Assembly: GCF_000170755.1 (NCBI RefSeq)
Contig: NZ_ABCK01000019.1
Coordinates: forward strand, 1 to 64,000
Origin: Lentisphaera araneosa HTCC2155
Lineage (GTDB): Bacteria > Verrucomicrobiota > Lentisphaeria > Lentisphaerales > Lentisphaeraceae
DNA length: 64,000 bases
Direction of reading: 5' to 3'
The notes under the pieces were generated by a model. It was not told the origin of the DNA and did no database searches. It saw only the letters and a list, made by a program, of their open reading frames with translations. Shown piece after piece: positions 1-64,000 of this stretch. Positions within the stretch are counted from its first letter, which is position 1. Each line of letters begins with the position of its first letter. A program made the translations under genes and the position numbers.

Positions 1-316
1 GTTCGCCTGCTTTACCAATGAAACCACTGCCGACTTTCTCACTGTTCTCTTTGAATCCTGCATTGATCGACGGTTTATCGTCACTCGGGGGATTAGGATT
101 CAAGCTAAAAGTTGCCGTTGCGATCTTCACAAAAGTTGAGTTATTGCCTTCAAGCTTAATCTCAGTAGAAATCTGTGCGTTCATTGAAGCCTCTGGAGTC
201 CGTCCATCAGTCTCTAAAAGGCCCGACTGGAGCGCTCTTTTGGTAATCTCTCTGTAATGTAGCGCTTCACCACTCTCCTGAAGCACTGCAATTGCTGCCT
301 GTTTAAATTTATTCAT
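1..316 (-). CDS. HARE-HTH domain protein, 3' end beyond the window
   Basis: Open on the minus strand from an ATG at 316 to the left edge (105 codons, no stop seen), with a GGAGG Shine-Dalgarno 4 bases upstream. The protein starts MNKFKQAAIAVLQESGEALH and continues with YREITKRALQSGLLET and TPEASMNAQISTEIK. This matches the HARE-HTH winged-helix domain (HB1, ASXL, restriction endonuclease). In this family the domain is often fused to an Mrr-like or other PD-(D/E)XK nuclease, and the visible FIGKAGE near residue 100 resembles the start of such a module; that part is inference. It lies 50 bp downstream of hsdR on the same strand and is probably the last or a further gene of the restriction island. 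Confidence 0.75.
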   Translation of the reverse strand, partial: MNKFKQAAIAVLQESGEALHYREITKRALQSGLLETDGRTPEASMNAQISTEIKLEGNNSTFVKIATATFSLNPNPPSDDKPSINAGFKENSEKVGSGFIGKAGE

Positions 317-365
317 TTGTCCTCCATGACATTTATCCGAAACTTATTATCCCCGTGAAGGGTTA

Positions 366-3300
366 TCACATCACGCCCTCATTGAGCTCATTAATAACAC
401 TCACCAGCTTCAGCGCGTTATCTTGGCCGTAGAGGCCGATAAAACCTCCCGAGAAGCCCTTGAACGGCTGCTCCTGCAGGAACGCCTTGGACATAAAACC
501 ATTTTTGATGTAATGATCCATTATGATCTTGATACAGTCAATCTGTTTAGCGTTGAAGGCGTGGGTATCTAGGAAGTCACTAAAGGCCTCCGAAACGGCT
601 TTTTCATCCATACCGATTAAAGACCTTACAAAAGCTTGCAGGCTCTTACCTTCACAGTTCTCTTCAAAGCGTTCACGATCAGATACTACTGAGCTGTAAA
701 CGACCCCCTCTAGTTCCTTTAGATCTTCGTTACCCAAGGGTTTATTATTTTGTAGTTTCCAGACCGCCGCTAAATCCGGGTGAGCTAGGAAATAGCGCCT
801 TAGGTTCTCTTTATAGTTTTCATACTCATCGCCGTAATTTTCACCTTCTTCCCAAGTCTCATCAGGATTAGTAATCGTATCTTTAAGATCTGTGTGATAA
901 ATTTTCTGACTCTCATCGTCTTTATCGAGTAGCTTGATTAATTCGCGCAATTCCTTGCGTACGTAATCCACCGTATCCAAGCTCACATCTTTCCAAAACT
1001 CTTTTTGAACTACACGATTCAACAACTCAAGCTTAGCCTTAACACTGGGAATACCCGCTTTTTGACGTAAATCTTCGGCGGTTTTCATCACTCCCTTAAT
1101 CAAAGGCTGTTTTTGCTTACTCGCCTCAACTATAGCAATCATCAGGTTCAACATGCGAACATCAAAGCGTTTTTTCATTTCTTCTTCACGCTGACCCGGC
1201 ATGGGTAAAGAACTTAAGTCTTTAATGAGTGTACTCAACTTACTTTCGTTCAGGCAACGCAATTCTTCTTTTGTCGACAAAAGTTCAATACTGCGACGAT
1301 GTTTACGAACCAAGGCACCCGTACAATCAATGCCTGAAAGTTGCTCATGAATCCAAGAAATCGACTCTTCCCACAAGGCTTGCGTCTCAGGCACCGATTG
1401 AAACTCTGCCGTCTGCAGATAGTAAGCTAATCGGCTTCGGCACCTAAACATTTTTTGCATCAGGCTCTCCGGCGCGCCCGTTTCAAAACCCTCGGCATTG
1501 ACTTTGAAGAAGTCGAAGTTGCCGCAATAATCAAATATTCGAAAATCCTTTTTGTCCTTACCTGGGCCAAACAAGTTTTCACAGGTACGTGTTCCCCGCC
1601 CAATCATTTGCCAGAACTTAGATTTCGATTTCACCGATTTGAAGAACACCAGATTCACTACCTCGGGTACATCTATACCCGTATCCATCATATCCACCGA
1701 CACCGCAATTTGCGGCATCAGCTGTGGCTTTTCAAAATCTAAAATAGTCTGTTGAGGATCGTAACACTTGTTGTGAACAACCTGACAAAAGTGACCAGAG
1801 TAAGCGGGATACATCCTATCAAAAACTTCGACCACGTACTCCGCATGTTGACGCGAACGACAAAAGACAATGGTTTTCCCCAGTTTATCTCCGCCTTCAA
1901 CCTTAATGCCTTCAGTCATGAGCTTGTCTAAAACCTTGCGTACCGTGTCCTCATTGAACAACCATTTATTGACCGCTTCACCTTTCACTTCTTCAGGTAT
2001 TACATCCGTGAGTTCATCGGTAAAAGTTTCTTCATAATGCGCTTGTTCTTCTGGTGGCAACTCACTGTACTTAATACCACGACTTGGAAACTTAAGATCC
2101 GGTTTCTTCAGTTTGTACATAACTAAGAATTTGTCATCGACGGCATCTTTTAAGCTGTAGACATCTGTAGGCTGACCATCGGGAAGATCAAATGTTTCGA
2201 AAGTATTACGATCGCGCTGGTCCAGGGGTGTTGCCGTCAAGCCAACTAGGTTCGCATCAAAGTAATCAAAAATAGCGCCGTATTTACTATAGATTGATCG
2301 ATGTGATTCATCGATGATAATCAAATCAAAATGACCCACGCCATACTGCCGCGTCCCATCCTCGTTGAGAACATCAATTTTATTGATCATCGTTTGGTAA
2401 GTACTGAACACCATACGACTTTTGTTATTCTCTTCTTCTTTGAGAAGATTCACCATGGAGAGGTTCGGCAAGTAGGGACGGAAACTCTTGCGCATAGCTT
2501 GGCCCACCAGCGTTTTTCGGTCGGCTAAAAATAAAATACGTTTGCACCAATTGCCCTCAGTCAGGCATTTGACCAAGGCTACCGCAGTTCTCGTTTTACC
2601 ACTACCCGTCGCCATCACCAACAAAGCTCTACGCCGCTTTTCTTCAAAGGTCTCTAAAACTTTTTTAATTGCTCGTTCCTGATACGGACGCCCAGCAATG
2701 TTTTTATCTACACTCAAGCTATAAATCGAGGCGCGTTGATAACGCCGTTCAATTAGCGTCTCCAACTCCTTCTTTGTATAAAAACCATAAACGGATCGAT
2801 CGGGGTACTGCGTATCATCCCAGATGAAGGTTTCGAAACCGTTAGTGTAAAAAAGAATCGGTCGTTGACCGTGCATCTTTTCAAGGCAGTCAGCATACAG
2901 TTTAGCCTGCTGCTTTCCTTCCTTGGCATCACGCATAGTACGCTTGGCTTCGACAACTGCTAAGGGCTTACCATTATCCCCCCAAAGCACGTAATCCACA
3001 TATCCTATACCACTCTTATTTTTACCCGCCTTGGGCATGCCGGTAACTTTATATTCCTTATCGTTAGCGCCCTCTAAGTTCCAGCCAACTTCTTTGAGCA
3101 ACAAGTCGATATAGAGCGTACGCGTCTCTTCTTCGTTGGGGTCAAAGTCACTTTCAAATGTCTCCTGCTCGTTGATCGTCTTGAGTGCCGCCAACTCAGC
3201 CTTGAGATTTTTGATTTCCTGCTCAGAGCGCAGGCTCGCCTGCTTCAGATTTTCTTCGTCGCGTTCACGCGCCTGATCCAGCTCTTTCTGGAAATGATCC

Positions 3301-3782
3301 TTAAACTTCAGCGCCAACTGCTTGGCTTCTTCCTGCTTCAAGCCCTTGACTTCAGCCGTGGGATCGGGAATATTTTTGAGATCAAAAGCTATATTCTTTT
3401 CCGCATCGGTATAATAATGCGCCAGCCACTTCACAAAGCTGAACACCGCCTCCAGTGCCGTTACCAACTCATACTCACGGAGCGCACCCTTGCTGTGAGC
3501 CGCATGGTTCCCCACTTTGATTGCAAAATGTACCCCGTCATTAACATCACGTGGAACCAGCTGCTGAAATCCGGGTGCATAGACAAACTCCCCCAAGCCC
3601 TTAGGCTTGTAGGGCTGTATTAAATTAGGGTCATTGATAAAGAGCCACTTCACCGCCACTTCCAGTGTCAATCGACAATAAAAAGCACAAGCGCGTTTAT
3701 CCTGCTTCAAATGCTCTTCGGCTTTGACCCCTAGTTCGTAGACTTCTGGGAAAATATCTTTTATGAAAGTGAAGTTACTCAT
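366..3782 (-). CDS. hsdR: Type I restriction enzyme R subunit (HsdR)
   Basis: Motor and nuclease subunit of a type I restriction-modification complex; it translocates DNA with ATP and cuts away from the recognition site. The 1138-aa length is normal for the EcoEI/EcoR124-like group. The order seen is a DUF4145-like helical N-terminus (about 1-125), a charged coil (about 150-205), a PD-(D/E)XK nuclease with D263 and VVEAKR (E278, K280), then an SF2 helicase with Walker A ATGSGKT at 391-397, DESH at 491-494, GLTATP near 515, and motif VI QMIGRGTRT at 725-733. The C-terminal third fits the EcoEI R-subunit C-terminal domain. All key residues are intact. It is separated from hsdM and hsdS by inserted defence genes. 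Confidence 0.95.
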   Translation of the reverse strand: MSNFTFIKDIFPEVYELGVKAEEHLKQDKRACAFYCRLTLEVAVKWLFINDPNLIQPYKPKGLGEFVYAPGFQQLVPRDVNDGVHFAIKVGNHAAHSKGALREYELVTALEAVFSFVKWLAHYYTDAEKNIAFDLKNIPDPTAEVKGLKQEEAKQLALKFKDHFQKELDQARERDEENLKQASLRSEQEIKNLKAELAALKTINEQETFESDFDPNEEETRTLYIDLLLKEVGWNLEGANDKEYKVTGMPKAGKNKSGIGYVDYVLWGDNGKPLAVVEAKRTMRDAKEGKQQAKLYADCLEKMHGQRPILFYTNGFETFIWDDTQYPDRSVYGFYTKKELETLIERRYQRASIYSLSVDKNIAGRPYQERAIKKVLETFEEKRRRALLVMATGSGKTRTAVALVKCLTEGNWCKRILFLADRKTLVGQAMRKSFRPYLPNLSMVNLLKEEENNKSRMVFSTYQTMINKIDVLNEDGTRQYGVGHFDLIIIDESHRSIYSKYGAIFDYFDANLVGLTATPLDQRDRNTFETFDLPDGQPTDVYSLKDAVDDKFLVMYKLKKPDLKFPSRGIKYSELPPEEQAHYEETFTDELTDVIPEEVKGEAVNKWLFNEDTVRKVLDKLMTEGIKVEGGDKLGKTIVFCRSRQHAEYVVEVFDRMYPAYSGHFCQVVHNKCYDPQQTILDFEKPQLMPQIAVSVDMMDTGIDVPEVVNLVFFKSVKSKSKFWQMIGRGTRTCENLFGPGKDKKDFRIFDYCGNFDFFKVNAEGFETGAPESLMQKMFRCRSRLAYYLQTAEFQSVPETQALWEESISWIHEQLSGIDCTGALVRKHRRSIELLSTKEELRCLNESKLSTLIKDLSSLPMPGQREEEMKKRFDVRMLNLMIAIVEASKQKQPLIKGVMKTAEDLRQKAGIPSVKAKLELLNRVVQKEFWKDVSLDTVDYVRKELRELIKLLDKDDESQKIYHTDLKDTITNPDETWEEGENYGDEYENYKENLRRYFLAHPDLAAVWKLQNNKPLGNEDLKELEGVVYSSVVSDRERFEENCEGKSLQAFVRSLIGMDEKAVSEAFSDFLDTHAFNAKQIDCIKIIMDHYIKNGFMSKAFLQEQPFKGFSGGFIGLYGQDNALKLVSVINELNEGVM

Positions 3783-3792
3783 TCTGAAAAAC

Positions 3793-4074
3793 TTAACCTT
3801 TACTTTTAAATTGCTTATTCAAACTATTAACTAGCACCAAAGATTCATCTTTTGATAAGTAAGGTACTTTTAAAGTTCTAGCCCAATAAAAACCTTTATC
3901 GAGAACTTGTTTGACTTTAGACGCTGACATTGACTTAGGCTTCTCAATATCATTAATAGTAGTTAAAAATTCTAATTCCCGATAATTTGCATCTTTTGCT
4001 TTATCAAATTTCACTTTTAACTTTGCCTGCAGCAACAATACCCTTTCCTTTATGATACAAAAAAACCATATCAT
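3793..4074 (-). pseudogene. Frameshifted C-terminal part of the adjacent PD-(D/E)XK nuclease
   Basis: This 93-codon frame overlaps the end of the nuclease frame at 4004-4822. Its useful part starts around 4015, with KVKFDKAKDANYRELEFLT, and ends LVLVNSLNKQFKSKG just before hsdR. Removing one A from the AAAA run (TTTT on the plus strand at 4015-4018) joins the frames as GKGIVAAGKVKVKFDK, a smooth continuation of the upstream protein. It is therefore not a separate gene: the first residues of this frame are out-of-frame translation of the nuclease gene. Alternatives are a sequencing error or recoding; no classical slippery heptamer plus pseudoknot was recognised. Confidence 0.7.
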
Positions 4075-4822
4075 TTTTATTGAGATAGTTAACTAATTTT
4101 TTCTGGTCTCCAAACGAAGCTACTCTCTTATTTTCAAGCATATACGATGTCGCATCCTTAATGTAACTCTGACAAGTATCGAAAATCACTCCCTTTTCCT
4201 CCGCAGGATTTGAGTGACGGTCATAAGGAATAGAGAAGAATTCGAAATACTGCTCGTCGCCTATTTCGTAAACACGATACGGGACAAAATCCAAGGATAA
4301 ACCTTGTTTTTTCCAGTAATCAATTGTTTGAATTAAATCACGGTTGCCTGCACTACCAACAACCATAAGTAGTTGTTTTCGGTTGAATTCATGACTTTCC
4401 AAGGCGGTATCCAGGTCAAAGTTTTGTTGATGTTCATCGCTTAAATCAACTCGTATTAAACCATTATTTTTTCTATACGTATCGTATTTATTTTGTAACT
4501 TAGTATAATTCCATGGTGCGGCTTGTTCACAATATCGTAGAGCCTGATGAACTGCACTACTTCCAGTTGTACCACGTTTTAATTCAAAAATAATTAAATC
4601 ACCATTAGAATTCAGTGCGTAAATATCAGCTTCTTCCTGGCGTTTTCGCTCCTGAAAAATTGGCATTAATTGATTATCTTCAAAAAGTACATCTAGAAGG
4701 TTCGCTGCGATAATATTTTCAAGATCCTTTTCAAGATGTCCAAGGTGCGAAAAGTCTTTAAAAGCTACAGGCTCTATTGAGTCAAATTTACCTTCGGGAG
4801 ATTTTGATAAACGATAAAGCAT
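4004..4822 (-). CDS. PD-(D/E)XK nuclease-like protein, frameshifted near its 3' end
   Basis: 272-aa frame that begins MLYRLSKSPEGKFDSIEPVA. It contains EKDLE (31-35), EEADIYAL with D66, and LIIFELKRG with E80 and K82, a classical D-ExK nuclease core as in DUF91/NucS-like and other restriction-type endonucleases. The C-terminal region, MVFLYHKGKGIVAAGKV, resembles a beta-rich PUA/EVE/ASCH-type fold, but this is only an impression. The frame ends early because of an apparent one-base insertion at 4015-4018; about 75 further residues lie in the next frame. It starts 2 bp after the stop of the 239-aa gene, so the two are probably translated together. Role inferred: accessory nuclease of the defence island. 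Confidence 0.7.
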   Translation of the reverse strand: MLYRLSKSPEGKFDSIEPVAFKDFSHLGHLEKDLENIIAANLLDVLFEDNQLMPIFQERKRQEEADIYALNSNGDLIIFELKRGTTGSSAVHQALRYCEQAAPWNYTKLQNKYDTYRKNNGLIRVDLSDEHQQNFDLDTALESHEFNRKQLLMVVGSAGNRDLIQTIDYWKKQGLSLDFVPYRVYEIGDEQYFEFFSIPYDRHSNPAEEKGVIFDTCQSYIKDATSYMLENKRVASFGDQKKLVNYLNKNDMVFLYHKGKGIVAAGKVKSEI

Positions 4823-4824
4823 AA

Positions 4825-5544
4825 TTAGCGCTCTCCTTGACTTTTAAATATTTTCTTCAAATGTTCAGTCAATTTTGTCGTCTGACAAAATGCTGAAAGA
4901 TCATCCGCAAAATCCATTAGTTTGTCAAGCTCAGATTTCTGAGAGTACTCTTTGGCTTTAACTCTCGTTGCTATTTCTTTAGCTTTAACTTCCTCAACTG
5001 ATTTAGTTTCGAGCCACTTATTGATCAATAGGCGTTCATCTTCCTCGGCCATTATTCGAAAAAAATCAATGAGACGAATTTTTACAACTTCACGGTTACG
5101 ATGAAAATCAAGGTAGGTACCAATGTCTTTAAGTTTTTGTTCTAATTCCATTTGAATAACGGGATCTTCTACAACAAAACTAACTGTTACATCTATAATT
5201 TCGCTACCAGTTTTAATACCTTTTAAATCTACGTTTTGAATATTCAGGAAATGACTTGAGAAATCTTGTTCATCTTTAAAAAGGTGTCCAAATTTCAGAT
5301 GTGCGTCAAGGCGCATTGTCTTAATTTTGGCAGGTGTTAAACGCAAAGTCTGAGCCCATTCATAATTTGTCATTACATCACTATCAGGAAAGGCCTCTTG
5401 CAAACAAGAAAAAATTAACAACTCCGTATCTTTTTTAGTCATTGTCCCAAAACCGTTAACCGACCACACCTTCCAAAAGACATCGAAAAAATCGATTTTC
5501 GTGGAGTCTGGAAGGGTCGTATTTAAGTCCTCTAGCTTGATCAT
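4825..5544 (-). CDS. Unknown 239-aa protein between hamB and the nuclease gene
   Basis: Family not recognised. Visible features are an N-terminal segment with VNGFGTMTKKDTELLIFSCL, a possible helix-turn-helix-like stretch around residues 60-85 (YEWAQTLRLTPAKIKTMRLD), a central mixed region and a lysine- and glutamate-rich C-terminus. There is no signal peptide or membrane segment, so it is likely cytosolic. It sits 23 bp after hamB and 2 bp before the PD-(D/E)XK nuclease gene on the same strand. That position suggests an accessory, sensor or adaptor of either the Hachiman pair or the following nuclease. Upstream, AGGAGG lies 7 bases before the ATG, a strong ribosome site. The call rests on length, spacing and coding character only. 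Confidence 0.8.
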   Translation of the reverse strand: MIKLEDLNTTLPDSTKIDFFDVFWKVWSVNGFGTMTKKDTELLIFSCLQEAFPDSDVMTNYEWAQTLRLTPAKIKTMRLDAHLKFGHLFKDEQDFSSHFLNIQNVDLKGIKTGSEIIDVTVSFVVEDPVIQMELEQKLKDIGTYLDFHRNREVVKIRLIDFFRIMAEEDERLLINKWLETKSVEEVKAKEIATRVKAKEYSQKSELDKLMDFADDLSAFCQTTKLTEHLKKIFKSQGER

Positions 5545-5567
5545 TTATAACCTCCTACAAGTAATTT

Positions 5568-8102
5568 TTAGATATGAAAATCTTTACGTACTAATTCGAT
5601 TTCACGAATATAAATTGATGAAAAATTCAGCGTTTCCAAATCCTGATCTAACATCCATTTTTTAACATCTGTTAGGCTCATGTCATCTTTCGGGAGTAAT
5701 TTGGAGAGCTCAATTGCTGTATGCCTGGATAAGCCTAAATTAATCAGGTTTATTTGCGTCGTTTGAGATACTCCTAATTCTAGCCATATTTTGAAGTTAT
5801 TGAGTTCATCGATGGGCTCATTTATTCCTTTCTGCTGAAACGCTATTTGCAAGACATCAACATAGCAAGATATAAACTTAACAAATTTAAATCGAACAAC
5901 TGTTTCAATGTCTCGCATAGACTTTCTAATGACTGTCGCTAATGATTTTTTTGGATCTTTTTTAGTCCAGTAAGTTTGGTTTTTTTTGATGATGTATGAT
6001 AGCGGCATCCCACGTAACCAATTTACAATTAACAGTGCATGGTAGAATGCAATTGCTTCATTATCTCCAGATAAAAATTTACTTATCCTAGTTACAATTT
6101 TAATATAATTTTCAAGCGCATCTTCTTCTTCTGGGTATGCAGGGATTAAATCCGTAATGTTTTTATCATAATTAATAAAATATTGTAATAGCCGTTGCTG
6201 ACCTATAGGAGATATACCAGGGTGATTTACTAAGTGTTTTCGTGGTAATGTGATCAGCTCATCAACACGCTGGAATACATCCTTGAAAAAAGCAATATTA
6301 ATTGCATCTAAACGTCCATTTAAACGCTTGAGATAAAAATAACTAAAAGCTGCTTCAGCCTTGAAATCAAAAGGGTATTTACTTGTTAATGACTGTTCAA
6401 TGTAAAAATGTATTTCATCTTTAACTGATTTTTCTTCTAATTTATCAACGGCACGTGCAATAATATTTTTTTCACGTTCTAAAGGTACTTTTTCAACCCA
6501 CGTATCTGGATCTATACAAAAAATGTTCCCTTGAAACTCTTTCCCTAATCGTCCTGCTCGCCCCGCTAAATTCCAGAAATCAGATGCTGACAAGGGTTTA
6601 CCTACACCTCTTGAGGGTTTCCGAATGAAAATATTTTTTGCAGGAAGATTAACACCCTCTAGAAGAGTAGACGTGCAAATTAAAGTATGAATTTTACCCA
6701 GCTCAAATAGTCGTTCAATTTCAGAGCGAATCAACATCGGCATACTTCCATAATGAAACGCGATTCCTTTGTTAAGAGCTTTCATTAAAGTATACTTTTT
6801 ATGAATAACATTTGAGCATAGATCTATTAAATCATTTACTTCCTGATCAATTATGTTTTCAGTATACAATTCAGATAGTAAAATAGCCTCTTTTTCTGCT
6901 ACATCTGCAGTATTGACGTACACTAAATTACCTCCATTTTTCCCAAAGTAATTTACTGCAAAGCCAATTTTTTTTATCTCTGTGTCAGGTCTTGAATCAT
7001 AAAGTACTTCACCTAAATCGACTTGGTCGTTTTTATTAACTAATGATAGGATCCACTTTCGAGGCTTTCTGTAAACTGATCGTAAATAAAATAAATTTTG
7101 GTTAACAGCCACAAAGTCTGTTTTGATAGGTTTACATTGATCGGTTGGTAATAGGCCTTTATACAACACCTCTGGATTAGAGGTAAATGGGCTACTAAAT
7201 AATATTCTAATGTCGGGATGGTCAGTAATTAATTCCTCTATCTTTTCCTGTAGTAATAAGCCACGAGAGCCATCATCTATTTTATGGGCTTCATCAACAA
7301 TTAAGCAATCAATTAATACATTAGTATTGGAAGATCGAAACCAGTGAAGTCTTTCTTGAGTAAAAACATACACATATTTGGAGAACCTGTTCCCGCCCTC
7401 AGGGGCATTAGGTATAGAGCTTACATATCCATCTATAATCAGGTTCTCTTGCAACAACTCTTTCATTTCTTGTTCTACTTGGCTTATCAGCGCTCGAGTT
7501 GGAACCACATAGACAATGGTATAATTATTCGTCTCTTGAGTTATTAAATCAATAATCACCTTTTTAAGAATATAAGATTTTCCCGCAGAAGTTGGTGCCG
7601 AAATACTGAGGCATTGATTAGCCATATAGTTTTCATAGACATCTTTTTGAAAACGATTAACACTCAGTATCTTTTGAGCTGAATCGCAAATCGAAAACTT
7701 TATTTTTGATTTACATAAATTCATTTTATGTACCGCGCTTAAATTCGATTCAAAATCTCTCGAAAGTAAATCACGTTGATAGGCCAGCTCCAAAGTCATG
7801 GAATTACTTAGTTCACACAAAATTATAGCTGCGGCATATTTATGCTCAGGTTGTACTTGGGAAGACCCTAGACATACTTGGCATATTCGTAAAGCCTTTT
7901 CACAATGCTCATGGTGTTCACTTTTACTGAGTGCACTTGCAAAAAAAAGCATATTATGCCAATCAACATCAACTGCGTTTTCACAATAGCCATCAGTGTT
8001 AGATAGTGGAAATTCCTCTATAGCCGAAGAAATTAATAAGGATTTATACTGATCCAAAAATGAGCTTCGTTGCAGAATTTTTTCTTGAAAACTGAGTTTC
8101 AT
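5568..8102 (-). CDS. hamB: HamB-like SF2 helicase of a Hachiman defence system
   Basis: 844-aa superfamily 2 DExH helicase, Ski2-like in its motifs: Walker A APTSAGKS at 169-176, PTRAL near 201, VDEAH at 269-273, a long HYGSMP...CTSTLLEGVNLP region (450-486) and NLAGRAGRLG at 511-520. In Hachiman, HamB is the ATP-dependent helicase that senses damaged or abnormal DNA and licenses the HamA nuclease. The identification rests on the helicase type plus the coupled upstream gene, which carries DUF1837 motifs. Its start codon overlaps the hamA stop (ATGA), so the two are translationally coupled. The N-terminal about 140 residues and the C-terminal about 300 residues are helical and less typical. 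All helicase motifs look intact. Confidence 0.85.
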   Translation of the reverse strand: MKLSFQEKILQRSSFLDQYKSLLISSAIEEFPLSNTDGYCENAVDVDWHNMLFFASALSKSEHHEHCEKALRICQVCLGSSQVQPEHKYAAAIILCELSNSMTLELAYQRDLLSRDFESNLSAVHKMNLCKSKIKFSICDSAQKILSVNRFQKDVYENYMANQCLSISAPTSAGKSYILKKVIIDLITQETNNYTIVYVVPTRALISQVEQEMKELLQENLIIDGYVSSIPNAPEGGNRFSKYVYVFTQERLHWFRSSNTNVLIDCLIVDEAHKIDDGSRGLLLQEKIEELITDHPDIRILFSSPFTSNPEVLYKGLLPTDQCKPIKTDFVAVNQNLFYLRSVYRKPRKWILSLVNKNDQVDLGEVLYDSRPDTEIKKIGFAVNYFGKNGGNLVYVNTADVAEKEAILLSELYTENIIDQEVNDLIDLCSNVIHKKYTLMKALNKGIAFHYGSMPMLIRSEIERLFELGKIHTLICTSTLLEGVNLPAKNIFIRKPSRGVGKPLSASDFWNLAGRAGRLGKEFQGNIFCIDPDTWVEKVPLEREKNIIARAVDKLEEKSVKDEIHFYIEQSLTSKYPFDFKAEAAFSYFYLKRLNGRLDAINIAFFKDVFQRVDELITLPRKHLVNHPGISPIGQQRLLQYFINYDKNITDLIPAYPEEEDALENYIKIVTRISKFLSGDNEAIAFYHALLIVNWLRGMPLSYIIKKNQTYWTKKDPKKSLATVIRKSMRDIETVVRFKFVKFISCYVDVLQIAFQQKGINEPIDELNNFKIWLELGVSQTTQINLINLGLSRHTAIELSKLLPKDDMSLTDVKKWMLDQDLETLNFSSIYIREIELVRKDFHI

Positions 8103-9049
8103 CTAAGGGCCTCTCGAAACTTGTCTCTAAAGTCTGCTACTGAGGGAAAAGGAACCAGAAAAGCATGTATATGAAAACTCGATAAATCTGTATGTTTGGT
8201 GACTTGTGTTTTTATTGATGATACCCAACTATCAACCCTCTCATTAAGCTCTAGCTGCAATTCTGGAATTGATTTCTGGTTTGGTTTATTAGGATAATGA
8301 TCAACATCGAATCCAATTAAACAGACACCTCGATAATTTAATTTGTTAAAGTTCCTGTGATCTTTATCAAAATAATCAAGTATTGCATCCTGTAATTTGT
8401 CATCAGCTAAGTCTAGGTGGTCACTTATTAATTGAATATCTCTTTCTTGTGGAGACTTCTGACTGTTTTCACTTATTAAAAAAGGTGCAAGGCTTTCAAA
8501 GCAACTCGATAGTCCTTTGCCTAAGTCTGCATACAACTTTGATTCCCCCCAATATAAGGCAAGGCAATCTGCTTCCTTATCATAATCCACATGTACACCA
8601 TCAGCTCCATTATAATGAAGCTGAGAATTTGTTTTTAATGGCATTTTACAAATGAGTTGTGGAAGATTCAAAACTTTTTGGACAAGTGTATACAGCAGTA
8701 GTTCACCTCCTTCTCCAGTTTTCACGACATCTGCAAAAAGGCCTTTAGCTTTGGTCTGTAGTTTCATAAGGCTCGCAGTACTGCCTGTCGTCATCAGCTC
8801 TTTTTTAGCTTTTTCTATTTCACTTCTAGGAATCGAATAGTCAACTATCAAATTTACGATATAATCAACTAAATCAGATACTCTAGGACGCTTGTTACCG
8901 TCAAGTTGGATAAAATGAAAATGTGATTCTGTTTTTGTCCCATCGACTTCTCGTGATTGACATACGTGATCTATGTATGCAGAAATATCACCAGGGGATT
9001 TACGTACGAGTCGACTGATCGCTTTTGAAATATCATCACTGAAGTCCAT
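8099..9049 (-). CDS. hamA: HamA-like DUF1837 nuclease of a Hachiman defence system
   Basis: 316 aa when started at the ATG at 9049, one base after the hsdS stop; a longer in-frame reading up to 9166 only runs through hsdS. The Shine-Dalgarno is within the hsdS end. Motifs match DUF1837/HamA (Cap4-like PD-(D/E)XK fold): GEGGELLLYTL with E116, ICKMPLKTNS at 133-142, GADGVHVDYD with D150 and H153, and LYWGESKLY with E169 and K171 as the likely ExK catalytic pair. HamA is the nuclease effector held in check by HamB and released on sensing phage-altered DNA; cleavage of phage or host DNA is family knowledge. It overlaps hamB by 4 bp. Confidence 0.85.
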   Translation of the reverse strand: MDFSDDISKAISRLVRKSPGDISAYIDHVCQSREVDGTKTESHFHFIQLDGNKRPRVSDLVDYIVNLIVDYSIPRSEIEKAKKELMTTGSTASLMKLQTKAKGLFADVVKTGEGGELLLYTLVQKVLNLPQLICKMPLKTNSQLHYNGADGVHVDYDKEADCLALYWGESKLYADLGKGLSSCFESLAPFLISENSQKSPQERDIQLISDHLDLADDKLQDAILDYFDKDHRNFNKLNYRGVCLIGFDVDHYPNKPNQKSIPELQLELNERVDSWVSSIKTQVTKHTDLSSFHIHAFLVPFPSVADFRDKFREALR

Positions 9050-9050
9050 C

Positions 9051-10259
9051 TTACAGCTCTCCCTTAAAGGCTTTTTGCATGAGGGCGTCGAAGTTGTCGT
9101 CGAGTTCTTTGAGGCTCTGCTGCATTTGGGATTTGGAGGATTCTGTCTTTTTGGCAATCTCAGCAAATTGGTTTTGGAGTTCGATCGGAGGAATAGGTAA
9201 CTTTATTGTTTTTAAATTCTTTTTAGAAATATTGGGCATAGAGCCAGCCGCACCACTTGCTAAAGCTTGTACTTCTTTTCTTTGCCTTTCATTCACCAAT
9301 AACTTCCACATATAGATAGAATTGACTTCCGCACTAGCTTTGAACTTAAATCTAAACATTAAGTCTGACATCATTAACTGTGGTCTGGTATCCCACACAT
9401 AAGCACAAGCAGCCACTAACTCGTGGGTATTTTTACGGCTGAACAATAAGTCTCTAGGCTGAATTTCAATATTTGATTTAGTCTCCAGGCCCGGCAACAT
9501 AGCTTTATTCTCTTCTTCTTTGTATTCACAGGTGGTTAATGCGCCTAACTTCATAACACCCCATTCATCCAATGTGGCAGGCCAGGTTTCACATTTAGGG
9601 CTCCAGCCACCATCAATGTTATCTAATAGTTCATCGAATATAATTTTGTCCCAACCTTTGGGATTGGTGACGGGGTCGCCAAACATGCTGAGAAATGTGG
9701 ATTTGAGGAATTCGTTGCATTGGGAGATGGCCTCGCGGCGCTTCTGGCGTAGTTCATCCGCTTTGTCGAGGATGGCCGCAATGCGTTTTTGCTCTTCCAA
9801 AGAAGGAAGGGGGATTTTTAAATCATCAAGATGTTCATTTTTGATGTTATTTATATTGGCGCCTTCAGCTAAAGCTTTAATAGATCGTTTATAACCCTGT
9901 GACTGAAAATAAAAATGAAAAAATCGTGGAAATACTTTTTTAGTATCCGGACGTAATACTTTACAAAATGCCCCAAATGAGCTGGAGGTAGAATCTAAAA
10001 AGCTCCCAGCCTTGCCAACGAGGTTTAAACTACCGCTGGAGGCACATATAAGTACATCGCCTTTTTGTAACAACTGATGTTCTTTGATTACTTCAGATTT
10101 TACATAAACAAGCTTATCATAGTTAAGAAAACCTTCATTAATGTTATTAGCCCTCATAACGGGTGTATACCTTTCAGTAGGCTCGTCTACTACATCATTT
10201 TTTTTATACGAGACGCCCCTTATTTGTGAACTAATATCTCCAATTAGAACTCTGTTCAT
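9051..10259 (-). CDS. hsdS: Type I restriction-modification specificity subunit (HsdS)
   Basis: DNA-recognition subunit that joins HsdM and HsdR. At 402 aa it has the normal two-half layout: target-recognition domain 1 (about 1-150), a conserved helical spacer with PLPSLEEQKRIAAILDKADE near 155-175, target-recognition domain 2 (about 205-350) and a second spacer near the end with PPIELQNQFAEIAKKTESSK. The spacers dimerise with HsdM. The start codon overlaps the rloB stop (ATGA), and the stop is one base from the hamA start. Placement between two unrelated defence cassettes is the notable point. The recognition sequence cannot be read from the protein. Confidence 0.93.
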   Translation of the reverse strand: MNRVLIGDISSQIRGVSYKKNDVVDEPTERYTPVMRANNINEGFLNYDKLVYVKSEVIKEHQLLQKGDVLICASSGSLNLVGKAGSFLDSTSSSFGAFCKVLRPDTKKVFPRFFHFYFQSQGYKRSIKALAEGANINNIKNEHLDDLKIPLPSLEEQKRIAAILDKADELRQKRREAISQCNEFLKSTFLSMFGDPVTNPKGWDKIIFDELLDNIDGGWSPKCETWPATLDEWGVMKLGALTTCEYKEEENKAMLPGLETKSNIEIQPRDLLFSRKNTHELVAACAYVWDTRPQLMMSDLMFRFKFKASAEVNSIYMWKLLVNERQRKEVQALASGAAGSMPNISKKNLKTIKLPIPPIELQNQFAEIAKKTESSKSQMQQSLKELDDNFDALMQKAFKGEL

Positions 10260-10942
10260 TTTACACTCCGGTGAGAATTAAGTTTCTGAACCAACTTGTG
10301 GATACCGGTAGCGGGATTCGTACTGGAGTATGGTGTACCCTCATCATGATCTTCTTTAGCTTGAAGCCAGAGACGCTCGGCGCGTTGGATAGCGAGTTCT
10401 TCATCTCCACCATATTCACGAATCAATTGAAAGAGGTTTTTATTTTTTCCTTCTCGTACGTAATTAAAGCCGAAGATAGCGCTGAGTTTTTGATAAATAG
10501 CTTCACGTGGTAAAGATACTGAGATCTCTTCAAAATGAAGTAATACCCAGAGTTCAAAGCATTCATTTGACCAGGCTAATTCAAAACCTTTGGCCTCTGC
10601 TGATTTGATCGCATTATCAAAGTGATGCGACTCAAAACTATCACGATCCATTACGATCCATACTTCGTCGGCTTCCTGATCACTTGCTTTGAGCTTATTA
10701 TCTTCCTGTTCGGCCCATTTAACCAGACTGAGGGTATTGCGTCCATCTCCTTTCGGAACAACAACAATATCACGCGGTAACTGATTCTTTATTTCTGCAA
10801 AATAATTTGGTTCAGTCTCCTGACCTTCACAAGCTATTAGGTAACGCTTGCGTATTTCCATCCGTCGATAGCCACGCTTTTGCTTTTTCGCTTTCTCCCG
10901 AAGAGCTTTTTTTGATCCTGCTACCTTCCCCTTTTGAGCCAT
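10256..10942 (-). CDS. rloB: RloB/AbiLii-like protein
   Basis: 228 aa from the ATG at 10942, one base after the rloA stop and with GGAGATG upstream; a longer in-frame extension to 11008 runs into rloA and is rejected. It has a basic N-terminus, then RKRYLIACEGQETEPNYF (31-48), VVVPKGDGRNT, VWIVMDRDSF with D99 and D101, and ELAWSNECFELWVLLHFE. This is the RloB family pattern, a TOPRIM-like fold with a conserved glutamate and a DxD motif. RloAB are restriction-linked ORFs first noted inside Campylobacter hsd loci and resemble AbiL abortive infection proteins. Likely the nuclease or effector partner of the adjacent ATPase (inference). Overlaps hsdS by 4 bp. Confidence 0.85.
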   Translation of the reverse strand: MAQKGKVAGSKKALREKAKKQKRGYRRMEIRKRYLIACEGQETEPNYFAEIKNQLPRDIVVVPKGDGRNTLSLVKWAEQEDNKLKASDQEADEVWIVMDRDSFESHHFDNAIKSAEAKGFELAWSNECFELWVLLHFEEISVSLPREAIYQKLSAIFGFNYVREGKNKNLFQLIREYGGDEELAIQRAERLWLQAKEDHDEGTPYSSTNPATGIHKLVQKLNSHRSVK

Positions 10943-10943
10943 T

Positions 10944-12209
10944 CTACATCTCCTCGTCAGAAAACTGCTTAATGAACTCCAATCCACCCATAAAGGGAAT
11001 CGCACCATAACGTCCGATCAAATAATCTTTCTCAAAACTGGCATCCTTACGAACTTTGACTTCGGCTAAACTATAGAGTTCAGTGGCAGAAATATTATTC
11101 TTTTCCGTGAAGTATATCTGATCACGGCGAAACTGTCGTGACGCGAGTAAGTTGGTATCATGCGTAGCGAAAATAAGCTGAGCCCCTTTGTTATTGATCT
11201 GAGGATCATGAAACATACGTATGATATTCAAGGTTAGCTTGGGGTGTAAGCGTGCATCCAATTCATCAATGACTAAAACCTTGCCATTGGTCAAGGTATC
11301 GTGTAATGGTCCCATGAGATGAAAGTACTTTTGTGTACCCGCTGACTCGCCTCCGCTGAGTGGGATTTTTACGCTGCCGCATTTTTTACCTTTATCATCG
11401 TAGCGACTGCGTTCAAAGAAAAGAACTTTTGTTTCGAGTAAATGCTGTTTGATTTTTTCAGGAAGGTCATGCGGCAAACGCTCTTCAGTTAACTCTTCAT
11501 CTACAATAGTTTCAATACCCAAACCAATTTGGTTCAAAGAATCTAAAACAAGCTTACGATTAGAGTCATTTTCAATAAAGCTCGATGTATAGCCGCTGTA
11601 ATTATCATCGTTGATACCTGAGATAACATTAAAGTTTCTAAAAAAAGTCAAAACCTCTTTTGAGACGGCACCATTGAACTGAGCACAAACAGATAAGAAT
11701 AACGCATTGTCACGGGTTTTATCCTCTAGGTCTTTGCCTTCTTTGAAAGATTTGGAAACTTCAATAATTTCATTATCCCGTACGAATAATTCACGCTCTT
11801 TGCGTTTTTTCTCGGGTAAGACATAAAGCCATTCACCAACTATACTTTCTCTGTTTAATTCAAATCCATAACGGTATTTTGAAGTTCCAATTAGAAATTC
11901 GACCTCAAAAAATGAGGGGTCTTCGCCTTTCTCATCACCGAGTAAAAAAGGGACTAGATCTTTGACTTTATCGCCTTCTTGATTCCGGATAGAATCACGA
12001 ACATAATTTTTGCAAAAGGACATGGCTTCAATAACATTTGATTTGCCTGAGCCATTCGCGCCATAAATCACTGTTGACCTAAGAAGCTTGTTCTGTCCCG
12101 AAACAATTACATTATCTTTGAGTTCACTTACTTGACCCATAGACTGCATATCTAAGGTCACAGGCTCTTTAATGGAGCAAAAATTCCCAACTGTAAAACT
12201 AAGTAACAT
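10944..12209 (-). CDS. rloA: RloA/AbiLi-like AAA (ABC-type) ATPase
   Basis: 421-aa ATPase of the OLD/RloA type: Walker A YGANGSGKS at 49-57 close to the N-terminus, an ABC-like signature LSGGES at 284-289, Walker B VLVIDELDARLHP at 311-323 and FATHD with a switch histidine near 350. Together with RloB it forms an AbiL-like two-gene defence module; the ATPase probably senses infection and controls the TOPRIM-like partner (family knowledge and inference). It begins 80 bp after hsdM, and that gap contains a perfect 14-bp palindrome (12230-12243), so it may have its own regulated promoter. All nucleotide-binding motifs are intact. Confidence 0.87.
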   Translation of the reverse strand: MLLSFTVGNFCSIKEPVTLDMQSMGQVSELKDNVIVSGQNKLLRSTVIYGANGSGKSNVIEAMSFCKNYVRDSIRNQEGDKVKDLVPFLLGDEKGEDPSFFEVEFLIGTSKYRYGFELNRESIVGEWLYVLPEKKRKERELFVRDNEIIEVSKSFKEGKDLEDKTRDNALFLSVCAQFNGAVSKEVLTFFRNFNVISGINDDNYSGYTSSFIENDSNRKLVLDSLNQIGLGIETIVDEELTEERLPHDLPEKIKQHLLETKVLFFERSRYDDKGKKCGSVKIPLSGGESAGTQKYFHLMGPLHDTLTNGKVLVIDELDARLHPKLTLNIIRMFHDPQINNKGAQLIFATHDTNLLASRQFRRDQIYFTEKNNISATELYSLAEVKVRKDASFEKDYLIGRYGAIPFMGGLEFIKQFSDEEM

Positions 12210-12229
12210 ACTAAAAAACCTCTTTAATT

Positions 12230-12243
12230 ATACTTTAAAGTAT
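12230..12243. promoter_or_regulatory. 14-bp palindrome in the hsdM-rloA gap
   Basis: ATACTTTAAAGTAT is a perfect palindrome 20 bp upstream of the rloA start and 46 bp downstream of the hsdM stop. It could be a repressor operator or simply AT-rich chance. No regulator gene is adjacent. It is the only sizeable gap within the hsdM-to-hsdR run, which makes a regulatory role plausible. Confidence 0.35.
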
Positions 12244-12289
12244 GCAACGAGATATTAAAAACAAAGTCTTTTGAGAAAAAAACTCATAT

Positions 12290-13774
12290 TTACTTATTTT
12301 TTACCATTTCCCTTAACTCGGAAACACCGGCCACGATATCTTTTTCCAATGAGTCTATACGATCGAGAATGATCTCGGGTTCATCGTACTGAACTTCTTC
12401 GTAGACAATTTCTTTGTAGCGGTTGATTGAGAGGTCATAACCGTTTTCAATAATTTCTTCTTTGGGAACAAAGAATGACTGTGCCGTCCTGGACTGGCCA
12501 TCCTGGCCATTATTTCGTTCGTGGAAAGATTTAATAATATCAGGAAGATCGGAGCCTTCGATAGGAGCACGTTTATCATCGAGGCTAAAACCATCATTCT
12601 TCATATCGTAGAACCAAACTTTGTCGGTGCCACCTTCATCAGTTTTTGTAAAGAGCAAGATAGCCGTACTCACACCAGCATAAGGTTTGAACACACCTGA
12701 GGGCATAGAAATAACGCCTTCAAGGTTTTGTTTTTCGACAAGCTGTTCACGAATTTGTTTATGCGCTTTAGACGAACCAAAGAGAACGCCATCGGGAACG
12801 ATCACTGCACAGCGTCCACCGAGCTTGAGCGAGCGGATCATGAGGGCGAGAAAGAGTAGTTCAGTCTTTTTGGTTTTGCACATGGCGAGCAGCGACTTGG
12901 AGCAGGCTTCAAAATCCAATGCTCCTTTAAAGGGAGGGTTAGCGAGAATGAGTGAGTAACTATTTTCATCTTTATTTTCTTCACCGAGTGAATCGCGGCG
13001 ATCGATATTGGGGTTCTCAACTCCGTGCAGCATCATGTTCATCGCGCCAATACGCAGCATAGTGGAGTCCATGTCGTGTCCGTAGAACATCTCATTATTG
13101 AAGTGATGATTAAGCGCGCCATCAGTAAAAATTTCTTTGTGATTATTACGCAGGTAATTATTAGCTGAAACCAAGAAGCCACAACTGCCCGAAGCGGGAT
13201 CAATTATTGTATCCTGAGGTGTAGGACGCATGAGATCAACCATGAGATCAATAATGTGTCGGGGCGTACGGAACTGCCCGAGTGTGCCTGAGGTAGCAAT
13301 CTTGGATAGCAAGTATTCGTAGATATCGCCTTTGGTGTCGCGATCCTGCATGGGGATTTCATCGAGCATTTCCACCACGCGCTGAAGCATCTTGGGAGAT
13401 TGAACCTGAAAGAGTGCATCGGTCATGTAGCGTGAGAACGCCGAATCATTATCGCCATGTAGATTTTTAATGAACTGAAAAATACCGGGATTAGAGTCGT
13501 CTACTCGCGTAAATAAAGAAAACATTTGTTGCGCTTCGAGTTCTTTGAAAGCGCTCCAACGTAGCTCACGCTGATCATCAGAATATACCGGTGCATCTAC
13601 GGGTAAGTCCAACATGGACGCCGTGGCTTCCTTGGTGGATTGCAGCTCATCCAAGCCTTTTATAAAGAGTAAGTACGTTAGCTGCTCCACAACCGTGAGT
13701 GGATTGCTGAGTCCGCCTTCCCAAAACACATCCCAAATACGATCAATCTTATTTTTTATCTCACCCGTAATCAT
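12290..13774 (-). CDS. hsdM: Type I restriction-modification methyltransferase (HsdM)
   Basis: N6-adenine DNA methyltransferase subunit, 494 aa. It has the HsdM N-terminal helical domain (about 5-140), GQFRTPR at 166-172, the AdoMet-binding motif IDPASGSCGF at 191-200, and the catalytic motif NPPF at 279-282. The C-terminal helical region ends with RIDSLEKDIVAGVSELREM, which contacts HsdS. It methylates host sites defined by HsdS so that HsdR does not cut them. It is the first gene of the minus-strand defence run. Upstream (13775-14041) no gene is seen. Confidence 0.95.
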   Translation of the reverse strand: MITGEIKNKIDRIWDVFWEGGLSNPLTVVEQLTYLLFIKGLDELQSTKEATASMLDLPVDAPVYSDDQRELRWSAFKELEAQQMFSLFTRVDDSNPGIFQFIKNLHGDNDSAFSRYMTDALFQVQSPKMLQRVVEMLDEIPMQDRDTKGDIYEYLLSKIATSGTLGQFRTPRHIIDLMVDLMRPTPQDTIIDPASGSCGFLVSANNYLRNNHKEIFTDGALNHHFNNEMFYGHDMDSTMLRIGAMNMMLHGVENPNIDRRDSLGEENKDENSYSLILANPPFKGALDFEACSKSLLAMCKTKKTELLFLALMIRSLKLGGRCAVIVPDGVLFGSSKAHKQIREQLVEKQNLEGVISMPSGVFKPYAGVSTAILLFTKTDEGGTDKVWFYDMKNDGFSLDDKRAPIEGSDLPDIIKSFHERNNGQDGQSRTAQSFFVPKEEIIENGYDLSINRYKEIVYEEVQYDEPEIILDRIDSLEKDIVAGVSELREMVKNK

Positions 13775-14041
13775 AACACTTCCCGTAAAATTATTAATTC
13801 TTTAGATGGGAGGGAGCCGAACAAAACTCTTATCATAAACACAGGGGTAAACCATATGCTCGTACGACAGAACCTCCCGCCGATTTATTTTTACGCTAAG
13901 GTACTGGACAGTTACCTGAAATCAATAGGAGTGCTCTTCAGTTCAGCAGAGTTAAAACGAACTCACGTGTATGCGCTGTGAACTCCGTAGTCCTTGAACA
14001 AGCAAGTGTTTTTTAATCCCACGCCTGCGAACCCATGAGGT

Positions 14042-14860
14042 TTATTTTTGAGCACAGGCCTTAAGGCTTCTTTCAAGTTGTGCTTCCATGCGGGCATCGT
14101 CATCGAGATTCAGGCTTTTTTGTAAATCGATTAAAGTTTCATTTAAACGGGGATCTGCTATAAGTTCGGCAGCTTCAAGGCTGAGAATCCCAACCGAGTC
14201 CAATTGCCATTCCTCTAGCAAGGCACTCACAACTCTTTCATCACCTCGTTCAGCCAAACCGACCAAGGCTTCACCACGCGCCTCATCATGAGGTTCATCT
14301 AAGGCCTCGAATAAAGCCTGACGAATCTCAGGTGTATCGGTTTCAATTTGTGAGCCCAAGCCAAAGATGGCCCAATTGCGAATATCTTCATCGGAATCTT
14401 TGCTCAATGTGATGAGAGCGGCAATCGCACCCGGATCTTCATATCTGCTTAGTCCATGTACCACGCCATAGCGTACGTCCTCGCTTTCATGATCCACAAG
14501 TTTTAGGAGGTCAGGTATGGCACGAGCATCATGTCGGTGACCGAGTCCGACTGTAGCACAATAGAGAACTTCAGTGTTCTCATCTGACAAGAGCGACAAC
14601 AGCACATCTACGGTTTCTTTATAAAATGCCTTTTTCTCCCAGTCGAGCTGAGCGAGTACATCTGCACCTGTGGCGCGATCCCAGCGGTCTTCACTTTGGC
14701 AATATTCGAGTCCCAGGTCAAACTCCTCTTGGCTGCTACGGTAATGAACCGTAGCCAAGCTCGTAGAAGAATCATCATCCTCAATCTCGGAGCGGTATAG
14801 CTGTATAATTTCACGACTTGATCGTGGGTCAGATTTATACTTTTCATTAAATTGACTCAT
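14042..14860 (-). CDS. HEAT-repeat protein
   Basis: 272-aa acidic protein built largely of HEAT/PBS-lyase-like helical repeats, for example VLLSLLSDENTEVLYCATVG, IPDLLKLVDHESEDVRYGV, AALITLSKDSDEDIRNWAIF and a fourth around ALFEALDEPHDEARGEA. Such repeats act as protein-interaction scaffolds; the specific partner is unknown. No signal peptide is seen. Its start overlaps the stop of the coiled-coil gene upstream (ATGA), so the two are translationally coupled and probably work together. It lies at the boundary between the defence island and the mobile-element-like region, so a defence or element-maintenance role is possible but not shown. Confidence 0.85.
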   Translation of the reverse strand: MSQFNEKYKSDPRSSREIIQLYRSEIEDDDSSTSLATVHYRSSQEEFDLGLEYCQSEDRWDRATGADVLAQLDWEKKAFYKETVDVLLSLLSDENTEVLYCATVGLGHRHDARAIPDLLKLVDHESEDVRYGVVHGLSRYEDPGAIAALITLSKDSDEDIRNWAIFGLGSQIETDTPEIRQALFEALDEPHDEARGEALVGLAERGDERVVSALLEEWQLDSVGILSLEAAELIADPRLNETLIDLQKSLNLDDDARMEAQLERSLKACAQK

Positions 14861-16128
14861 TCAGCTTTTTCCTTGAGCGCATCCGCTTGTATCTGATTAT
14901 TAAGTTCCGTTATTCGTTTTTTGTATTTCTTCAGCTTAGGTTCCAATCGAGATATTTCACGCTGCAGGTACAAAACTTCACGTTCCAGAGGCTTAAACAG
15001 AAGCTCATTTTCTTCGGTCAACAGTATTATCTCTGTTTTTGCGTTTTGGATATGATTTTTAAATATGGCTATTTGTTGATCACGGATTTCTTTAGCCTTA
15101 TTATCAATTGAGTCATTGTCTAAAATTTCTTTCAGGCCTTGCTCATAATTAGCCAGCTTCTTCTCCCAGTCCTTTATTTGCCCACTAGGCCACGGAGTAT
15201 TATTAGAAACTTGCTGCTCTGCTACGAGATTGTCGAAGGGACTTAAAACATCGATAACTACTTCACCCAATAATGCCCGCCTTGATTCCCCTCCGTATTT
15301 GCTAAGACCAAGACTTTCCGAATACACCGATAATTTGTGCGAACGCCGGTCTTCCCAAAAATGCCGATGCTGAAGATCGCCTAGGTTAGTTCTAGCGATA
15401 TTTAAAAAGACCTTTTCACCAATTTCAATGACATACTCACCATCGCAGATATGATCTGACCAACCTATAGTTACTGATCGTTTCCTTGCCTCCTTTAATT
15501 CAGTTTCCAGGTCTTCGAGAATTTCAGCTGACACTTCCTGCTCTTGCGCCCATGTATCATCTGTCATCTTGATTTTTAAGTCATCACGATGCTTGAGTTC
15601 ATGCTTGAGGTGCTCAACTTCAATTTTTAAGCGCAGTTCACGTAGCTGAATGGCAAAATCCAAATCAAAACCTGCAAATCTCCTCTCATAACTCTCCGTT
15701 ATACAAAGTGATAAATGGAATGAATAATCATCGTATTGCTCATATTTATTGATCGAATCGACGCACGAAACCTGCTTCATTAGTTTTTCTGATTTATATA
15801 GTAAACACCGTAGCTGTTCGGAAAAGTCTTCTCGTATCTTAGCTTCCTTTTCAGTATAATCTTGATTTTTTTTGGCCTGCGCCAGCTCCTCCGCAGTTAG
15901 AATTTCGATAACATGCTGACCAGTTCGAGCACGATACGAATCGAATGAAGCACGCTTGTGAAAGATTTTATTCAGCGCCTTAAGTTTTTTTTCTCGATCC
16001 ATAGAGGATGTGCCTCTACCTGAAACGATAAATTGTTTACCCGCAATCGAAACGATATGGTCATAGATTTTACAGATATGTTGCCCCCATGCAGGATCAA
16101 TTTCCAATTCTTTCTTTGCTCTACCCAT
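14857..16128 (-). CDS. Unknown coiled-coil protein coupled to the HEAT-repeat protein
   Basis: 423-aa charged protein with no family recognised. The N-terminus MGRAKKELEIDPAWGQHICK begins a 60-residue segment that looks globular and partly repeats later: ITIGWSDHICDGEYVIEIGEKVF-like text near residues 240-265 resembles the first 35 residues (WGQHICKIYDHIVSIAGKQF), suggesting an internal duplication. Predicted long helices or coiled coils are at about 180-235 and 325-420 (EREVLYLQREISRLEPKLKK). No catalytic motif was found. It precedes and overlaps the HEAT-repeat gene. Divergent from the clamp gene at 16299. Confidence 0.75.
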   Translation of the reverse strand: MGRAKKELEIDPAWGQHICKIYDHIVSIAGKQFIVSGRGTSSMDREKKLKALNKIFHKRASFDSYRARTGQHVIEILTAEELAQAKKNQDYTEKEAKIREDFSEQLRCLLYKSEKLMKQVSCVDSINKYEQYDDYSFHLSLCITESYERRFAGFDLDFAIQLRELRLKIEVEHLKHELKHRDDLKIKMTDDTWAQEQEVSAEILEDLETELKEARKRSVTIGWSDHICDGEYVIEIGEKVFLNIARTNLGDLQHRHFWEDRRSHKLSVYSESLGLSKYGGESRRALLGEVVIDVLSPFDNLVAEQQVSNNTPWPSGQIKDWEKKLANYEQGLKEILDNDSIDNKAKEIRDQQIAIFKNHIQNAKTEIILLTEENELLFKPLEREVLYLQREISRLEPKLKKYKKRITELNNQIQADALKEKAE

Positions 16129-16298
16129 GATTTTTCTTCCCGTGTTTTTTTAAGAAATAAACATGATGAAACTCGAAACCAAAAATGTAGCTCATGCCAA
16201 GTCACATATATATCACTCCTATGAACTAACTATTTAGTTATGCGGCCTCTCACGCTTTTGGGCGTAAGAAGCTTTTATTTAAACAACAGGAGTAAGAT
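16129..16298. promoter_or_regulatory. Divergent intergenic region with presumed promoters
   Basis: This 170-bp gap lies between the minus-strand coiled-coil gene and the plus-strand clamp gene, so promoters in both directions are expected here. A short inverted repeat TAACTATTTAGTTA is visible near 16227-16240, and a Shine-Dalgarno ACAGGAG lies 7 bases before the clamp ATG. No clear sigma-70 boxes were assigned. Confidence 0.4.
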
Positions 16299-17696
16299 AT
16301 GATTCAATTTAAGTACAATGAACTGCAACAAATTAAAACCAATTTTGCTCGAGTACTCAGCAAGAGTAGTAACAAATTTCTCAGTCAGGTTTGTGTCGAA
16401 ATTTTTGCTAAGGGCTTTCAACTCACGGCAACTAATCTGAGTGAAACGCTTGTGTACCGTTCTAAAGAACAGGGGGGTACGCCGAGTGAATTTCTCATTA
16501 GCCCCGAGACACTCAAAAGAATCGTTGCGGGCATGAAACGTGGCGACTCAGTGGTGCTTCGTTATGAAGAAGAAAAACTTCAAGTGAAATTCTCTAATGG
16601 GATGAGTTTAAGCTATCTCACGATTGATTCAGTCAATTACCCCGAAACATTAAGTGAACTCAAATCAACTGAGGGCTTAGATGCAAGTGATTTAATTGTT
16701 AATTACCGTCGTGCATACAACACAGCATCGACTGATCCGGCTAAAGATGTGCTCAATAGCATTTTCTTTGACTCGGAGGCACATAAGCTTGTGGCTACTG
16801 ATGGTCGGCGCTTATTAAATATTAAAACTGAATTACAAGTTAAGCAAGATACCCTCATTCCTCTAACGAAGGTGTTGAAAGTCTCTAAGATTTTCGAAGA
16901 GGAGAGTTTAATCAAAGTGGATCATAAAACGATTCAGATTGCGAACTCATCCTGGTTGTATCAGTGTCAGCAAGTTGAGGGGGGGTATCCAAACTGGCGA
17001 ACGGTCGTTCCCGAGAGCTACGAATCGACAATTGACTTAAGTGGCTGCGAATTGGCTTTCTTTTGCGACACTATTCGTCAGCTTCAGTCTGATAAAGGTG
17101 AGCATAGTCTACATTGGCATGACAATAAATTAATCTTTGCGGTGAACGATGAAAGTGGTCAACGCGCCGCAAGTATTGTTGGTGCTCAAAGTAATGACTC
17201 ACCCAAGTCTTTTGCAGTCGATCCAAACTTCTTATTAGATGCATTAATTGCAGCTCATGGAGACGTCCAAATTCATCTTACCGATGCTAGTTCTCCGATC
17301 TGTATAAGTTCATCCAATACCCAAAGTGTAATCATGCCGAAGCGTGGATCCGACTTCAAAGTTATTAAGGCGCACATTCAAGAAAAGTATGGCGCGCCAA
17401 AAGCTAAAGAAACTTCAACAAAAACAATTCAACAAAAGGAAAATCCCATTATGAATGAAAACACAGAAGTAAGTGCTATTGAAGAGATTAATCAAACGAT
17501 TGAACATCTCCTAGAAATCCAGGCTGAGGCTAAGTCCAAGGCTGATGAAGCGCACAAGTTGATCCGTGACTCTCAAGCCGGATTAAAATCATTGGCGCGC
17601 CAGCTCAAAGCCTATGAGAAAGATACTCTAAAGAAACTCAAGGAGTATCAGCAAACTCAGGTCCTGATTAGTAAACTGCAAAAAGTAGCCGCTTAG
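16299..17696 (+). CDS. dnaN: DNA polymerase III beta (sliding clamp)-like protein with coiled-coil tail
   Basis: 465 aa. Residues about 1-375 follow the beta-clamp pattern: LVATDGRRLL near 168-177 (chromosomal DnaN has FVATDGHRLA-like text), YPNWRTVVPESYE near 231-243, and an ending SVIMPKRGS in place of the usual C-terminal VMPMRL. A clamp tethers polymerases and repair enzymes to DNA. About 85 extra residues follow, rich in Glu, Lys and Ala and predicted coiled coil (about 384-465). An internal ATG at 17451 has AAAGG 13 bases upstream and could yield the tail alone. It opens the mobile-element-like gene set with recombination genes, so it is probably an element-encoded clamp paralogue rather than the housekeeping copy. 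Confidence 0.8.
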   Translation: MIQFKYNELQQIKTNFARVLSKSSNKFLSQVCVEIFAKGFQLTATNLSETLVYRSKEQGGTPSEFLISPETLKRIVAGMKRGDSVVLRYEEEKLQVKFSNGMSLSYLTIDSVNYPETLSELKSTEGLDASDLIVNYRRAYNTASTDPAKDVLNSIFFDSEAHKLVATDGRRLLNIKTELQVKQDTLIPLTKVLKVSKIFEEESLIKVDHKTIQIANSSWLYQCQQVEGGYPNWRTVVPESYESTIDLSGCELAFFCDTIRQLQSDKGEHSLHWHDNKLIFAVNDESGQRAASIVGAQSNDSPKSFAVDPNFLLDALIAAHGDVQIHLTDASSPICISSSNTQSVIMPKRGSDFKVIKAHIQEKYGAPKAKETSTKTIQQKENPIMNENTEVSAIEEINQTIEHLLEIQAEAKSKADEAHKLIRDSQAGLKSLARQLKAYEKDTLKKLKEYQQTQVLISKLQKVAA

Positions 17697-17732
17697 GTAT
17701 TTGCCAAAGCATTCAATTAATCAGTATCAACT

Positions 17733-17770
17733 AAGCCGGTAGGATCATCACGATCCTATCGGCTTTTTAT
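17733..17770 (+). terminator. Rho-independent terminator after the clamp gene
   Basis: A GC-rich hairpin with arms containing TAGGATC and GATCCTA, flanked by AAGCCG and CGGCTT, is followed by TTTAT. It lies 37 bp after the clamp stop. The next gene begins only 20 bp downstream, so read-through must occur or a promoter lies within the hairpin region. Confidence 0.85.
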
Positions 17771-17790
17771 TTAAAAAAGGAAAAATCATT

Positions 17791-18270
17791 ATGTTAAAGA
17801 TCAATATCAGTTTTAGTAAAAAGGTCCCAGGCCAAGAACAATATAGCTCTAACTCGTTTTATGGCAGTCTTGAAAAAGACATCCCTGAAAACCTAAGTAA
17901 TCATGAAGTTCAACAAGCCTTTCGTGATGCTTATGAATTACTTGAAAATACGGTTGAACAGGAAATTGCGCATTATGCTAATAAGCAAAATATCCCGCTT
18001 AAACACCCTGTAGCTCCACAAGTTAACTCAACACTAGCGACACAAAATGCAAAATCAGGGCGTCAGTACTCAGGAGTCCAAAATACCCCGTCACAAATAT
18101 CTCAAAAGCAAGCAACGTTTTTAAATCGTCTTGGTGCCGAGCGTGGATTAAGTCAAGAACAAGTCGATGCTATGGCCTTGAATCAATTCGGTGTCGAATC
18201 CATTTGGAAGATCTCTAAGAAGCAGGCGTCACAGCTCATTGAACAGCTACAGAATCAGAGGGCTGCTTAA
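17791..18270 (+). CDS. Unknown 159-aa protein with a C-terminal small helical domain
   Basis: Not recognised with certainty. The N-terminal half (MLKINISFSKKVPGQEQYSS) is beta-like, the middle is a glutamine- and serine-rich linker, and residues about 103-157 (ISQKQATFLNRLGAERGLSQ ... WKISKKQASQLIEQL) form a three-helix module of the kind found at the ends of many phage and plasmid recombination proteins. AAAAAGGAAAA precedes the ATG. The stop TAA overlaps the ATG of the nuclease gene (18270). Coupling to a RecB-like exonuclease suggests a role in element recombination or single-strand DNA handling, which is inference. Confidence 0.8.
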   Translation: MLKINISFSKKVPGQEQYSSNSFYGSLEKDIPENLSNHEVQQAFRDAYELLENTVEQEIAHYANKQNIPLKHPVAPQVNSTLATQNAKSGRQYSGVQNTPSQISQKQATFLNRLGAERGLSQEQVDAMALNQFGVESIWKISKKQASQLIEQLQNQRAA

Positions 18271-19103
18271 TGAATACTGAACTTAACTTTGCTGAATTGC
18301 GCAAGGATCCCCACTGGAGTTTTTCCGCACTGAATTCGATCCTCAATATTTGTTCGATGCAGTATGCTTTTGGTCGTATCTATAAGGAGATACCAGAGTT
18401 CGTGCCGATGAATTTAGTGTTCGGCAAAGCTTTTCATCGAGGAGCAAGTTATCTCTATAATCTGCATAAAGATATGCAAGAACCCGAGGAGAATGAGTTG
18501 AATGACTTTTTCGCTCACGCTCTTCAGACTGAGGTTAATGACTCGCGCTTTGATGTGCCTCTTGCCGAAGGTAAGGAAATCGATGATTATATATTGAAGG
18601 GTCAGGAGATGCTCCAGGCCTTAGCCGAGAATCTTGATCCCGATGATGAAGTTGTCGATACTGATGTTCCCTTTAGGGTCAATCTGCCTGGTTCAAAACC
18701 ACTCATCGGTGAGTTTGATGCCGTGGTGGAGAACAAGGGACGTATTATTATTGTGGACTTTAAGACTTCCGCCTCCAAATGGCCTGCGATTAAATGCCAT
18801 AAAGACCTTCAAGCGACGGCTTACTTGTACGCTTTGCGCCAGGGGATAGATAGTCGTGAATCGCTCTTTAGATACGACGTTATCACCAAGGCTAAGACTC
18901 CGACTGTAACACGCTACATGACCAATCGTACTCAAACGGATTTTAATCGTTTCATCCAGTTGGTGCATATGGCAGATAGAGTCGTTGAGCAAGAGATGTA
19001 CTACCCACATGAAACTAGCTTTGCTTGTGGCGGATGTCAGTACTCTGGAGCTTGTACTTCTTGGCAGACTTGTCAGGCGGGAAAAGCTCAGCAAGTGGCA
19101 TGA
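18270..19103 (+). CDS. RecB/Cas4-like PD-(D/E)XK exonuclease with Fe-S cysteines
   Basis: 277 aa. The RecB-type nuclease core is visible: H56 in FGKAFHRG, D150 in GEFDAVVE, D163 and K165 in IIIVDFKTSAS, then QATAYLYALRQ near 181-191 (motif QxxxY). A lone C28 and a C-terminal CGGCQYSGAC cluster (C253, C256, C262) have the spacing of the 4Fe-4S staple seen in AddB and Cas4 nucleases. Such enzymes process DNA ends. Its start overlaps the previous gene's stop by one base, so translation is coupled. The neighbourhood (clamp, DUF2787, RadC-like) is typical of recombination sets on integrative elements. Confidence 0.88.
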   Translation: MNTELNFAELRKDPHWSFSALNSILNICSMQYAFGRIYKEIPEFVPMNLVFGKAFHRGASYLYNLHKDMQEPEENELNDFFAHALQTEVNDSRFDVPLAEGKEIDDYILKGQEMLQALAENLDPDDEVVDTDVPFRVNLPGSKPLIGEFDAVVENKGRIIIVDFKTSASKWPAIKCHKDLQATAYLYALRQGIDSRESLFRYDVITKAKTPTVTRYMTNRTQTDFNRFIQLVHMADRVVEQEMYYPHETSFACGGCQYSGACTSWQTCQAGKAQQVA

Positions 19104-19133
19104 GTATTTATCAAAAAAAATAAGGACGATCAG

Positions 19134-19526
19134 ATGAATATCCAAAATTTGTTATTACCCATGAACAAGAAGCTCAATGAAATTCTAGCGGCGATTATTA
19201 TTGACAATGATCTCGGGCGAACAGCTTTTACGCTGAATTTTCGCGACCCAAGCTATTCCGCTGACTCGGGTGGGTTCCACACAGTAGAATTACGTGTGAA
19301 TGAACAAGAACTTATTCAGTACATCACTGATTTTGCATATGTTGGCCACGGTCCATACGCTGAACTTGTGAAAGAAATTGACTTCGGTTTTCAACACAAG
19401 AGATTTACTCACATCGGACGTAATTACCCCATCGCTCATGGAGCGGAACTCTTCAAGATTTGGCAAAAGAATTTTGTAGCTTATTACAATATGGGGATTT
19501 ATGACCTTGAGGTCAATTCAAGCTAA
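19134..19526 (+). CDS. DUF2787 family protein
   Basis: 130 aa. The core TLNFRDPSYSADSGGFHTVE, then QYITDFAYVGHGPYAELVKE, and LFKIWQKNFVAYYNMGIYDL are hallmarks of DUF2787, a family common on SXT-type integrative elements and other genomic islands; its molecular function is unknown. AAGGACG precedes the ATG. It lies 30 bp downstream of the exonuclease gene and is followed by a terminator. Its presence supports a mobile-element origin for this region. Confidence 0.85.
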   Translation: MNIQNLLLPMNKKLNEILAAIIIDNDLGRTAFTLNFRDPSYSADSGGFHTVELRVNEQELIQYITDFAYVGHGPYAELVKEIDFGFQHKRFTHIGRNYPIAHGAELFKIWQKNFVAYYNMGIYDLEVNSS

Positions 19527-19550
19527 TTCCAAAGAACATATTCTCTAACC

Positions 19551-19586
19551 AAGCCCGGACAGTTAAACGCTGCCCGGGTTTTTATT
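19551..19586 (+). terminator. Rho-independent terminator after the DUF2787 gene
   Basis: Arms CCCGG-A-CAG and CTG-C-CCGGG form a hairpin with a TTAAACG loop, followed by TTTTTATT. It begins 25 bp after the DUF2787 stop and ends about 30 bp before the next start. Confidence 0.8.
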
Positions 19587-19615
19587 ATTAACCCACAAAC
19601 AAATGGAGGTGCGCC

Positions 19616-19981
19616 ATGCGTATCACTGCCAATACCCTAAATAAGCAAGTTCTTCAAATGGAGCTGCCATTTCAAAGTTTTATCAATGGTGCGCTTACAA
19701 GCCACCTCGTGAATGAAGAAATAGATCCTATTGAATTGCTTTATAATGAACTACCCGCAACTGAATGCTTACAAGTCATGGAAGATGATCAACTCTGCTA
19801 TGAGTTGGAAGCGGCTTGCTTAAGAGCCAGTAGCTATCAATGCAAGGATGAAAAATTAGATTATTTAACGCCTATAAAAATTAAGCTTAATCAGCAAGAT
19901 GTGGCTCAGTGTAAACAATTGCTTTTTCCCTTACATGGCATGCGCCTAATACATTCTCCTGATAAACCGAGGAGTGCCTAA
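19616..19981 (+). CDS. Unknown 121-aa protein upstream of the RadC-like gene
   Basis: No family recognised. Predicted soluble, with an acidic centre and four cysteines scattered without a zinc-finger spacing. A strong site TGGAGGTG lies 5 bases before the ATG. Its stop TAA shares one base with the ATG of the RadC-like gene (19981), so the two are translationally coupled. A role in the element's DNA metabolism is only suggested by position. Confidence 0.75.
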   Translation: MRITANTLNKQVLQMELPFQSFINGALTSHLVNEEIDPIELLYNELPATECLQVMEDDQLCYELEAACLRASSYQCKDEKLDYLTPIKIKLNQQDVAQCKQLLFPLHGMRLIHSPDKPRSA

Positions 19982-20490
19982 TGCAGCCAGAACTGATTAA
20001 GTTCCCCGTAAAGGAACACTGGGCTTATGAGGTAAAAGCTGTTCGTCAGCCTGTACCAGGTCTAAAACCTGTTCAGGCGAATCAACCAGAGGCCGTGTTT
20101 GATTTTCTCAAAACGATTGGGGTCGCGGATGAAGCGCAAGAAGTTTTTATCGTCCTTGTTTTAAATACTAAGAACTTCATTACTGGCTACTGCGAAGTGA
20201 GTCGTGGCTTAGTTGACCGCACGCACGTAGCCTGTCGAGAGGTGTTTCGTCCAGCTTTGATTAACGGCGCGAGTAAAATAATCGTGGTTCATAATCACCC
20301 CTCGGGAGTCCTTACTCCATCTCATCAGGATCGAACAATAACTAATAACTTACAAGAGGCTGGCGAACTGCTCGGCGTTGAGGTCATTGACCACCTGATT
20401 GTGGGCTATTGCTTAAACAAACAAAAACATCATTTCCTGAGTTTTCGGCAGGAAGGATTCATGTCAATATCAAAACAACAAGCCGCCTAA
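19981..20490 (+). CDS. RadC-family JAB/MPN domain protein
   Basis: 169 aa and mostly the JAMM core: E54 in EAQEVFIVLVL, VHNHPSGVLTPSHQD with H104, H106, S114 (of the S/T-x-x-D) and D117, then VEVIDHLIVG. It lacks the N-terminal helix-hairpin-helix region of chromosomal RadC, as is usual for copies on integrative elements and plasmids. The metal-binding residues are present. Biological role is uncertain; despite the name, the family is not established as a repair protein. It overlaps the preceding gene by one base and is followed 11 bp later by the next. Confidence 0.9.
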   Translation: MQPELIKFPVKEHWAYEVKAVRQPVPGLKPVQANQPEAVFDFLKTIGVADEAQEVFIVLVLNTKNFITGYCEVSRGLVDRTHVACREVFRPALINGASKIIVVHNHPSGVLTPSHQDRTITNNLQEAGELLGVEVIDHLIVGYCLNKQKHHFLSFRQEGFMSISKQQAA

Positions 20491-20501
20491 GGAGGTGAAT
20501 T

Positions 20502-21089
20502 ATGGGTGCTGAATTTAACTATTACACCTACAGAGGAAGTAAATCTGAACTTTTAGAACATCATCGAGAATTGCAAGTAGAAGAGTGTGAGCAATACGGG
20601 AATGATACATATGCTGGGCACATTGGAATCATGCCCTTGGGTGTTGAATTCGTAGAAATTAAACCGTTCGCTTCTGAAGCGGAGGCACGTGATTATCTTG
20701 AGGCTGAGCACTGCAAGTGGGATAGGGCAATGGCCATACCATTCGTAGGTGAGGGCAATATATTTGATAAGGCTTCTCAAAAGATCATGGATCAATGCTG
20801 TAAAGCTAAGCGTGAACTTGTGACTTTAGAAGCTGATTTACTACTCAAAATTCGTAGAACTAAATCCAAGACAATTGGCTGTAAGAAATGTGGCAGTTCC
20901 ATAAGTAGACTGTACATCACAAATACGGACTGCCCAGTTTGTGGGAAGCGCGAATCTTTTTACAGCAAGACTCAAATGGATCGTATCAAGCGTAAGCGTG
21001 AGAAGTTCAAGAGCCTCAAGTCAAAACCATTAAGAAGAACGAAAGTTCAAGTCATTCACTTAGTGGGAGGTGTCCCTCATGACCTGTAA
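20502..21089 (+). CDS. Unknown 195-aa protein with a C-terminal zinc ribbon
   Basis: No named family recognised. The N-terminal 130 residues are alpha/beta. Residues about 127-147 carry CKKCGSS ... CPVCGKRESFY, two CxxC pairs about 17 residues apart, a zinc-ribbon pattern, followed by a very basic helix (RIKRKREKFKSLKSKPLRR) suited to nucleic-acid contact. AAGGAGGTG stands 6 bases before the ATG. The stop lies about 10 bases inside the next gene, an overlap that implies coupled translation. Confidence 0.78.
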   Translation: MGAEFNYYTYRGSKSELLEHHRELQVEECEQYGNDTYAGHIGIMPLGVEFVEIKPFASEAEARDYLEAEHCKWDRAMAIPFVGEGNIFDKASQKIMDQCCKAKRELVTLEADLLLKIRRTKSKTIGCKKCGSSISRLYITNTDCPVCGKRESFYSKTQMDRIKRKREKFKSLKSKPLRRTKVQVIHLVGGVPHDL

Positions 21090-21738
21090 TAACTCAGCTC
21101 TTTTAGCTTCCTTCATTTTAATACTTCGTAAAATCATGGTTGAGCAAACTACGATTGACGAGGTCGTGAGGGCTGTGCTGAAGATGTCTGAACCTGAGAT
21201 GACTATTGTCATTGATGAGGATGAAGAAATTAGAGTCATCACTGAGTTATTGAGTAGTGAAGCCATTCTTATCTTTGATAGATGGCAGCAAGAAGCGCTG
21301 ATCCATTATAAAAAAAGTTGTATGAAATCACAAGTGAATCATACAAAAACCAACAAGAAACAAAAGGAGAATACTATGAAAAATCCAAAATGTCCGGGCT
21401 GTTCTAAACACATGAAGATTTTGCCTAAAAACGAACCCGAATTTAAGAAATGGGGTGGTCGTCTGTGTGGGACGGCAGGCATTTTTCGCGTCTTAAATAA
21501 CGTAAAACCCTTAAGCCCAATTCTAGGTGTCGTTGGCCACGCCGCATTATCAGGAGCGTCTTTTTACTTAGCAGGTAGAGAGCTCGGTAAACGTGCAGGT
21601 CAGTATGTTGACTCTCATCTCGACAATCGCTTCGTATGCTACACCTGTAATATCATCAAGGGTGATTGTGAGAACAAAGTTGAACCCATGGGTTCTGAGG
21701 CCTTAGCTGATGAAACAGAGACGGGAAAGACTGCGTAG
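21079..21738 (+). CDS. Unknown protein with zinc-finger C-terminal half; possibly two fused products
   Basis: Start set at the ATG at 21079, which follows GGGAGGTG; an upstream GTG at 21070 has no suitable site. The first about 95 residues (MTCNNSALLASFILILRKIM on) are an acidic helical unit. A second ATG at 21376, in the same frame, has a perfect AAAGGAG site, and from there the 120-aa sequence MKNPKCPGCSKHMKILPK on contains CPGC, a glycine-rich hydrophobic stretch and CYTC. The two halves look like separate proteins whose separating stop has been lost, or two nested products. Functions unknown; CxxC pairs suggest zinc binding. Confidence 0.65.
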   Translation: MTCNNSALLASFILILRKIMVEQTTIDEVVRAVLKMSEPEMTIVIDEDEEIRVITELLSSEAILIFDRWQQEALIHYKKSCMKSQVNHTKTNKKQKENTMKNPKCPGCSKHMKILPKNEPEFKKWGGRLCGTAGIFRVLNNVKPLSPILGVVGHAALSGASFYLAGRELGKRAGQYVDSHLDNRFVCYTCNIIKGDCENKVEPMGSEALADETETGKTA

Positions 21739-21749
21739 GAGGGGATGCT

Positions 21750-21935
21750 ATGAAAAAGAATTGCGTATGTCCTATTTGCTCAAGGCGTTTACACGCTATG
21801 GAAAGAGTTAAGGCTCAATCTAGTTTGAGAAATTCAGGCTTAAAATCTAGGATTGATTCTTTCCTCACATTACTTAGTGGCGCTGATGAAAATAAATGGA
21901 TCTGCGTCCATTGCCGAAAGGTATTTACTCTATAA
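21750..21935 (+). CDS. Small zinc-ribbon-like protein
   Basis: 61 aa with CPIC near the N-terminus and CVHC near the C-terminus, plus a basic middle, so a small zinc-binding protein is likely. GGAGGGGATGCT precedes the ATG. It follows the previous gene by 11 bp and has the same two-CxxC architecture, so it probably belongs to the same operon. Function unknown. Confidence 0.65.
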   Translation: MKKNCVCPICSRRLHAMERVKAQSSLRNSGLKSRIDSFLTLLSGADENKWICVHCRKVFTL

Positions 21936-22236
21936 AAGATAAGTCAGATAGAAAACTAAAAGACTCTTTGACTTTAAAGGTCATGAGTTATATTGAACGA
22001 CATAATTTTAGATTCTATCTAATGATTTTCGTTCCGGAAGAAATCGACCAAATTTATACACACGGACGAAAACAAGAGATAGGTCACGCCCCAATTTAGG
22101 GCGTGACTTGTTTTGCGTGTACTCGTGTGTGGGTTCTTGGTCGAACCTCTTCTGGGCTACATAAGAAGCAAGCCACGCTCTTTTTCTTTGGGATGAGGGG
22201 CTGGTTTTTAATAAAAAAACCAGAAGGAAAGTTAAA
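21936..22236 (+). other. Gap between the zinc-ribbon gene and the lipoprotein gene
   Basis: No convincing gene. It contains a terminator at 22083-22114, and directly upstream of the lipoprotein ribosome site a second A/T-rich hairpin with arms CTGGTTTTT (22201-22209) and AAAAACCAG (22215-22223). The latter may be a leader hairpin. Confidence 0.6.
22083..22114 (+). terminator. Rho-independent terminator
   Basis: Perfect 9-bp arms GTCACGCCC and GGGCGTGAC flank a CAATTTA loop and are followed by TTGTTTT. It lies about 150 bp after the small zinc-ribbon gene and probably ends that transcript. Confidence 0.85.
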
Positions 22237-23100
22237 ATGAATACAAATAACATAATAAAACACTCGTTGAAAGCAGTCATGCTCTTTGGACTATTGGTTT
22301 CATTGCTGACAAGTTGTGGTGATTCTAATGTAACATTGGTCAAGGATGGAACAATGAATAGCTATCCTCAAGGGACTATAGGTAATGTTCTAGATGCTAA
22401 TTTTGATTCTACAGATTGGTCGAGTGAAGAAAAGGGGGGGAAGACTTTTGTGAACTTCAGCGGTGAGATAAGTGAAGGTCTTCGCGCTAAAGCTCTGGCA
22501 AAAGATTACCCTAAAGGGGTTGAAACGCATAAGAATATCCGAGAAAGTATTGTACGAAGCAACATGTCTCAGAAATTCATGGAAGAGCTAAAGATTCTTC
22601 AAGCCAATCGACCTCAAGTAGAGGGGATATCTCAAACTAAAAAGCTAGAAGCTGAACTTAATATTTTAAGATCTAAGCTAAAAGAGGTATCAGAGAAGCT
22701 ATACTTTGTAAGAACAAATGAACTCCCTCAATCATTGAACGGAAATAACCCTAAATACGAAGCGCAAAAAGCTGTGTATGATAAAAAGCTTAAACCTATG
22801 GAGCTTGAAGTTCAAAGAATGAAAGAGAAGAGTAGTGAATTAAATCAGAAGTTGTATGATTTAAGAAGAGCGATGCAAAAAGAAGGTCAAAATCTCGGGA
22901 AAGAATTCCGTTTAGCACAAGAAGTTTTAGTGAAAAACCTCTTTGCAGAATACCTAGAAACAGGTTTTTATAAAGAGGGAGAAATAATTTCATTAAAATG
23001 GGTTGTTCATCCAAACGATGAAAGTTTTGAGTTAATTGAATTCTCATCCGATACAGTAGCAACAAGTAGTTCAATTTTCAGAGTGGCTTTCTCTGACTAA
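22237..23100 (+). CDS. Putative lipoprotein of a mobile element
   Basis: 287 aa. An N-terminal hydrophobic stretch ends in LLVSLLTSC, a lipobox with C27 as the likely lipidated residue. Next comes VKDGTMNSYPQGTIGNVLDA, a segment shared by small lipoproteins on plasmids and integrative elements, then a central coiled coil (about 115-215, LKILQANRPQ ... QKLYDLRRAM) and a C-terminal beta domain with VVHPNDESFELIEF. The coil appears inserted between two halves of the domain. AGAAGGAAAG precedes the ATG. It is followed by a terminator and convergent to the Rep-helicase gene. Function unknown; possible envelope role in transfer or exclusion (speculative). Confidence 0.75.
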   Translation: MNTNNIIKHSLKAVMLFGLLVSLLTSCGDSNVTLVKDGTMNSYPQGTIGNVLDANFDSTDWSSEEKGGKTFVNFSGEISEGLRAKALAKDYPKGVETHKNIRESIVRSNMSQKFMEELKILQANRPQVEGISQTKKLEAELNILRSKLKEVSEKLYFVRTNELPQSLNGNNPKYEAQKAVYDKKLKPMELEVQRMKEKSSELNQKLYDLRRAMQKEGQNLGKEFRLAQEVLVKNLFAEYLETGFYKEGEIISLKWVVHPNDESFELIEFSSDTVATSSSIFRVAFSD

Positions 23101-23115
23101 TTGACTAAAAAAGGA

Positions 23116-23143
23116 AGGCAATCATCATTGGTTGTCTTTTTTT
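23116..23143 (+). terminator. Terminator after the lipoprotein gene
   Basis: AGGCAATCA and TGGTTGTCT form a 9-bp hairpin (with G-T pairs) followed by seven T residues, 15 bp after the lipoprotein stop. Confidence 0.8.
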
Positions 23144-23265
23144 AGTTTTTGATATAAAGCAAAACTCTTTCTATAAAACCCTTGATCTCGCGACATTTTC
23201 ATGATGCTCCTAGTTCTCATTTCAAGCTGTCAGCACATCTCTATAGGCAAGGGCATAATGCCCTG

Positions 23266-25245
23266 CTAAGCATAAAAAATTTCAACTTCAGGAGCTACAT
23301 GAAAATCGTGTTTTGTAATTGAGCGATTGACTGTTAATTGTGAAAGACGTCTTACACGACCAATAGCTGTGTAGGTAAGGCCATTATATTTCATTTCGGT
23401 AGCTAACTCAATATGGACAGGTCCGTCAAATTCCATACCTTGACTACGAGTGATGGTAATTGCATGAGCAAGGGCAATTGGGAATTGTTGAACTTGAGCT
23501 TCATTATTGATATTGTCTTTATAATAATAACGTTTAACTGCAACATCGTCACCTCTGTCCAAAGAAACAATGATTGTTGAAGATGAGACTTTTTTAACAA
23601 TACCTGTATCTCCATTAACGTATTTATATTGACCTTCTCTATTTTTTACATTAGCTGTGATCAATACCTTGGAACCAATTTTTAAATTAATGATTCGGTC
23701 AACCTCTTGTTCCTCGTAATTGAACTTACCATTATTCTCAATAGCCTTAAGCGTGATGGTGGAGCCTTTAAGTATTTTTTCTTTAGCTTCGTTAATTCGT
23801 TTCACTTGCTTACGTGTAGCACAGAGGCAGATGGCATTATCAGGAGGCGTTGAACTTTCTCGCACTTTCTCGTTAAAGAACTTGATGGGGTCAAGGCTGA
23901 ACCCTGGGCCAACTTGCATCACTTTTAATGTTTTCTCTCGAAAGCATTTAAGTAAATGTTTTTCGTAAGGGCAAATTTGTCGATAGTTTTGGATTAGTTC
24001 AATTCTTTTAAATCTAGCTGAAATCCAAGAAGCACTATGGAAAGGGAAAAGAGATCCGTAATGCTTATAATATTCTCTATATTCTGTAGGGCTAAGAATT
24101 GCGGAACCCTGAGCCATATCACCTACCATAATGATCTGAACACCACCAAAAGGTTTTTGTGGATCTTGTAGTTGTCTAAGCCTTCTGTCAACGTGTAACA
24201 GGGTGTCTGGTCTTATACGACTTGATTCATCAAAAATTAGTATTTCGATTGAAGAAAGGAATCGTTCTTGCTCTACTGATAACTTAGGGAGGACTTGATC
24301 AGGTTTTAGTATTTCCAATGGTAATGCAAAGGCGCTGTGGATTGTGATTCCACCAACTAGTCGTGCTGCTGACGCTGACGGAGAAACAATTAATGTTTTT
24401 CTCTTAGTAAGAGCTATCGCTTCTTTGATGATACGAGATTTACCTGTTCCTCCAGGGCCGTCAATATTAACGCTAATACCTTCAAGGATCATAGACAAAG
24501 CTATCAGTTGTTCTTTGTTAAATCGTTCTCCGAACATAAGAGATAAGGCTTCAGTTGAAGGTTCGTGGATCTCAGTCTTCTTGGGAAGAGAGGACGTGCT
24601 CCAGCAATTGTTATTTTTATCAAAACAGTCTGAGGTTCTTGATTTCGCAAGGTAGAGGGATTGCCTAATCGCGGAGTTTAGGAAGAAGAGGAAATCTTTT
24701 GATGGATAGCTTAAGCCGTTTTCTTTATCTTCCTTGGTGAGGTAGTTGTATTGGTCTAGGCGTATTCCGTTTTCTTCATTATGACTTCTGTAGCTAACTA
24801 AGCCATTATTGTAGAACTTAATTCCTTTTTTCTTGTCTTCTTCTGTTACGGGATCAAAGAAATTATTCCAGATTCTTTTAGCAGTAAGTACAGCTGATTT
24901 CTTATTGTTTACTTTCTGTCCGTCTAGGAGAATGAAGAGGTGATAGTGGCCGTGATCACTAGAGTCTTTTTCTCGCTTCCACGCATAGATGATTTCGCCG
25001 TAGGGGCTGAAGGTACTCATTTTCTTTGAATATGCTTTTAGTTCTTTTTTGTAGTATTGGCGAATCATGTATTGTCTGAAATCTTTTAGGAATTGGTTTA
25101 ATAAACCTTGTTCATTATAGAGAATTTCGTTGGCAGGGAACTTGAGGTCAAGACGAATAAAGATGTTGCGCTTGCGACTTAGTGCTTTGATAAAGAGTTG
25201 GAAAATAACATTTCCAAATATAAATAATTTATGGTTTTTTTTCAT
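23266..25245 (-). CDS. YagK/YfjJ (inovirus Gp2-like) HUH domain fused to a PIF1/RecD-like helicase
   Basis: 659 aa. Residues about 25-205 resemble the YagK/YfjJ C-terminal domain: IRLDLKFP (motif 1 region), YAWKREKDSSDHGHYHLFIL with H100-Y-H102 as the HUH pair, and the candidate catalytic tyrosines Y168 (YLTK) and Y198 (YLAK), the latter matching the family YLAK position. Residues about 230-659 are an SF1B helicase: Walker A GPGGTGKS at 263-270, FDESSR with D339 and E340, VGDMAQ near 374-379, and a UvrD_C_2-type ALAHAITITRSQGMEFDG near the C-terminus. Nicking plus unwinding in one chain suits rolling-circle replication or transposition (inference). An AT-rich leader with two hairpins precedes it. 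Confidence 0.8.
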   Translation of the reverse strand: MKKNHKLFIFGNVIFQLFIKALSRKRNIFIRLDLKFPANEILYNEQGLLNQFLKDFRQYMIRQYYKKELKAYSKKMSTFSPYGEIIYAWKREKDSSDHGHYHLFILLDGQKVNNKKSAVLTAKRIWNNFFDPVTEEDKKKGIKFYNNGLVSYRSHNEENGIRLDQYNYLTKEDKENGLSYPSKDFLFFLNSAIRQSLYLAKSRTSDCFDKNNNCWSTSSLPKKTEIHEPSTEALSLMFGERFNKEQLIALSMILEGISVNIDGPGGTGKSRIIKEAIALTKRKTLIVSPSASAARLVGGITIHSAFALPLEILKPDQVLPKLSVEQERFLSSIEILIFDESSRIRPDTLLHVDRRLRQLQDPQKPFGGVQIIMVGDMAQGSAILSPTEYREYYKHYGSLFPFHSASWISARFKRIELIQNYRQICPYEKHLLKCFREKTLKVMQVGPGFSLDPIKFFNEKVRESSTPPDNAICLCATRKQVKRINEAKEKILKGSTITLKAIENNGKFNYEEQEVDRIINLKIGSKVLITANVKNREGQYKYVNGDTGIVKKVSSSTIIVSLDRGDDVAVKRYYYKDNINNEAQVQQFPIALAHAITITRSQGMEFDGPVHIELATEMKYNGLTYTAIGRVRRLSQLTVNRSITKHDFHVAPEVEIFYA

Positions 25246-25274
25246 GGGATTATCCTATAAGATATAAAATAAAA

Positions 25275-25310
25275 AAGCCTTAGAGAAATACTGGATTTCA
25301 TCTAAGGCTT
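25275..25310. repeat. Perfect 10-bp inverted repeat upstream of the Rep-helicase gene
   Basis: AAGCCTTAGA (25275-25284) and TCTAAGGCTT (25301-25310) form a stem with a 16-base loop; T-rich and A-rich flanks would let it act as a bidirectional terminator. It could equally be part of the double-strand origin recognised by the HUH domain. Confidence 0.6.
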
Positions 25311-25316
25311 ATAGAT

Positions 25317-25349
25317 CCTTCATAATCATTTTGGGATGATTGTTGAAGG
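25317..25349. repeat. Imperfect inverted repeat next to the first hairpin
   Basis: CCTTCATAATCAT pairs with ATGATTGTTGAAGG through CCTTCA/TGAAGG and AATCAT/ATGATT, with a small bulge and a TTTGGG loop. It lies 7 bp from the first hairpin. Two hairpins in tandem upstream of a Rep-like gene are unusual for a simple leader. Confidence 0.5.
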
Positions 25350-25958
25350 TTATTAATATCTTATTGTTATGTGTTTATATGTGAGTGAATTTATGTCTTT
25401 ATATTTATTGTATTATACTTACCAAATAGTCATCCAAGTCAGAATCCCTAGTGTGTCGGAATAAATTATGATGTTGAGATGATTATGGTGAGTAAGTTAG
25501 TTACATATCATGGTTGTGAGGGTGTCTAAATTTCAAAATATTGAGCTCAAAACTGAGAGGAATATTTAGCATTTCAGTATCTCTACATTATATTGTATAT
25601 ATTATCTGAAAATATTTATTTAAAATAGTGGGGCTGGTGAATTTTAGAGTGGTTCATTCTCTGAAAGGTTTAAGTGTTGATTGTATAGTGCGTATCAAGC
25701 TATAGGCTTAAAAACTAAAAAATAGGCAATGTTTTAAAAAGACATAATTAAAACTTTTGGCTACTCACAATAGTCTGCCTCTTCATATCCTGTAGATCTT
25801 TCATAACTAGTATGAATGAATAGTACTAAAACAAGTGTAATTTATTGTTTATAAGTTAGTTAGGTGTTTTGTTGTTCTTTGTTTAAAGGTCTTGGCTATT
25901 GTCATAAGTAGTTCTTTTCTAATTCTTTATTTGACTTCACAAAATTAGATTTTCGAGA

Positions 25959-27113
25959 CTACCTAAAGCCCTTGCATATAGCTTCAGTCTCATCCCATGG
26001 GATCTCTACTTTGACTGCCAATCGACCAAATTGATCTTTTGTAGTTACAAATATAATATTAGATTCATTATACGGTTTGAACTCAAACTCCGCTTTACAT
26101 AAAAAATCATCTAAAGTTTCGTTGTCATTCATTTGGATCGGGTTCCTAAATATACCATTTGGAATGTTAAGTTTTTCTAAAATAACGTGTATGTGCGTTT
26201 GATAAGAATCGTATATAATTACTTTTTTATATTTGATATCAATAGTGCCTTGACCATAAAAAGATAAGTATGATTTATGGTGTTGGGTACTATAATGCGT
26301 GTTTGGATTGATTATTTTAGTAAATGCAAAAATGATGTCATCATTCGATGAAGTATTCAAGTCAATAGCAGGGGTATTGTTTATGACTAAAACTCCTCGT
26401 GTGATAAGGTTTTTCAAATAAAATATTTTACCACTATAAGCCGTGTCAGTTTTTATACATGAATCAATGAATGGGTTTGGAGCACTATATACTTGCATCT
26501 TAGAATTCTTTAATGATGATAAAAAACCGTTATTTCTGACATCGTCAATGGAAATCATTTTACATGAGAAGTTCTGTGTCATGTATTGTGCTATTTCTAA
26601 TTCTTTGGCGAATTGTTTTTCATAAAGTGATTTTATGTTTTTATTTAAATCAATTTTGTGGTGACACTTTAGTGTTGTGTATGCCCTTATTATAACTTCA
26701 TAAAGAGATGCTGTTTTTTGTTGATCTAAACTTCCATGTTTTAATTTCGAGTAACTAATTATTTTTTTGTTACTAATTTTAGTTACATCACTAAGAGATA
26801 TATCACCTAGATATTTTTTTAAAATACATGGAATCTTTTGATAGTATTCACGGGTGTGTTTTTTTAAGAAATCAACTATTACTTTAGGGACTCTCTGGTC
26901 ATCTTTTATAGGGATTAAATGTTTTTTCAGACAGGGATCTGTGGCGAGTATATCGTATATTTTACTTTTTATAGTTGTCCTATTCTTGAATGCCAAATTA
27001 TAAAACGTTGTCCATGAAATACCTAAATCACGGGCACGTTGGTGTAAGCTCTTATCTTCACTTACCTTACTTTGAATTATTTCTCTGGCTTCATCGGTTA
27101 CAAAATATTCCAT
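25959..27113 (-). CDS. Unknown 384-aa protein with an N-terminal HTH-like segment
   Basis: Start chosen at the ATG at 27113 (MEYFVTDEAREIIQSKVSED), preceded by GGAG at 7 bases; the ATG at 27125 overlaps that ribosome site. Residues about 22-60 (HQRARDLGISWTTFYNLAFK) look like a helix-turn-helix, so DNA binding is likely. The rest is unrecognised, mixed alpha/beta, low in glycine, with late motifs IIYDSYQTHIHVILEKL and IIFVTTKDQFGRL. It is divergent from the excisionase-like gene at 27250 and lies upstream of the candidate origin. It might be a regulator or replication accessory of the element (inference). AT content is higher than in its neighbours, which suggests separate acquisition. Confidence 0.7.
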   Translation of the reverse strand: MEYFVTDEAREIIQSKVSEDKSLHQRARDLGISWTTFYNLAFKNRTTIKSKIYDILATDPCLKKHLIPIKDDQRVPKVIVDFLKKHTREYYQKIPCILKKYLGDISLSDVTKISNKKIISYSKLKHGSLDQQKTASLYEVIIRAYTTLKCHHKIDLNKNIKSLYEKQFAKELEIAQYMTQNFSCKMISIDDVRNNGFLSSLKNSKMQVYSAPNPFIDSCIKTDTAYSGKIFYLKNLITRGVLVINNTPAIDLNTSSNDDIIFAFTKIINPNTHYSTQHHKSYLSFYGQGTIDIKYKKVIIYDSYQTHIHVILEKLNIPNGIFRNPIQMNDNETLDDFLCKAEFEFKPYNESNIIFVTTKDQFGRLAVKVEIPWDETEAICKGFR

Positions 27114-27249
27114 TATTAACTCCATTTTTCTAATTCATTCTATAGTTCGTTATTAAATAATCTAACGAACCAAAATGAATATGCAAATACTTTGTCTTAA
27201 GAGTTTTATGATATTATTTATTATTAATATTAAATAATAAAGGAACTAT

Positions 27250-27576
27250 ATGGATACTTCAAATATTAGTGATGACAGTCTTACCGCTATCGCGTTGATT
27301 TTAAAAGATCAAATAAAGGGGGTAAGAGCTGATGTCATCAAAAATGCCCTAGAACATTATGAACCTAACGGGCCACCAAGTTCTATAAAATCATCTCCTA
27401 ATCTGATAACGGTAAAAGAAGCAGCAAAAAGACTGAGTGTCAGTGAACGTTTTATCTATACGTTGATCGATCAAGGTTCTCTTCGCCGCATTAAGATCAA
27501 TCGTGCATGTCGGTTATTAGAGTCCGATATCTCCTTACTGATTGAACAGAGATTAATTCAAGGAGGTGATGAATAA
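27250..27576 (+). CDS. Excisionase-like MerR/HTH_17 DNA-binding protein
   Basis: 108 aa. Residues about 56-105 read LITVKEAAKRLSVSERFIYT, LIDQGSLRRIKINRACRLLE, then SDISLLIEQ, the winged-helix pattern of the HTH_17/excisionase family. The N-terminal 50 residues are an unassigned helical region. AAAGGAAC lies 6 bases before the ATG. It heads a run of four genes that ends with a RepA-like ATPase. Probable role: transcriptional control or directionality factor for the element. Confidence 0.85.
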   Translation: MDTSNISDDSLTAIALILKDQIKGVRADVIKNALEHYEPNGPPSSIKSSPNLITVKEAAKRLSVSERFIYTLIDQGSLRRIKINRACRLLESDISLLIEQRLIQGGDE

Positions 27577-27642
27577 GTCAACAAAATAATGAAAAAACTA
27601 ATCAAATAGAACCAACAAGAAATTTAATTATAGGAGCTAAAT

Positions 27643-28236
27643 ATGATACGAAGTGACAAGGGTGAGATTAGTCTCGTCTCCTCTCCATCGCCACATCATC
27701 CATGGCAAAACGCTATTATCGCTAGAGGTGGATTTAAACAAGATAAGGCAGCTATAAAGCAAAAGATCAAAATAGGGAAAGTCAACCAAGCTGCTATGTC
27801 ATCTATTTCTGACAAGAATAGATTTCGTAAACTGTTTCCGCGTGCTGAACCACATCCATTTTATTATCGAATTGGTCCATTTCGAATAATACGTAAAAAT
27901 TATGACGCTCAAGCTCCTGATAGGTGGGGAAATTCAATAAATTGCCAGCTTCTTCCAGGCACCGTTATCGTTGAAACACCTTATGGCTTAGAAGCGTTGG
28001 TGACACCCCCATGTATATCACCATTAATCTTTCTATTTATGCTTGAATATGAAATTGTCTCGCCTGTCGATGCAATTAACAGCATGGCTAAAGACCTTGG
28101 TTTTTCTGATGACCTTAAATCTGTATTACGCCTACCTCAGAATAGCTGGTTTCGCAGTGTTCAACCTAAGCACCATCAAATTGGTGTAGCGCTAAATATA
28201 GAATCTAACCCTATAACTACAGGAGTAGTTTTATGA
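27643..28236 (+). CDS. Unknown 197-aa element protein
   Basis: No family recognised. It has a basic N-terminal half (FKQDKAAIKQKIKIGKVNQA), then aromatic-rich EPHPFYYRIGPFRIIRKNYD and a hydrophobic ISPLIFLFMLEY stretch that is too short to be called a membrane helix with confidence. TAGGAGC precedes the ATG. The stop overlaps the next start (ATGA). Position between the excisionase-like gene and the RepA-like ATPase suggests a part in replication or copy control. Confidence 0.72.
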   Translation: MIRSDKGEISLVSSPSPHHPWQNAIIARGGFKQDKAAIKQKIKIGKVNQAAMSSISDKNRFRKLFPRAEPHPFYYRIGPFRIIRKNYDAQAPDRWGNSINCQLLPGTVIVETPYGLEALVTPPCISPLIFLFMLEYEIVSPVDAINSMAKDLGFSDDLKSVLRLPQNSWFRSVQPKHHQIGVALNIESNPITTGVVL

Positions 28237-28874
28237 AAAAGAAAAAAATAATGAAGAAATACGAATTATTAAAATCAAAATATGAGGATTCTAAAGCGAA
28301 GTTAGATAGTGATTTCTCTATAGATAATAAACCCAATATGCTGCTTAATGCCCTGCCGTCCACACCTTGTCACTCCTGGTCTACTCGGGCATATACTTTT
28401 TATGATGAAGACGGACGTTTATGCTACTACGTTAACGAAGATATAAATGGTAGCAGTGTTGTTCAGACTCCAGTTGCGGTACATAGCTCAGGAAACCTAA
28501 ACTTTGAGCATAAAAATGCCTCCACGTTAGAAACTAATCGTTTGCTAAATTCACCAGAAATAGTTAAAAATCTTGAAGCTGAACTCATAGTTTCTCCAGT
28601 TCTGTTCTACGCAGATTATATGCAATGGAACATAAGGTCTACTAAACGTACAGACGTAGTTTACAGTAGTTGGTGGGGAGATGTGGAGACCGTTGATGCG
28701 TTAGATATCTCCCCACTGAGTGGGCGTAGAGTTCGTCTCGTGTTACATACTGGTAGCGAACTGGATGATGACAATGCCTACACGGCCATTGCCAAACTAT
28801 ATCTACAAATCAAAGATCATGCTCAAGTGAGCTTTTCACACATTGATCATGTTAATATGCAGGAGGTGATCTGA
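28233..28874 (+). CDS. Unknown 213-aa element protein
   Basis: No family recognised. It opens with a lysine-rich segment (MKKKKIMKKYELLKSKYEDS), and has a central beta-like region with TRAYTFYDEDGRLCYYVNED and WSTRAYTF. Later DVVYSSWWGDVETVDALDIS and LVLHTGSELDDDNAYTAIAK are visible. It overlaps the preceding stop by 4 bp and the following ATG by one base, so the three genes are translated as a unit. A cofactor of the RepA-like ATPase is the simplest guess. Confidence 0.72.
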   Translation: MKKKKIMKKYELLKSKYEDSKAKLDSDFSIDNKPNMLLNALPSTPCHSWSTRAYTFYDEDGRLCYYVNEDINGSSVVQTPVAVHSSGNLNFEHKNASTLETNRLLNSPEIVKNLEAELIVSPVLFYADYMQWNIRSTKRTDVVYSSWWGDVETVDALDISPLSGRRVRLVLHTGSELDDDNAYTAIAKLYLQIKDHAQVSFSHIDHVNMQEVI

Positions 28875-29968
28875 TGGATTACGACGAATTTAAAAAACGC
28901 TGTGAAAAATTGGGTTTAAATCCTGATAAATTAGAATCCTTTAGTGCTAATAAAGGATCTATGGAAGCTAATAAACTAAGGAGTTCTGATGAGATAGTAA
29001 ATCCTGGGATTGCCATCGAAGATCTGGCTTTGGCCATAGGTATTATGATGGTGATAGCACCCCCTAAAATCGGTAAATCTTCTTGGCTACATAGTCTTTT
29101 AGAGAAGATGTCAAAGGGCGAAAAATTAAATAGACGTGAGCTTAAAAAACTTCGTTGCCTTTTAGTTGATAGTGAATCGGGGCAATATGGTTTGTCTCGA
29201 AAAGGACTCAGTGAGAAGCAAAGTGATGAATTCCACATTCTCAGTGTCGCCGATATGCTTGCTGAATCAGTTGGCAAAAGAGTCGATATACTTAATCTTG
29301 TTTTCGATCAAATTGAGGAGTATGTCATCAAGTATCAAATTGACGTAGTCGCATTAGATGCAGTGTATTCCTTCATTAATGAGAATTCAAAAAAAGAGGT
29401 TCAGGCGTTACTGAAGCGAGTCATTAAACTCAAGTCCATGGGCAAGCTTGTTGTTTTAGTTCACCATACACGAAAAGATGTAAAGCAATCTACTAACCTC
29501 TTCGCCAATATGGCCGGACACAGTGATCTACAGCGCAACTTTAACCTCGGTGTACTACTCAAGAAGACCGATCAGCACATCGTTGATGAAAGCGGTAAAC
29601 AGCGACCTGTAGTTGAGTTCATTTATGAGTGTCGTGATTTCGATACTCCCGATTCGGACTTTATGTACTTGGGGTCAGACCGTGAGTTCCATATCTGTAG
29701 CCTTGAGACGCTTGTGGATGATCGCTATGCGGAGTTGCCCGCGGGAGATATCCCACTGGCTAAATTCATCACCACTAACTTACCTGCAGTTGCCTCTGAA
29801 GCTCTGGAGACCACGGTGGTGATCGACATGATGGATGACGATGAGAGTATCGGTTGGACGCGCGAAACGCTCAAGAAGAAATTGCCTGAATGGGAAGCCC
29901 ATGGCTACCTCCGAACCATCGGCAAGTCACCAAAGCGCTACTACATCGGTAAGAAACTCGAAGAATAA
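28874..29968 (+). CDS. RepA-like hexameric helicase/RecA-fold ATPase (AAA_25 type)
   Basis: 364 aa. Walker A APPKIGKS at 62-69, a conserved CLLVDSESGQYGL segment near 95-107, Walker B-like DVVALDAVYSF at 157-167 and KLVVLVHHTRKD near 192-203 match plasmid RepA and AAA_25 proteins, RecA-fold replicative helicases or ATPases. The C-terminal about 100 residues look like a winged-helix tail (ETLKKKLPEWEAHGYLRTIG) before KSPKRYYIGKK. AGGAGGTGAT precedes the ATG. It likely unwinds or loads at the element's origin. It is followed by tandem AATCAACCC repeats. Confidence 0.82.
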   Translation: MDYDEFKKRCEKLGLNPDKLESFSANKGSMEANKLRSSDEIVNPGIAIEDLALAIGIMMVIAPPKIGKSSWLHSLLEKMSKGEKLNRRELKKLRCLLVDSESGQYGLSRKGLSEKQSDEFHILSVADMLAESVGKRVDILNLVFDQIEEYVIKYQIDVVALDAVYSFINENSKKEVQALLKRVIKLKSMGKLVVLVHHTRKDVKQSTNLFANMAGHSDLQRNFNLGVLLKKTDQHIVDESGKQRPVVEFIYECRDFDTPDSDFMYLGSDREFHICSLETLVDDRYAELPAGDIPLAKFITTNLPAVASEALETTVVIDMMDDDESIGWTRETLKKKLPEWEAHGYLRTIGKSPKRYYIGKKLEE

Positions 29969-30002
29969 TCAACCCAATCAACCCAATCAACCCAATCAAC
30001 CC
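29967..30002. repeat. Four tandem copies of a 9-bp repeat
   Basis: AATCAACCC is repeated four times without interruption, starting within the stop codon of the RepA-like gene. It is followed by an inverted repeat, CCCAGC and GCTGGG, before the RavA-like gene. Iteron-like or slippage-prone; four 9-bp units are short for a replication iteron set. Confidence 0.8.
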
Positions 30003-30044
30003 AGCACCTAGCTGGGATGGTTAAATTCATTAAGGATTCATATC

Positions 30045-31574
30045 ATGAAAAATAGAATAAAACAACTTATTAAGCACTTACAAAATGGCCTGTTAGAAAG
30101 AGAAGAAATTATTGCTCTGATTCTACTAGGAGCAATAACCCGTTCTCATATTTTTATGCTTGGCGTTCCTGGTACCGCTAAAAGCCTTGGTGCACGTCGT
30201 GCCAGTTTTGCTTTTAAAGATGTTAATTATTTTGAAACATTGATGCACCGCTTTAGTACACCGGAGGAGGTCTTTGGGCCGATTTCACTTAATCAATTGA
30301 AGCAGGATAAGTATATACGCATGATTGTGGGGTATCTTCCAGATGCGGAAATTGCCTTCCTAGATGAAATTTGGAAAAGTTCGCCATCCGTACTCAATAC
30401 GTTGTTGACGGTCACAAATGAACGTCTTTTTCGTAATGGAAATAAGAGTATTAAAGTCCCGCTAATCTCTATGGTAACGGCTTCAAATGAAACACCTGAG
30501 CCAGGACAAGGGCTTGAAGCCCTCTATGATCGCATGCTGATCAGGCTATCAGTCTCACCTCTCCGTAGAAAGAATAATTTTGAAAAACTTTTACAGGGTT
30601 CAGTTGTAGAGGTTGATACCCGTATACCCGAAGAGTTGGCGATTTCAGTTGAGGAAATTGACGCTTGGCAAGCACCGATTCAAAGTGTGAAGATCTCCAA
30701 TGAGACCTGGGACGTAATTCACTTGATTCGACATGAGATTCAACAGTTGCCCGACGAACAGGAAGTTGAAGTCTCTGATCGTCGTTGGAAGAGTGCTGCC
30801 TCGTTACTCAAAGCTTCAGCTTTCTTCTGTGACCGCAGTGCCACTAATCATGCTGATGTGCTTTTACTCCGTCACTGTCTTTGGAGTACAGAGGAAAATT
30901 ATAAGCCGATACAGAAGATTGTTGAAAAAGCTGTTAGAGACTGCGGAATCAACATTGATATAGACCTTTCTTTAATAGATGTAACTATGAATGATCTGGA
31001 GTCGGAAATTAATGATGAACTCATTATGGATGATGATATTTATATGACTGAAATCATCGACGATCAAGAGTATTTTAAGAGTAGTATAGAGACTATAGAT
31101 GGGCCAGGAATTGAAGTGTTAATTGATGCTAAATATATCAAAAAGGATGAGGAGTTTAATCCCTGTGATCTCAATGGTAATATTTACGAAGATTTAGTTT
31201 GCAACTTCCACAAACAACGTAGTTGTAAGCTCAGCGGTGGCTACACTGACGAGTATGATGATTACTATGATGTCGATGCGGAATTCACGGCTCAGACCAT
31301 TATTGAAAAGGGGACTCGACGCACTGACTTTGATATCGGTTACGTTCAGTCGTTGTGTGATCAGGTTGGAGATGTGAAAGTCCGTCTCGGTGAGAACCTA
31401 GAATACCTTCAAAGTAAAATTGTCGTCGCTAAGGACGAGCTTAATACGCCCTTTGTCCCTGAACAGGTGTGTAAGGTTGCGATCAAGGGAATGCACGATC
31501 AGAAGGATGGCCTAATGTTGCGCATTAAAGAATGTGACTGCCTTATCAGCATGTGCGAGGAGTCACTCTTATGA
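30045..31574 (+). CDS. ravA: RavA-like MoxR AAA+ ATPase
   Basis: 509 aa, near the usual RavA length of about 500. Walker A GVPGTAKS at 40-47, ETLMHRFSTPEEVFGPISL (65-83), typical of RavA, Walker B IAFLDEIWK with D107 and E108, then TVTNERLFRNG and TASNETPEPGQGLEALYDRM with the arginine-finger region. The second half is a RavA-type extension with an acidic stretch near 330-360. MoxR ATPases remodel partner complexes with a VWA protein. Its stop overlaps the start of the VWA gene (ATGA). AAGGATT precedes the ATG. A copy in this mobile-looking setting is unusual. Confidence 0.88.
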   Translation: MKNRIKQLIKHLQNGLLEREEIIALILLGAITRSHIFMLGVPGTAKSLGARRASFAFKDVNYFETLMHRFSTPEEVFGPISLNQLKQDKYIRMIVGYLPDAEIAFLDEIWKSSPSVLNTLLTVTNERLFRNGNKSIKVPLISMVTASNETPEPGQGLEALYDRMLIRLSVSPLRRKNNFEKLLQGSVVEVDTRIPEELAISVEEIDAWQAPIQSVKISNETWDVIHLIRHEIQQLPDEQEVEVSDRRWKSAASLLKASAFFCDRSATNHADVLLLRHCLWSTEENYKPIQKIVEKAVRDCGINIDIDLSLIDVTMNDLESEINDELIMDDDIYMTEIIDDQEYFKSSIETIDGPGIEVLIDAKYIKKDEEFNPCDLNGNIYEDLVCNFHKQRSCKLSGGYTDEYDDYYDVDAEFTAQTIIEKGTRRTDFDIGYVQSLCDQVGDVKVRLGENLEYLQSKIVVAKDELNTPFVPEQVCKVAIKGMHDQKDGLMLRIKECDCLISMCEESLL

Positions 31575-33010
31575 CAGCCACCGAAAATATTGAAGAGTCG
31601 ATTCAGAATGATTACGGGGACTTGCTTGAACGGTTCCCTGCATTAACTCGTGAAGTGAATCGAACCCTTGAAGAGAAGGCTGGAGAATGGGAGCAAACAC
31701 TTGCCGAAGAGAATCCGTTTAGTAGTGACTGGAATACTCTTCAGGCTTCTGAAAAATGGCTTACAGAAGGAAAGTTGGGCAACGATTGTCTGAAGTCTTC
31801 TGTAAATCAGTTTCATGAGTTTCGAGCTAAATGCCAACTTCCTGATCTGAAGAGTTACTGGAATCAGGAGTTGTCTCAGATAAACGATCAACCTGGTAAT
31901 GTTAATGTCCTGCCTCAGTTTCTTATTTCGCAGTGGCATAAGAGCCTTAGAGACCTGCAATCCACTTGGAAGCAGGAACGGCTTGATAACTTGCAGAATG
32001 AAACTCAGCAAGAAATGAATGACTGGATGGATAATCTCAACGACATCGCCGATGAACTGGAGAAGCTGGATCTCGATCCGGAAGATGTTTTTGATTTTGC
32101 CTCTGGAGCTGGTGCTGGTGGAGATGGCCCAAGCGAACTCAGTATACAAAACTTAGAGACTCTGAAGAAATGGCTGGGAACCCTGAAGAAGGACCCCGGT
32201 ATTAAAGACCTTTGTAAGCTGCTTGGTAAACTCAAACAAGCTAAGTTAAATAAAATCAAACGTAGCCGAACCACGTCATCATCAGTGTCTAGTTCGAATT
32301 CATGTGAAGAAATATCCGGCATTAAATTCTCCAAAGAACTGGAGCATCTACTTCCATCTGAACTCGCGTTGCTCACCGATCCTGAGACTGAAATTATCTT
32401 CGATCTCAAATATGCTGAGTCAAGACTCATGGGCTTTGATATGAGTGGTATACAGACGGTCAGCAAGAAAGAAGAAATCGAAATGCCTGACGAGGAACAA
32501 GGACCGATGATCATTGCTGTTGATACAAGCGGTTCAATGTATGGAGCACCAGAAACTACAGCAAAAGCAATTACTTTATACATGGCTAAAACGTCTATGA
32601 AAGAGAATCGCAATTGTTATGTGATCGAGTTTTCAACTAAGATTAAGACCATCGACCTTGCGGGATCTAATAGATTGTCAGCTTTAATGAAGTTCCTGGA
32701 GATGTCGTTTAATGGTGGGACTGATGTCGAACCTGCCATTGAGCATGGCACTGAAGTGATGAACCAGGAAGGGTATAGAAATGCAGATATGTTGGTGGTA
32801 TCGGATTTTATTTTAAATGACCTTGAACCACCCTTGGTAGACAAGATTCAACAGGCTAAAGCTAAAAATAATAGTTTCTACTCGCTCTGTATCGGTGACC
32901 ACTTTCATAGTCATAAGAATCGGGAATACTTTGATAGGAAGTGGGTCTACAACCCAGATGGATCAAGTGTGACAGAGTTACTCAAGTTTGAGAACGGTAA
33001 ACTTTCGTGA
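31571..33010 (+). CDS. viaA: ViaA-like VWA domain protein
   Basis: 479 aa from the ATG at 31571, which overlaps the RavA stop and follows GAGGAG; an in-frame GTG 18 bases upstream lies in the ribosome site. The N-terminal about 230 residues are helical, followed by a serine-rich linker (RSRTTSSSVSSSNS) and a von Willebrand A domain with the MIDAS motif DTSGSM at 318-323, a later threonine in FNGGTDV and DMLVVSDFIL. Length and order match ViaA, the metal-binding partner of RavA. Together they act as an ATP-driven chaperone; in E. coli the pair is linked to respiratory complexes and aminoglycoside sensitivity (family knowledge). Confidence 0.88.
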   Translation: MTATENIEESIQNDYGDLLERFPALTREVNRTLEEKAGEWEQTLAEENPFSSDWNTLQASEKWLTEGKLGNDCLKSSVNQFHEFRAKCQLPDLKSYWNQELSQINDQPGNVNVLPQFLISQWHKSLRDLQSTWKQERLDNLQNETQQEMNDWMDNLNDIADELEKLDLDPEDVFDFASGAGAGGDGPSELSIQNLETLKKWLGTLKKDPGIKDLCKLLGKLKQAKLNKIKRSRTTSSSVSSSNSCEEISGIKFSKELEHLLPSELALLTDPETEIIFDLKYAESRLMGFDMSGIQTVSKKEEIEMPDEEQGPMIIAVDTSGSMYGAPETTAKAITLYMAKTSMKENRNCYVIEFSTKIKTIDLAGSNRLSALMKFLEMSFNGGTDVEPAIEHGTEVMNQEGYRNADMLVVSDFILNDLEPPLVDKIQQAKAKNNSFYSLCIGDHFHSHKNREYFDRKWVYNPDGSSVTELLKFENGKLS

Positions 33011-33161
33011 TTAAATGGGAGTGGTATTGTTTAGATTTAAACGCTAAGTAGTTCTTATTTTGCTTCAAATTAGCCTCATTTTTCGATGTGGATTCTCAAG
33101 TCTTAATTTGCCATTTAAGAAGTTATTTAGCTGAAATCTACGCTTGCTCTCCTGGTTGTGT

Positions 33162-33181
33162 ATCATAAATTTTATTATGAT
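33162..33181. promoter_or_regulatory. Inverted repeat upstream of the resolvase gene
   Basis: ATCATAA and TTATGAT flank ATTTTA, 19 bp before the resolvase ATG. Small serine recombinases often bind repeats near their own promoter (res site I or an operator), so this may be the resolvase's own binding site. AT-rich chance is possible. Confidence 0.4.
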
Positions 33182-33200
33182 TTAATAAGGGTGCCTAAAA

Positions 33201-33788
33201 ATGAGAACAGCTATTTATTGTCGAGTTTCAACGAGTGATCAAACGACGGAAAACCAGGTTTATGCAATCGAGAAATATTGTCACTTACGTGATATTCAAA
33301 AAGTTGAATTGTATGAAGATATTGTGTCTGGAGCTCAAGAGAGTAGGGAAGGGCTAGAGCGACTCAGAAATGATATACGAAAGGGTAGGTTTAAGACCTT
33401 AATCGTTTGGAAATTGGATCGTTTAGCTAGGTCGTCGATGCACCTTCTGGAACTACTAAGTTTCTTTCAGAAACACGGTGTGTCATTTGTGTCCGTTACA
33501 GAGAATGTAGACACGGTATCAGCTGCCGGAAAAATGTTAGTGACGTTCCTAGGAGCCATAGCAGAATTTGAGAGGGAACTCATACGCGAACGAGTCCACG
33601 CAGGACTCGAACGCGCTAGGCATAATAAGGTGAAATTGGGCCGTCCTCGTCGAGGTTTTGACCTAAAGAAAGCACTGAGATTACGAGCTGAGGGCATGGG
33701 GTATGACGAGATTGCGAAGTTAGTCGGTGCGTCTAAATCCACCGTATATCGAGGCTTGAAGGTCGTTTCAAAAACCCCTGTAAATTAA
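33201..33788 (+). CDS. Small serine recombinase (resolvase/invertase family)
   Basis: 195 aa, standard for Tn3-type resolvases and DNA invertases. The catalytic serine is S10 in IYCRVSTSDQ; LIVWKLDRLARSSMHLLEL and FLGAIAEFERELIRERVHAG carry the conserved arginines and E helix; the C-terminal HTH is AEGMGYDEIAKLVGASKSTV. It performs site-specific exchange between short sites, resolving multimers or inverting segments. It is the last gene of the mobile-element-like region, with its own upstream inverted repeat. It is too small to be a large serine integrase, so it probably does not integrate the whole element. Confidence 0.93.
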   Translation: MRTAIYCRVSTSDQTTENQVYAIEKYCHLRDIQKVELYEDIVSGAQESREGLERLRNDIRKGRFKTLIVWKLDRLARSSMHLLELLSFFQKHGVSFVSVTENVDTVSAAGKMLVTFLGAIAEFERELIRERVHAGLERARHNKVKLGRPRRGFDLKKALRLRAEGMGYDEIAKLVGASKSTVYRGLKVVSKTPVN

Positions 33789-33914
33789 GCATGAGCTGTG
33801 CGGGCCAAAAACCCCGTTTCCAAAGTGTTCCAAAAAAACGCTTCATAATCATTGTTGTAAGAAACGTGCGAGCTCAGTATTTTATACAAATACTATAGGA
33901 ACTCAATTCATTGA

Positions 33915-36554
33915 TTACTCTTTGACTTTACTGCGGAGGTCCATAATAGTCTGGTCTTTACCCACGATATCCTGGCGAAGTTTTTTTAGCTCACCTTGAA
34001 GTTTCTGTATGTTTAGGGGCAAGTCGTTTACTTCTACTGTTTGAGAGATAAGGATTGTTTCTGTATCTGATTTCTTTGATTCTGATACATAGGTTTCATT
34101 CAGGTTAAGGGGAGTGTATGGAGTAACTGTTTTGATCGTTATAGCATCTGATTTAAGTCCATTACTATGAGCAGTAACTGTAATTGTTCCAGCTTCTGTA
34201 CTAGCACGAACCAATGCTGTCGCAACACCGTAACTTGTTTGAGTTGGGTTTGCGTTGTTAAAACGACCTCCAATAAGTTCACCCGCTCCCACTACACTAA
34301 AGTAGACACTTTCATCGGCAAGAACTTTCTTTGTGCCATTGATGTCAACTACAGTAGCATAGACGCGAATCATATCTGATCCATCTGCGACCATATTTAG
34401 CCCTTCATCGCCAAGTGATAGTTTTAGCTGTTCACTGCGTTGAGGGTACCTTTTCTCGACACGAGTCACAAGCTTACCATTGATGAAACCTTCAGCAATT
34501 AAAACGGGGTCGATTTTGTTTTTACCGCGGCGCTTAACTTTTGTAAATTCAAAAGCATCTTTAAAAACAAAGGGAGGGTGGGGCATATGCTCATAGTTTT
34601 TTCGTTGTGGTTTTTCTGTTCCAATAAGATCCCCGCACCATGTTAGGCGGATTTCGTCGCAGTTGCTATATATAAGGATGTCCTTTGGAGAAATCTGTGT
34701 TAGCTCATTGGCAATATGTAGCATTGGACCACTTTCAATACCTGGTACTTTGTAATTTGCATCATATTGACTTTTATAGAGGTAGTATGTTGTACGAGGA
34801 ATTCGAACGGCGTTGAGAAGTCCCCCCATAAATGGATCTGGATGGTAACCACGGTAGTGATCTATCCCACACCAAATAGTCCCCCCAAGGCGTACCTTAC
34901 TTGTTGAATGACGATAATTGAGTGTCTTAGTCTGCTTGATTGCCGCATTTAATAATGCGGTTTCACCCCACTTCATATTAACACGGGTTGACGCATTTTG
35001 TGAATACCAGTTGTCAACTTCGCCACCATCTCCATATTCACGGTTGAAAGAGTTTACATCTTTATCATGTCCATGGTAATACATATCCAGTCCACCTTTC
35101 TTAGCTTCGTGGTGGTCCGCAACCGTGTACATACCGGGGAAAGGAAACTCTTGGTGTGCTAGCTTATGCATGGTACTCATTGCATAATCCGGCTGACGTG
35201 GGAATTCGTTGATAGCAGTTTCCCACATAAGGATGGAAGCGACATTACGATCTCGGCGAACTAAATTACGTGTGTCTTGATAGAGTCGTTCTTCGAATAT
35301 TTTTTCTTTGAAGTTATAGAAATGCCAGCCTGGATTCGCAGTTGTTGTCAGCATACCTAGTTCGTCACATGCATCGTAAAATGCGGGGTCTTGTGGGTAG
35401 TGTCCAGCTCGGATTATATTGCAGCCACCTTTACGTAAGAGTTTAACATCACGCCATTGACCTGAATTGGGGAGAGCGTTACCAAGGTATTGATGGTCTT
35501 GGTGGCGATTAGCCCCGATAAGCTTTTTTCCTATCCATTTTCTATTGATAAATAAGCCTTCAGCTCCTTTCATTTCAAAGAGGCGAATACCTATTTTAGT
35601 TTTTAAACTATCGATGACTTTGTTATTAAAAATAATTTCTGTTTTTATATAATGAAGATAGGGATTGTCTGGATGCCATAAGCGGACATTATTGGCAGTG
35701 AACTGCTTAGAAAGTTGTTGTTTTTCTCCTGCTTCTAGCGTTAGAACTTGCTCTATAGAGGTAATTTTTTCATTTTCAGCAGTGACAAGGGTGTTGCGTA
35801 CTAGGAGTTCTTTTTTGTGTAAACTATTGTTCTTGATCTCTGTCCTGACTTCTAATTTTGCTGTATTACCTTTAATATCAAGTGTTGCTGGGAAAACTCC
35901 AGCCCCAGCTATAGTTGTACTTATTTCAGGAAGTGTCACATGTACGTCATTTGTTTGGATAAGATATGAGTCTCGGTAGATTCCACCAAAGTATGCAAAG
36001 TCTAAGCGGTCTTGTGCTTGGCCGGGTGGGTAGAGTTTGCTGTTGGAGTTATTGGTCATTACCGCAATGGTGTTATTTTTTCCGTCGAGCGTAATGACAT
36101 CTGTAATATCTGCTGCAAATGGTAAATAGCCACCAAAATGTTCTGCAACCTTTTTTCCATTAATGTAGACTTGTGCTTCACCCATTACGGATTCAAAATA
36201 GATAAAGGTACGGCCATTATTTTTTTTGACGTCAAACTTTTTACGATACCAAGCCTTGCCTTGGTAGTTGCGGCCTCCACTACCATTCTCTCCAAGAATT
36301 TCCAAACCGTGGGGTAGGTTTGCGGCTTCCCATGTGCTATCGTCAAAGTTACTTTTTTCTGCACCTTGTACATCTTTTTTGATAAAGCGCCAGCCTGGGT
36401 TAAAGTTTTCAACAGTACGTTGACTATCTTCTACTGCATAAAACCCTGCTGTAGAAAATTTTTGAGCCGCATTAATTGAAGGCTGAATAAAGGCCAAGGT
36501 AACCACGGCTAAGCTCTTCGTTATTATGATATATAATAATGATTTCGATGTCAT
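33915..36554 (-). CDS. Secreted glycoside hydrolase family 2 enzyme
   Basis: 879 aa with an N-terminal signal peptide (hydrophobic to about 26, likely cleavage at SINA/AQ). It has a jelly-roll sugar-binding domain (about 48-190: FNPGWRFIKKDVQG ... YFESVMGEAQVYINGKKV), an immunoglobulin-like domain, then the TIM barrel with GANRHQDHQYLG near 350, acid/base candidate NE in WETAINEFPRQ, and a C-terminal Ig-like domain with IRVYATVVDINGTKKVLADE. A short coiled tail ends the protein. GH2 members include beta-galactosidases, glucuronidases and relatives; exact specificity cannot be read. It probably trims oligosaccharides made by the neighbouring lyase and sulfatases. AAGGAG is 8 bases before the ATG. 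Confidence 0.9.
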   Translation of the reverse strand: MTSKSLLYIIITKSLAVVTLAFIQPSINAAQKFSTAGFYAVEDSQRTVENFNPGWRFIKKDVQGAEKSNFDDSTWEAANLPHGLEILGENGSGGRNYQGKAWYRKKFDVKKNNGRTFIYFESVMGEAQVYINGKKVAEHFGGYLPFAADITDVITLDGKNNTIAVMTNNSNSKLYPPGQAQDRLDFAYFGGIYRDSYLIQTNDVHVTLPEISTTIAGAGVFPATLDIKGNTAKLEVRTEIKNNSLHKKELLVRNTLVTAENEKITSIEQVLTLEAGEKQQLSKQFTANNVRLWHPDNPYLHYIKTEIIFNNKVIDSLKTKIGIRLFEMKGAEGLFINRKWIGKKLIGANRHQDHQYLGNALPNSGQWRDVKLLRKGGCNIIRAGHYPQDPAFYDACDELGMLTTTANPGWHFYNFKEKIFEERLYQDTRNLVRRDRNVASILMWETAINEFPRQPDYAMSTMHKLAHQEFPFPGMYTVADHHEAKKGGLDMYYHGHDKDVNSFNREYGDGGEVDNWYSQNASTRVNMKWGETALLNAAIKQTKTLNYRHSTSKVRLGGTIWCGIDHYRGYHPDPFMGGLLNAVRIPRTTYYLYKSQYDANYKVPGIESGPMLHIANELTQISPKDILIYSNCDEIRLTWCGDLIGTEKPQRKNYEHMPHPPFVFKDAFEFTKVKRRGKNKIDPVLIAEGFINGKLVTRVEKRYPQRSEQLKLSLGDEGLNMVADGSDMIRVYATVVDINGTKKVLADESVYFSVVGAGELIGGRFNNANPTQTSYGVATALVRASTEAGTITVTAHSNGLKSDAITIKTVTPYTPLNLNETYVSESKKSDTETILISQTVEVNDLPLNIQKLQGELKKLRQDIVGKDQTIMDLRSKVKE

Positions 36555-37082
36555 GCGTCTGACTCCTTGTGTTTGACTTTATTTATGAGCTTGTACACTT
36601 GAATTAGAGAGATATTACAAAAAATGTTATTTTTTACTTTGATTTTTATGCCTAACTCAACACTAAGCTCAATGAAATATTTAGATGGATGAAGTAGTGA
36701 TTTGTCTACGATAAGCATCAAGGTCTTAGTACAAAGGTTAATTAGCCATCGGATTTCCAACATTTTCACAGATCTATTTTATCATGTATAGCGTTTAATG
36801 AGGTAACGCGACATCCTAATTGGAGTAGTCATTCATACAGATTCTTTCTTTGTACTAGTTTTCGCCTTAAAGGTCACTTGATTTACTATTGCGGTTTGGC
36901 GGTGAATCTACTTAACTCTGATCCTACAGTTGAGCTTTTCAGCAACCATTATTTTATTTGAAATAATTATGTATATATGAGGTAGGTGTATGATATTATG
37001 AAAATCATTATGATTTTTGTAAGAATTACATTGTTCTTGTGTACTCTACTTAAAAAAGATTTTTTAATAAAAGAGGTGAATT
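36555..37082. other. Divergent intergenic region of 528 bp
   Basis: Lies between the minus-strand GH2 gene and the plus-strand 889-aa gene, so promoters in both directions are expected. A 72-codon frame directly upstream of GH2 (36551-36769) is not convincing. A perfect 17-bp palindrome is at 37001-37017. Otherwise AT-rich sequence with nothing assigned. Confidence 0.5.
37001..37017. promoter_or_regulatory. 17-bp palindrome upstream of the 889-aa gene
   Basis: AAAATCATTATGATTTT is a perfect palindrome centred about 74 bp before the start codon, in a position suited to an operator. No linked regulator is obvious. Confidence 0.4.
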
Positions 37083-39752
37083 ATGAGATTAAGGAAATAT
37101 CTATCAATGCTAGCGGCTCTTTTTGTTAGTTATGGTGTCGATGCAAAAAGTTTTGTTACCGATGATAAAGGCTTGCGTCGAGGGATTTCTGCAATGCATA
37201 ATGATACGCCAGTTCTTTATCTAGGGGAATTAGATGGGAGTGTTTCGTGCTATACTCTTGAAGGTGAGAAGCTGTGGCGAAATGCAACAAAAAAGCCGGG
37301 TGTATTGTTTGAGATTATAGCGGTAGATGTAGATGATGATGGTAGAGAAGATCTTATATCAGCTTGTGGTAATGGATTTATAACATGCTGGAAATCTGAT
37401 GGTTCCCTACTGTGGAGATTTAGCGGGGACCATAAAATACGGTTTAATGAAGTAGCTGCATTAAAACATGGTGATGAGCTAACTATCTTTGCCGGGGGTA
37501 ATGATAAAGTTGTTTATGCTTTAAATAAGAATGGAAAAGTAATTCATAAGCATGCCTTTGCTGGAGCGATCCGTAAATTGGAGGTTGGTGATTTTAAGAA
37601 AGATGGCCAGCCTTTGTTGTTTGTGATGACCATGAAGCATGACAAGTTAGGCTGGTCTTCATTTGGATTTCACGATCCTAATGACTTAAAAAACAAAGTA
37701 GCGAGTTTGTCTTCTAAAAAGCGCTCTAAATATCTTGCCGGTATTATAACGGATGTTCGTGTAACAGATTTAGATGCTGACGGTCGCGATGACCTAATGA
37801 TTTCTAGTAATGACTCCGCGGTAATGTGTACTCTGAATGGAGAGTTTAAAGAGATTGCCAGCTACGACGCAAGAGAGGATCAGAGCAAAGCAATAAGTCG
37901 TACTAAGCAACGCTATGCACACTCTAGTAGTATTTCGCTAGCTCCTGCTCGTGACGAAATACTGCTTCAATTTGGACGTACATTTTATTTGCTCGATTCC
38001 ACAGGGGAACTTATGGGGTGGAGTGGTGATATGTCGGCTCGTTTTCCCATGGCTGATTTCTGTTATCACTCAGGCACCGGTCGTTTTTTTGGTATTGGAT
38101 CAGTTGGAGGTGACAATGGTGTATATGAATTTGATCTGACAAAAGATGATTGGTGGAAAGATCACGTGCATCCCGTAGGAGTGGCTGATGAAGTCATTAC
38201 AAACCTTGAAAAATTGTACAAAGAAGTGCTGGGATTTACTCCACCTACGTATCAGAAACCTGCAAAAAATCCGTGGGTTATGACATATAGCGGAGAAATA
38301 CCAAAGGAAGTTGAAGAACTTAAATTTAATGAAGTTAATAGATCGATACAGTATATCTGGAGTGAAAAATATGACCGTAGTGCGATCATTAAGGTAGTTG
38401 GCGAAGAGTACGGAAATAAACGTGACAAACGTAAGCCTTATAATGATAGTCATGCTGACATTGTCAAAAAAGCAGAAGACTTTGAGAAGAACAAGACTCC
38501 GTTTACAATTTGGGCGGGACATGGCGGTGATCCATTCTTCATGAATGTTGACACCCTTGAGAAAATACTAGAGGTTGCACCCAATACCTGCAATGGCTTC
38601 GTCTATGCTGAAATGGCTGATACAAAAGATCCTCGTGTTCATTACTTTATAGATGTGTATCTGCCACGCTTGGTAGATGCTTGTCGCAAGCAAGGACGGG
38701 CTAAACTGTTTTTTCGTTATAAACAGACATTCTGGGCTACGACAGTTCACATGCATCCATGGAGTGAGATGTTCCTATCAGGAAAGTATTCCGATGTGTT
38801 ACTGCCTGCGACAGAGGATACAAATTCAACAACTCAAGAGTTGAACCTAGCTGGACGCGTAGGAATGTTTGCAGGCGGGTATATTAACGATTATTGCATG
38901 CGTTTGGTTGATGACAATCCAACGGGATGGCGTCCCCTCGCCCCCGGACGTCAAAAGACTATATCTCCATTTTTACGAAGCGGTGTGATGCAAGCTGCAT
39001 ATGGTGCTCGTTATGGAGTGTTGTGGGGTTTTGAAGGGCATGATGGACCAGGACTTGAGCTATTGATCGCTCTGATGGGGTCGGGTGTATTACCTCGCGC
39101 TGAGGCTAAGGATATACTCTCTATTGGTTCATGGCACCTGATGAGGGATATACCGCATGATATTGAAGAGCGGGCACATGGATTGGGTCACGATATAAGC
39201 CAGTACCTGGAAGAGGACTCTGAGCGGGTTATTGCAAATTCGGAAGTCCATTGGGGCGGAGCTTCTGTTAATGAATATGATTTATCAAAGGCTATGGGGG
39301 TTGAGTATCGCTGGTTAAACTTTATGCCGGAATTACCGTACGGTATGATCCCCATTGCGCCCGCTGAATATGCTGTGAAATTACAGGAAAAAGGTGTTGA
39401 ATATACAGAGAGTAATTCGCTTAATGGATTAGTGAATAATACTAAAATAGATGCCGTTGATTTTGGGGAAACGATTATCAACTCAGCTAAAGCTGGCATG
39501 AAGAAAATGCCCCTTGTGGTAAGTGGCGTAGCATGGAGTGCAATACGCATTGATGAAAGTCATATCCGCTTGATTCTGATTGATCCTGGCTATCTTGATC
39601 CACAAGAACGTATGGTGGAAATATATTTCCATAATAAACGCCCTGTAAGCGCCAAAGATATTTTGACTGGAAAGTCGATCGGAATTGAAAATAATGTTTT
39701 TGAATTGCGAATTCCAGCGGGATCAATGCGTTTTATTGACTTAGAATACTAA
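37083..39752 (+). CDS. Secreted protein with N-terminal beta-propeller and putative carbohydrate-active C-terminal domain
   Basis: 889 aa. A signal peptide (MRLRKYLSMLAALFVSYGVD) leads into a propeller of FG-GAP/VCBS or PQQ-like blades (about 25-365) with calcium-type loops VDVDDDGREDLIS and TDLDADGRDDLMI. Residues about 400-700 look enzymatic: FTIWAGHGGDPFFM, GFVYAEMADTKDPR, FFRYKQTFWATTVHMHPWSE and LWGFEGHDGPGLELLIAL. The architecture is reminiscent of lambda-carrageenase-type (GH150) enzymes, which also start with a propeller, but I cannot verify this; other polysaccharide hydrolase or lyase families remain possible. AAGAGGTG precedes the ATG. It is followed by the GH105 and lyase genes on the same strand. 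Confidence 0.75.
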   Translation: MRLRKYLSMLAALFVSYGVDAKSFVTDDKGLRRGISAMHNDTPVLYLGELDGSVSCYTLEGEKLWRNATKKPGVLFEIIAVDVDDDGREDLISACGNGFITCWKSDGSLLWRFSGDHKIRFNEVAALKHGDELTIFAGGNDKVVYALNKNGKVIHKHAFAGAIRKLEVGDFKKDGQPLLFVMTMKHDKLGWSSFGFHDPNDLKNKVASLSSKKRSKYLAGIITDVRVTDLDADGRDDLMISSNDSAVMCTLNGEFKEIASYDAREDQSKAISRTKQRYAHSSSISLAPARDEILLQFGRTFYLLDSTGELMGWSGDMSARFPMADFCYHSGTGRFFGIGSVGGDNGVYEFDLTKDDWWKDHVHPVGVADEVITNLEKLYKEVLGFTPPTYQKPAKNPWVMTYSGEIPKEVEELKFNEVNRSIQYIWSEKYDRSAIIKVVGEEYGNKRDKRKPYNDSHADIVKKAEDFEKNKTPFTIWAGHGGDPFFMNVDTLEKILEVAPNTCNGFVYAEMADTKDPRVHYFIDVYLPRLVDACRKQGRAKLFFRYKQTFWATTVHMHPWSEMFLSGKYSDVLLPATEDTNSTTQELNLAGRVGMFAGGYINDYCMRLVDDNPTGWRPLAPGRQKTISPFLRSGVMQAAYGARYGVLWGFEGHDGPGLELLIALMGSGVLPRAEAKDILSIGSWHLMRDIPHDIEERAHGLGHDISQYLEEDSERVIANSEVHWGGASVNEYDLSKAMGVEYRWLNFMPELPYGMIPIAPAEYAVKLQEKGVEYTESNSLNGLVNNTKIDAVDFGETIINSAKAGMKKMPLVVSGVAWSAIRIDESHIRLILIDPGYLDPQERMVEIYFHNKRPVSAKDILTGKSIGIENNVFELRIPAGSMRFIDLEY

Positions 39753-39769
39753 AGGGGAAATATAAGATA

Positions 39770-40918
39770 ATGATGTTTAATCATATAACAAAAATAGCCG
39801 TACTTATTACGGCATTATTTAACTATGTTTTACTTGCGGATGGGAGCAATGCAATTGTAACGCCTGAGTCTGTTTGGCAGATTACCAAAAAAGTGGCTGA
39901 TTGGCAAATAAATACCTTTGAGAGAATGGGAGAATATCGTGGATTACCCGCCAAACGCCACTCGTGGAATCATACAAAAAAATACCATGACCTTGAATGG
40001 CATTGTGGTGCTCTTTATGTTGGCATGTACGAATGGAGTACCATCTCCAAAGATAGTAAATATACTGACTGGTTAATGAACATAGGTAATCGTAACGGTT
40101 GGAGTCTCTACCGCAGACTTGAACACGCCGATGACCATACCGTTGGGCAATTTTACCTTAAGCTTTATGAGCAATTTGGCCAAAGCGCGATGCTGGAGCC
40201 AACACAAAAACAGTTTGATCAAATTCTCGAAAAACATTCAAGTTTGAAAAAACCTAAAAAACATTGGTATTGGAGTGATGTCTTGTTTATGGCTCCACCC
40301 GTTTGGGCGCGATTAGCAAAGGTCACAGGCGATAAGCGGTACTTGGATTTCATGGATGTGGAGTACCACAAAAGCTATGATATGCTATGGGATGTAAAGT
40401 CACAGCTATTTTGGCGAGATAAGAGTTACATAAAGAAGCGAGAAACTAATGGCGAGAAAATCTTTTGGGCAAGAGGAAATGGCTGGGTATTTGGTGGTCT
40501 TGCCTTAATGATTCCCGATCTACCTTGAGACTGGGAGGGTAGAGAATTCTATGTAACCGTATTCAAGCAGATGGCTAGTGCTTTAAAAAGAACTCAACAA
40601 AAAGACGGTACATGGTCAATGGGGATCTTAGGGGGTGTTACAGGCTACCCGGTCAAGGAAACGAGTGGCGCTTCATTTTTTATCTTCGGTTTAGCCTGGG
40701 GAATCAATCAGGGCTTACTCGATCGAGAAACCTACGAGCCAGTCATTTTAAAAGGTTGGAATGCTCTTTCTCGTTGTGTAACTGATGAGGGTATACTTGG
40801 ACACGTACAGCCCGTTGGTGCAGCTCCAGGTGATTCATTTGCAGATAAGACCGAGGTCTATGGGATCGGAGCCTTTCTAGCCGCAGGGGCAGAGATGTAC
40901 AAGCTACTTAGTCATTAA
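39770..40918 (+). pseudogene. GH105/GH88-type unsaturated uronyl hydrolase interrupted by an in-frame TGA
   Basis: Two frames, 39770-40528 and 40571-40918, lie in the same register and join into a 383-codon gene with a single TGA at 40526-40528. Translation through it reads MIPDLP-stop-DWEGREFYV, a normal-looking GH105 surface. The first part has a signal peptide, HADDHTVGQFYLKLYEQFG with the candidate catalytic D121/D122, and IFWARGNGWVFGGLALM. The second has GGVTGYPVKETSGASFFIFG and DKTEVYGIGAFLAAGAEMYK. These enzymes remove the unsaturated uronate left by lyases. No selenocysteine context is evident, so a nonsense mutation, readthrough or sequence error is likely. Called as a pseudogene provisionally. 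Confidence 0.8.
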
Positions 40919-40968
40919 AAATCATGAAAATGAAATTGATATAAAAAATTAAATAAAGTAAGCGTTCA

Positions 40969-42849
40969 ATGAAAAAATTATTTATTACAGTTATGCTGTC
41001 AGGAATGTCGATAATAGCGTCTCCTATCGAGAAAGAATTACCAAGCTTAGAGAACCCATTTACTGTGGAGTATGTACAGCAAAACCTGTCAAAAGATCAT
41101 CCTCGTTTAGTCTTTACACCTCAAATAGTAGCGGATTTGAAGAAAAAAATTAAGATTGATCCAGTGTGTAAGAATATTTATGCAGCTATACGCCATAACG
41201 CGAATGATATTTTAAAGGAGCCAATCCTAGCGTATGAGATGGTTGGTCGCAGGTTAAAGACTTCAGGCCGAATGTCACGACGAATGGATATCTTAGGCGT
41301 CGTCTATCTTATAGAGAAAGACCCCGTTATTTTAAAGAGGATAGAACAAGAGCTTATTGCGGTCTGCTCGATCCCTGATTGGAATCCATCGCATTTTCTA
41401 GATGTCGCAGGTATGTCATTAGGGGTGGCAATCGCTTTAGATTGGACAGCGGGAGATCTTCCAGAATCAACTTTTGAATTTACTCAAAATGCCCTAATAA
41501 ATAAAGGACTTAAAGCTGATGGGAGAGCAAAATCACGTATTGTTAGAACCACAAACAACTGGAATCAGGTTTGTAACGGTGCGATGATTGCTGCTGCGAT
41601 TGCTGTTGCAGAGCAAGAGCCTGAACTCTCTGCAAGTACGATTCAACGAGCTTTGGAAGCGCTGCCACGCGCTCTTGTTCACTATGGTCCCGATGGCGTT
41701 TATCCTGAAGGTTCATCATACTGGGGATATGCCACAAGTCGATCGGTGATTACTATAGCAATGCTCGAAAGTGCTTTTGGTCGCGACTTTGGACATTATG
41801 ATTTTCCAGGTTTTAAAGAAAGTGCCTATTACCAGCTGTACTCTACGGCTCCATCTGGAGGATTATTCAATTATTCAGACTGCCGAGATATACGTAAAAG
41901 TAATGGAGATTCGATTCTTGCTTGGTTTGCATCGAAAACTGGAAATAGTGTCTTTTTTGAGAAAGACCGATTTTTGAAGCCAGTTGATCAGTTGAGTAAA
42001 TTGGGAACGATTGATTCAATGGCTTTGGCATGGATATCACAGTATCAAGAAAAAATAACAGAAGAACTACCAACTATTTGGTCTGGGCAGGGAGCCAACC
42101 CGATTGCTGTTTTTACCAGTGATAAGAATGATGGACATGGTTTTTATGTTGGGTGCAAAGGCGGAAAAGCAAAGATAAGTCACGGGAATATGGATGCAGG
42201 TTCCTTTGTTTTTGAACTCAATGGTGTGCGCTGGGGTATTGATATGGGATTACAGGAATATCATGATCTAGAGAAAGTTGGCTTTAATCTATGGGCCATG
42301 GACCAAAATGCTCAACGTTGGTCTTTACTGTCAAAAAATAACTTTGGACATAGTGTCTTGAGTGTGAATAATGAATTATTCGATGTAAATGGCTTCGCAT
42401 CATTAGTTAAGGTGGACAACGGAGAACAACCAGAAGTGTTATTCAATACGACGGAAGTATATGGAGGAGGTGTAAAAAGAGCTACTCGCCGTTTTGTGAA
42501 AGAGGGGGCTTCATCACTTATAATCGAAGATGAAGTTGAAACATCTGACGTAACTCAAAAGCTTACGTGGCAGTTTATGACGACCAGTGACGTCGATATT
42601 GTCAAAGGTGGTGCAATTCTCCGTCAAGATAATGAGGTTCTTTACCTAAAGGATCTTTCTGATAGGGATACAAAAATAAAGGTTGTATCGCTGGATCCTC
42701 CGCCACTTCAATTAGATGAGCAGATCACTGGCCTGAAGCGCATTGAGATCACGACGACTGTCGAGCCAAGAGCAGGTCAGCAAATTAATCTACGTATAGA
42801 ACTAAGTGATAAGAGAAATGATTTAGGGGGGGGACTTCCCCGAGTCTGA
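40969..42849 (+). CDS. Secreted heparinase II/III-family polysaccharide lyase
   Basis: 626 aa. Signal peptide (MKKLFITVMLSGMSIIASP), then DHPRLVFTPQIVADLKKKIK, an alpha-helical barrel with TTNNWNQVCNGAMIAAAIAV (N/H catalytic region), HYGPDGVYPEGSSYWGYATS with the typical Tyr-rich motif, and a C-terminal beta-sheet domain with GKAKISHGNMDAGSFVFELN and VRWGIDMGLQEYH. These match heparinase II/III-type lyases, which cleave uronate-containing polysaccharides by beta-elimination. With the GH105-type gene just upstream, the pair fits lyase then unsaturated uronide removal. The frame ends shortly after a run of eight G (42826-42833); a one-base change there would add about 45 residues. Confidence 0.85.
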   Translation: MKKLFITVMLSGMSIIASPIEKELPSLENPFTVEYVQQNLSKDHPRLVFTPQIVADLKKKIKIDPVCKNIYAAIRHNANDILKEPILAYEMVGRRLKTSGRMSRRMDILGVVYLIEKDPVILKRIEQELIAVCSIPDWNPSHFLDVAGMSLGVAIALDWTAGDLPESTFEFTQNALINKGLKADGRAKSRIVRTTNNWNQVCNGAMIAAAIAVAEQEPELSASTIQRALEALPRALVHYGPDGVYPEGSSYWGYATSRSVITIAMLESAFGRDFGHYDFPGFKESAYYQLYSTAPSGGLFNYSDCRDIRKSNGDSILAWFASKTGNSVFFEKDRFLKPVDQLSKLGTIDSMALAWISQYQEKITEELPTIWSGQGANPIAVFTSDKNDGHGFYVGCKGGKAKISHGNMDAGSFVFELNGVRWGIDMGLQEYHDLEKVGFNLWAMDQNAQRWSLLSKNNFGHSVLSVNNELFDVNGFASLVKVDNGEQPEVLFNTTEVYGGGVKRATRRFVKEGASSLIIEDEVETSDVTQKLTWQFMTTSDVDIVKGGAILRQDNEVLYLKDLSDRDTKIKVVSLDPPPLQLDEQITGLKRIEITTTVEPRAGQQINLRIELSDKRNDLGGGLPRV

Positions 42850-42942
42850 ACCCATACATGGTGAGGCCCTTGCATTACTGAATAAACATATAATCAGAGT
42901 ACTGGATTTACCTACAGAAGGTAGTCCAGGACTAAAAAAGGA

Positions 42943-43431
42943 GTGGAGGAAAATAATATATCTCTGAAAAACACAAAAAATGCTGAATCTGCTGAATCTG
43001 CTGAATCTGCTGAATCTGCTGAATCTGCTGAATCTGCTGAAAGGGCTCTAGTGTGTGTTGATATTTGTAAAGAGGTCAAAATTGAACCGAACCGAACTCC
43101 ACGCTACCTCAGTCTAGCCCTAGAGGAGTTTGTCGACTACCTGAATGTGCAAAAGCGTCGTAGCGGAGTATCGTTAGCGTCTTCCGTATATGCTCGTCCG
43201 CCGGAAAAAAGTAACGGTCTCAAAACCACACTATTCCTAACTGTGTCTGAAGAATTTATAAACGAAGACATTGTCTTAAAAGAGCAAGTGTTTGATGGTC
43301 TGATGCTCTTTTGGGCACTACGTTGCCAAAATAATAACATAGCCTCACCAAAGAACTCAAAAATAATTATTTCTAATCATAAGAGTGTGATAGTCGCGAA
43401 TGGCTCCTTCGATAAAATGAACTATAATTAA
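42943..43431 (+). CDS. Unknown protein with a tandem Ala-Glu-Ser repeat
   Basis: 162-codon frame from a GTG; GGAG is too close to that codon to be a good ribosome site, so the start is uncertain and the gene may be a fragment. The N-terminal part is encoded by six and a half copies of a 9-bp unit (42981-43041), giving repeated AES. The remainder (VCVDICKEVKIEPNRTPRYL, then EEFVDYLNVQKRRSGVSLAS) matches no family I know. It lies downstream of the lyase in a stretch rich in degenerate sequence. Confidence 0.4.
   Translation: MEENNISLKNTKNAESAESAESAESAESAESAERALVCVDICKEVKIEPNRTPRYLSLALEEFVDYLNVQKRRSGVSLASSVYARPPEKSNGLKTTLFLTVSEEFINEDIVLKEQVFDGLMLFWALRCQNNNIASPKNSKIIISNHKSVIVANGSFDKMNYN
42981..43041. 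repeat. 9-bp tandem repeat, 6.8 copies
   Basis: The unit TGCTGAATC occurs six times in full followed by a 7-base partial copy. Because the unit is a multiple of three, copy-number change would lengthen or shorten the reading frame without shifting it. Confidence 0.95.
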
Positions 43432-43606
43432 TAATAGAAGCCACATTACATGTGGAGTTGTTGAATATTTCTAAAAATAAAGTTGAATGGCTATAGAGCT
43501 GATTTGCGCTACTAGCCACCGACCTTAGATAATGTTTACATCACTTCTGCGGTGAATAAAAAAGTTAATGGGAATCCTTTTTGTTGAATGCCTAAGCGAA
43601 GGTGGG

Positions 43607-43903
43607 TTAATTTTTAGGAGTGAAATTGTTGACGGGATGGATGACAATATAATCGTGACTGCGTGGTTCTTCTCCCACAGCAACTAATAGGGCTGAAAAC
43701 TCGCCGGCATCATTTATACATACCTCTGGACGCTCAAGTCGACTGGCTTTTAATTCCTTGCCGTTTTCGAGAAGTATCGGTTCTTCTTGGGACCATACGG
43801 GAATCTTTGAGAATAGTTCATAGTGTATTCCATCTTTAGAGGTGTAATAGATGACTGGCTTTTGAAGACTTGAGTGTTGTTCTATGTCATCTAACAAAAT
43901 CAT
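43607..43903 (-). pseudogene. C-terminal fragment of a GH43/GH32-like propeller glycosidase
   Basis: 98 codons: PVIYYTSKDGIHYELFSKIP, VWSQEEPILLENGKELKASR, LERPEVCINDAGEFSALLVA. This is the last blade of a five-bladed propeller glycosidase, where such ... RLERPE ... motifs occur; the upstream four blades are missing. It begins at an ATG at 43903 without a clear ribosome site. It is most likely the remnant of a decayed gene related in fold to the intact enzyme at 44238-45632. Confidence 0.6.
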
Positions 43904-43906
43904 TAT

Positions 43907-44103
43907 CTACAGCAGTATGTTTGAGACAATTGGTTCATTTACATATATCAATACAGGCTTCCAGTGTTTTTCTAGATGAGGATAATCATGGAAACGATCA
44001 CAGATAGGTATTAATTCATTGGAATTGTGTATGTATTACCACAATCAATACATTGATAAAGGCCAAGAGGTACAGGGCGACGGTGTTTTATAAGGATATT
44101 CAT
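43907..44103 (-). pseudogene. Degenerate fragment with a CxxC motif
   Basis: Reading minus from an ATG at 44103 gives MNILIKHRRPVPLGLYQCID followed by CGNTYTIP, then a frameshift near 44020, then ELIPICDRFHDYPHLEKHW and KPVLIYVNEPIVSNILL to a TAG at 43907-43909. The same frame continues into the glycosidase fragment at 43903. The CIDC pair suggests a zinc-binding origin. Family not recognised; the call depends on the coding look of two short frames and is weak. Confidence 0.3.
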
Positions 44104-44190
44104 ATATAGTCTTGATAGTAAGATCATATTAGGGTAAATGTCAGTAGTTGATTTTTAGATAAAATTGACTCTAGCTTATTACTGAAGATG

Positions 44191-44223
44191 AATATGCCCG
44201 CAAGTTAATTTTACGGGCATATT
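44191..44223 (-). terminator. Strong hairpin after the GH43-like gene
   Basis: Perfect 10-bp arms AATATGCCCG (44191-44200) and CGGGCATATT (44214-44223) sit 14 bp past the stop of the minus-strand gene. There is no long T run, but stability and position fit a terminator. Confidence 0.7.
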
Positions 44224-44237
44224 AATTACTTTGTGAT

Positions 44238-45632
44238 TTATTCAGAGCTTAGCTTGGTTTTGCAGTAAGCAAATTCTTGCTGGCCATTTTTGTTGGCAAC
44301 TAGAATTTTATAAACAAAATCATCTTGACTTAGATTTATTTTTTTAGCATCAAATGTTAAAATTAAATCGACTCCTACTTTTCGAGAGCTATGATGTTGG
44401 ATGCCTTTTCCAAAATCAACATCTTTTGGCGAACCAAAATTCACAGAACTAAGATCGAGGTCATCATTGGGAGAGAAACCGCTTTCTGCATTGATTTTAA
44501 TATCGATATAACCTGCTTTTGTTGACTCAAGTAACGAAATTCGTCTAGAGACACTTAGAGGAAGTACGACATTTTTTGAACTGTGCTTGTCATTTCCTTT
44601 GTCTTCTTTTTTAGAAACGTCAATAGCAGCAAAATTCAAATGAGTTGCACGACCATACTCGTCTAAACGTACTTTGACTCGTTCCCATTTGTACCATTTT
44701 TCGAGTTGACCATTTTCGTATTTCATAAAATCAGTTGTATAAGCAAAACCTGGATCTACGTGCCAGTTAACTCCATCAGGTGACCGCATATAATAGGCCT
44801 CCCGTCTTAAACAATCGTTATATATGAGGTGGAATTGTACTTCATCTTTCCAAATCACAGGATCTTCATATTTTGCAGGGAGATGATTCGGTTTGAAGTA
44901 TACACTACCTCCTGTCAGTTGCTTGAACTCCTTGACTCCGTCTGAACTATGCCAAATAGTGCCATTTTTGATGACCATAAGAACACTGCCGTCATCGCAT
45001 TTCGCATAAGATCTATTCCGTAAGTTTACGTTCTTGGATGCGTGAAGTGGGGTGAAGGTAGGCATGTGTGGCTTCCAAGGTCCATTTAAACTGGGCGCTT
45101 TGTACGTCCCGATATCCTCAAGCACCCCTATTAACCAAGATCCATCTTTCGCCTGATATATTTCAGGATTGTGACCTGGTCCAATCACATCAACAACCTT
45201 ATAGGGCCCCAAAGGTCCATTTTCACTAACTGCGTGAACCACTTCTGAGCTTTGGTATCCAAAATGTCCTCTACGGTAGTCTTCTGGCCAACGGCAACAA
45301 AAAAGATGATTGACACCATCTTGACTTTGGACAATATTTCCACCCCAGTAGGAATAGACTTCATCTTCAATACCGTTAGTTAGATCGCGAGGTAAAACCT
45401 CAGCTGTACCCCATGCATTTACTTCAAGTTTAGCTTGAATGGGAACGGGTAGAATTAAATCTTGAAATTGAGCTCCTTTAACTAAGCCATCTGGTTTAAT
45501 GTAGTTTGGTTGATAATACTCTTTAGGAATAGGAGGACGGACACGCTTTTTTTTCTTGACTTCAGATGCTTCTATGTTAATAGAAGCAAGTATTAGGCTT
45601 ACTAGGCAAGATTTTGAAAAAAGACTACTCAT
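44238..45632 (-). CDS. Secreted GH43-like five-bladed propeller glycosidase
   Basis: 464 aa. A signal peptide (MSSLFSKSCLVSLILASINI) is followed by VNAWGTAEVLPRDLTNGIED, YWGGNIVQSQDGVNHLFCCR, GPGHNPEIYQAKDGSWLIGV and KYEDPVIWKDEVQFHLIYND. The repeated D, G-W and PE/ED-P motifs are those of the GH43/GH117-type five-bladed propeller (the DP and E residues form the active site). About 110 C-terminal residues form a beta-rich appendage with SVSRRISLLESTKAGYIDIK. The substrate is not defined; in this neighbourhood an algal-polysaccharide oligosaccharide is likely. It is transcribed opposite to the sulfatases. Confidence 0.8.
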   Translation of the reverse strand: MSSLFSKSCLVSLILASINIEASEVKKKKRVRPPIPKEYYQPNYIKPDGLVKGAQFQDLILPVPIQAKLEVNAWGTAEVLPRDLTNGIEDEVYSYWGGNIVQSQDGVNHLFCCRWPEDYRRGHFGYQSSEVVHAVSENGPLGPYKVVDVIGPGHNPEIYQAKDGSWLIGVLEDIGTYKAPSLNGPWKPHMPTFTPLHASKNVNLRNRSYAKCDDGSVLMVIKNGTIWHSSDGVKEFKQLTGGSVYFKPNHLPAKYEDPVIWKDEVQFHLIYNDCLRREAYYMRSPDGVNWHVDPGFAYTTDFMKYENGQLEKWYKWERVKVRLDEYGRATHLNFAAIDVSKKEDKGNDKHSSKNVVLPLSVSRRISLLESTKAGYIDIKINAESGFSPNDDLDLSSVNFGSPKDVDFGKGIQHHSSRKVGVDLILTFDAKKINLSQDDFVYKILVANKNGQQEFAYCKTKLSSE

Positions 45633-45932
45633 AGTTGTATACCTGTATTTTTTTTAAAGATGTCGATATCAATGTATAATTCTTTGAAATCTATATTGAC
45701 TACTCAGTGTCTAGATTAAGTGATTTTATACTTTAGTGATTATCGTGTTGTTAGGTGAGTACACGTATTATGAGTAGTTCTGACATCTTTTTAAAAAAAA
45801 GAGTACTTAAATCATAGTGATTGTAAAACTGTGTATAGAGCAAGCTTTGAGTTCGTGCCAAAGTCTGGCCTAGGGCTTATTTGAAATACAGATGGAAACT
45901 GATATTTCTTGACCTACTAAGTAGTGTTCGGT
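45633..45932. other. 300-bp gap between the GH43-like gene and the kinase gene
   Basis: AT-rich, no coding character on either strand. It should contain the promoter of the minus-strand GH43-like gene and the 3' end of the kinase transcript. No clear terminator or operator was found. Confidence 0.5.
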
Positions 45933-48179
45933 TTAAAAATCGTTGTGAATGAAATTTTCCTGTCGAGCTTGTTTTAAGATTTGGTATTCTTTTAATGGTG
46001 TGGCGGGTGTATTTAAAAGGATTTTAACATTGTACTCTTTACATAAATCACGAAACTTTTTGGTGTCATTTTCTGATGAAATGATAACTAGTTTTGGTGG
46101 CTGCGTAGTTTTGAAAATACTACCTGTATCCAACTTTATGCAAAAGCTAATATTTAAAATAACTACGGGTGTTTTATTTAGATTAAGAGATGGCGTTGTA
46201 GTATTAGAGACATTGAGGTAGTCAAGTTTATGCGTTAGTCGTTGCTTTAAATTACCTGTTAGGCTGTTTTTGAGATTCAGGTAGCGAAGCTGCGTTAAGT
46301 TTTCTAAAAAATCTAAGCGCTCAAGATTGTTGTTCATCAAGTTTAAGTAAGTAAGCTGTTTCAAGCTTTTTATAGTTAAGCTTTGAAGGACTAATGCTTG
46401 AGATAGGTTTAAACCTTTTAAGTTAAGGCCTGCAAGCGGACTTAGGTTTACTGCTCGTTTAGATTTTATGACTATATGGTCAGTTTGTTCATTGTAGGTT
46501 AGTTCGGCGTCGGGGTTTAGTTTTGAGAATTGATCTCGGATGAGTTTTTTATTTTCAATGAAGCTTTTTCCAGCATTAATTGTATTGAAAATATTACTGT
46601 GACCGAGTTGGTAATTCACTAGGGATGATTTTTGTACTTTAGACAGGAACTCTTCGAGGTCATTTTCAGCAAGTTGTTCCGTATCATTTTTTTTATGGGA
46701 AAACTCTAAAGCAATGGAGTAATACTCAGTGTTTTTTAGAATTGAAAACTCATTAACAATTTTTTGAAAGCGTTGTTGAGATAAGAGGATGGCTAGAGCC
46801 AGTGTGTTGGTGCGATAGTCTTTTGGATTAAGTGCTAGCGCAGTTTTAATTTCATTCCAAGCATCGTGATTGTTATGGTTGTAAAACTGATTTTTGGCAC
46901 GGTCAAAGTAGTGTTTGACACTAGTTTTTTCTCGTTTAATTTTCTCATCTCTTTCTAAGAGAAATAGCTGTAATGACTTTTCAGCTTCGATTTCGTTTGC
47001 AATAGCTTTCTGTTCATTTTTAAGAGCAATGTTTCTACTGTGAGATAGTTTTTGGATAAAGACAAAAGTTATTGAGAGTGAGAAAATGAGTGCAATTAAT
47101 ATGGATATGGCTAAGCTTGTATTGCGTTTTATGAATAATAGAAGTAATCGAGCTAGGTTTGCATGTTCTGCAGTTGTAGCGTATCCATTCAAAAAAGAAA
47201 CAATATCTTTTTTTAATTCTACAGTTGATTTATACCGTAGTTTTGGGTCCTGTTCCATTGCATGAGTTACGACGGCGTTAAGTGCAGGGGGGATATGTTT
47301 CTCAGGGAAAAGTTGTATTAAATTCACTTTTCTAATTGGAGATTGGAAGCTGGGCTTGATAGGGTTGATAGGGGGTGGACGATCATGTGATAATATAGAG
47401 TAGAGAATGGCACCGAGCCCATATATGTCAGCTTGTTGAGATAATTCATTTTTATCGCATAGCCATACTTCAGGGGCTATGTATCCAGGGGTTCCTTTAA
47501 TGGCTCCAAACATAGTTTGAATGAGGTTTTGTCTAGTGTCTGAAGCAGATTGAAAAAGCTCCTCATCGTGGTCTCTATTTTTATCTTTAATAAATGCGAT
47601 ACCCCAATCAATTAAAAGGACTTCACCAAAATCACTAACCTGAATATTTTCGGGTTTAAGGTCTAGATGACAGACGCCTTGTGAGTGTGCATAGGATACA
47701 GCATCACATACCTTAGAGAATACATCCAGGAGATTACGTAAACTGTATTTTTCTCTGTATTCAGGTTCGGAGATGTGTTTCAGTATATTGGCCAGGTTCT
47801 CTCCAGAGAGCAACTTCATTGCAAAGTAAGGCTTTCCTTCCTCGTTGGTTCCTATGTCATGTATAGGGACAATATTTGGATGTTGTAGCCCCGCGGTTAT
47901 CCATGCTTCTTGGATGAAATACCTTAAGTCTTTTTCGTTTGGGTTACTGCTTTTTATATAAGCTAAAGCCACTTGCCTTTGGCTTCTTTCGTCAAAGGCT
48001 CGGTAGATTTCTTTCATGCCTCCCTGGTCAATTTTTTCGTAAAGTTTATATGGGAAGTGCTTAATTGATGTTTGTTGTACCTGTTTGAGACAATAAGGGC
48101 TTTCGCTATCAGTCTCAGAATCTACTTCGTGATAGATGTTATTTAAAAAGTTATCGGGGAGCTGTGGTGTGCTTGTCAT
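45933..48179 (-). CDS. Membrane Ser/Thr protein kinase with C-terminal leucine-rich repeats
   Basis: 748 aa. Hanks-type kinase domain at about 44-330: DQGGMKEIYRAF glycine loop, K76 in VALAYIK, HLDLKPENIQ at 171-180 (catalytic D173), DWG at 191-193 in place of DFG, and GTPGYIAPEVWL. A transmembrane helix (SLAISILIALIFSLSITFVF) is near 350-372, followed by a coiled and TPR-like region (NHDAWNEIKTALALNPKDYR) and leucine-rich repeats near 590-660 (LKQLTYLNLMNNNLERLDFL). The kinase faces the cytosol. It lies 5 bp downstream of an ECF sigma gene, a pairing common in Planctomycetes and Lentisphaerae, where the kinase probably controls the sigma factor. Confidence 0.9.
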   Translation of the reverse strand: MTSTPQLPDNFLNNIYHEVDSETDSESPYCLKQVQQTSIKHFPYKLYEKIDQGGMKEIYRAFDERSQRQVALAYIKSSNPNEKDLRYFIQEAWITAGLQHPNIVPIHDIGTNEEGKPYFAMKLLSGENLANILKHISEPEYREKYSLRNLLDVFSKVCDAVSYAHSQGVCHLDLKPENIQVSDFGEVLLIDWGIAFIKDKNRDHDEELFQSASDTRQNLIQTMFGAIKGTPGYIAPEVWLCDKNELSQQADIYGLGAILYSILSHDRPPPINPIKPSFQSPIRKVNLIQLFPEKHIPPALNAVVTHAMEQDPKLRYKSTVELKKDIVSFLNGYATTAEHANLARLLLLFIKRNTSLAISILIALIFSLSITFVFIQKLSHSRNIALKNEQKAIANEIEAEKSLQLFLLERDEKIKREKTSVKHYFDRAKNQFYNHNNHDAWNEIKTALALNPKDYRTNTLALAILLSQQRFQKIVNEFSILKNTEYYSIALEFSHKKNDTEQLAENDLEEFLSKVQKSSLVNYQLGHSNIFNTINAGKSFIENKKLIRDQFSKLNPDAELTYNEQTDHIVIKSKRAVNLSPLAGLNLKGLNLSQALVLQSLTIKSLKQLTYLNLMNNNLERLDFLENLTQLRYLNLKNSLTGNLKQRLTHKLDYLNVSNTTTPSLNLNKTPVVILNISFCIKLDTGSIFKTTQPPKLVIISSENDTKKFRDLCKEYNVKILLNTPATPLKEYQILKQARQENFIHNDF

Positions 48180-48184
48180 TAGTT

Positions 48185-48787
48185 TTACAGTAATTCAGAA
48201 CTAAGTCTTTTGATTTCAGACTTTAGTTTATCTCTGGATCTTTTTAAGTATACGTGAATTGTGTTAACGGGAAGCTTAGTAGATTCGGCTATTTGATTTA
48301 CCGTATTACCATTAGCGTGTAAGGAAAAAACATCTAAATATGTGCCAGGAGAATTTTTTAGAATGTTTTTCCATGCCAACTTTGCGACATAAATAGCCCA
48401 TTCTTTTTCGGCGATTTTTTCGATTTCAGATGTGCAGGGCATATCATGAAACTGGTTGGGGCTTTCATCTAGTTCAGACTTGTGTTTACTTGAGTTTTGT
48501 TGATCTCTGATGTAATTTCGTGCTTGATTACGTACAACAGTGCAGAGCCATGAGCGAAACTTTCCGCTGCCTTGATTGAAATTAAATTCTGGGAGCTTGT
48601 CCCATAGTTTAATGATGATTTTTTGAGAGAGTTCTTCAGCTTCTGAAATGCTCAAGTTCATTTTTCTGAGAATCATAAAAATAAACTTTTGGTAGTAAAA
48701 GACAAAATCTTCCCAGGCTGATTCATCGTAACGGTTTTTTATTTTTTCGAGGAGTGTTACTCGAGTTTCCCATTGATCTTTATTCAT
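48185..48787 (-). CDS. ECF-type RNA polymerase sigma factor
   Basis: 200 aa. Region 2 with AWEDFVFYYQKFIFMILRKM, LSISEAEELSQKIIIKLWDK and FNFNQGSGKFRSWLCTVVRN; region 4 HTH with LDVFSLHANGNTVNQIAEST and KLPVNTIHVYLKRSRDKL. The short linker and two-domain layout are those of ECF sigma factors. It is directly followed by the membrane kinase gene and is divergent from the sulfatase operon at 48989. Likely function: switch on the sulfatase or glycosidase genes on a signal passed by the kinase (inference). Confidence 0.9.
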   Translation of the reverse strand: MNKDQWETRVTLLEKIKNRYDESAWEDFVFYYQKFIFMILRKMNLSISEAEELSQKIIIKLWDKLPEFNFNQGSGKFRSWLCTVVRNQARNYIRDQQNSSKHKSELDESPNQFHDMPCTSEIEKIAEKEWAIYVAKLAWKNILKNSPGTYLDVFSLHANGNTVNQIAESTKLPVNTIHVYLKRSRDKLKSEIKRLSSELL

Positions 48788-48988
48788 ATTATCTTCTCCG
48801 AGCTAGTTACTAAATATATAAGCTGTTCAATAAATAAAGCTATAAGTAGAATTTATTTTTATCTGAATTTTATAATGAGCTAAGCTTATTTAGTATAAAA
48901 ATGCCTTTTTTAAAATATAAAACTTTAAAATTTGTCACATCTATGATGAAAAAGGGTACTCCTAAGAAAAACTATGAGGTACTCCGAT

Positions 48989-50362
48989 ATGAAGTATTTA
49001 TTTATTATAACTTTTCTTCAACTTTATTTGATCGCCGGAGATCAGCCTAATATTATTTATATTCTGGCAGATGATTTGGGTTATGGTGATTTAGGTTGCT
49101 ATGGTCAAGAAGTTATTAAGACTCCAAACTTAGATAATATGGCTGAAGAAGGTCTAAGGTTTACTCAGCATTATTCTGGGAGTACGGTATGTGCCCCTTC
49201 ACGAAGCTGCCTTTTATTAGGTAGGCATACGGGTCAAACATATGTCAGAGGGAATGGGAGCACGCAAATGCGCTTAGATCCTCAGGACTTGACCTTCCCT
49301 AGAGCCTTAAAAAATGCAGGCTACCACACTGCAATGATAGGTAAATCCGGCTTAGGTTGTAATACAGACGACTCTACACTTCCTAGAGCGAAGGGCTTTG
49401 ATTATTTTTTTGGGTACACTTCACACACTCAGGCTCATTGGTATTACCCCAATTACCTATGGCGTAATGAGCAGAAAGTTACTTATCCAAACAATAGTCT
49501 TCATGAAGGTGATAATTACAGCTCAGAACGAGTTATTGATGAGGCGTTGGAATATATCGATCGGCAAAAAAAAGGACCTTTCTTTTTGCATTTAGCACTA
49601 CAAATTCCGCATGCAAGTTTACGGGCTAAGGAAGAGTGGAAGGCTAAATATCGACCAATCCTAAATGAACAAATTCTTCCTGTCGAGGATCACCCACATT
49701 ATTCGTTTGAGCGTGAGCCCAAAACAACGTTTGCGGCCATGGTATCTTACATGGATTATAATGTTGGATTACTTCTTGAGAAGTTGAAACAATTAGGTAT
49801 AGCAGAAAATACTTTGGTTATGTTTGCTAGTGATAATGGTGCTATGGAGGAAGGAGGACACCTGATTGATTCTTTTAATTCTAATGGTGAACTTCGAGGG
49901 GGTAAACGTGATTTGTATGAAGGAGGGATCCGAGTTCCAATGATTGCGTGGTGGCCTGGTAAAATTGCCGCTGGTGGACTTACTGATCATTTATCAGCAT
50001 TCTGGGATATTTCTCCAACTTTAAGGGAGATTGCAAATGCAAAAGAACAGCAGGATACTGATGGTGTATCATTAGTACCAATCTTACTAGGTAAAGAGGG
50101 GCAGGAAAAACATAGTTACCTTTACTGGGAATTTTCTTTAAAAGGAGGCAAGCAAGCGATTCGAAAGGGTGATTGGAAGCTTATTTTATTAGATGTGAAA
50201 AAAGGAAATACATTCAAGGTTGAACTTTATAATATTAAAGATGATGTATCTGAAACTCAAAATTTGGCGTCTCGTTACCCTGAAAAGGTCGAGCAGTTAC
50301 GTATACTAATAAAAAAGGTGCGTCGACCCTCAGAGCACATAAGCTTCAGACTTACGGATTAG
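48989..50362 (+). CDS. Sulfatase 1 (S1 family, arylsulfatase-like)
   Basis: 457 aa from the ATG at 48989 (MKYLFIITFLQLYLIAGDQP), which gives a clean signal peptide and lies 8 bases after GAGGT; the ATG at 48974 has no ribosome site. The sulfatase signature is VCAPSRS with C68, the residue converted to formylglycine by a maturation enzyme not in this window. Metal-binding ILADDLG (27-33) and FASDNGAMEEGG are present, as is ELRGGKRDLYEGGIRVP. It hydrolyses sulfate esters, presumably on an algal polysaccharide, in the periplasm or outside. First of five consecutive sulfatase genes. Confidence 0.93.
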   Translation: MKYLFIITFLQLYLIAGDQPNIIYILADDLGYGDLGCYGQEVIKTPNLDNMAEEGLRFTQHYSGSTVCAPSRSCLLLGRHTGQTYVRGNGSTQMRLDPQDLTFPRALKNAGYHTAMIGKSGLGCNTDDSTLPRAKGFDYFFGYTSHTQAHWYYPNYLWRNEQKVTYPNNSLHEGDNYSSERVIDEALEYIDRQKKGPFFLHLALQIPHASLRAKEEWKAKYRPILNEQILPVEDHPHYSFEREPKTTFAAMVSYMDYNVGLLLEKLKQLGIAENTLVMFASDNGAMEEGGHLIDSFNSNGELRGGKRDLYEGGIRVPMIAWWPGKIAAGGLTDHLSAFWDISPTLREIANAKEQQDTDGVSLVPILLGKEGQEKHSYLYWEFSLKGGKQAIRKGDWKLILLDVKKGNTFKVELYNIKDDVSETQNLASRYPEKVEQLRILIKKVRRPSEHISFRLTD

Positions 50363-50461
50363 TGTATAGAACCTTTTTAATGTAACGAATTATTTTTTTA
50401 TAGCTGTGTCAGTTTTGTAAGTGTGGGGTGTACATCAATATAAAACTAAAGAGAATTTTGT

Positions 50462-51934
50462 ATGAAAAAACTTTTATTGTTGTTGGTAAGTTTGACAGTA
50501 AGTGCCACTGAACAGCCTAATATTATTTTAATAATGGCGGATGATCTAGGGTGGGGCGATACAGGTTTTAATGGGCATGAAGTTATACAAACTCCACACC
50601 TCGATCAAATGGCTGCTGAAGGGGTGAAATTCAATAGGTTTTATTCAGCATCTAGTGTTTGTTCTCCGACACGTGCAAGTGTTTTGACTGGACGCAATCC
50701 ATACCGGATTGGAATACCGAGAGCTAATCAAGGATTTCTGAGGCCAGAAGAAGTTACTCTACCCGAAGTTCTTAAAGATGCTGGATACCTGACTGGTCAC
50801 TTTGGCAAATGGCACTTAGGAACATTAACACATGCAGAAAAAGATGGTAACAGGGGTGGGAAAGGTCGTTTAAAAGACTTCAATCCACCGAGTTCACATG
50901 GTTATGATGCAGCTTTTGTTACTGAATCCAAAGTACCGACATACGATCCGATGAAGCGACCCCTAAAGTTTCAAGAAGGAAGCTCCTTAAAGTTGGGGTG
51001 GGAGTCGCTTAAAGAAGGTGAAGAGTTCGAGTTTTTTGGGACTCATTATTGGGATATCAATGGTGATAAAGTCACCGATAACCTAGAAGGCGATGATAGT
51101 AGAGTGATTATGGATCGCGTTATTTCATTTGTAGATAAATCCTCCGATGAAAATAAGCCTTTTTTATCTGTTGTCTGGTTTCATACGCCACATTTACCTT
51201 GCGTAGCAGGTCCTGAGTATCATGAAATGTATAAAGAACATCCAATCCACTTTCGTAATTATGCCGGATGTATAACGGCAATGGATAAACAGGTGGGTCG
51301 CCTGCGAAGACATTTAAAATCAAAAGAGCTTGAGGAAAATACAATGATTTGGTTTTGTTCTGATAATGGACCTGAGCATAAAGCTCGTCCGGACAATGGA
51401 AGTGCGGGGCACTTTAGAGGACGTAAACGAGACCTTTATGAAGGAGGGGTGCGAGTTCCTGGACTTATGGTTTGGCCAGCAAAAGTTAAATCACCCAAAG
51501 AAGTTAATCTACCTTGCGTGACTTCTGATTATCTTCCAACGATTTTGGATGCTCTAAAAATAGAACACCCGCAACCCACTTTTGAAATAGATGGCAGATC
51601 ATTGATGCCTCTTATAGAAGGGGATATAAAGCAAAGAAATAAATCTATAGGGCTAATGTTTGGCGGTCGGATTGCTTGGCATAGAGGCCCTTATAAATTA
51701 ATTTCTAATAATGGCGGAAAGCAATATAAATTATACAATATTGAAGATGACCCTACGGAGAAAAATGACATCTCCTTATCGTATCCAGAATTAGTGAGCG
51801 AGTTAAAAAAGGAACTAAGAGAATGGCATGAATCGGTTAAGAGTAGTTTTGAAGGTAAGGAATATGGCGATGAATCGCTGTTAAAAAGTCGTTTAAAATG
51901 GTCATCCCCTCTGTCAGTAAAAAAAAGTAACTAA
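50462..51934 (+). CDS. Sulfatase 2 (S1 family)
   Basis: 490 aa with a signal peptide (MKKLLLLLVSLTVSA). Signature VCSPTRAS with C67 as formylglycine precursor, IMADDLGWGD for metal binding, FHTPHLPCVAG and FCSDNGPEHKARPD. HFRGRKRDLYEGGVRVPGLM is the usual S1 segment. Lies 99 bp after sulfatase 1 with AAAGAGAATTTTGT before the ATG, and 11 bp before sulfatase 3. Each sulfatase differs enough in sequence (about the same length only) to suggest a different position on the substrate. Confidence 0.94.
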   Translation: MKKLLLLLVSLTVSATEQPNIILIMADDLGWGDTGFNGHEVIQTPHLDQMAAEGVKFNRFYSASSVCSPTRASVLTGRNPYRIGIPRANQGFLRPEEVTLPEVLKDAGYLTGHFGKWHLGTLTHAEKDGNRGGKGRLKDFNPPSSHGYDAAFVTESKVPTYDPMKRPLKFQEGSSLKLGWESLKEGEEFEFFGTHYWDINGDKVTDNLEGDDSRVIMDRVISFVDKSSDENKPFLSVVWFHTPHLPCVAGPEYHEMYKEHPIHFRNYAGCITAMDKQVGRLRRHLKSKELEENTMIWFCSDNGPEHKARPDNGSAGHFRGRKRDLYEGGVRVPGLMVWPAKVKSPKEVNLPCVTSDYLPTILDALKIEHPQPTFEIDGRSLMPLIEGDIKQRNKSIGLMFGGRIAWHRGPYKLISNNGGKQYKLYNIEDDPTEKNDISLSYPELVSELKKELREWHESVKSSFEGKEYGDESLLKSRLKWSSPLSVKKSN

Positions 51935-51945
51935 GGAGTTTAAAG

Positions 51946-53406
51946 ATGAGACTAATTATATCTGTCATTATTTTTTCGACATTTTTTAATTTAAAGGCAC
52001 AAAATATTTTAGAGAAACCAAATATTATTTTTGTTTTATTAGACGACTTAGGAAAAGAATGGATAAGTTGTTATGGTGGCGAAAATATTGAAACTCCTCG
52101 TATAGATAAGTTAGCCGCCGAAGGCTTGATGTTTGAAAATGCCTACTCTATGCCTCAGTGTACACCTAGTCGAGTTGCATTAATAACTGGTCAGTACCCT
52201 TTTAGAAATGGTTGGGTAAATCACTTTGATGTACCTCGTTGGGGGGTGGGTTATTTTGATTGGGATAACAACCCCTCTATTGCGAAAACTTTAAAGTCTG
52301 CGGGATATAAAACTGCCGTTGCAGGTAAATGGCAAATCAATGACTTTCGACTTCAACCGGATGCTATGGTTAAACATGGCTTTGATGAATATTGCATGTG
52401 GACTGGTGCTGAATCAGCAAAAGATAAATCTCATACATTTAAAAGCTCAAAACGTTATTGGAATCCTTATATTCACACAAAAAAGGGTACGATGGTTTAT
52501 AAAGATAAATTTGGACCAGATGTTTTTAATGAATTTGTTTTAAATTTCATTACAGAAAATAAAGAAAATCCGTTTTTTATTTATTATCCCATGGTGTTAC
52601 CGCACTCACCATTTGTAAACACTCCCTTAGAGTTAGGTGTTAAAGATAAGTATAGCAAGCATAAAGCTATGGTTAAGTATATAGACCATCTTACCGGGAA
52701 ATTAATTGATCACCTAACTAACTTAGGGCTTAGAGAAAACACTATCGTGGTTTGGACAAGTGATAACGGTACGTCAACTAAAATAAATAATACACGCCAT
52801 GGAAAACTTGTTAAAGGTGGGAAAATGCAGACAACTGAAAACGGTGTAAATACACCATTTATAGTCAGTTGCCCTAGTTTAATTCCCCAAGGTAAGACAA
52901 CAGACGCATTAGTCGATTTTACAGATATGCATCAGACCTTCGCAGATTTTGCCGGAGTCACACCAGATCAATCTTATGTTTATGATGGTCTATCAGCTAA
53001 GGAGGTTTTTCTAAATACTACGAAGGGAACAAGAACTTGGGTAATGGCAATGGGCTCAGAACCAGGAGTCTTTACCCATAAAGGTATAGAAAATAAGTTC
53101 TATTTTCGCGATAGGGTTTTACGGAATGAACGTTATAAGATTTTCATTGATTCAAATCGTGAAGTGGTAAAATTAATTGATCTGAAGAATGATCCTGAAG
53201 AGAAGCTTAACCTCATAGATAATCCAGAATATAAATCAATTTTACAGGATTTAAGTGAAAAGATTGATGTGTTTCCCGAATATGATCAAGATCCTAAATA
53301 TACTGTGCGCAAACCCAACCCATGGGATAGAAAAGCTACCCGTCCATCCAAAGTCCATAAAAAGGGCTATCCAAATACAGCAAAATCTAATAGATCTCAA
53401 AAGTGA
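51946..53406 (+). CDS. Sulfatase 3 (S1 family)
   Basis: 486 aa. Signal peptide (MRLIISVIIFSTFFNLKA), IIFVLLDDLGKEW, signature QCTPSRVA with C72, MVLPHSPF and VWTSDNGTSTKINNTRHGKL. The segment after SDNG lacks the usual RGGK-x-x-x-Y-EGG text and instead reads KLVKGGKMQTTENGVNTPFI, a somewhat diverged form. AAGGAG precedes the ATG by 8 bases. Its stop codon overlaps the GTG start of sulfatase 4. Confidence 0.93.
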   Translation: MRLIISVIIFSTFFNLKAQNILEKPNIIFVLLDDLGKEWISCYGGENIETPRIDKLAAEGLMFENAYSMPQCTPSRVALITGQYPFRNGWVNHFDVPRWGVGYFDWDNNPSIAKTLKSAGYKTAVAGKWQINDFRLQPDAMVKHGFDEYCMWTGAESAKDKSHTFKSSKRYWNPYIHTKKGTMVYKDKFGPDVFNEFVLNFITENKENPFFIYYPMVLPHSPFVNTPLELGVKDKYSKHKAMVKYIDHLTGKLIDHLTNLGLRENTIVVWTSDNGTSTKINNTRHGKLVKGGKMQTTENGVNTPFIVSCPSLIPQGKTTDALVDFTDMHQTFADFAGVTPDQSYVYDGLSAKEVFLNTTKGTRTWVMAMGSEPGVFTHKGIENKFYFRDRVLRNERYKIFIDSNREVVKLIDLKNDPEEKLNLIDNPEYKSILQDLSEKIDVFPEYDQDPKYTVRKPNPWDRKATRPSKVHKKGYPNTAKSNRSQK

Positions 53407-54863
53407 TTTTAAGGTACTTATCTTATATCTATATGCTGAGCCACGTTGTTGTTTTAGCTAACCCTCAAAAACCAAATATCGTTTTTATACTAAGTGATGA
53501 TCATGCTTTGGAGGCAATTTCTGCGTATGGCTCATGGTTAAAAGATCATGCAAAAACGCCAAATATAGATAGGATTTCAAAGTCAGGTATGACGTTCCAT
53601 AATATGTGCGTAAATAATTCTATATGTAGCCCTAGTCGTGCGAGTATATTAACAGGTCAGTATAATCATACGAACGGAGTGATGAAGTTACATGGTAAAA
53701 TAAAGGCAGGTTCACCATGGCTACCCAAGGAGTTACAAGCTTTCGGTTACCAAAACTATTTAGTTGGAAAATGGCATTTAGACTCCTTGCCAGAAGGCTT
53801 TGAGAAATTTAAAATAGTAGATGACCAAGGAGAGTATTTTAATCCTTCGTTTTTAGATGAACAAAACCAAACTGTAAAAACGGCTGGTTATAGTACTGAT
53901 GTATATACAGATCAAGCCCTGGAATGGTTAAGCAAACATAAGAGCGCAGATCCGTTCATGTTAATGCTGAATTTTAAAGCACCTCATTACCCCTACGACT
54001 ATCCGGAACGCTACGAATCTTTATTAGAAAATTCGCAGATACCCGAACCGCTTAATTTATATGAAGACCTTACTAAAAGTAGTCCAATGCTTAAAAATCG
54101 CTGTTTTGGGCAAATGGCCAAAGCACGTTCCTATTTTAGAAGGCAGTATAAATCTACAACACCTGAAATGAGTAAAGATGGAGTCGATACTTGGACAGGT
54201 CAGGTGAGTGCCGCCTACCAACACATGAGTAAAAAATACATTAGATGTATAACTGCAGTTGATGAAAATGTCGGCCGTGTTCTCGATTATTTAGAACATA
54301 ATAATCTGAATGATAACACGATTGTTATTTATGGTTCAGATCAGGGCTATTGGCTAGGTCAACATGGCTTATATGATAAGAGATTAATACTAGACCAATC
54401 AATTAAAATGCCCTTCATTATTTCCTACCCAAAGCTGATTAAAAATAATAAGAATTTTGAATTGTGTTCAAATATTGATATAGCTCCAACTTTGTTAGAC
54501 TTAGTAGGAGCCACCCCTCCATCTGAAATGGAGGGAGTAAGTATGCTTCCTTTGTTAAAGGGAGAAGAAGTAAATGATTGGCGCCAAGCTATTTGGTATA
54601 ACTATACATCAAATCCTAATCATTACGGAATAAAAACTAAAGAGTACACATATGTGAAATTTCATGAGTCTATGGATTTTGAATTTTATGATAACCTGAA
54701 AGATCCATGGCAGAATAAAAGTGAGCACAAAAATCCTGATTATGCTGCAAAGATAGCGTCGGCAGAAGTTGTTCTTCAGCGAAAACTTAAAGAGCTACAA
54801 TTAACTGAGTCAGGTGTAAAAAAAATGGGTATAAAGAAAAATAGAAAAAGGAACAAACAATGA
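53403..54863 (+). CDS. Sulfatase 4 (S1 family)
   Basis: 486 aa from a GTG that overlaps the previous stop (GTGA); an internal ATG at 53433 would shorten the signal sequence and is less likely. Signature ICSPSRASILTGQYNHTNGV with C75, ILSDDHALEAI, LMLNFKAPHYPYDYPE and YGSDQGYWLGQHGLYDKRLI. That last motif is typical of N-acetylglucosamine-6-sulfatase-like and related S1 groups. Its stop overlaps the start of sulfatase 5 (ATGA), so sulfatases 3-5 are translationally coupled. Confidence 0.93.
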   Translation: MILRYLSYIYMLSHVVVLANPQKPNIVFILSDDHALEAISAYGSWLKDHAKTPNIDRISKSGMTFHNMCVNNSICSPSRASILTGQYNHTNGVMKLHGKIKAGSPWLPKELQAFGYQNYLVGKWHLDSLPEGFEKFKIVDDQGEYFNPSFLDEQNQTVKTAGYSTDVYTDQALEWLSKHKSADPFMLMLNFKAPHYPYDYPERYESLLENSQIPEPLNLYEDLTKSSPMLKNRCFGQMAKARSYFRRQYKSTTPEMSKDGVDTWTGQVSAAYQHMSKKYIRCITAVDENVGRVLDYLEHNNLNDNTIVIYGSDQGYWLGQHGLYDKRLILDQSIKMPFIISYPKLIKNNKNFELCSNIDIAPTLLDLVGATPPSEMEGVSMLPLLKGEEVNDWRQAIWYNYTSNPNHYGIKTKEYTYVKFHESMDFEFYDNLKDPWQNKSEHKNPDYAAKIASAEVVLQRKLKELQLTESGVKKMGIKKNRKRNKQ

Positions 54864-56215
54864 AGTTTTTAGTGATATTATTTAGCTTTTCAATTAGTCT
54901 TATTGCATCAGAAAAGCCCAATATAGTTTTTATATTTGCAGATGATATGAGTATAGATGCCACTGGTTTACATGGGATTTATAATTGTAAAACACCAAAT
55001 TTAGATAAGCTAGCAAAAAGTGGCGTAAGTTTTACTAGAGCCTATAATATGGGAGCTTGGAGTGGAGCCGTTTGTGCTGCGAGCCGCGCCATGTTGAACT
55101 CAGGTACATTTGTTAACCATGCAAAAGTAGCAATCAAGAAGAAGCCTCATTGGTCAGAGTATATGAAACAAGCGGGCTATGAAACATATATGACAGGGAA
55201 ATGGCACGTACCAGGCGCACCTAGATTTGATGTCGTTAAAGATGAGCGAGGAGGGATGCCAAATGGCTCAGGTTATAACCGACCTAAAAGTTTAGATGAT
55301 TATAAGAATGGCTGGAAGCCTTGGGATAAATCACGCGGTGGTTTTTGGGAAGGGGGTACTCACTGGTCGGAAGTAGTAGCGAATAATAGTATTGACTTTA
55401 TAGAGCGTGCCAAAAATGTTAATAAACCATTTTTCATGTACATCGCCTTCAATGCAACTCATGATCCTCGTCAAGCTCCGAAGGAATTTATAGATATGTA
55501 CCCTTTAGAAGATATGGATGTACCTAAAAACTTCTTGGCAAACTATCCATATGATACAGAAATAGGCTGTGATCCTAAAAGGTTGAGAGATGAAAGGCTT
55601 ATGCCCACACCGAGAACTGATTTTGCAGTTAAAGTACATCGCCAAGAATACTTTGCTTTGGCGACGCATATGGATCAGCAAATAGGTCGTATCTTAAAGG
55701 CTATAGAGCTAAGTGGTAAGGCTGATAATACCTATATTATCTTTACCGCGGATCATGGACTTGCTGTCGGGAATCATGGTTTAGTGGGGAAGCAAAGTAT
55801 GTATGAGCATAGTATGCGTGTGCCCTTTTTTATAGCAGGACCTAAAATGAAAAAAGGCAGCGTATTTGAGACTCCGATTTATCTTCAAGATATTATGCCT
55901 ACAACACTCGAGTTAGCTGGTGTTGAAAAACCAGAATATGTCGACTTTAAAAGTCTTATGGGACTTATTAGAGGCGATAGAAAAACGCAGTATGATTTAA
56001 TTTATGGGAAATATATTGACTTTCAAAGAATGGTTCTAGATGGCGATTACAAATTAATTTTCTATCCTAAAATCAATGTTTATAGGCTTTTTAATATTAA
56101 AAAAGATCGACTTGAAATGAATGATTTAATAATGAATCCTGAGTATAAAGAAAAAACTAAAATCTTAAAGGAAAAACTTGAGCAATTAATGCAGGAAATG
56201 GGAGATGACAATTAG
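54860..56215 (+). CDS. Sulfatase 5 (S1 family, CxAxR signature)
   Basis: 451 aa with a signal peptide (MKFLVILFSFSISLIA). The formylglycine motif is VCAASRAMLNSG with C72: alanine replaces the usual proline (C-x-A-x-R), a permitted but less common form. Metal-binding FIFADDMSID, FNATHDPRQAP and FTADHGLAVGNHGLVGKQSM are present; the last resembles choline-sulfatase and iduronate-sulfatase-like groups. Last of the five coupled sulfatase genes. Its stop is followed by a short imperfect repeat of its own end. Confidence 0.93.
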   Translation: MKFLVILFSFSISLIASEKPNIVFIFADDMSIDATGLHGIYNCKTPNLDKLAKSGVSFTRAYNMGAWSGAVCAASRAMLNSGTFVNHAKVAIKKKPHWSEYMKQAGYETYMTGKWHVPGAPRFDVVKDERGGMPNGSGYNRPKSLDDYKNGWKPWDKSRGGFWEGGTHWSEVVANNSIDFIERAKNVNKPFFMYIAFNATHDPRQAPKEFIDMYPLEDMDVPKNFLANYPYDTEIGCDPKRLRDERLMPTPRTDFAVKVHRQEYFALATHMDQQIGRILKAIELSGKADNTYIIFTADHGLAVGNHGLVGKQSMYEHSMRVPFFIAGPKMKKGSVFETPIYLQDIMPTTLELAGVEKPEYVDFKSLMGLIRGDRKTQYDLIYGKYIDFQRMVLDGDYKLIFYPKINVYRLFNIKKDRLEMNDLIMNPEYKEKTKILKEKLEQLMQEMGDDN

Positions 56216-56266
56216 TACTTGAATAAAAATTGGTGATGACGATTAATGTAATTGGAGAATTATAAG

Positions 56267-56581
56267 ATGAAAGAAGTTACAACTAAATATAATTTGATAA
56301 TGACAGCTGCAGTCATTTTATATTATTTACTTTTGAGCCCATTAGGTAATGCGGAAACACCAATGCTTTTAATCGAGGAATGGTATCCTAATGATGAAGT
56401 GAAGGCGTTTATGATTGCTTTGAGATGCTTTATGATTGCGGTTGTTTTATCAATGTTTATAATTCACTCTCTATGGAACAGGCTAATTGTTAGTTTAACG
56501 GATTGTAGAGAAATTGATCTGGCAGAATCTTATGCACTAATGCTCTTATTTAATGTCCTTATAGGCGGAAGCCATTTTTAA
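56267..56581 (+). CDS. Small membrane protein, paralogue of the 58883 gene
   Basis: 104 aa from the ATG at 56267 (GGAG lies 9 bases upstream). Hydrophobic segments are at about 10-27 (IMTAAVILYYLLLSPLGN), 47-66 (AFMIALRCFMIAVVLSMFII) and near the C-terminus. LWNRLIVSLTDCREIDLAES and YALMLLFNVL align with LWNRLISRLSGWQEINLAEA and YALSLFFGTF of the protein at 58883-59251. Family not recognised. The paralogues flank the BlaI/M56 pair, so they may be controlled by or partner with it. Confidence 0.7.
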   Translation: MKEVTTKYNLIMTAAVILYYLLLSPLGNAETPMLLIEEWYPNDEVKAFMIALRCFMIAVVLSMFIIHSLWNRLIVSLTDCREIDLAESYALMLLFNVLIGGSHF

Positions 56582-56783
56582 ATTATAGCGTAAATGTTCA
56601 CTAACTTTATTTGGAGTTGAAAGCTGTAAAATTACTTGTTGTTTTGAATGCGGTAGCCGATATCTCAGTCTGGAGATGGAGAATTATATCTGATTATATA
56701 TAATCCAATTATATTTTAGCGTTGCTGGATTGATAAACTTTCAATAATATAACATAAATATAATACTTTGAGGTTGAATTCGT

Positions 56784-56822
56784 GGATTACATGTGTAGTC
56801 TATAGGACTACAACTGTAATCC
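56784..56822. promoter_or_regulatory. BlaI/MecI-type operator palindrome
   Basis: A 39-bp near-perfect palindrome: the left half GGATTACATGTGTAGTC and right half GACTACAACTGTAATCC surround TATAG. Each half contains a TACA-x-x-TGTA-type element (ACATGTGTA and TACAACTGTA), the core recognised by BlaI/MecI/CopY-like repressors. It ends 11 bp before the GTG start of the BlaI-like gene, so the regulator very probably represses its own operon. Confidence 0.85.
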
Positions 56823-56833
56823 AAGGAGTTAAT

Positions 56834-57202
56834 GTGAGTATTTCAAATTCAGAAACTGTTGTCATGCAGGTAATCTGGTCGTCAAATTGTGAACTGTCAT
56901 CAAAAGAAATTGTCTTACTTTTGTCTGATAAGGTAGATTGGAGCCCTAAGACAATACGAACATTACTTGGTCGCTTAGTAAAAAAAGATTTTTTGGGTGT
57001 TGTTAAAAAGGCGAGTTCATATAGTTATTTTGCTAAGGTCAGTGAAGATGAATTTTTAGCTGATTTAAGTCACGGTATCTTAGATAAGTTTTTTGGTGGT
57101 GCATTGAAACCAATGCTAGTGCATTTTGCGGATAGCAAACGAATATCGAAGACTGAAGCCGATTTGCTGCGTAAGATATTAGATGAAGACGATCGAATAT
57201 GA
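56834..57202 (+). CDS. BlaI/MecI-family transcriptional repressor
   Basis: 122 aa from the GTG at 56834, placed 5 bases after AAGGAG; the longer frame from 56768 would include the operator palindrome and is rejected. The winged helix is clear: ETVVMQVIWSSNCELSSKEI, VDWSPKTIRTLLGRLVKKDF and LGVVKKASSYSYFAKVSEDE (the typical Y-x-P-x-V position). The C-terminal dimerisation part has ILDKFFGGALKPMLVHF. In this family cleavage by the partner M56 protease relieves repression. Its stop overlaps the protease start (ATGA). Confidence 0.9.
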   Translation: MSISNSETVVMQVIWSSNCELSSKEIVLLLSDKVDWSPKTIRTLLGRLVKKDFLGVVKKASSYSYFAKVSEDEFLADLSHGILDKFFGGALKPMLVHFADSKRISKTEADLLRKILDEDDRI

Positions 57203-58716
57203 ACTACATATTCGAGTCGTTTGTACAAGGGACTATCTTACTGTTTTTAGTTACTATGGTCCTGTTGTTGATGAACCAGTATTTAAATAGTTCTGCTAAG
57301 TTATTGTTACATAAGTTAGTATACCTTAGGTTTCTGCTTCCTGGCTTATATTTAGGATATTTAGTTGTTGGTTATTGGCCTAGTAACTATTCGGTGATAG
57401 ATAAAAATGTGGTTGTAAAAGAGATTTTTACAAAAGGTACAAAGCATGTGCCGTATTCAAAAAAATCCACTGAAAAACCCACTGAAAAACCCACTGAAAA
57501 ACCCTCGTTATCACCTTCCTTTACTCTATTAGATTTTTTATTTAACTTTTGGTTATGTGGTTTTATTGTCGTAGCATTAGGGGTGTATTTTTTGAATTTT
57601 AAGCAAAAAAAAAGGTTACGCCTTCGTACGCCCATTACAGACAGCAATATCCTTTCTTTATTTGAAGAATGTAAATTGAAGGTGAATTATTCACATAAAG
57701 TTTCAGTAAGTCAAACTAAGTATGTGCCAAGTCCATCTCTTTATGGCTTGCTTAGACCAGAAGTAATCATGCCGGTTAATCTCTTGGAAATTTTAAATGA
57801 AGAAGAATTGAAGCATGTGTTTTTACACGAATTAGTTCACCTAAAAAAAAGAGATAATTGGTGGAGTTATATATACTTATTGACTCTAGTTCTTAATTGG
57901 TACAATCCATTTTTGTGGTTTTTTAAATTTAAGACAGAAGAGTTGGTAGAGGGGCGCTGCGATGCTTGTGTCACTGGAATCCTCGGTTCTTTCAAAGCTT
58001 ATGGAGCCACCTTAATTAAGGTCTTAGAAAACCTAAATACAAAGAAGCTTTATCTGGATCAAGGCTTGATTCAGTTAATAGGAAACAAAAACATAATAAT
58101 AAGGAGAATGAAAATGATTAAGAAAAAAACGAATAGGTTTAATTTACCTTTAGCAATTGCTCTTGGTGCGACTTTAACATGTACTGCAGCAGAAACCTCA
58201 GCCCGTACAGAGAGCTTTCCACTTGTGAAAAAAGTCACAGAATACTTTGCTCCGTCTGACGAGAAAGAATCGCCTACAACTCCAGTAGAGGAGTTTATTA
58301 TGACTGTTGATATGTCAGTCGGAGTAGAAGTTGTGTTCACAGCTCGACCTCTTACTATTAAAGAGGGGTATCAAAATGACCTTGGGATTTATCGAGAGAG
58401 GAAAATTCCTGTGAGTTGGACGCGTAAGAAAGGGTTGCCCATGCCAAAATTTGGAGATCCGATTGAATTTGGTTATATATTAAATTATACACTTAAATCT
58501 TTAGAGAACGGAGATGTTCATATCAGTGGAAAGTTAATAAACCGGGAAGTACTCAGTGGCGATTTGGGTTTAGTTCGTACATCAGGAGAAACTATTTCTA
58601 CTCCAATACAAATCAATGAAGTTGTATTCTCATCAGTACTGAAAAGAGGACTCACTAACAAAGTCACATTAAACTGTGGAGGAGAAACGGCAACAATAAA
58701 TTTTGCCGTGAATTGA
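57199..58716 (+). CDS. M56 (BlaR1-like) membrane metalloprotease with unusual C-terminal domain
   Basis: 505 aa. Several transmembrane helices (about 9-28, 37-59, 112-132) and a zinc protease motif HELVH at 210-214 in HVFLHELVHLKKRDNWWS, with the third ligand region EELVEGRCDAC near 248-257. A TEKP repeat lies near 91-102. A fourth membrane segment around FNLPLAIALGATLTCTAAE (about 314-333) precedes a roughly 170-aa extracytoplasmic beta-rich domain. That replaces the penicillin-binding sensor of BlaR1 and is unrecognised. It presumably senses an external signal and cleaves or inactivates the BlaI-like repressor. Overlaps blaI-like gene by 4 bp. Confidence 0.88.
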   Translation: MNYIFESFVQGTILLFLVTMVLLLMNQYLNSSAKLLLHKLVYLRFLLPGLYLGYLVVGYWPSNYSVIDKNVVVKEIFTKGTKHVPYSKKSTEKPTEKPTEKPSLSPSFTLLDFLFNFWLCGFIVVALGVYFLNFKQKKRLRLRTPITDSNILSLFEECKLKVNYSHKVSVSQTKYVPSPSLYGLLRPEVIMPVNLLEILNEEELKHVFLHELVHLKKRDNWWSYIYLLTLVLNWYNPFLWFFKFKTEELVEGRCDACVTGILGSFKAYGATLIKVLENLNTKKLYLDQGLIQLIGNKNIIIRRMKMIKKKTNRFNLPLAIALGATLTCTAAETSARTESFPLVKKVTEYFAPSDEKESPTTPVEEFIMTVDMSVGVEVVFTARPLTIKEGYQNDLGIYRERKIPVSWTRKKGLPMPKFGDPIEFGYILNYTLKSLENGDVHISGKLINREVLSGDLGLVRTSGETISTPIQINEVVFSSVLKRGLTNKVTLNCGGETATINFAVN

Positions 58717-58728
58717 TGTAAGAATAGT

Positions 58729-58768
58729 TACAACTTCTGTAGTGTGAATACAGAAGTTGTATTTAATT
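58729..58768 (+). terminator. Terminator hairpin after the M56 gene
   Basis: Perfect 13-bp arms TACAACTTCTGTA (58729-58741) and TACAGAAGTTGTA (58749-58761) flank a GTGTGAA loop and are followed by TTTAATT. It begins 12 bp after the stop codon. Confidence 0.8.
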
Positions 58769-58806
58769 GATTAGCCTTTTTAAGAAAAGGTGAACTTGGA
58801 GACTTT

Positions 58807-58863
58807 ATGAAAAAAGTTATTATTGCTGGTGCGATCTGTTTTTGTACAGCTTGCTTAGATTAA
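58807..58863 (+). CDS. Tiny lipoprotein-like peptide of 18 residues
   Basis: MKKVIIAGAICFCTACLD followed by TAA, with TTGGAG 5 bases before the ATG. The sequence is a lipoprotein signal peptide with a lipobox-like FCTAC and only two residues after the cysteine. It may be a lysis- or entericidin-like small lipoprotein or a truncated lipoprotein gene. It lies between the M56 terminator and the membrane protein gene. Confidence 0.45.
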   Translation: MKKVIIAGAICFCTACLD

Positions 58864-58882
58864 AAAATAAAGGGAAGGAAAC

Positions 58883-59251
58883 ATGAACGAAAAAACAATA
58901 GAAACAATGAAAGAAAACGGAAACCCAACAATGAACGCAAATGCGAAACCTGTAAGCATAAAATATAATATTGCCATGACATTTGCATTTATGGCTTATA
59001 TCATAGTATTAGCGCCTTTAACAGAAGCTGATTCACCTAAGTTATTAATTGAAGATCTCGGTGTGACAAATCTATTTGTAGCATTATTAGCTATTGTCTT
59101 ATGCCTAATAATTAGCGTTTTCATTTCAATGTTAATTACTCGATCTTTGTGGAATCGACTAATCAGCAGATTGTCAGGATGGCAAGAAATAAATTTAGCA
59201 GAAGCATATGCGTTATCACTATTTTTTGGTACGTTTGTTACTATGGTATAA
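58883..59251 (+). CDS. Small membrane protein, paralogue of the 56267 gene
   Basis: 122 aa with a polar N-terminus (MNEKTIETMKENGNPTMNAN) and three hydrophobic segments at about 33-50, 62-86 and 108-121. KYNIAMTFAFMAYIIVLAPL and LWNRLISRLSGWQEINLAEA correspond to segments of the gene at 56267-56581. AAGGGAAGGAAAC precedes the ATG. The family is not recognised; no catalytic motif is seen. Together with the paralogue it brackets the BlaI/M56 pair. Confidence 0.75.
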   Translation: MNEKTIETMKENGNPTMNANAKPVSIKYNIAMTFAFMAYIIVLAPLTEADSPKLLIEDLGVTNLFVALLAIVLCLIISVFISMLITRSLWNRLISRLSGWQEINLAEAYALSLFFGTFVTMV

Positions 59252-59284
59252 AAATTAACCTCGGTCGTTAAGAAAGGAATAATA

Positions 59285-59653
59285 ATGCAAAAGATATTAA
59301 AAACAGTATTGGTGCTGACCATTGAAGAAGTAGAATTTGATTACAAAAAAATTAAACAAATAGTCAGTAGAATATTCGAAGATCAAAGGATCAACCTACA
59401 GGTTGAGGAAATTGAAGAAGTTGACTTTGAGGTTGATGATGAGGATCTTCTAATAGAAATTATGACTTTAGATGGTTTTACTGATGAAGAAGAATTTTGT
59501 GTATCAATTGAGCTTACGGATACAAGGCAAAAAAGAAGTATGAAACTAGAGTTTGATGTTTCAGGGTATATCACAGAAGAAAAACTATATTCAACAGTTT
59601 CAGAATTAGCAGACTTATTCAAAAAAGCGATTAAAAACAAAATTATTTCTTAA
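59285..59653 (+). CDS. Unknown acidic 122-aa protein
   Basis: Highly acidic, with a stretch VEEIEEVDFEVDDEDLLIEI near 40-59, and no signal peptide or membrane segment. AGAAAGGAAT precedes the ATG by 8 bases. It lies 33 bp after the small membrane protein gene on the same strand, so it is possibly in the same transcript. Not recognised; a protein-binding or inhibitor role would fit the composition but is not shown. Confidence 0.68.
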   Translation: MQKILKTVLVLTIEEVEFDYKKIKQIVSRIFEDQRINLQVEEIEEVDFEVDDEDLLIEIMTLDGFTDEEEFCVSIELTDTRQKRSMKLEFDVSGYITEEKLYSTVSELADLFKKAIKNKIIS

Positions 59654-59712
59654 CCATTCATTCCAGTGTGACATCGTTCCGCCGCCATTGAATTCAACCG
59701 TTATGGAAGGAT

Positions 59713-60906
59713 ATGAGTACTTTGGAACAAGGTAGAGTTTTAGATATACAAAATAAGCATGCTATTCAAAGGGTGAATAATAAATCAATCGAGAAAAACC
59801 GTGGTGCCCAAACGAAAGTACTACGTAAAAAAATAACTTATCATCATTATTGGCAGTAAAAAGTATGTTAGGCCAGTCAATCGATCGTTTTGACTATGCT
59901 AGAAAAACCGAGTTATACGGTTGAACAAATAGCCTAAATGAAAATGAACTGGAAAGTGCATTATTGAGCCTTAATGAATTTGACGATTTTGAACTAACAC
60001 TTGAATCTATGGAGATGCTATTGAGTAGATACGCAGAACTGAACCCACAAGCCGCAATCAATTATTTTGAAACAAATGTTAAGGGAAAGAAAGAGGGCTA
60101 TTCCGCGATATCTGCAATCATGTCTTCTTGGACTAAGGATGATCCCTTAGCAGCCTTGGATTGGTGTATAAATAAAAAAATAGTGATGGTGGACTCAGTG
60201 AAGTAGCGTCAGTTAGCTTAGGTCCAATATTTGGAGGATTATCCAACTCGAGTATTGAGGAAGTTTTTGAACACTTAAAAAAAGTCGATTTGTCGGGTAC
60301 AAATAAAACTATTGCCTTAGGCGGTATTATAAGTACGCTAAGTACAAAAGATGAGTTTGAATACTTTTTAAATGATAACTTAGGCTTGATATCATCACGC
60401 GCCAATAGGAAGGATGCTTTAGATCTGTGGGTAAAGAAACGACCTGAAGAGGCCGCCGCATGGGCCATGAGTTTAAGTGGTGAAAAAAATAAGGATGCGT
60501 CATCGCAAATTTTGGATAGTTGGCTTCAAAAAGACTCAGATAAAGCTATAGACTGGTACCTGCAAAACTCAGCTAAAAAGATGAAGAGGAAGTCATGGAT
60601 ATTATGAATAAATGGACAAGAACAGATCCAGCTAAAGCAGCTAAATGGCTCGATGATTCAAACAGCCGTGATAATGTTAAAGTCGTAGAGCATTTCCTGG
60701 AGACCGCAGCATGGCGAGATCCGGCCTTAGCATCAAAATGGGTTGACCGACTCCCAGATCGAAGAGATAAGCGCTACCATGTAAAACAAATTTACCAACA
60801 TTGGGTGTCTCATGATAAGCAGCGTGCAGATGAGTTTTTATCTCGCCATAAAGGAATGGACTATTTGCGAAAAGATCTAGAAAAGCTAAAAAAACCAAGT
60901 TTTTGA
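59713..60906 (+). pseudogene. Decayed repeat-protein gene with several frameshifts
   Basis: Four coding frames join after adding one A to each of three runs: A7 at 59827-59833, A7 at 60174-60180 and A5 at 60575-60579. A TGA at 59922-59924 remains in frame. The joined protein would be about 396 residues. It starts MSTLEQGRVLDIQNKHAIQR and later carries repeated motifs like SSWTKDDPLAALDW, SWLQKDSDKAIDWYL and NKWTRTDPAKAAKWL (W ... DP-x-A-x-x-W), a repeat seen in hypothetical proteins of PVC bacteria. The three indels are all one A short, so sequencing error must be excluded before calling it dead. Confidence 0.75.
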
Positions 60907-61878
60907 TTTATGATTTTATAGTAAGTAATATGTTCCATACTCTAGGTATTAAATTTGGAAGTACCCTAATATTTAAAAGTTTTATGTAGCTAATAATAGG
61001 TGAAGGTTTTAAAGATTTTTAATCTCACCAAACCCTTAGCTTCCTCAGTAACTACTGAAGTTTTTTTAGGCGAGCTTCTTACAAGGACTGGTTCCTATCA
61101 CGCCTCTTATGATACTATACAAGATCTTATCTTTGAAGCAGGGGTCTTAGAGAAAATTCTACTCGAATCTACTGTTAAATCATATATAAATCATTGTAGT
61201 AAATGGGGTAGTATTTTTCCAGTTTACCCATCCGCCATAGCGTTTAGGGTGATAAACAAACTGTTGATTTGGTGTCTAGCTTACAACATGAATCTTATGA
61301 CGAAAACTCAAAGATTCTTTATACATTTTCATTACTAGAAAAACAGGGGATTTAAAAATAAGGTCTTTGTGAAGTTGTCGCCGGGAATAAATATGAATAT
61401 AAGCTGATGTTAATTAAGCTGTAAATTAACACAGCAAGTGTACTATAATGAGAAACACAAAATGAAATTGCTACTATGGAGTAGTCAGGTCATAAAGTAT
61501 CGCTGATATAGGAATGAATATCTTAGATCAGATCACTCAAGAGCGAGCTCAGGTGATGCTGAAATATGACTTGAGGTAGAAGGCTGTGAATGCATATCAC
61601 AGTTCAAAACGTTACGAATGAGGACAACAGGTTAAATCCAATTTTCAAAATCTTTTTTGGCAATTATTACGATTGGCTTAGAGCATTAGATCAAGTGATA
61701 TACCTTAAGTTAAGGTCTTGTAATCGGAAGATATCTTGGAAGTACCGAATTCCAGTAATGAGCTCATTTTAAACATTATGTTCAAGTATAAGAGTTTTAC
61801 TACCAAAAGTTAAGGTTATTCGTATGTCTTTGTGGTATTATGGCTCAAAGCACTGAATTGTACTTTGTAGGATTTACT
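60907..61878. other. About 970 bp without a convincing gene
   Basis: Two weak frames exist, 61000-61338 (112 codons from GTG without a good ribosome site) and 61590-61772 (60 codons). Neither has recognisable motifs and composition looks like decayed or intergenic sequence. Nothing else was identified. Confidence 0.55.
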
Positions 61879-63411
61879 TTATAACTGAGCCCGTATGGAT
61901 TCAATATCTAAAGGCGCATTGAGATCATCACTTAATCTGTCTGAAACGACTTTAGCCATTTTAGCATACAGGGAGTCGGGATTACTTTGACTGATTTTAG
62001 CAAAAATTTTAATGTCGTTCATACTGCGTTTTTTATTCATTTTAGCCAGCGTGTAATAAAACTGGCGACCAGAGACTAAATCTTTCTGTACTTCTTTACT
62101 TTTTAATAGAGCTACTGCTTTAGAGGCCTGGTCATCATAGGGTGGTATCCCTCTGAAATTGCTACCCGTACGTAAAAACACCTGCAGTTGATATACATCC
62201 CCCACTTTTTGCAGTAACATAATCTGCTTAATTTGTGTGCGAATTTTATCGGCAACCTGATTTTTTAATGACTGGTAAGACTGTTTCTGGAAGATATCAT
62301 CCGGCTCGGGAGTCTTTTTGATTTGCTTATAAGCCGAATTGTATTTCCCGGTTTTTAGAAATTTATATATAGTCATATTGTACGGTTTGAGATTTTGATA
62401 TTGGGGTGCTGTGATTATATCTTGACTAAAATCACGTTTAACTTTCCCCTTATTTTTTTTCAGCCACTCCAAGGTCAAGGCAGCTGATTTGGCTCCCGGG
62501 AGCCAACAAGTGACAGGTTTGATTTTTTTTATAGGGCCTACGGCTATATCTGAGTAATGAGATATCAAACCTTTTGTGAAAATCTTCACGGACATATGCC
62601 CCCCTTGTGTTTTGGGATTAACCTTCAGCAATTGATAGGGTTTTCCATTCATTGGGATGACAGCCGGCACACGTAATGTCATTACATCTTCTAACCAAAC
62701 TCCTTGAAGTGTTCTATCACCAGGTTCTCCATGCCCAACATCTTCCCAGGAAATTACCGCAGTGCAGGCTTGGCCTGATTTCGTTGCACTTTTACACCAA
62801 GAATGGTGAAGTTTTCGACGGTCTTTATTTCCTTTTGCATCTTTTTGAGACGAGTTAAAAAAGTATGGCACACCTAAAGAGATAGGGAGTTGTGCATATT
62901 CATAAGTACTAACTTTCTTATTTGGAGAACCGCTAGTCCAAGAATGATCCAAGATAACAGCCAGAGTTCTATGGGGCCAAAAATGGGCGAAATGAGCGGC
63001 AAATCGACCACCATTACTAGTACCGTAAACAATAGCTCCCGCATGTTCTAGTTCAGGGTGGCCAGTGAGCTTAGCCGCTTCCTTTAGCATTGTTTTATGT
63101 GGGCCACCATAAGGTAAATTCCCTGTTTTATCATACATGGCAATTCGGTTTTTATGGGCAAAATCCTCAAATGATCTATTGCTAGCAATAACACCGCGAA
63201 TTCTCTCGCCAGGCTTCATATCACTAGGGATTTTTAGTGTAATCGTTTTTGTTTTAAACACTGTTTGGTCACGCTTTTTCCATTCGGCTAGAAATTCAGG
63301 ACCATTTTTAAACTCAGGGTCAAATCCGTAAGTAACTTCATACGATTTCCAAGTTCCTGCATTTAAAAAAATAGGTGACATACTGATTATTAATGTCATT
63401 AAAAATTTCAT
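61879..63411 (-). CDS. Secreted alpha/beta hydrolase-like protein
   Basis: 510 aa. A signal peptide (MKFLMTLIISMSPIFLNA) precedes an alpha/beta hydrolase region (about 50-290) with the nucleophile elbow VYGTSNGGRFAAHFAHFWP, S132 as catalytic serine, LDHSWTSGSP, and a possible catalytic histidine in SWEDVGHGEPGDRT. The C-terminal about 170 residues are helical (repeat-like YQSLKNQVADKIRTQIKQIM). Such PVC proteins are annotated as esterase- or dipeptidyl-peptidase-like; the substrate is unknown. No neighbouring genes on the same strand form an operon with it. Confidence 0.75.
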   Translation of the reverse strand: MKFLMTLIISMSPIFLNAGTWKSYEVTYGFDPEFKNGPEFLAEWKKRDQTVFKTKTITLKIPSDMKPGERIRGVIASNRSFEDFAHKNRIAMYDKTGNLPYGGPHKTMLKEAAKLTGHPELEHAGAIVYGTSNGGRFAAHFAHFWPHRTLAVILDHSWTSGSPNKKVSTYEYAQLPISLGVPYFFNSSQKDAKGNKDRRKLHHSWCKSATKSGQACTAVISWEDVGHGEPGDRTLQGVWLEDVMTLRVPAVIPMNGKPYQLLKVNPKTQGGHMSVKIFTKGLISHYSDIAVGPIKKIKPVTCWLPGAKSAALTLEWLKKNKGKVKRDFSQDIITAPQYQNLKPYNMTIYKFLKTGKYNSAYKQIKKTPEPDDIFQKQSYQSLKNQVADKIRTQIKQIMLLQKVGDVYQLQVFLRTGSNFRGIPPYDDQASKAVALLKSKEVQKDLVSGRQFYYTLAKMNKKRSMNDIKIFAKISQSNPDSLYAKMAKVVSDRLSDDLNAPLDIESIRAQL

Positions 63412-63580
63412 GATTCTTAATTATCTCTTTATTATTTAAGTATTGTTGATGTATTTATTAACTTTTATTATTAGCCATAAAACACCGTAAAGCCCCTATA
63501 TATCATTGGCCACACACCTAAGTCCGTGGAGGGGTTACTAGAGGAGTAAACACCTCGTTTCGTATCGAGAATATCAAGTA

Positions 63581-64000
63581 TTAGTCCTGGCAATCAAGTA
63601 ATGTACCTGTTTTATTAGTGCTAGACATTGGATCAGAACCTGATTCAGACATTACCTGAAATAAACTGGTGGGGCTCACATGACCATCTACAAAGAGGTA
63701 ATTAGCAAATAGGTATTTGTCGTGTTTTTTTGAGAAGCTTGTAGCTCGAACAGAGTCAAGACTTAAACCTTCTGAGACCGACCATCCCAAAACTGCTCTA
63801 TCAATGTCGTCTGGATTTATCTCACCTAATAAGATAGCTGTCTGAGGAGATCTTACTTGGGAACTTTTCATTGACCACTGGGGGTATGAACCTTTTTCAA
63901 CTGGGCCACCACCTGTAGATAAGCCCTTTTTCTTTTTATTTTGAACTACTGTTCTGTTGTCAACTCCGGTATTAATAAGGTATGATCTTAAGATGCGTTC
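63581..64000 (-). CDS. Prepilin-type H-Xn-DG protein, C-terminal part (5' end beyond the window)
   Basis: Open in frame from the right edge; 139 codons visible, ending GTLLDCQD. The segment HDKYLFANYLFVDGHVSPTS carries the prepilin-processing-associated H-Xn-DG motif (here eleven residues between H and DG, against the usual nine). RSPQTAILLGEIN is typical of the same family, called DUF1559 or type II secretion-like pseudopilins, very abundant in Lentisphaera and Planctomycetes. The N-terminal prepilin cleavage motif would lie outside the window. Confidence 0.85.
   Translation of the reverse strand, partial: ERILRSYLINTGVDNRTVVQNKKKKGLSTGGGPVEKGSYPQWSMKSSQVRSPQTAILLGEINPDDIDRAVLGWSVSEGLSLDSVRATSFSKKHDKYLFANYLFVDGHVSPTSLFQVMSESGSDPMSSTNKTGTLLDCQD

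Follow-up and report, generated by a model that had tools for sequence, protein, structure and literature searches.

Title: A YagK/YfjJ-type HUH domain joined to a PIF1 helicase in Lentisphaera araneosa looks like a self-contained replication starter of an integrating mobile element

Can a single bacterial polypeptide contain both an HUH nuclease of the YagK/YfjJ type and a PIF1 helicase and, if so, what does it do for the DNA in which its gene lies? The known prokaryotic rolling-circle proteins of the Y2 type are all devoid of a helicase (PMC6213432), and no Rep-helicase fusion is encoded by any isolated single-stranded DNA virus of bacteria or archaea (PMC6668415). The question is raised by a gene found within the first 64,000 nucleotides of contig NZ_ABCK01000019.1 of Lentisphaera araneosa HTCC2155, a stretch hereafter called the window (Table 1). 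A first-pass annotation had described the product as an SF1B helicase of the PIF1 group preceded in the same chain by a YagK/YfjJ-type HUH domain, a description borne out by Pfam matches above the cut-offs, and had proposed that the protein, if real, would drive rolling-circle replication or transposition of the surrounding element.

Table 1. Coordinates of the fused gene, its parts and neighbouring features in the window
Feature	Position	Strand	Basis or remark
Fused HUH-PIF1 gene, 659 aa	23266..25245	-	intact ORF; Pfam PF11726 and PF05970
YagK/YfjJ-type HUH domain, residues 25-213	24607..25173	-	Pfam, conservation, predicted fold
HUH motif H100-Y101-H102, predicted metal ligands	24940..24948	-	invariant in 68 relatives
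Y198-L-A-K201, predicted catalytic tyrosine and lysine	24643..24654	-	Y and K invariant in 68 relatives
Inter-domain linker, residues 214-240	24526..24606	-	stops in the other two frames
PIF1 (SF1B) helicase domain, residues 241-659	23266..24525	-	profiles, motifs; groups with the G003 PIF1 pair
AT-rich intergenic region (713 bp) upstream of the fusion gene; candidate control/origin region	25246..25958	.	hairpin at 25275–25310
388-aa protein	25959..27125	-	no Pfam match, no relatives in fetched loci; between fusion and AlpA-type genes
AlpA/excisionase-type HTH protein	27250..27576	+	HTH_17, TIGR01764; AlpA-type gene recurs beside HUH genes
RepA-like AAA_25 ATPase	28874..29968	+	profile match
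DNA polymerase III beta-clamp homologue	16299..17696	+	same operon beside HUH in relatives
ORF159, weak GemA similarity	17791..18270	+	conserved clamp-operon member
PD-(D/E)XK (Cas4-like) nuclease	18270..19103	+	clamp operon
RadC-like protein	19981..20490	+	RadC listed for I55-type islands too
Serine recombinase (resolvase/invertase type)	33201..33788	+	profile match; possible island recombinase

The reading frame is intact and begins with an ATG preceded by ATAGGATAATCCC, a ribosome-binding site of the AGGA type. That an assembly or sequencing error might have fused two neighbouring genes is suggested by the relatives, in which the two proteins are as a rule encoded separately, and by a locus of the WC36 genome (L021/L022) whose HUH and PIF1 genes share one frame and are separated by a single TAA. 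However, the ~24 codons that lead from the C-terminal HUH motif to the Q-motif of the helicase are open in a single frame, the other two being interrupted by stops, and the junction contains short A runs only, with no long homopolymer; an error of this kind is highly improbable, and the gene genuinely joins two domains of familiar types, within an element of a kind already known.

The assignment of the N-terminal portion relies on the match of residues 25–213 to the Pfam family YagK_YfjJ_C (PF11726), obtained with an E value of 2.9e-7, above the gathering score, and of 1.8e-8 when this portion is searched alone, the 31–35 bits scored comparing with a curated cut-off of 25.8. The HYH and YLAK motifs originally noticed are found as HGHYH at 98–102, which comprises H100 and H102, and as YLAK at 198, whereas of the two tyrosines then proposed, Y168 and Y198, the former had to be rejected, its motif (YLTK at 168) being located in an insertion that, among 11 aligned class members, only the window sequence has. 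In this alignment H100-Y101-H102 and Y198-L-x-K201 are invariant and, when 68 members from several phyla are compared, the only invariant residues are H100, Y101, H102, G109, Y198 and K201, so that the superfamily motif, consisting of the two histidines and the downstream tyrosine, is kept in 68 of 68 sequences. PF11726 and the inovirus-type REP_ORF2-G2P model are each matched by every one of these relatives, and Rep_1 by seven of them. Because they are invariant across the 68 relatives, HYH and Y198 likely constitute the catalytic set; conservation and the Rep-type matches agree, and both fit a one-tyrosine HUH endonuclease having Y198 as its nucleophile.

The three-dimensional structure was modelled with AlphaFold2 for the HUH domain of the window (pLDDT 81.5, pTM 0.80) and for a Nitratidesulfovibrio relative, L067 (pLDDT 94.6, pTM 0.90). 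Compared with the PDB by Foldseek, the former retrieves mostly AAV Rep domains and, lower in the ranking, parvovirus NS1, the Helitron structure 7lcc and ISHp608 TnpA, and the latter has NS1 and AAV Rep on top amid Csy proteins, HPPK and others. The structural comparison, proposed at the outset as a check, thus yielded mainly HUH nucleases, but with weak PDB matches for both models (best E 2e-3, TM ~0.3) that include non-HUH folds. Matches to a viral library reach an E value of 9e-5 and include named replication initiators of the inovirus and microvirus types. An HUH-type topology of the domain is predicted by these models.

The remaining part of the chain is a PIF1 helicase of superfamily SF1B. 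Residues 252–426 match the PIF1 family of Pfam (E 4e-19; PF05970, 69.5 bits vs 25.9), a Dda-like helicase of the PHROG collection spans residues 211–658 (E 7e-51), and the Pif1 chains of the PDB, which are solved bacterial structures, align over residues 258–646 (E 4e-39). The helicase motifs are present, namely Walker A (GGTGKS, 265), Walker B (IFDESS, 337), VGDMAQ (374), QNYRQ (419), TRSQG (within 596–606) and GRVRR (within 625–633). In the PIF1 tree the helicases linked to HUH genes are split from 17 chromosomal PIF1s (SH-aLRT 95), and the label “HUH-linked” requires 4 changes compared to 14.9 in shuffles. The window domain groups with a pair of PIF1s from the genome G003 (SH-aLRT 91), one of which adjoins an HUH gene, the other being found on a 3-kb contig.

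How does this single chain relate to the genes of its relatives? The initial opinion that an HUH protein of this type is usually encoded alone is valid outside the class but not within it, since in Lentisphaeria the HUH gene, usually a separate gene, often has a PIF1 gene at its side. Of the 53 loci read out, 22 have such a neighbour, although the choice of loci was partly biased towards PIF1, some having been picked after a PIF1 had been seen; in 15 of these 22 cases the two genes overlap or lie within 60 nt of each other, and in 16 the order is HUH → PIF1. Because of this frequent adjacency, the fused gene seems to be derived from a module of two genes. Within the HUH tree, the association with PIF1 has been gained or lost several times, so that the partnership appears to be favoured but optional. 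Of two nearly identical HUH genes, that of locus L025 is accompanied by PIF1 and that of L160 (G083:C1:2502000-2513000) is not, the latter element carrying a gene for a D5/DUF5906-type primase-helicase in its place.

HUH matches were detected by a class-wide profile search in 58 of 198 genomes and, among the ~125 matches, both domains were found in one frame in the window only, the species being represented by one genome; the survey for further YagK-PIF1 fusions recommended by the first-pass annotation therefore yielded none in the class. Likewise, no HUH ORF of 80 named loci, many of which are from other phyla, is fused to PIF1, the full-length protein has no confirmed relative among viral contigs, and phage and plasmid records gave helicase-sized matches only, none covering 80% of the query. 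No description of a pairing of YagK-type HUH and PIF1 was found in the literature searched. Several candidates were discarded: the “phage” MT838644, which has a gene for a PIF1-TPR protein but none for HUH, appears to be a bacterial fragment that was mislabelled, and the long frames of G116:C15 (481 aa), G144 and an IMG/VR hit are YagK domains with extensions and not helicase fusions.

In what kind of element do these genes reside? HUH loci are repeatedly accompanied by a tyrosine integrase, an AlpA-type HTH protein and an AAA_25 ATPase. The WC36 genome contains several near-identical copies of an HUH element at different places; one of them has a complete tRNA-Met at its integrase end, two others are next to tRNA genes as well, for another tRNA-Met and for tRNA-Ala, and in one a tRNA is present as a partial copy. 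In the window an AlpA-type regulator and the YfjJ/Gp2-like domain occur together, the combination expected of CP4-57/I55-like elements; no tyrosine integrase was found on the contig and no tRNA in the window, and hence no integrase at a tRNA or tmRNA. The contig starting at position 1 of the window, the left end of the element may be missing, and the DNA similarity to genomes of the same genus is too low to define an empty site by synteny. The operon at 16299–19103, encoding the beta-clamp, ORF159 and the PD-(D/E)XK nuclease, is kept beside HUH genes at ~10 loci of the class, and a gene pair for a MoxR-type AAA ATPase and a VWA-domain protein (30045–33010) adjoins the island genes. Defence genes are found at 366–13774, where HsdR, HsdM and an HsdS-like gene form a type I restriction-modification system, and a HamA/HamB (Hachiman) pair is located at 5568–9166.

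Taken together, the protein is in our view, with a probability of roughly 0.6, the replication initiator of a CP4-57/I55-like integrative element, with the YagK/YfjJ-type HUH domain and its PIF1 partner in one chain. Transposition of the surrounding element by the fusion protein, on the other hand, finds no support: the relatives belong to elements with tyrosine integrases, three of which are beside tRNA genes, the gene is present in a single copy in its genome, and Y198 is the single invariant motif tyrosine, compared to two in the RepHel of Helitrons (PMC6213432). A Helitron-like or IS91-like rolling-circle transposase capable of moving the surrounding DNA by itself is thus hardly credible, even if the domains are arranged in the RepHel order and a Helitron structure is found among the weak Foldseek matches as well as in the sequence search with the helicase.

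It is also unlikely that the gene is decaying or has been repurposed, the island being immobile and the protein having a regulatory or defensive function or none at all. Both domains are on long branches in their respective trees, the insertion around Y168 is found in the window only, the contig has no tyrosine integrase, and the region contains the type I restriction-modification and HamAB genes, yet the frame of 659 codons is intact and every catalytic and helicase motif has been retained.

Two candidates can be named for the origin at which the replication initiator would act: the 713 bp that precede the fusion gene and, in the relatives, a palindrome conserved ahead of the HUH gene. The leader (25246–25360, minus strand) folds far better than shuffled sequences (z −4.9), and a terminator-like hairpin with a U-run, at 25275–25310, ends ~20 nt before the ATG, pointing to attenuation or to an origin in the form of a DNA hairpin; searched against Rfam, positions 21900–34000 gave nothing at the gathering threshold. 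In ~15 non-redundant Lentisphaeria loci (the set comprising L029, L030, L151-L162, L166 and L169) an imperfect palindrome of ~20 nt, AGGTAAAT(T)GGTAATACCT, is found upstream of the HUH gene, 20 of its 31 hits in 1.6 Mb falling within 200 nt upstream of an HUH start; it is a candidate operator or nick site, represented in the window only by the degenerate AGGTTATTAATATCT at 25347. In loci L157, L158 and L159 the HUH gene is preceded by a GC-rich palindrome whose loop is conserved and whose stem differences seem to compensate each other (CCCCCTGTGA/TCACAGGGGG vs CCCCCCGGTGA/TCACCGGGGGG).

HUH Reps remain on the 5′ end of the strand that they have nicked and PIF1 helicases travel 5′ to 3′, so that a helicase of the PIF1 type would follow the displaced strand, like those of TraI and Helitron RepHel; filamentous phages, by contrast, borrow the 3′-to-5′ helicases of their host. 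We infer nicking, origin, helicase polarity and replication as a circle: with the element in circular form, the HUH domain would bind the origin, perhaps near its own gene, cut one strand through Y198 and remain attached to the 5′ end, the nick would leave a 3′-OH for the polymerase, and the PIF1 domain, 5′-to-3′ by family, would move on the displaced strand and open the duplex, and the element would therefore need no host Rep, UvrD or PcrA helicase. Rolling-circle replication of the excised element is preferred because the relatives are found in integrase-bearing elements, three of them beside tRNA genes.

An HUH nuclease and an SF1B helicase in one chain also represent the plan of TraI, and the helicase part scores, albeit weakly, with TraA/RecD2 models, so that one might think of the relaxase-helicase of an integrative and mobilizable element, nicking at oriT and unwinding the DNA for conjugative transfer. 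This alternative is decidedly unlikely: the models hit by the HUH part are of Rep type (PF11726, G2P, Rep_1), with no relaxase family among its Pfam matches, the window genes scanned include neither a coupling protein nor any gene for type IV secretion, and the YfjJ of E. coli is located in a cryptic prophage.

Returning to the replication initiator, the fusion would equip the element with a helicase of its own and looks like a self-contained copying starter for an integrating mobile element, a reading based on the fact that the relatives in the class often carry nickase and helicase as neighbouring genes on integrating elements. A more far-reaching proposal, to which we assign somewhat less than even odds, is that this is a bacterial counterpart of RepHel, in which a one-tyrosine HUH domain and its own PIF1 copy an integrative element without host helicases, the split operons being ancestral; if true, the combination of Rep and PIF1 would have arisen separately in prokaryotes. 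The fusion and the class-wide gene pairs would show that initiators can team up with 5′-to-3′ helicases in prokaryotes too, and the fusion would offer a small protein for studying the coupling of nicking and unwinding and hints at what the YagK/YfjJ proteins, which are widespread but little studied, may do in phage satellites and genomic islands.

How does the fusion compare with known systems? With the YagK/YfjJ family (PF11726; YfjJ of CP4-57, “inovirus Gp2-like”) it shares the HUH family, the catalytic residues, the AlpA-type and ATPase neighbours and the integrative element context, but the other 67 aligned members have no helicase in the chain. In CP4-57 of E. coli intA, alpA, yfjI and yfjJ lie in line and, unlike the window, the genes shown include yfjI, which encodes a DUF3987 protein, but none for PIF1. 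The YagK-PIF1 pairs of Lentisphaeria (e.g., WC36, CP085689) encode both of these proteins, as a rule in this order and with AlpA-type and AAA_25 genes nearby, yet as two genes instead of one and often with a tyrosine integrase. Pseudomonas I55-type islands have in common IntY, AlpA, RadC, YqaJ, a Gp2-like protein and defence genes, and one of them was moved by a jumbo phage (PMC12595487). The window resembles these I55/VPI-1-type islands of Pseudomonas and Vibrio in its AlpA, RadC, YqaJ-type nuclease, Gp2-like and defence genes, whereas the islands differ in having a tyrosine integrase at tmRNA and a separate Gp2-like gene and in belonging to a different phylum (PMC12595487). The Reps of pCRESS plasmids and CRESS-DNA viruses are nuclease-helicase chains for rolling-circle replication, as proposed here, but their helicase belongs to SF3 and is unrelated to PIF1 (PMC6668415). 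Helitron RepHel has the same succession of Rep-type HUH nuclease and PIF1-family helicase, but is eukaryotic and has two catalytic tyrosines (PMC6213432) instead of one, the window helicase being nearest to the bacterial PIF1s of G003. Finally, the relaxase-helicases of the TraI/TraA type also unite HUH nuclease and SF1B helicase in one chain, but theirs are a relaxase-type HUH domain and a RecD-like helicase. The best reading is that the fusion would work like TraI or Helitron RepHel while belonging to neither.
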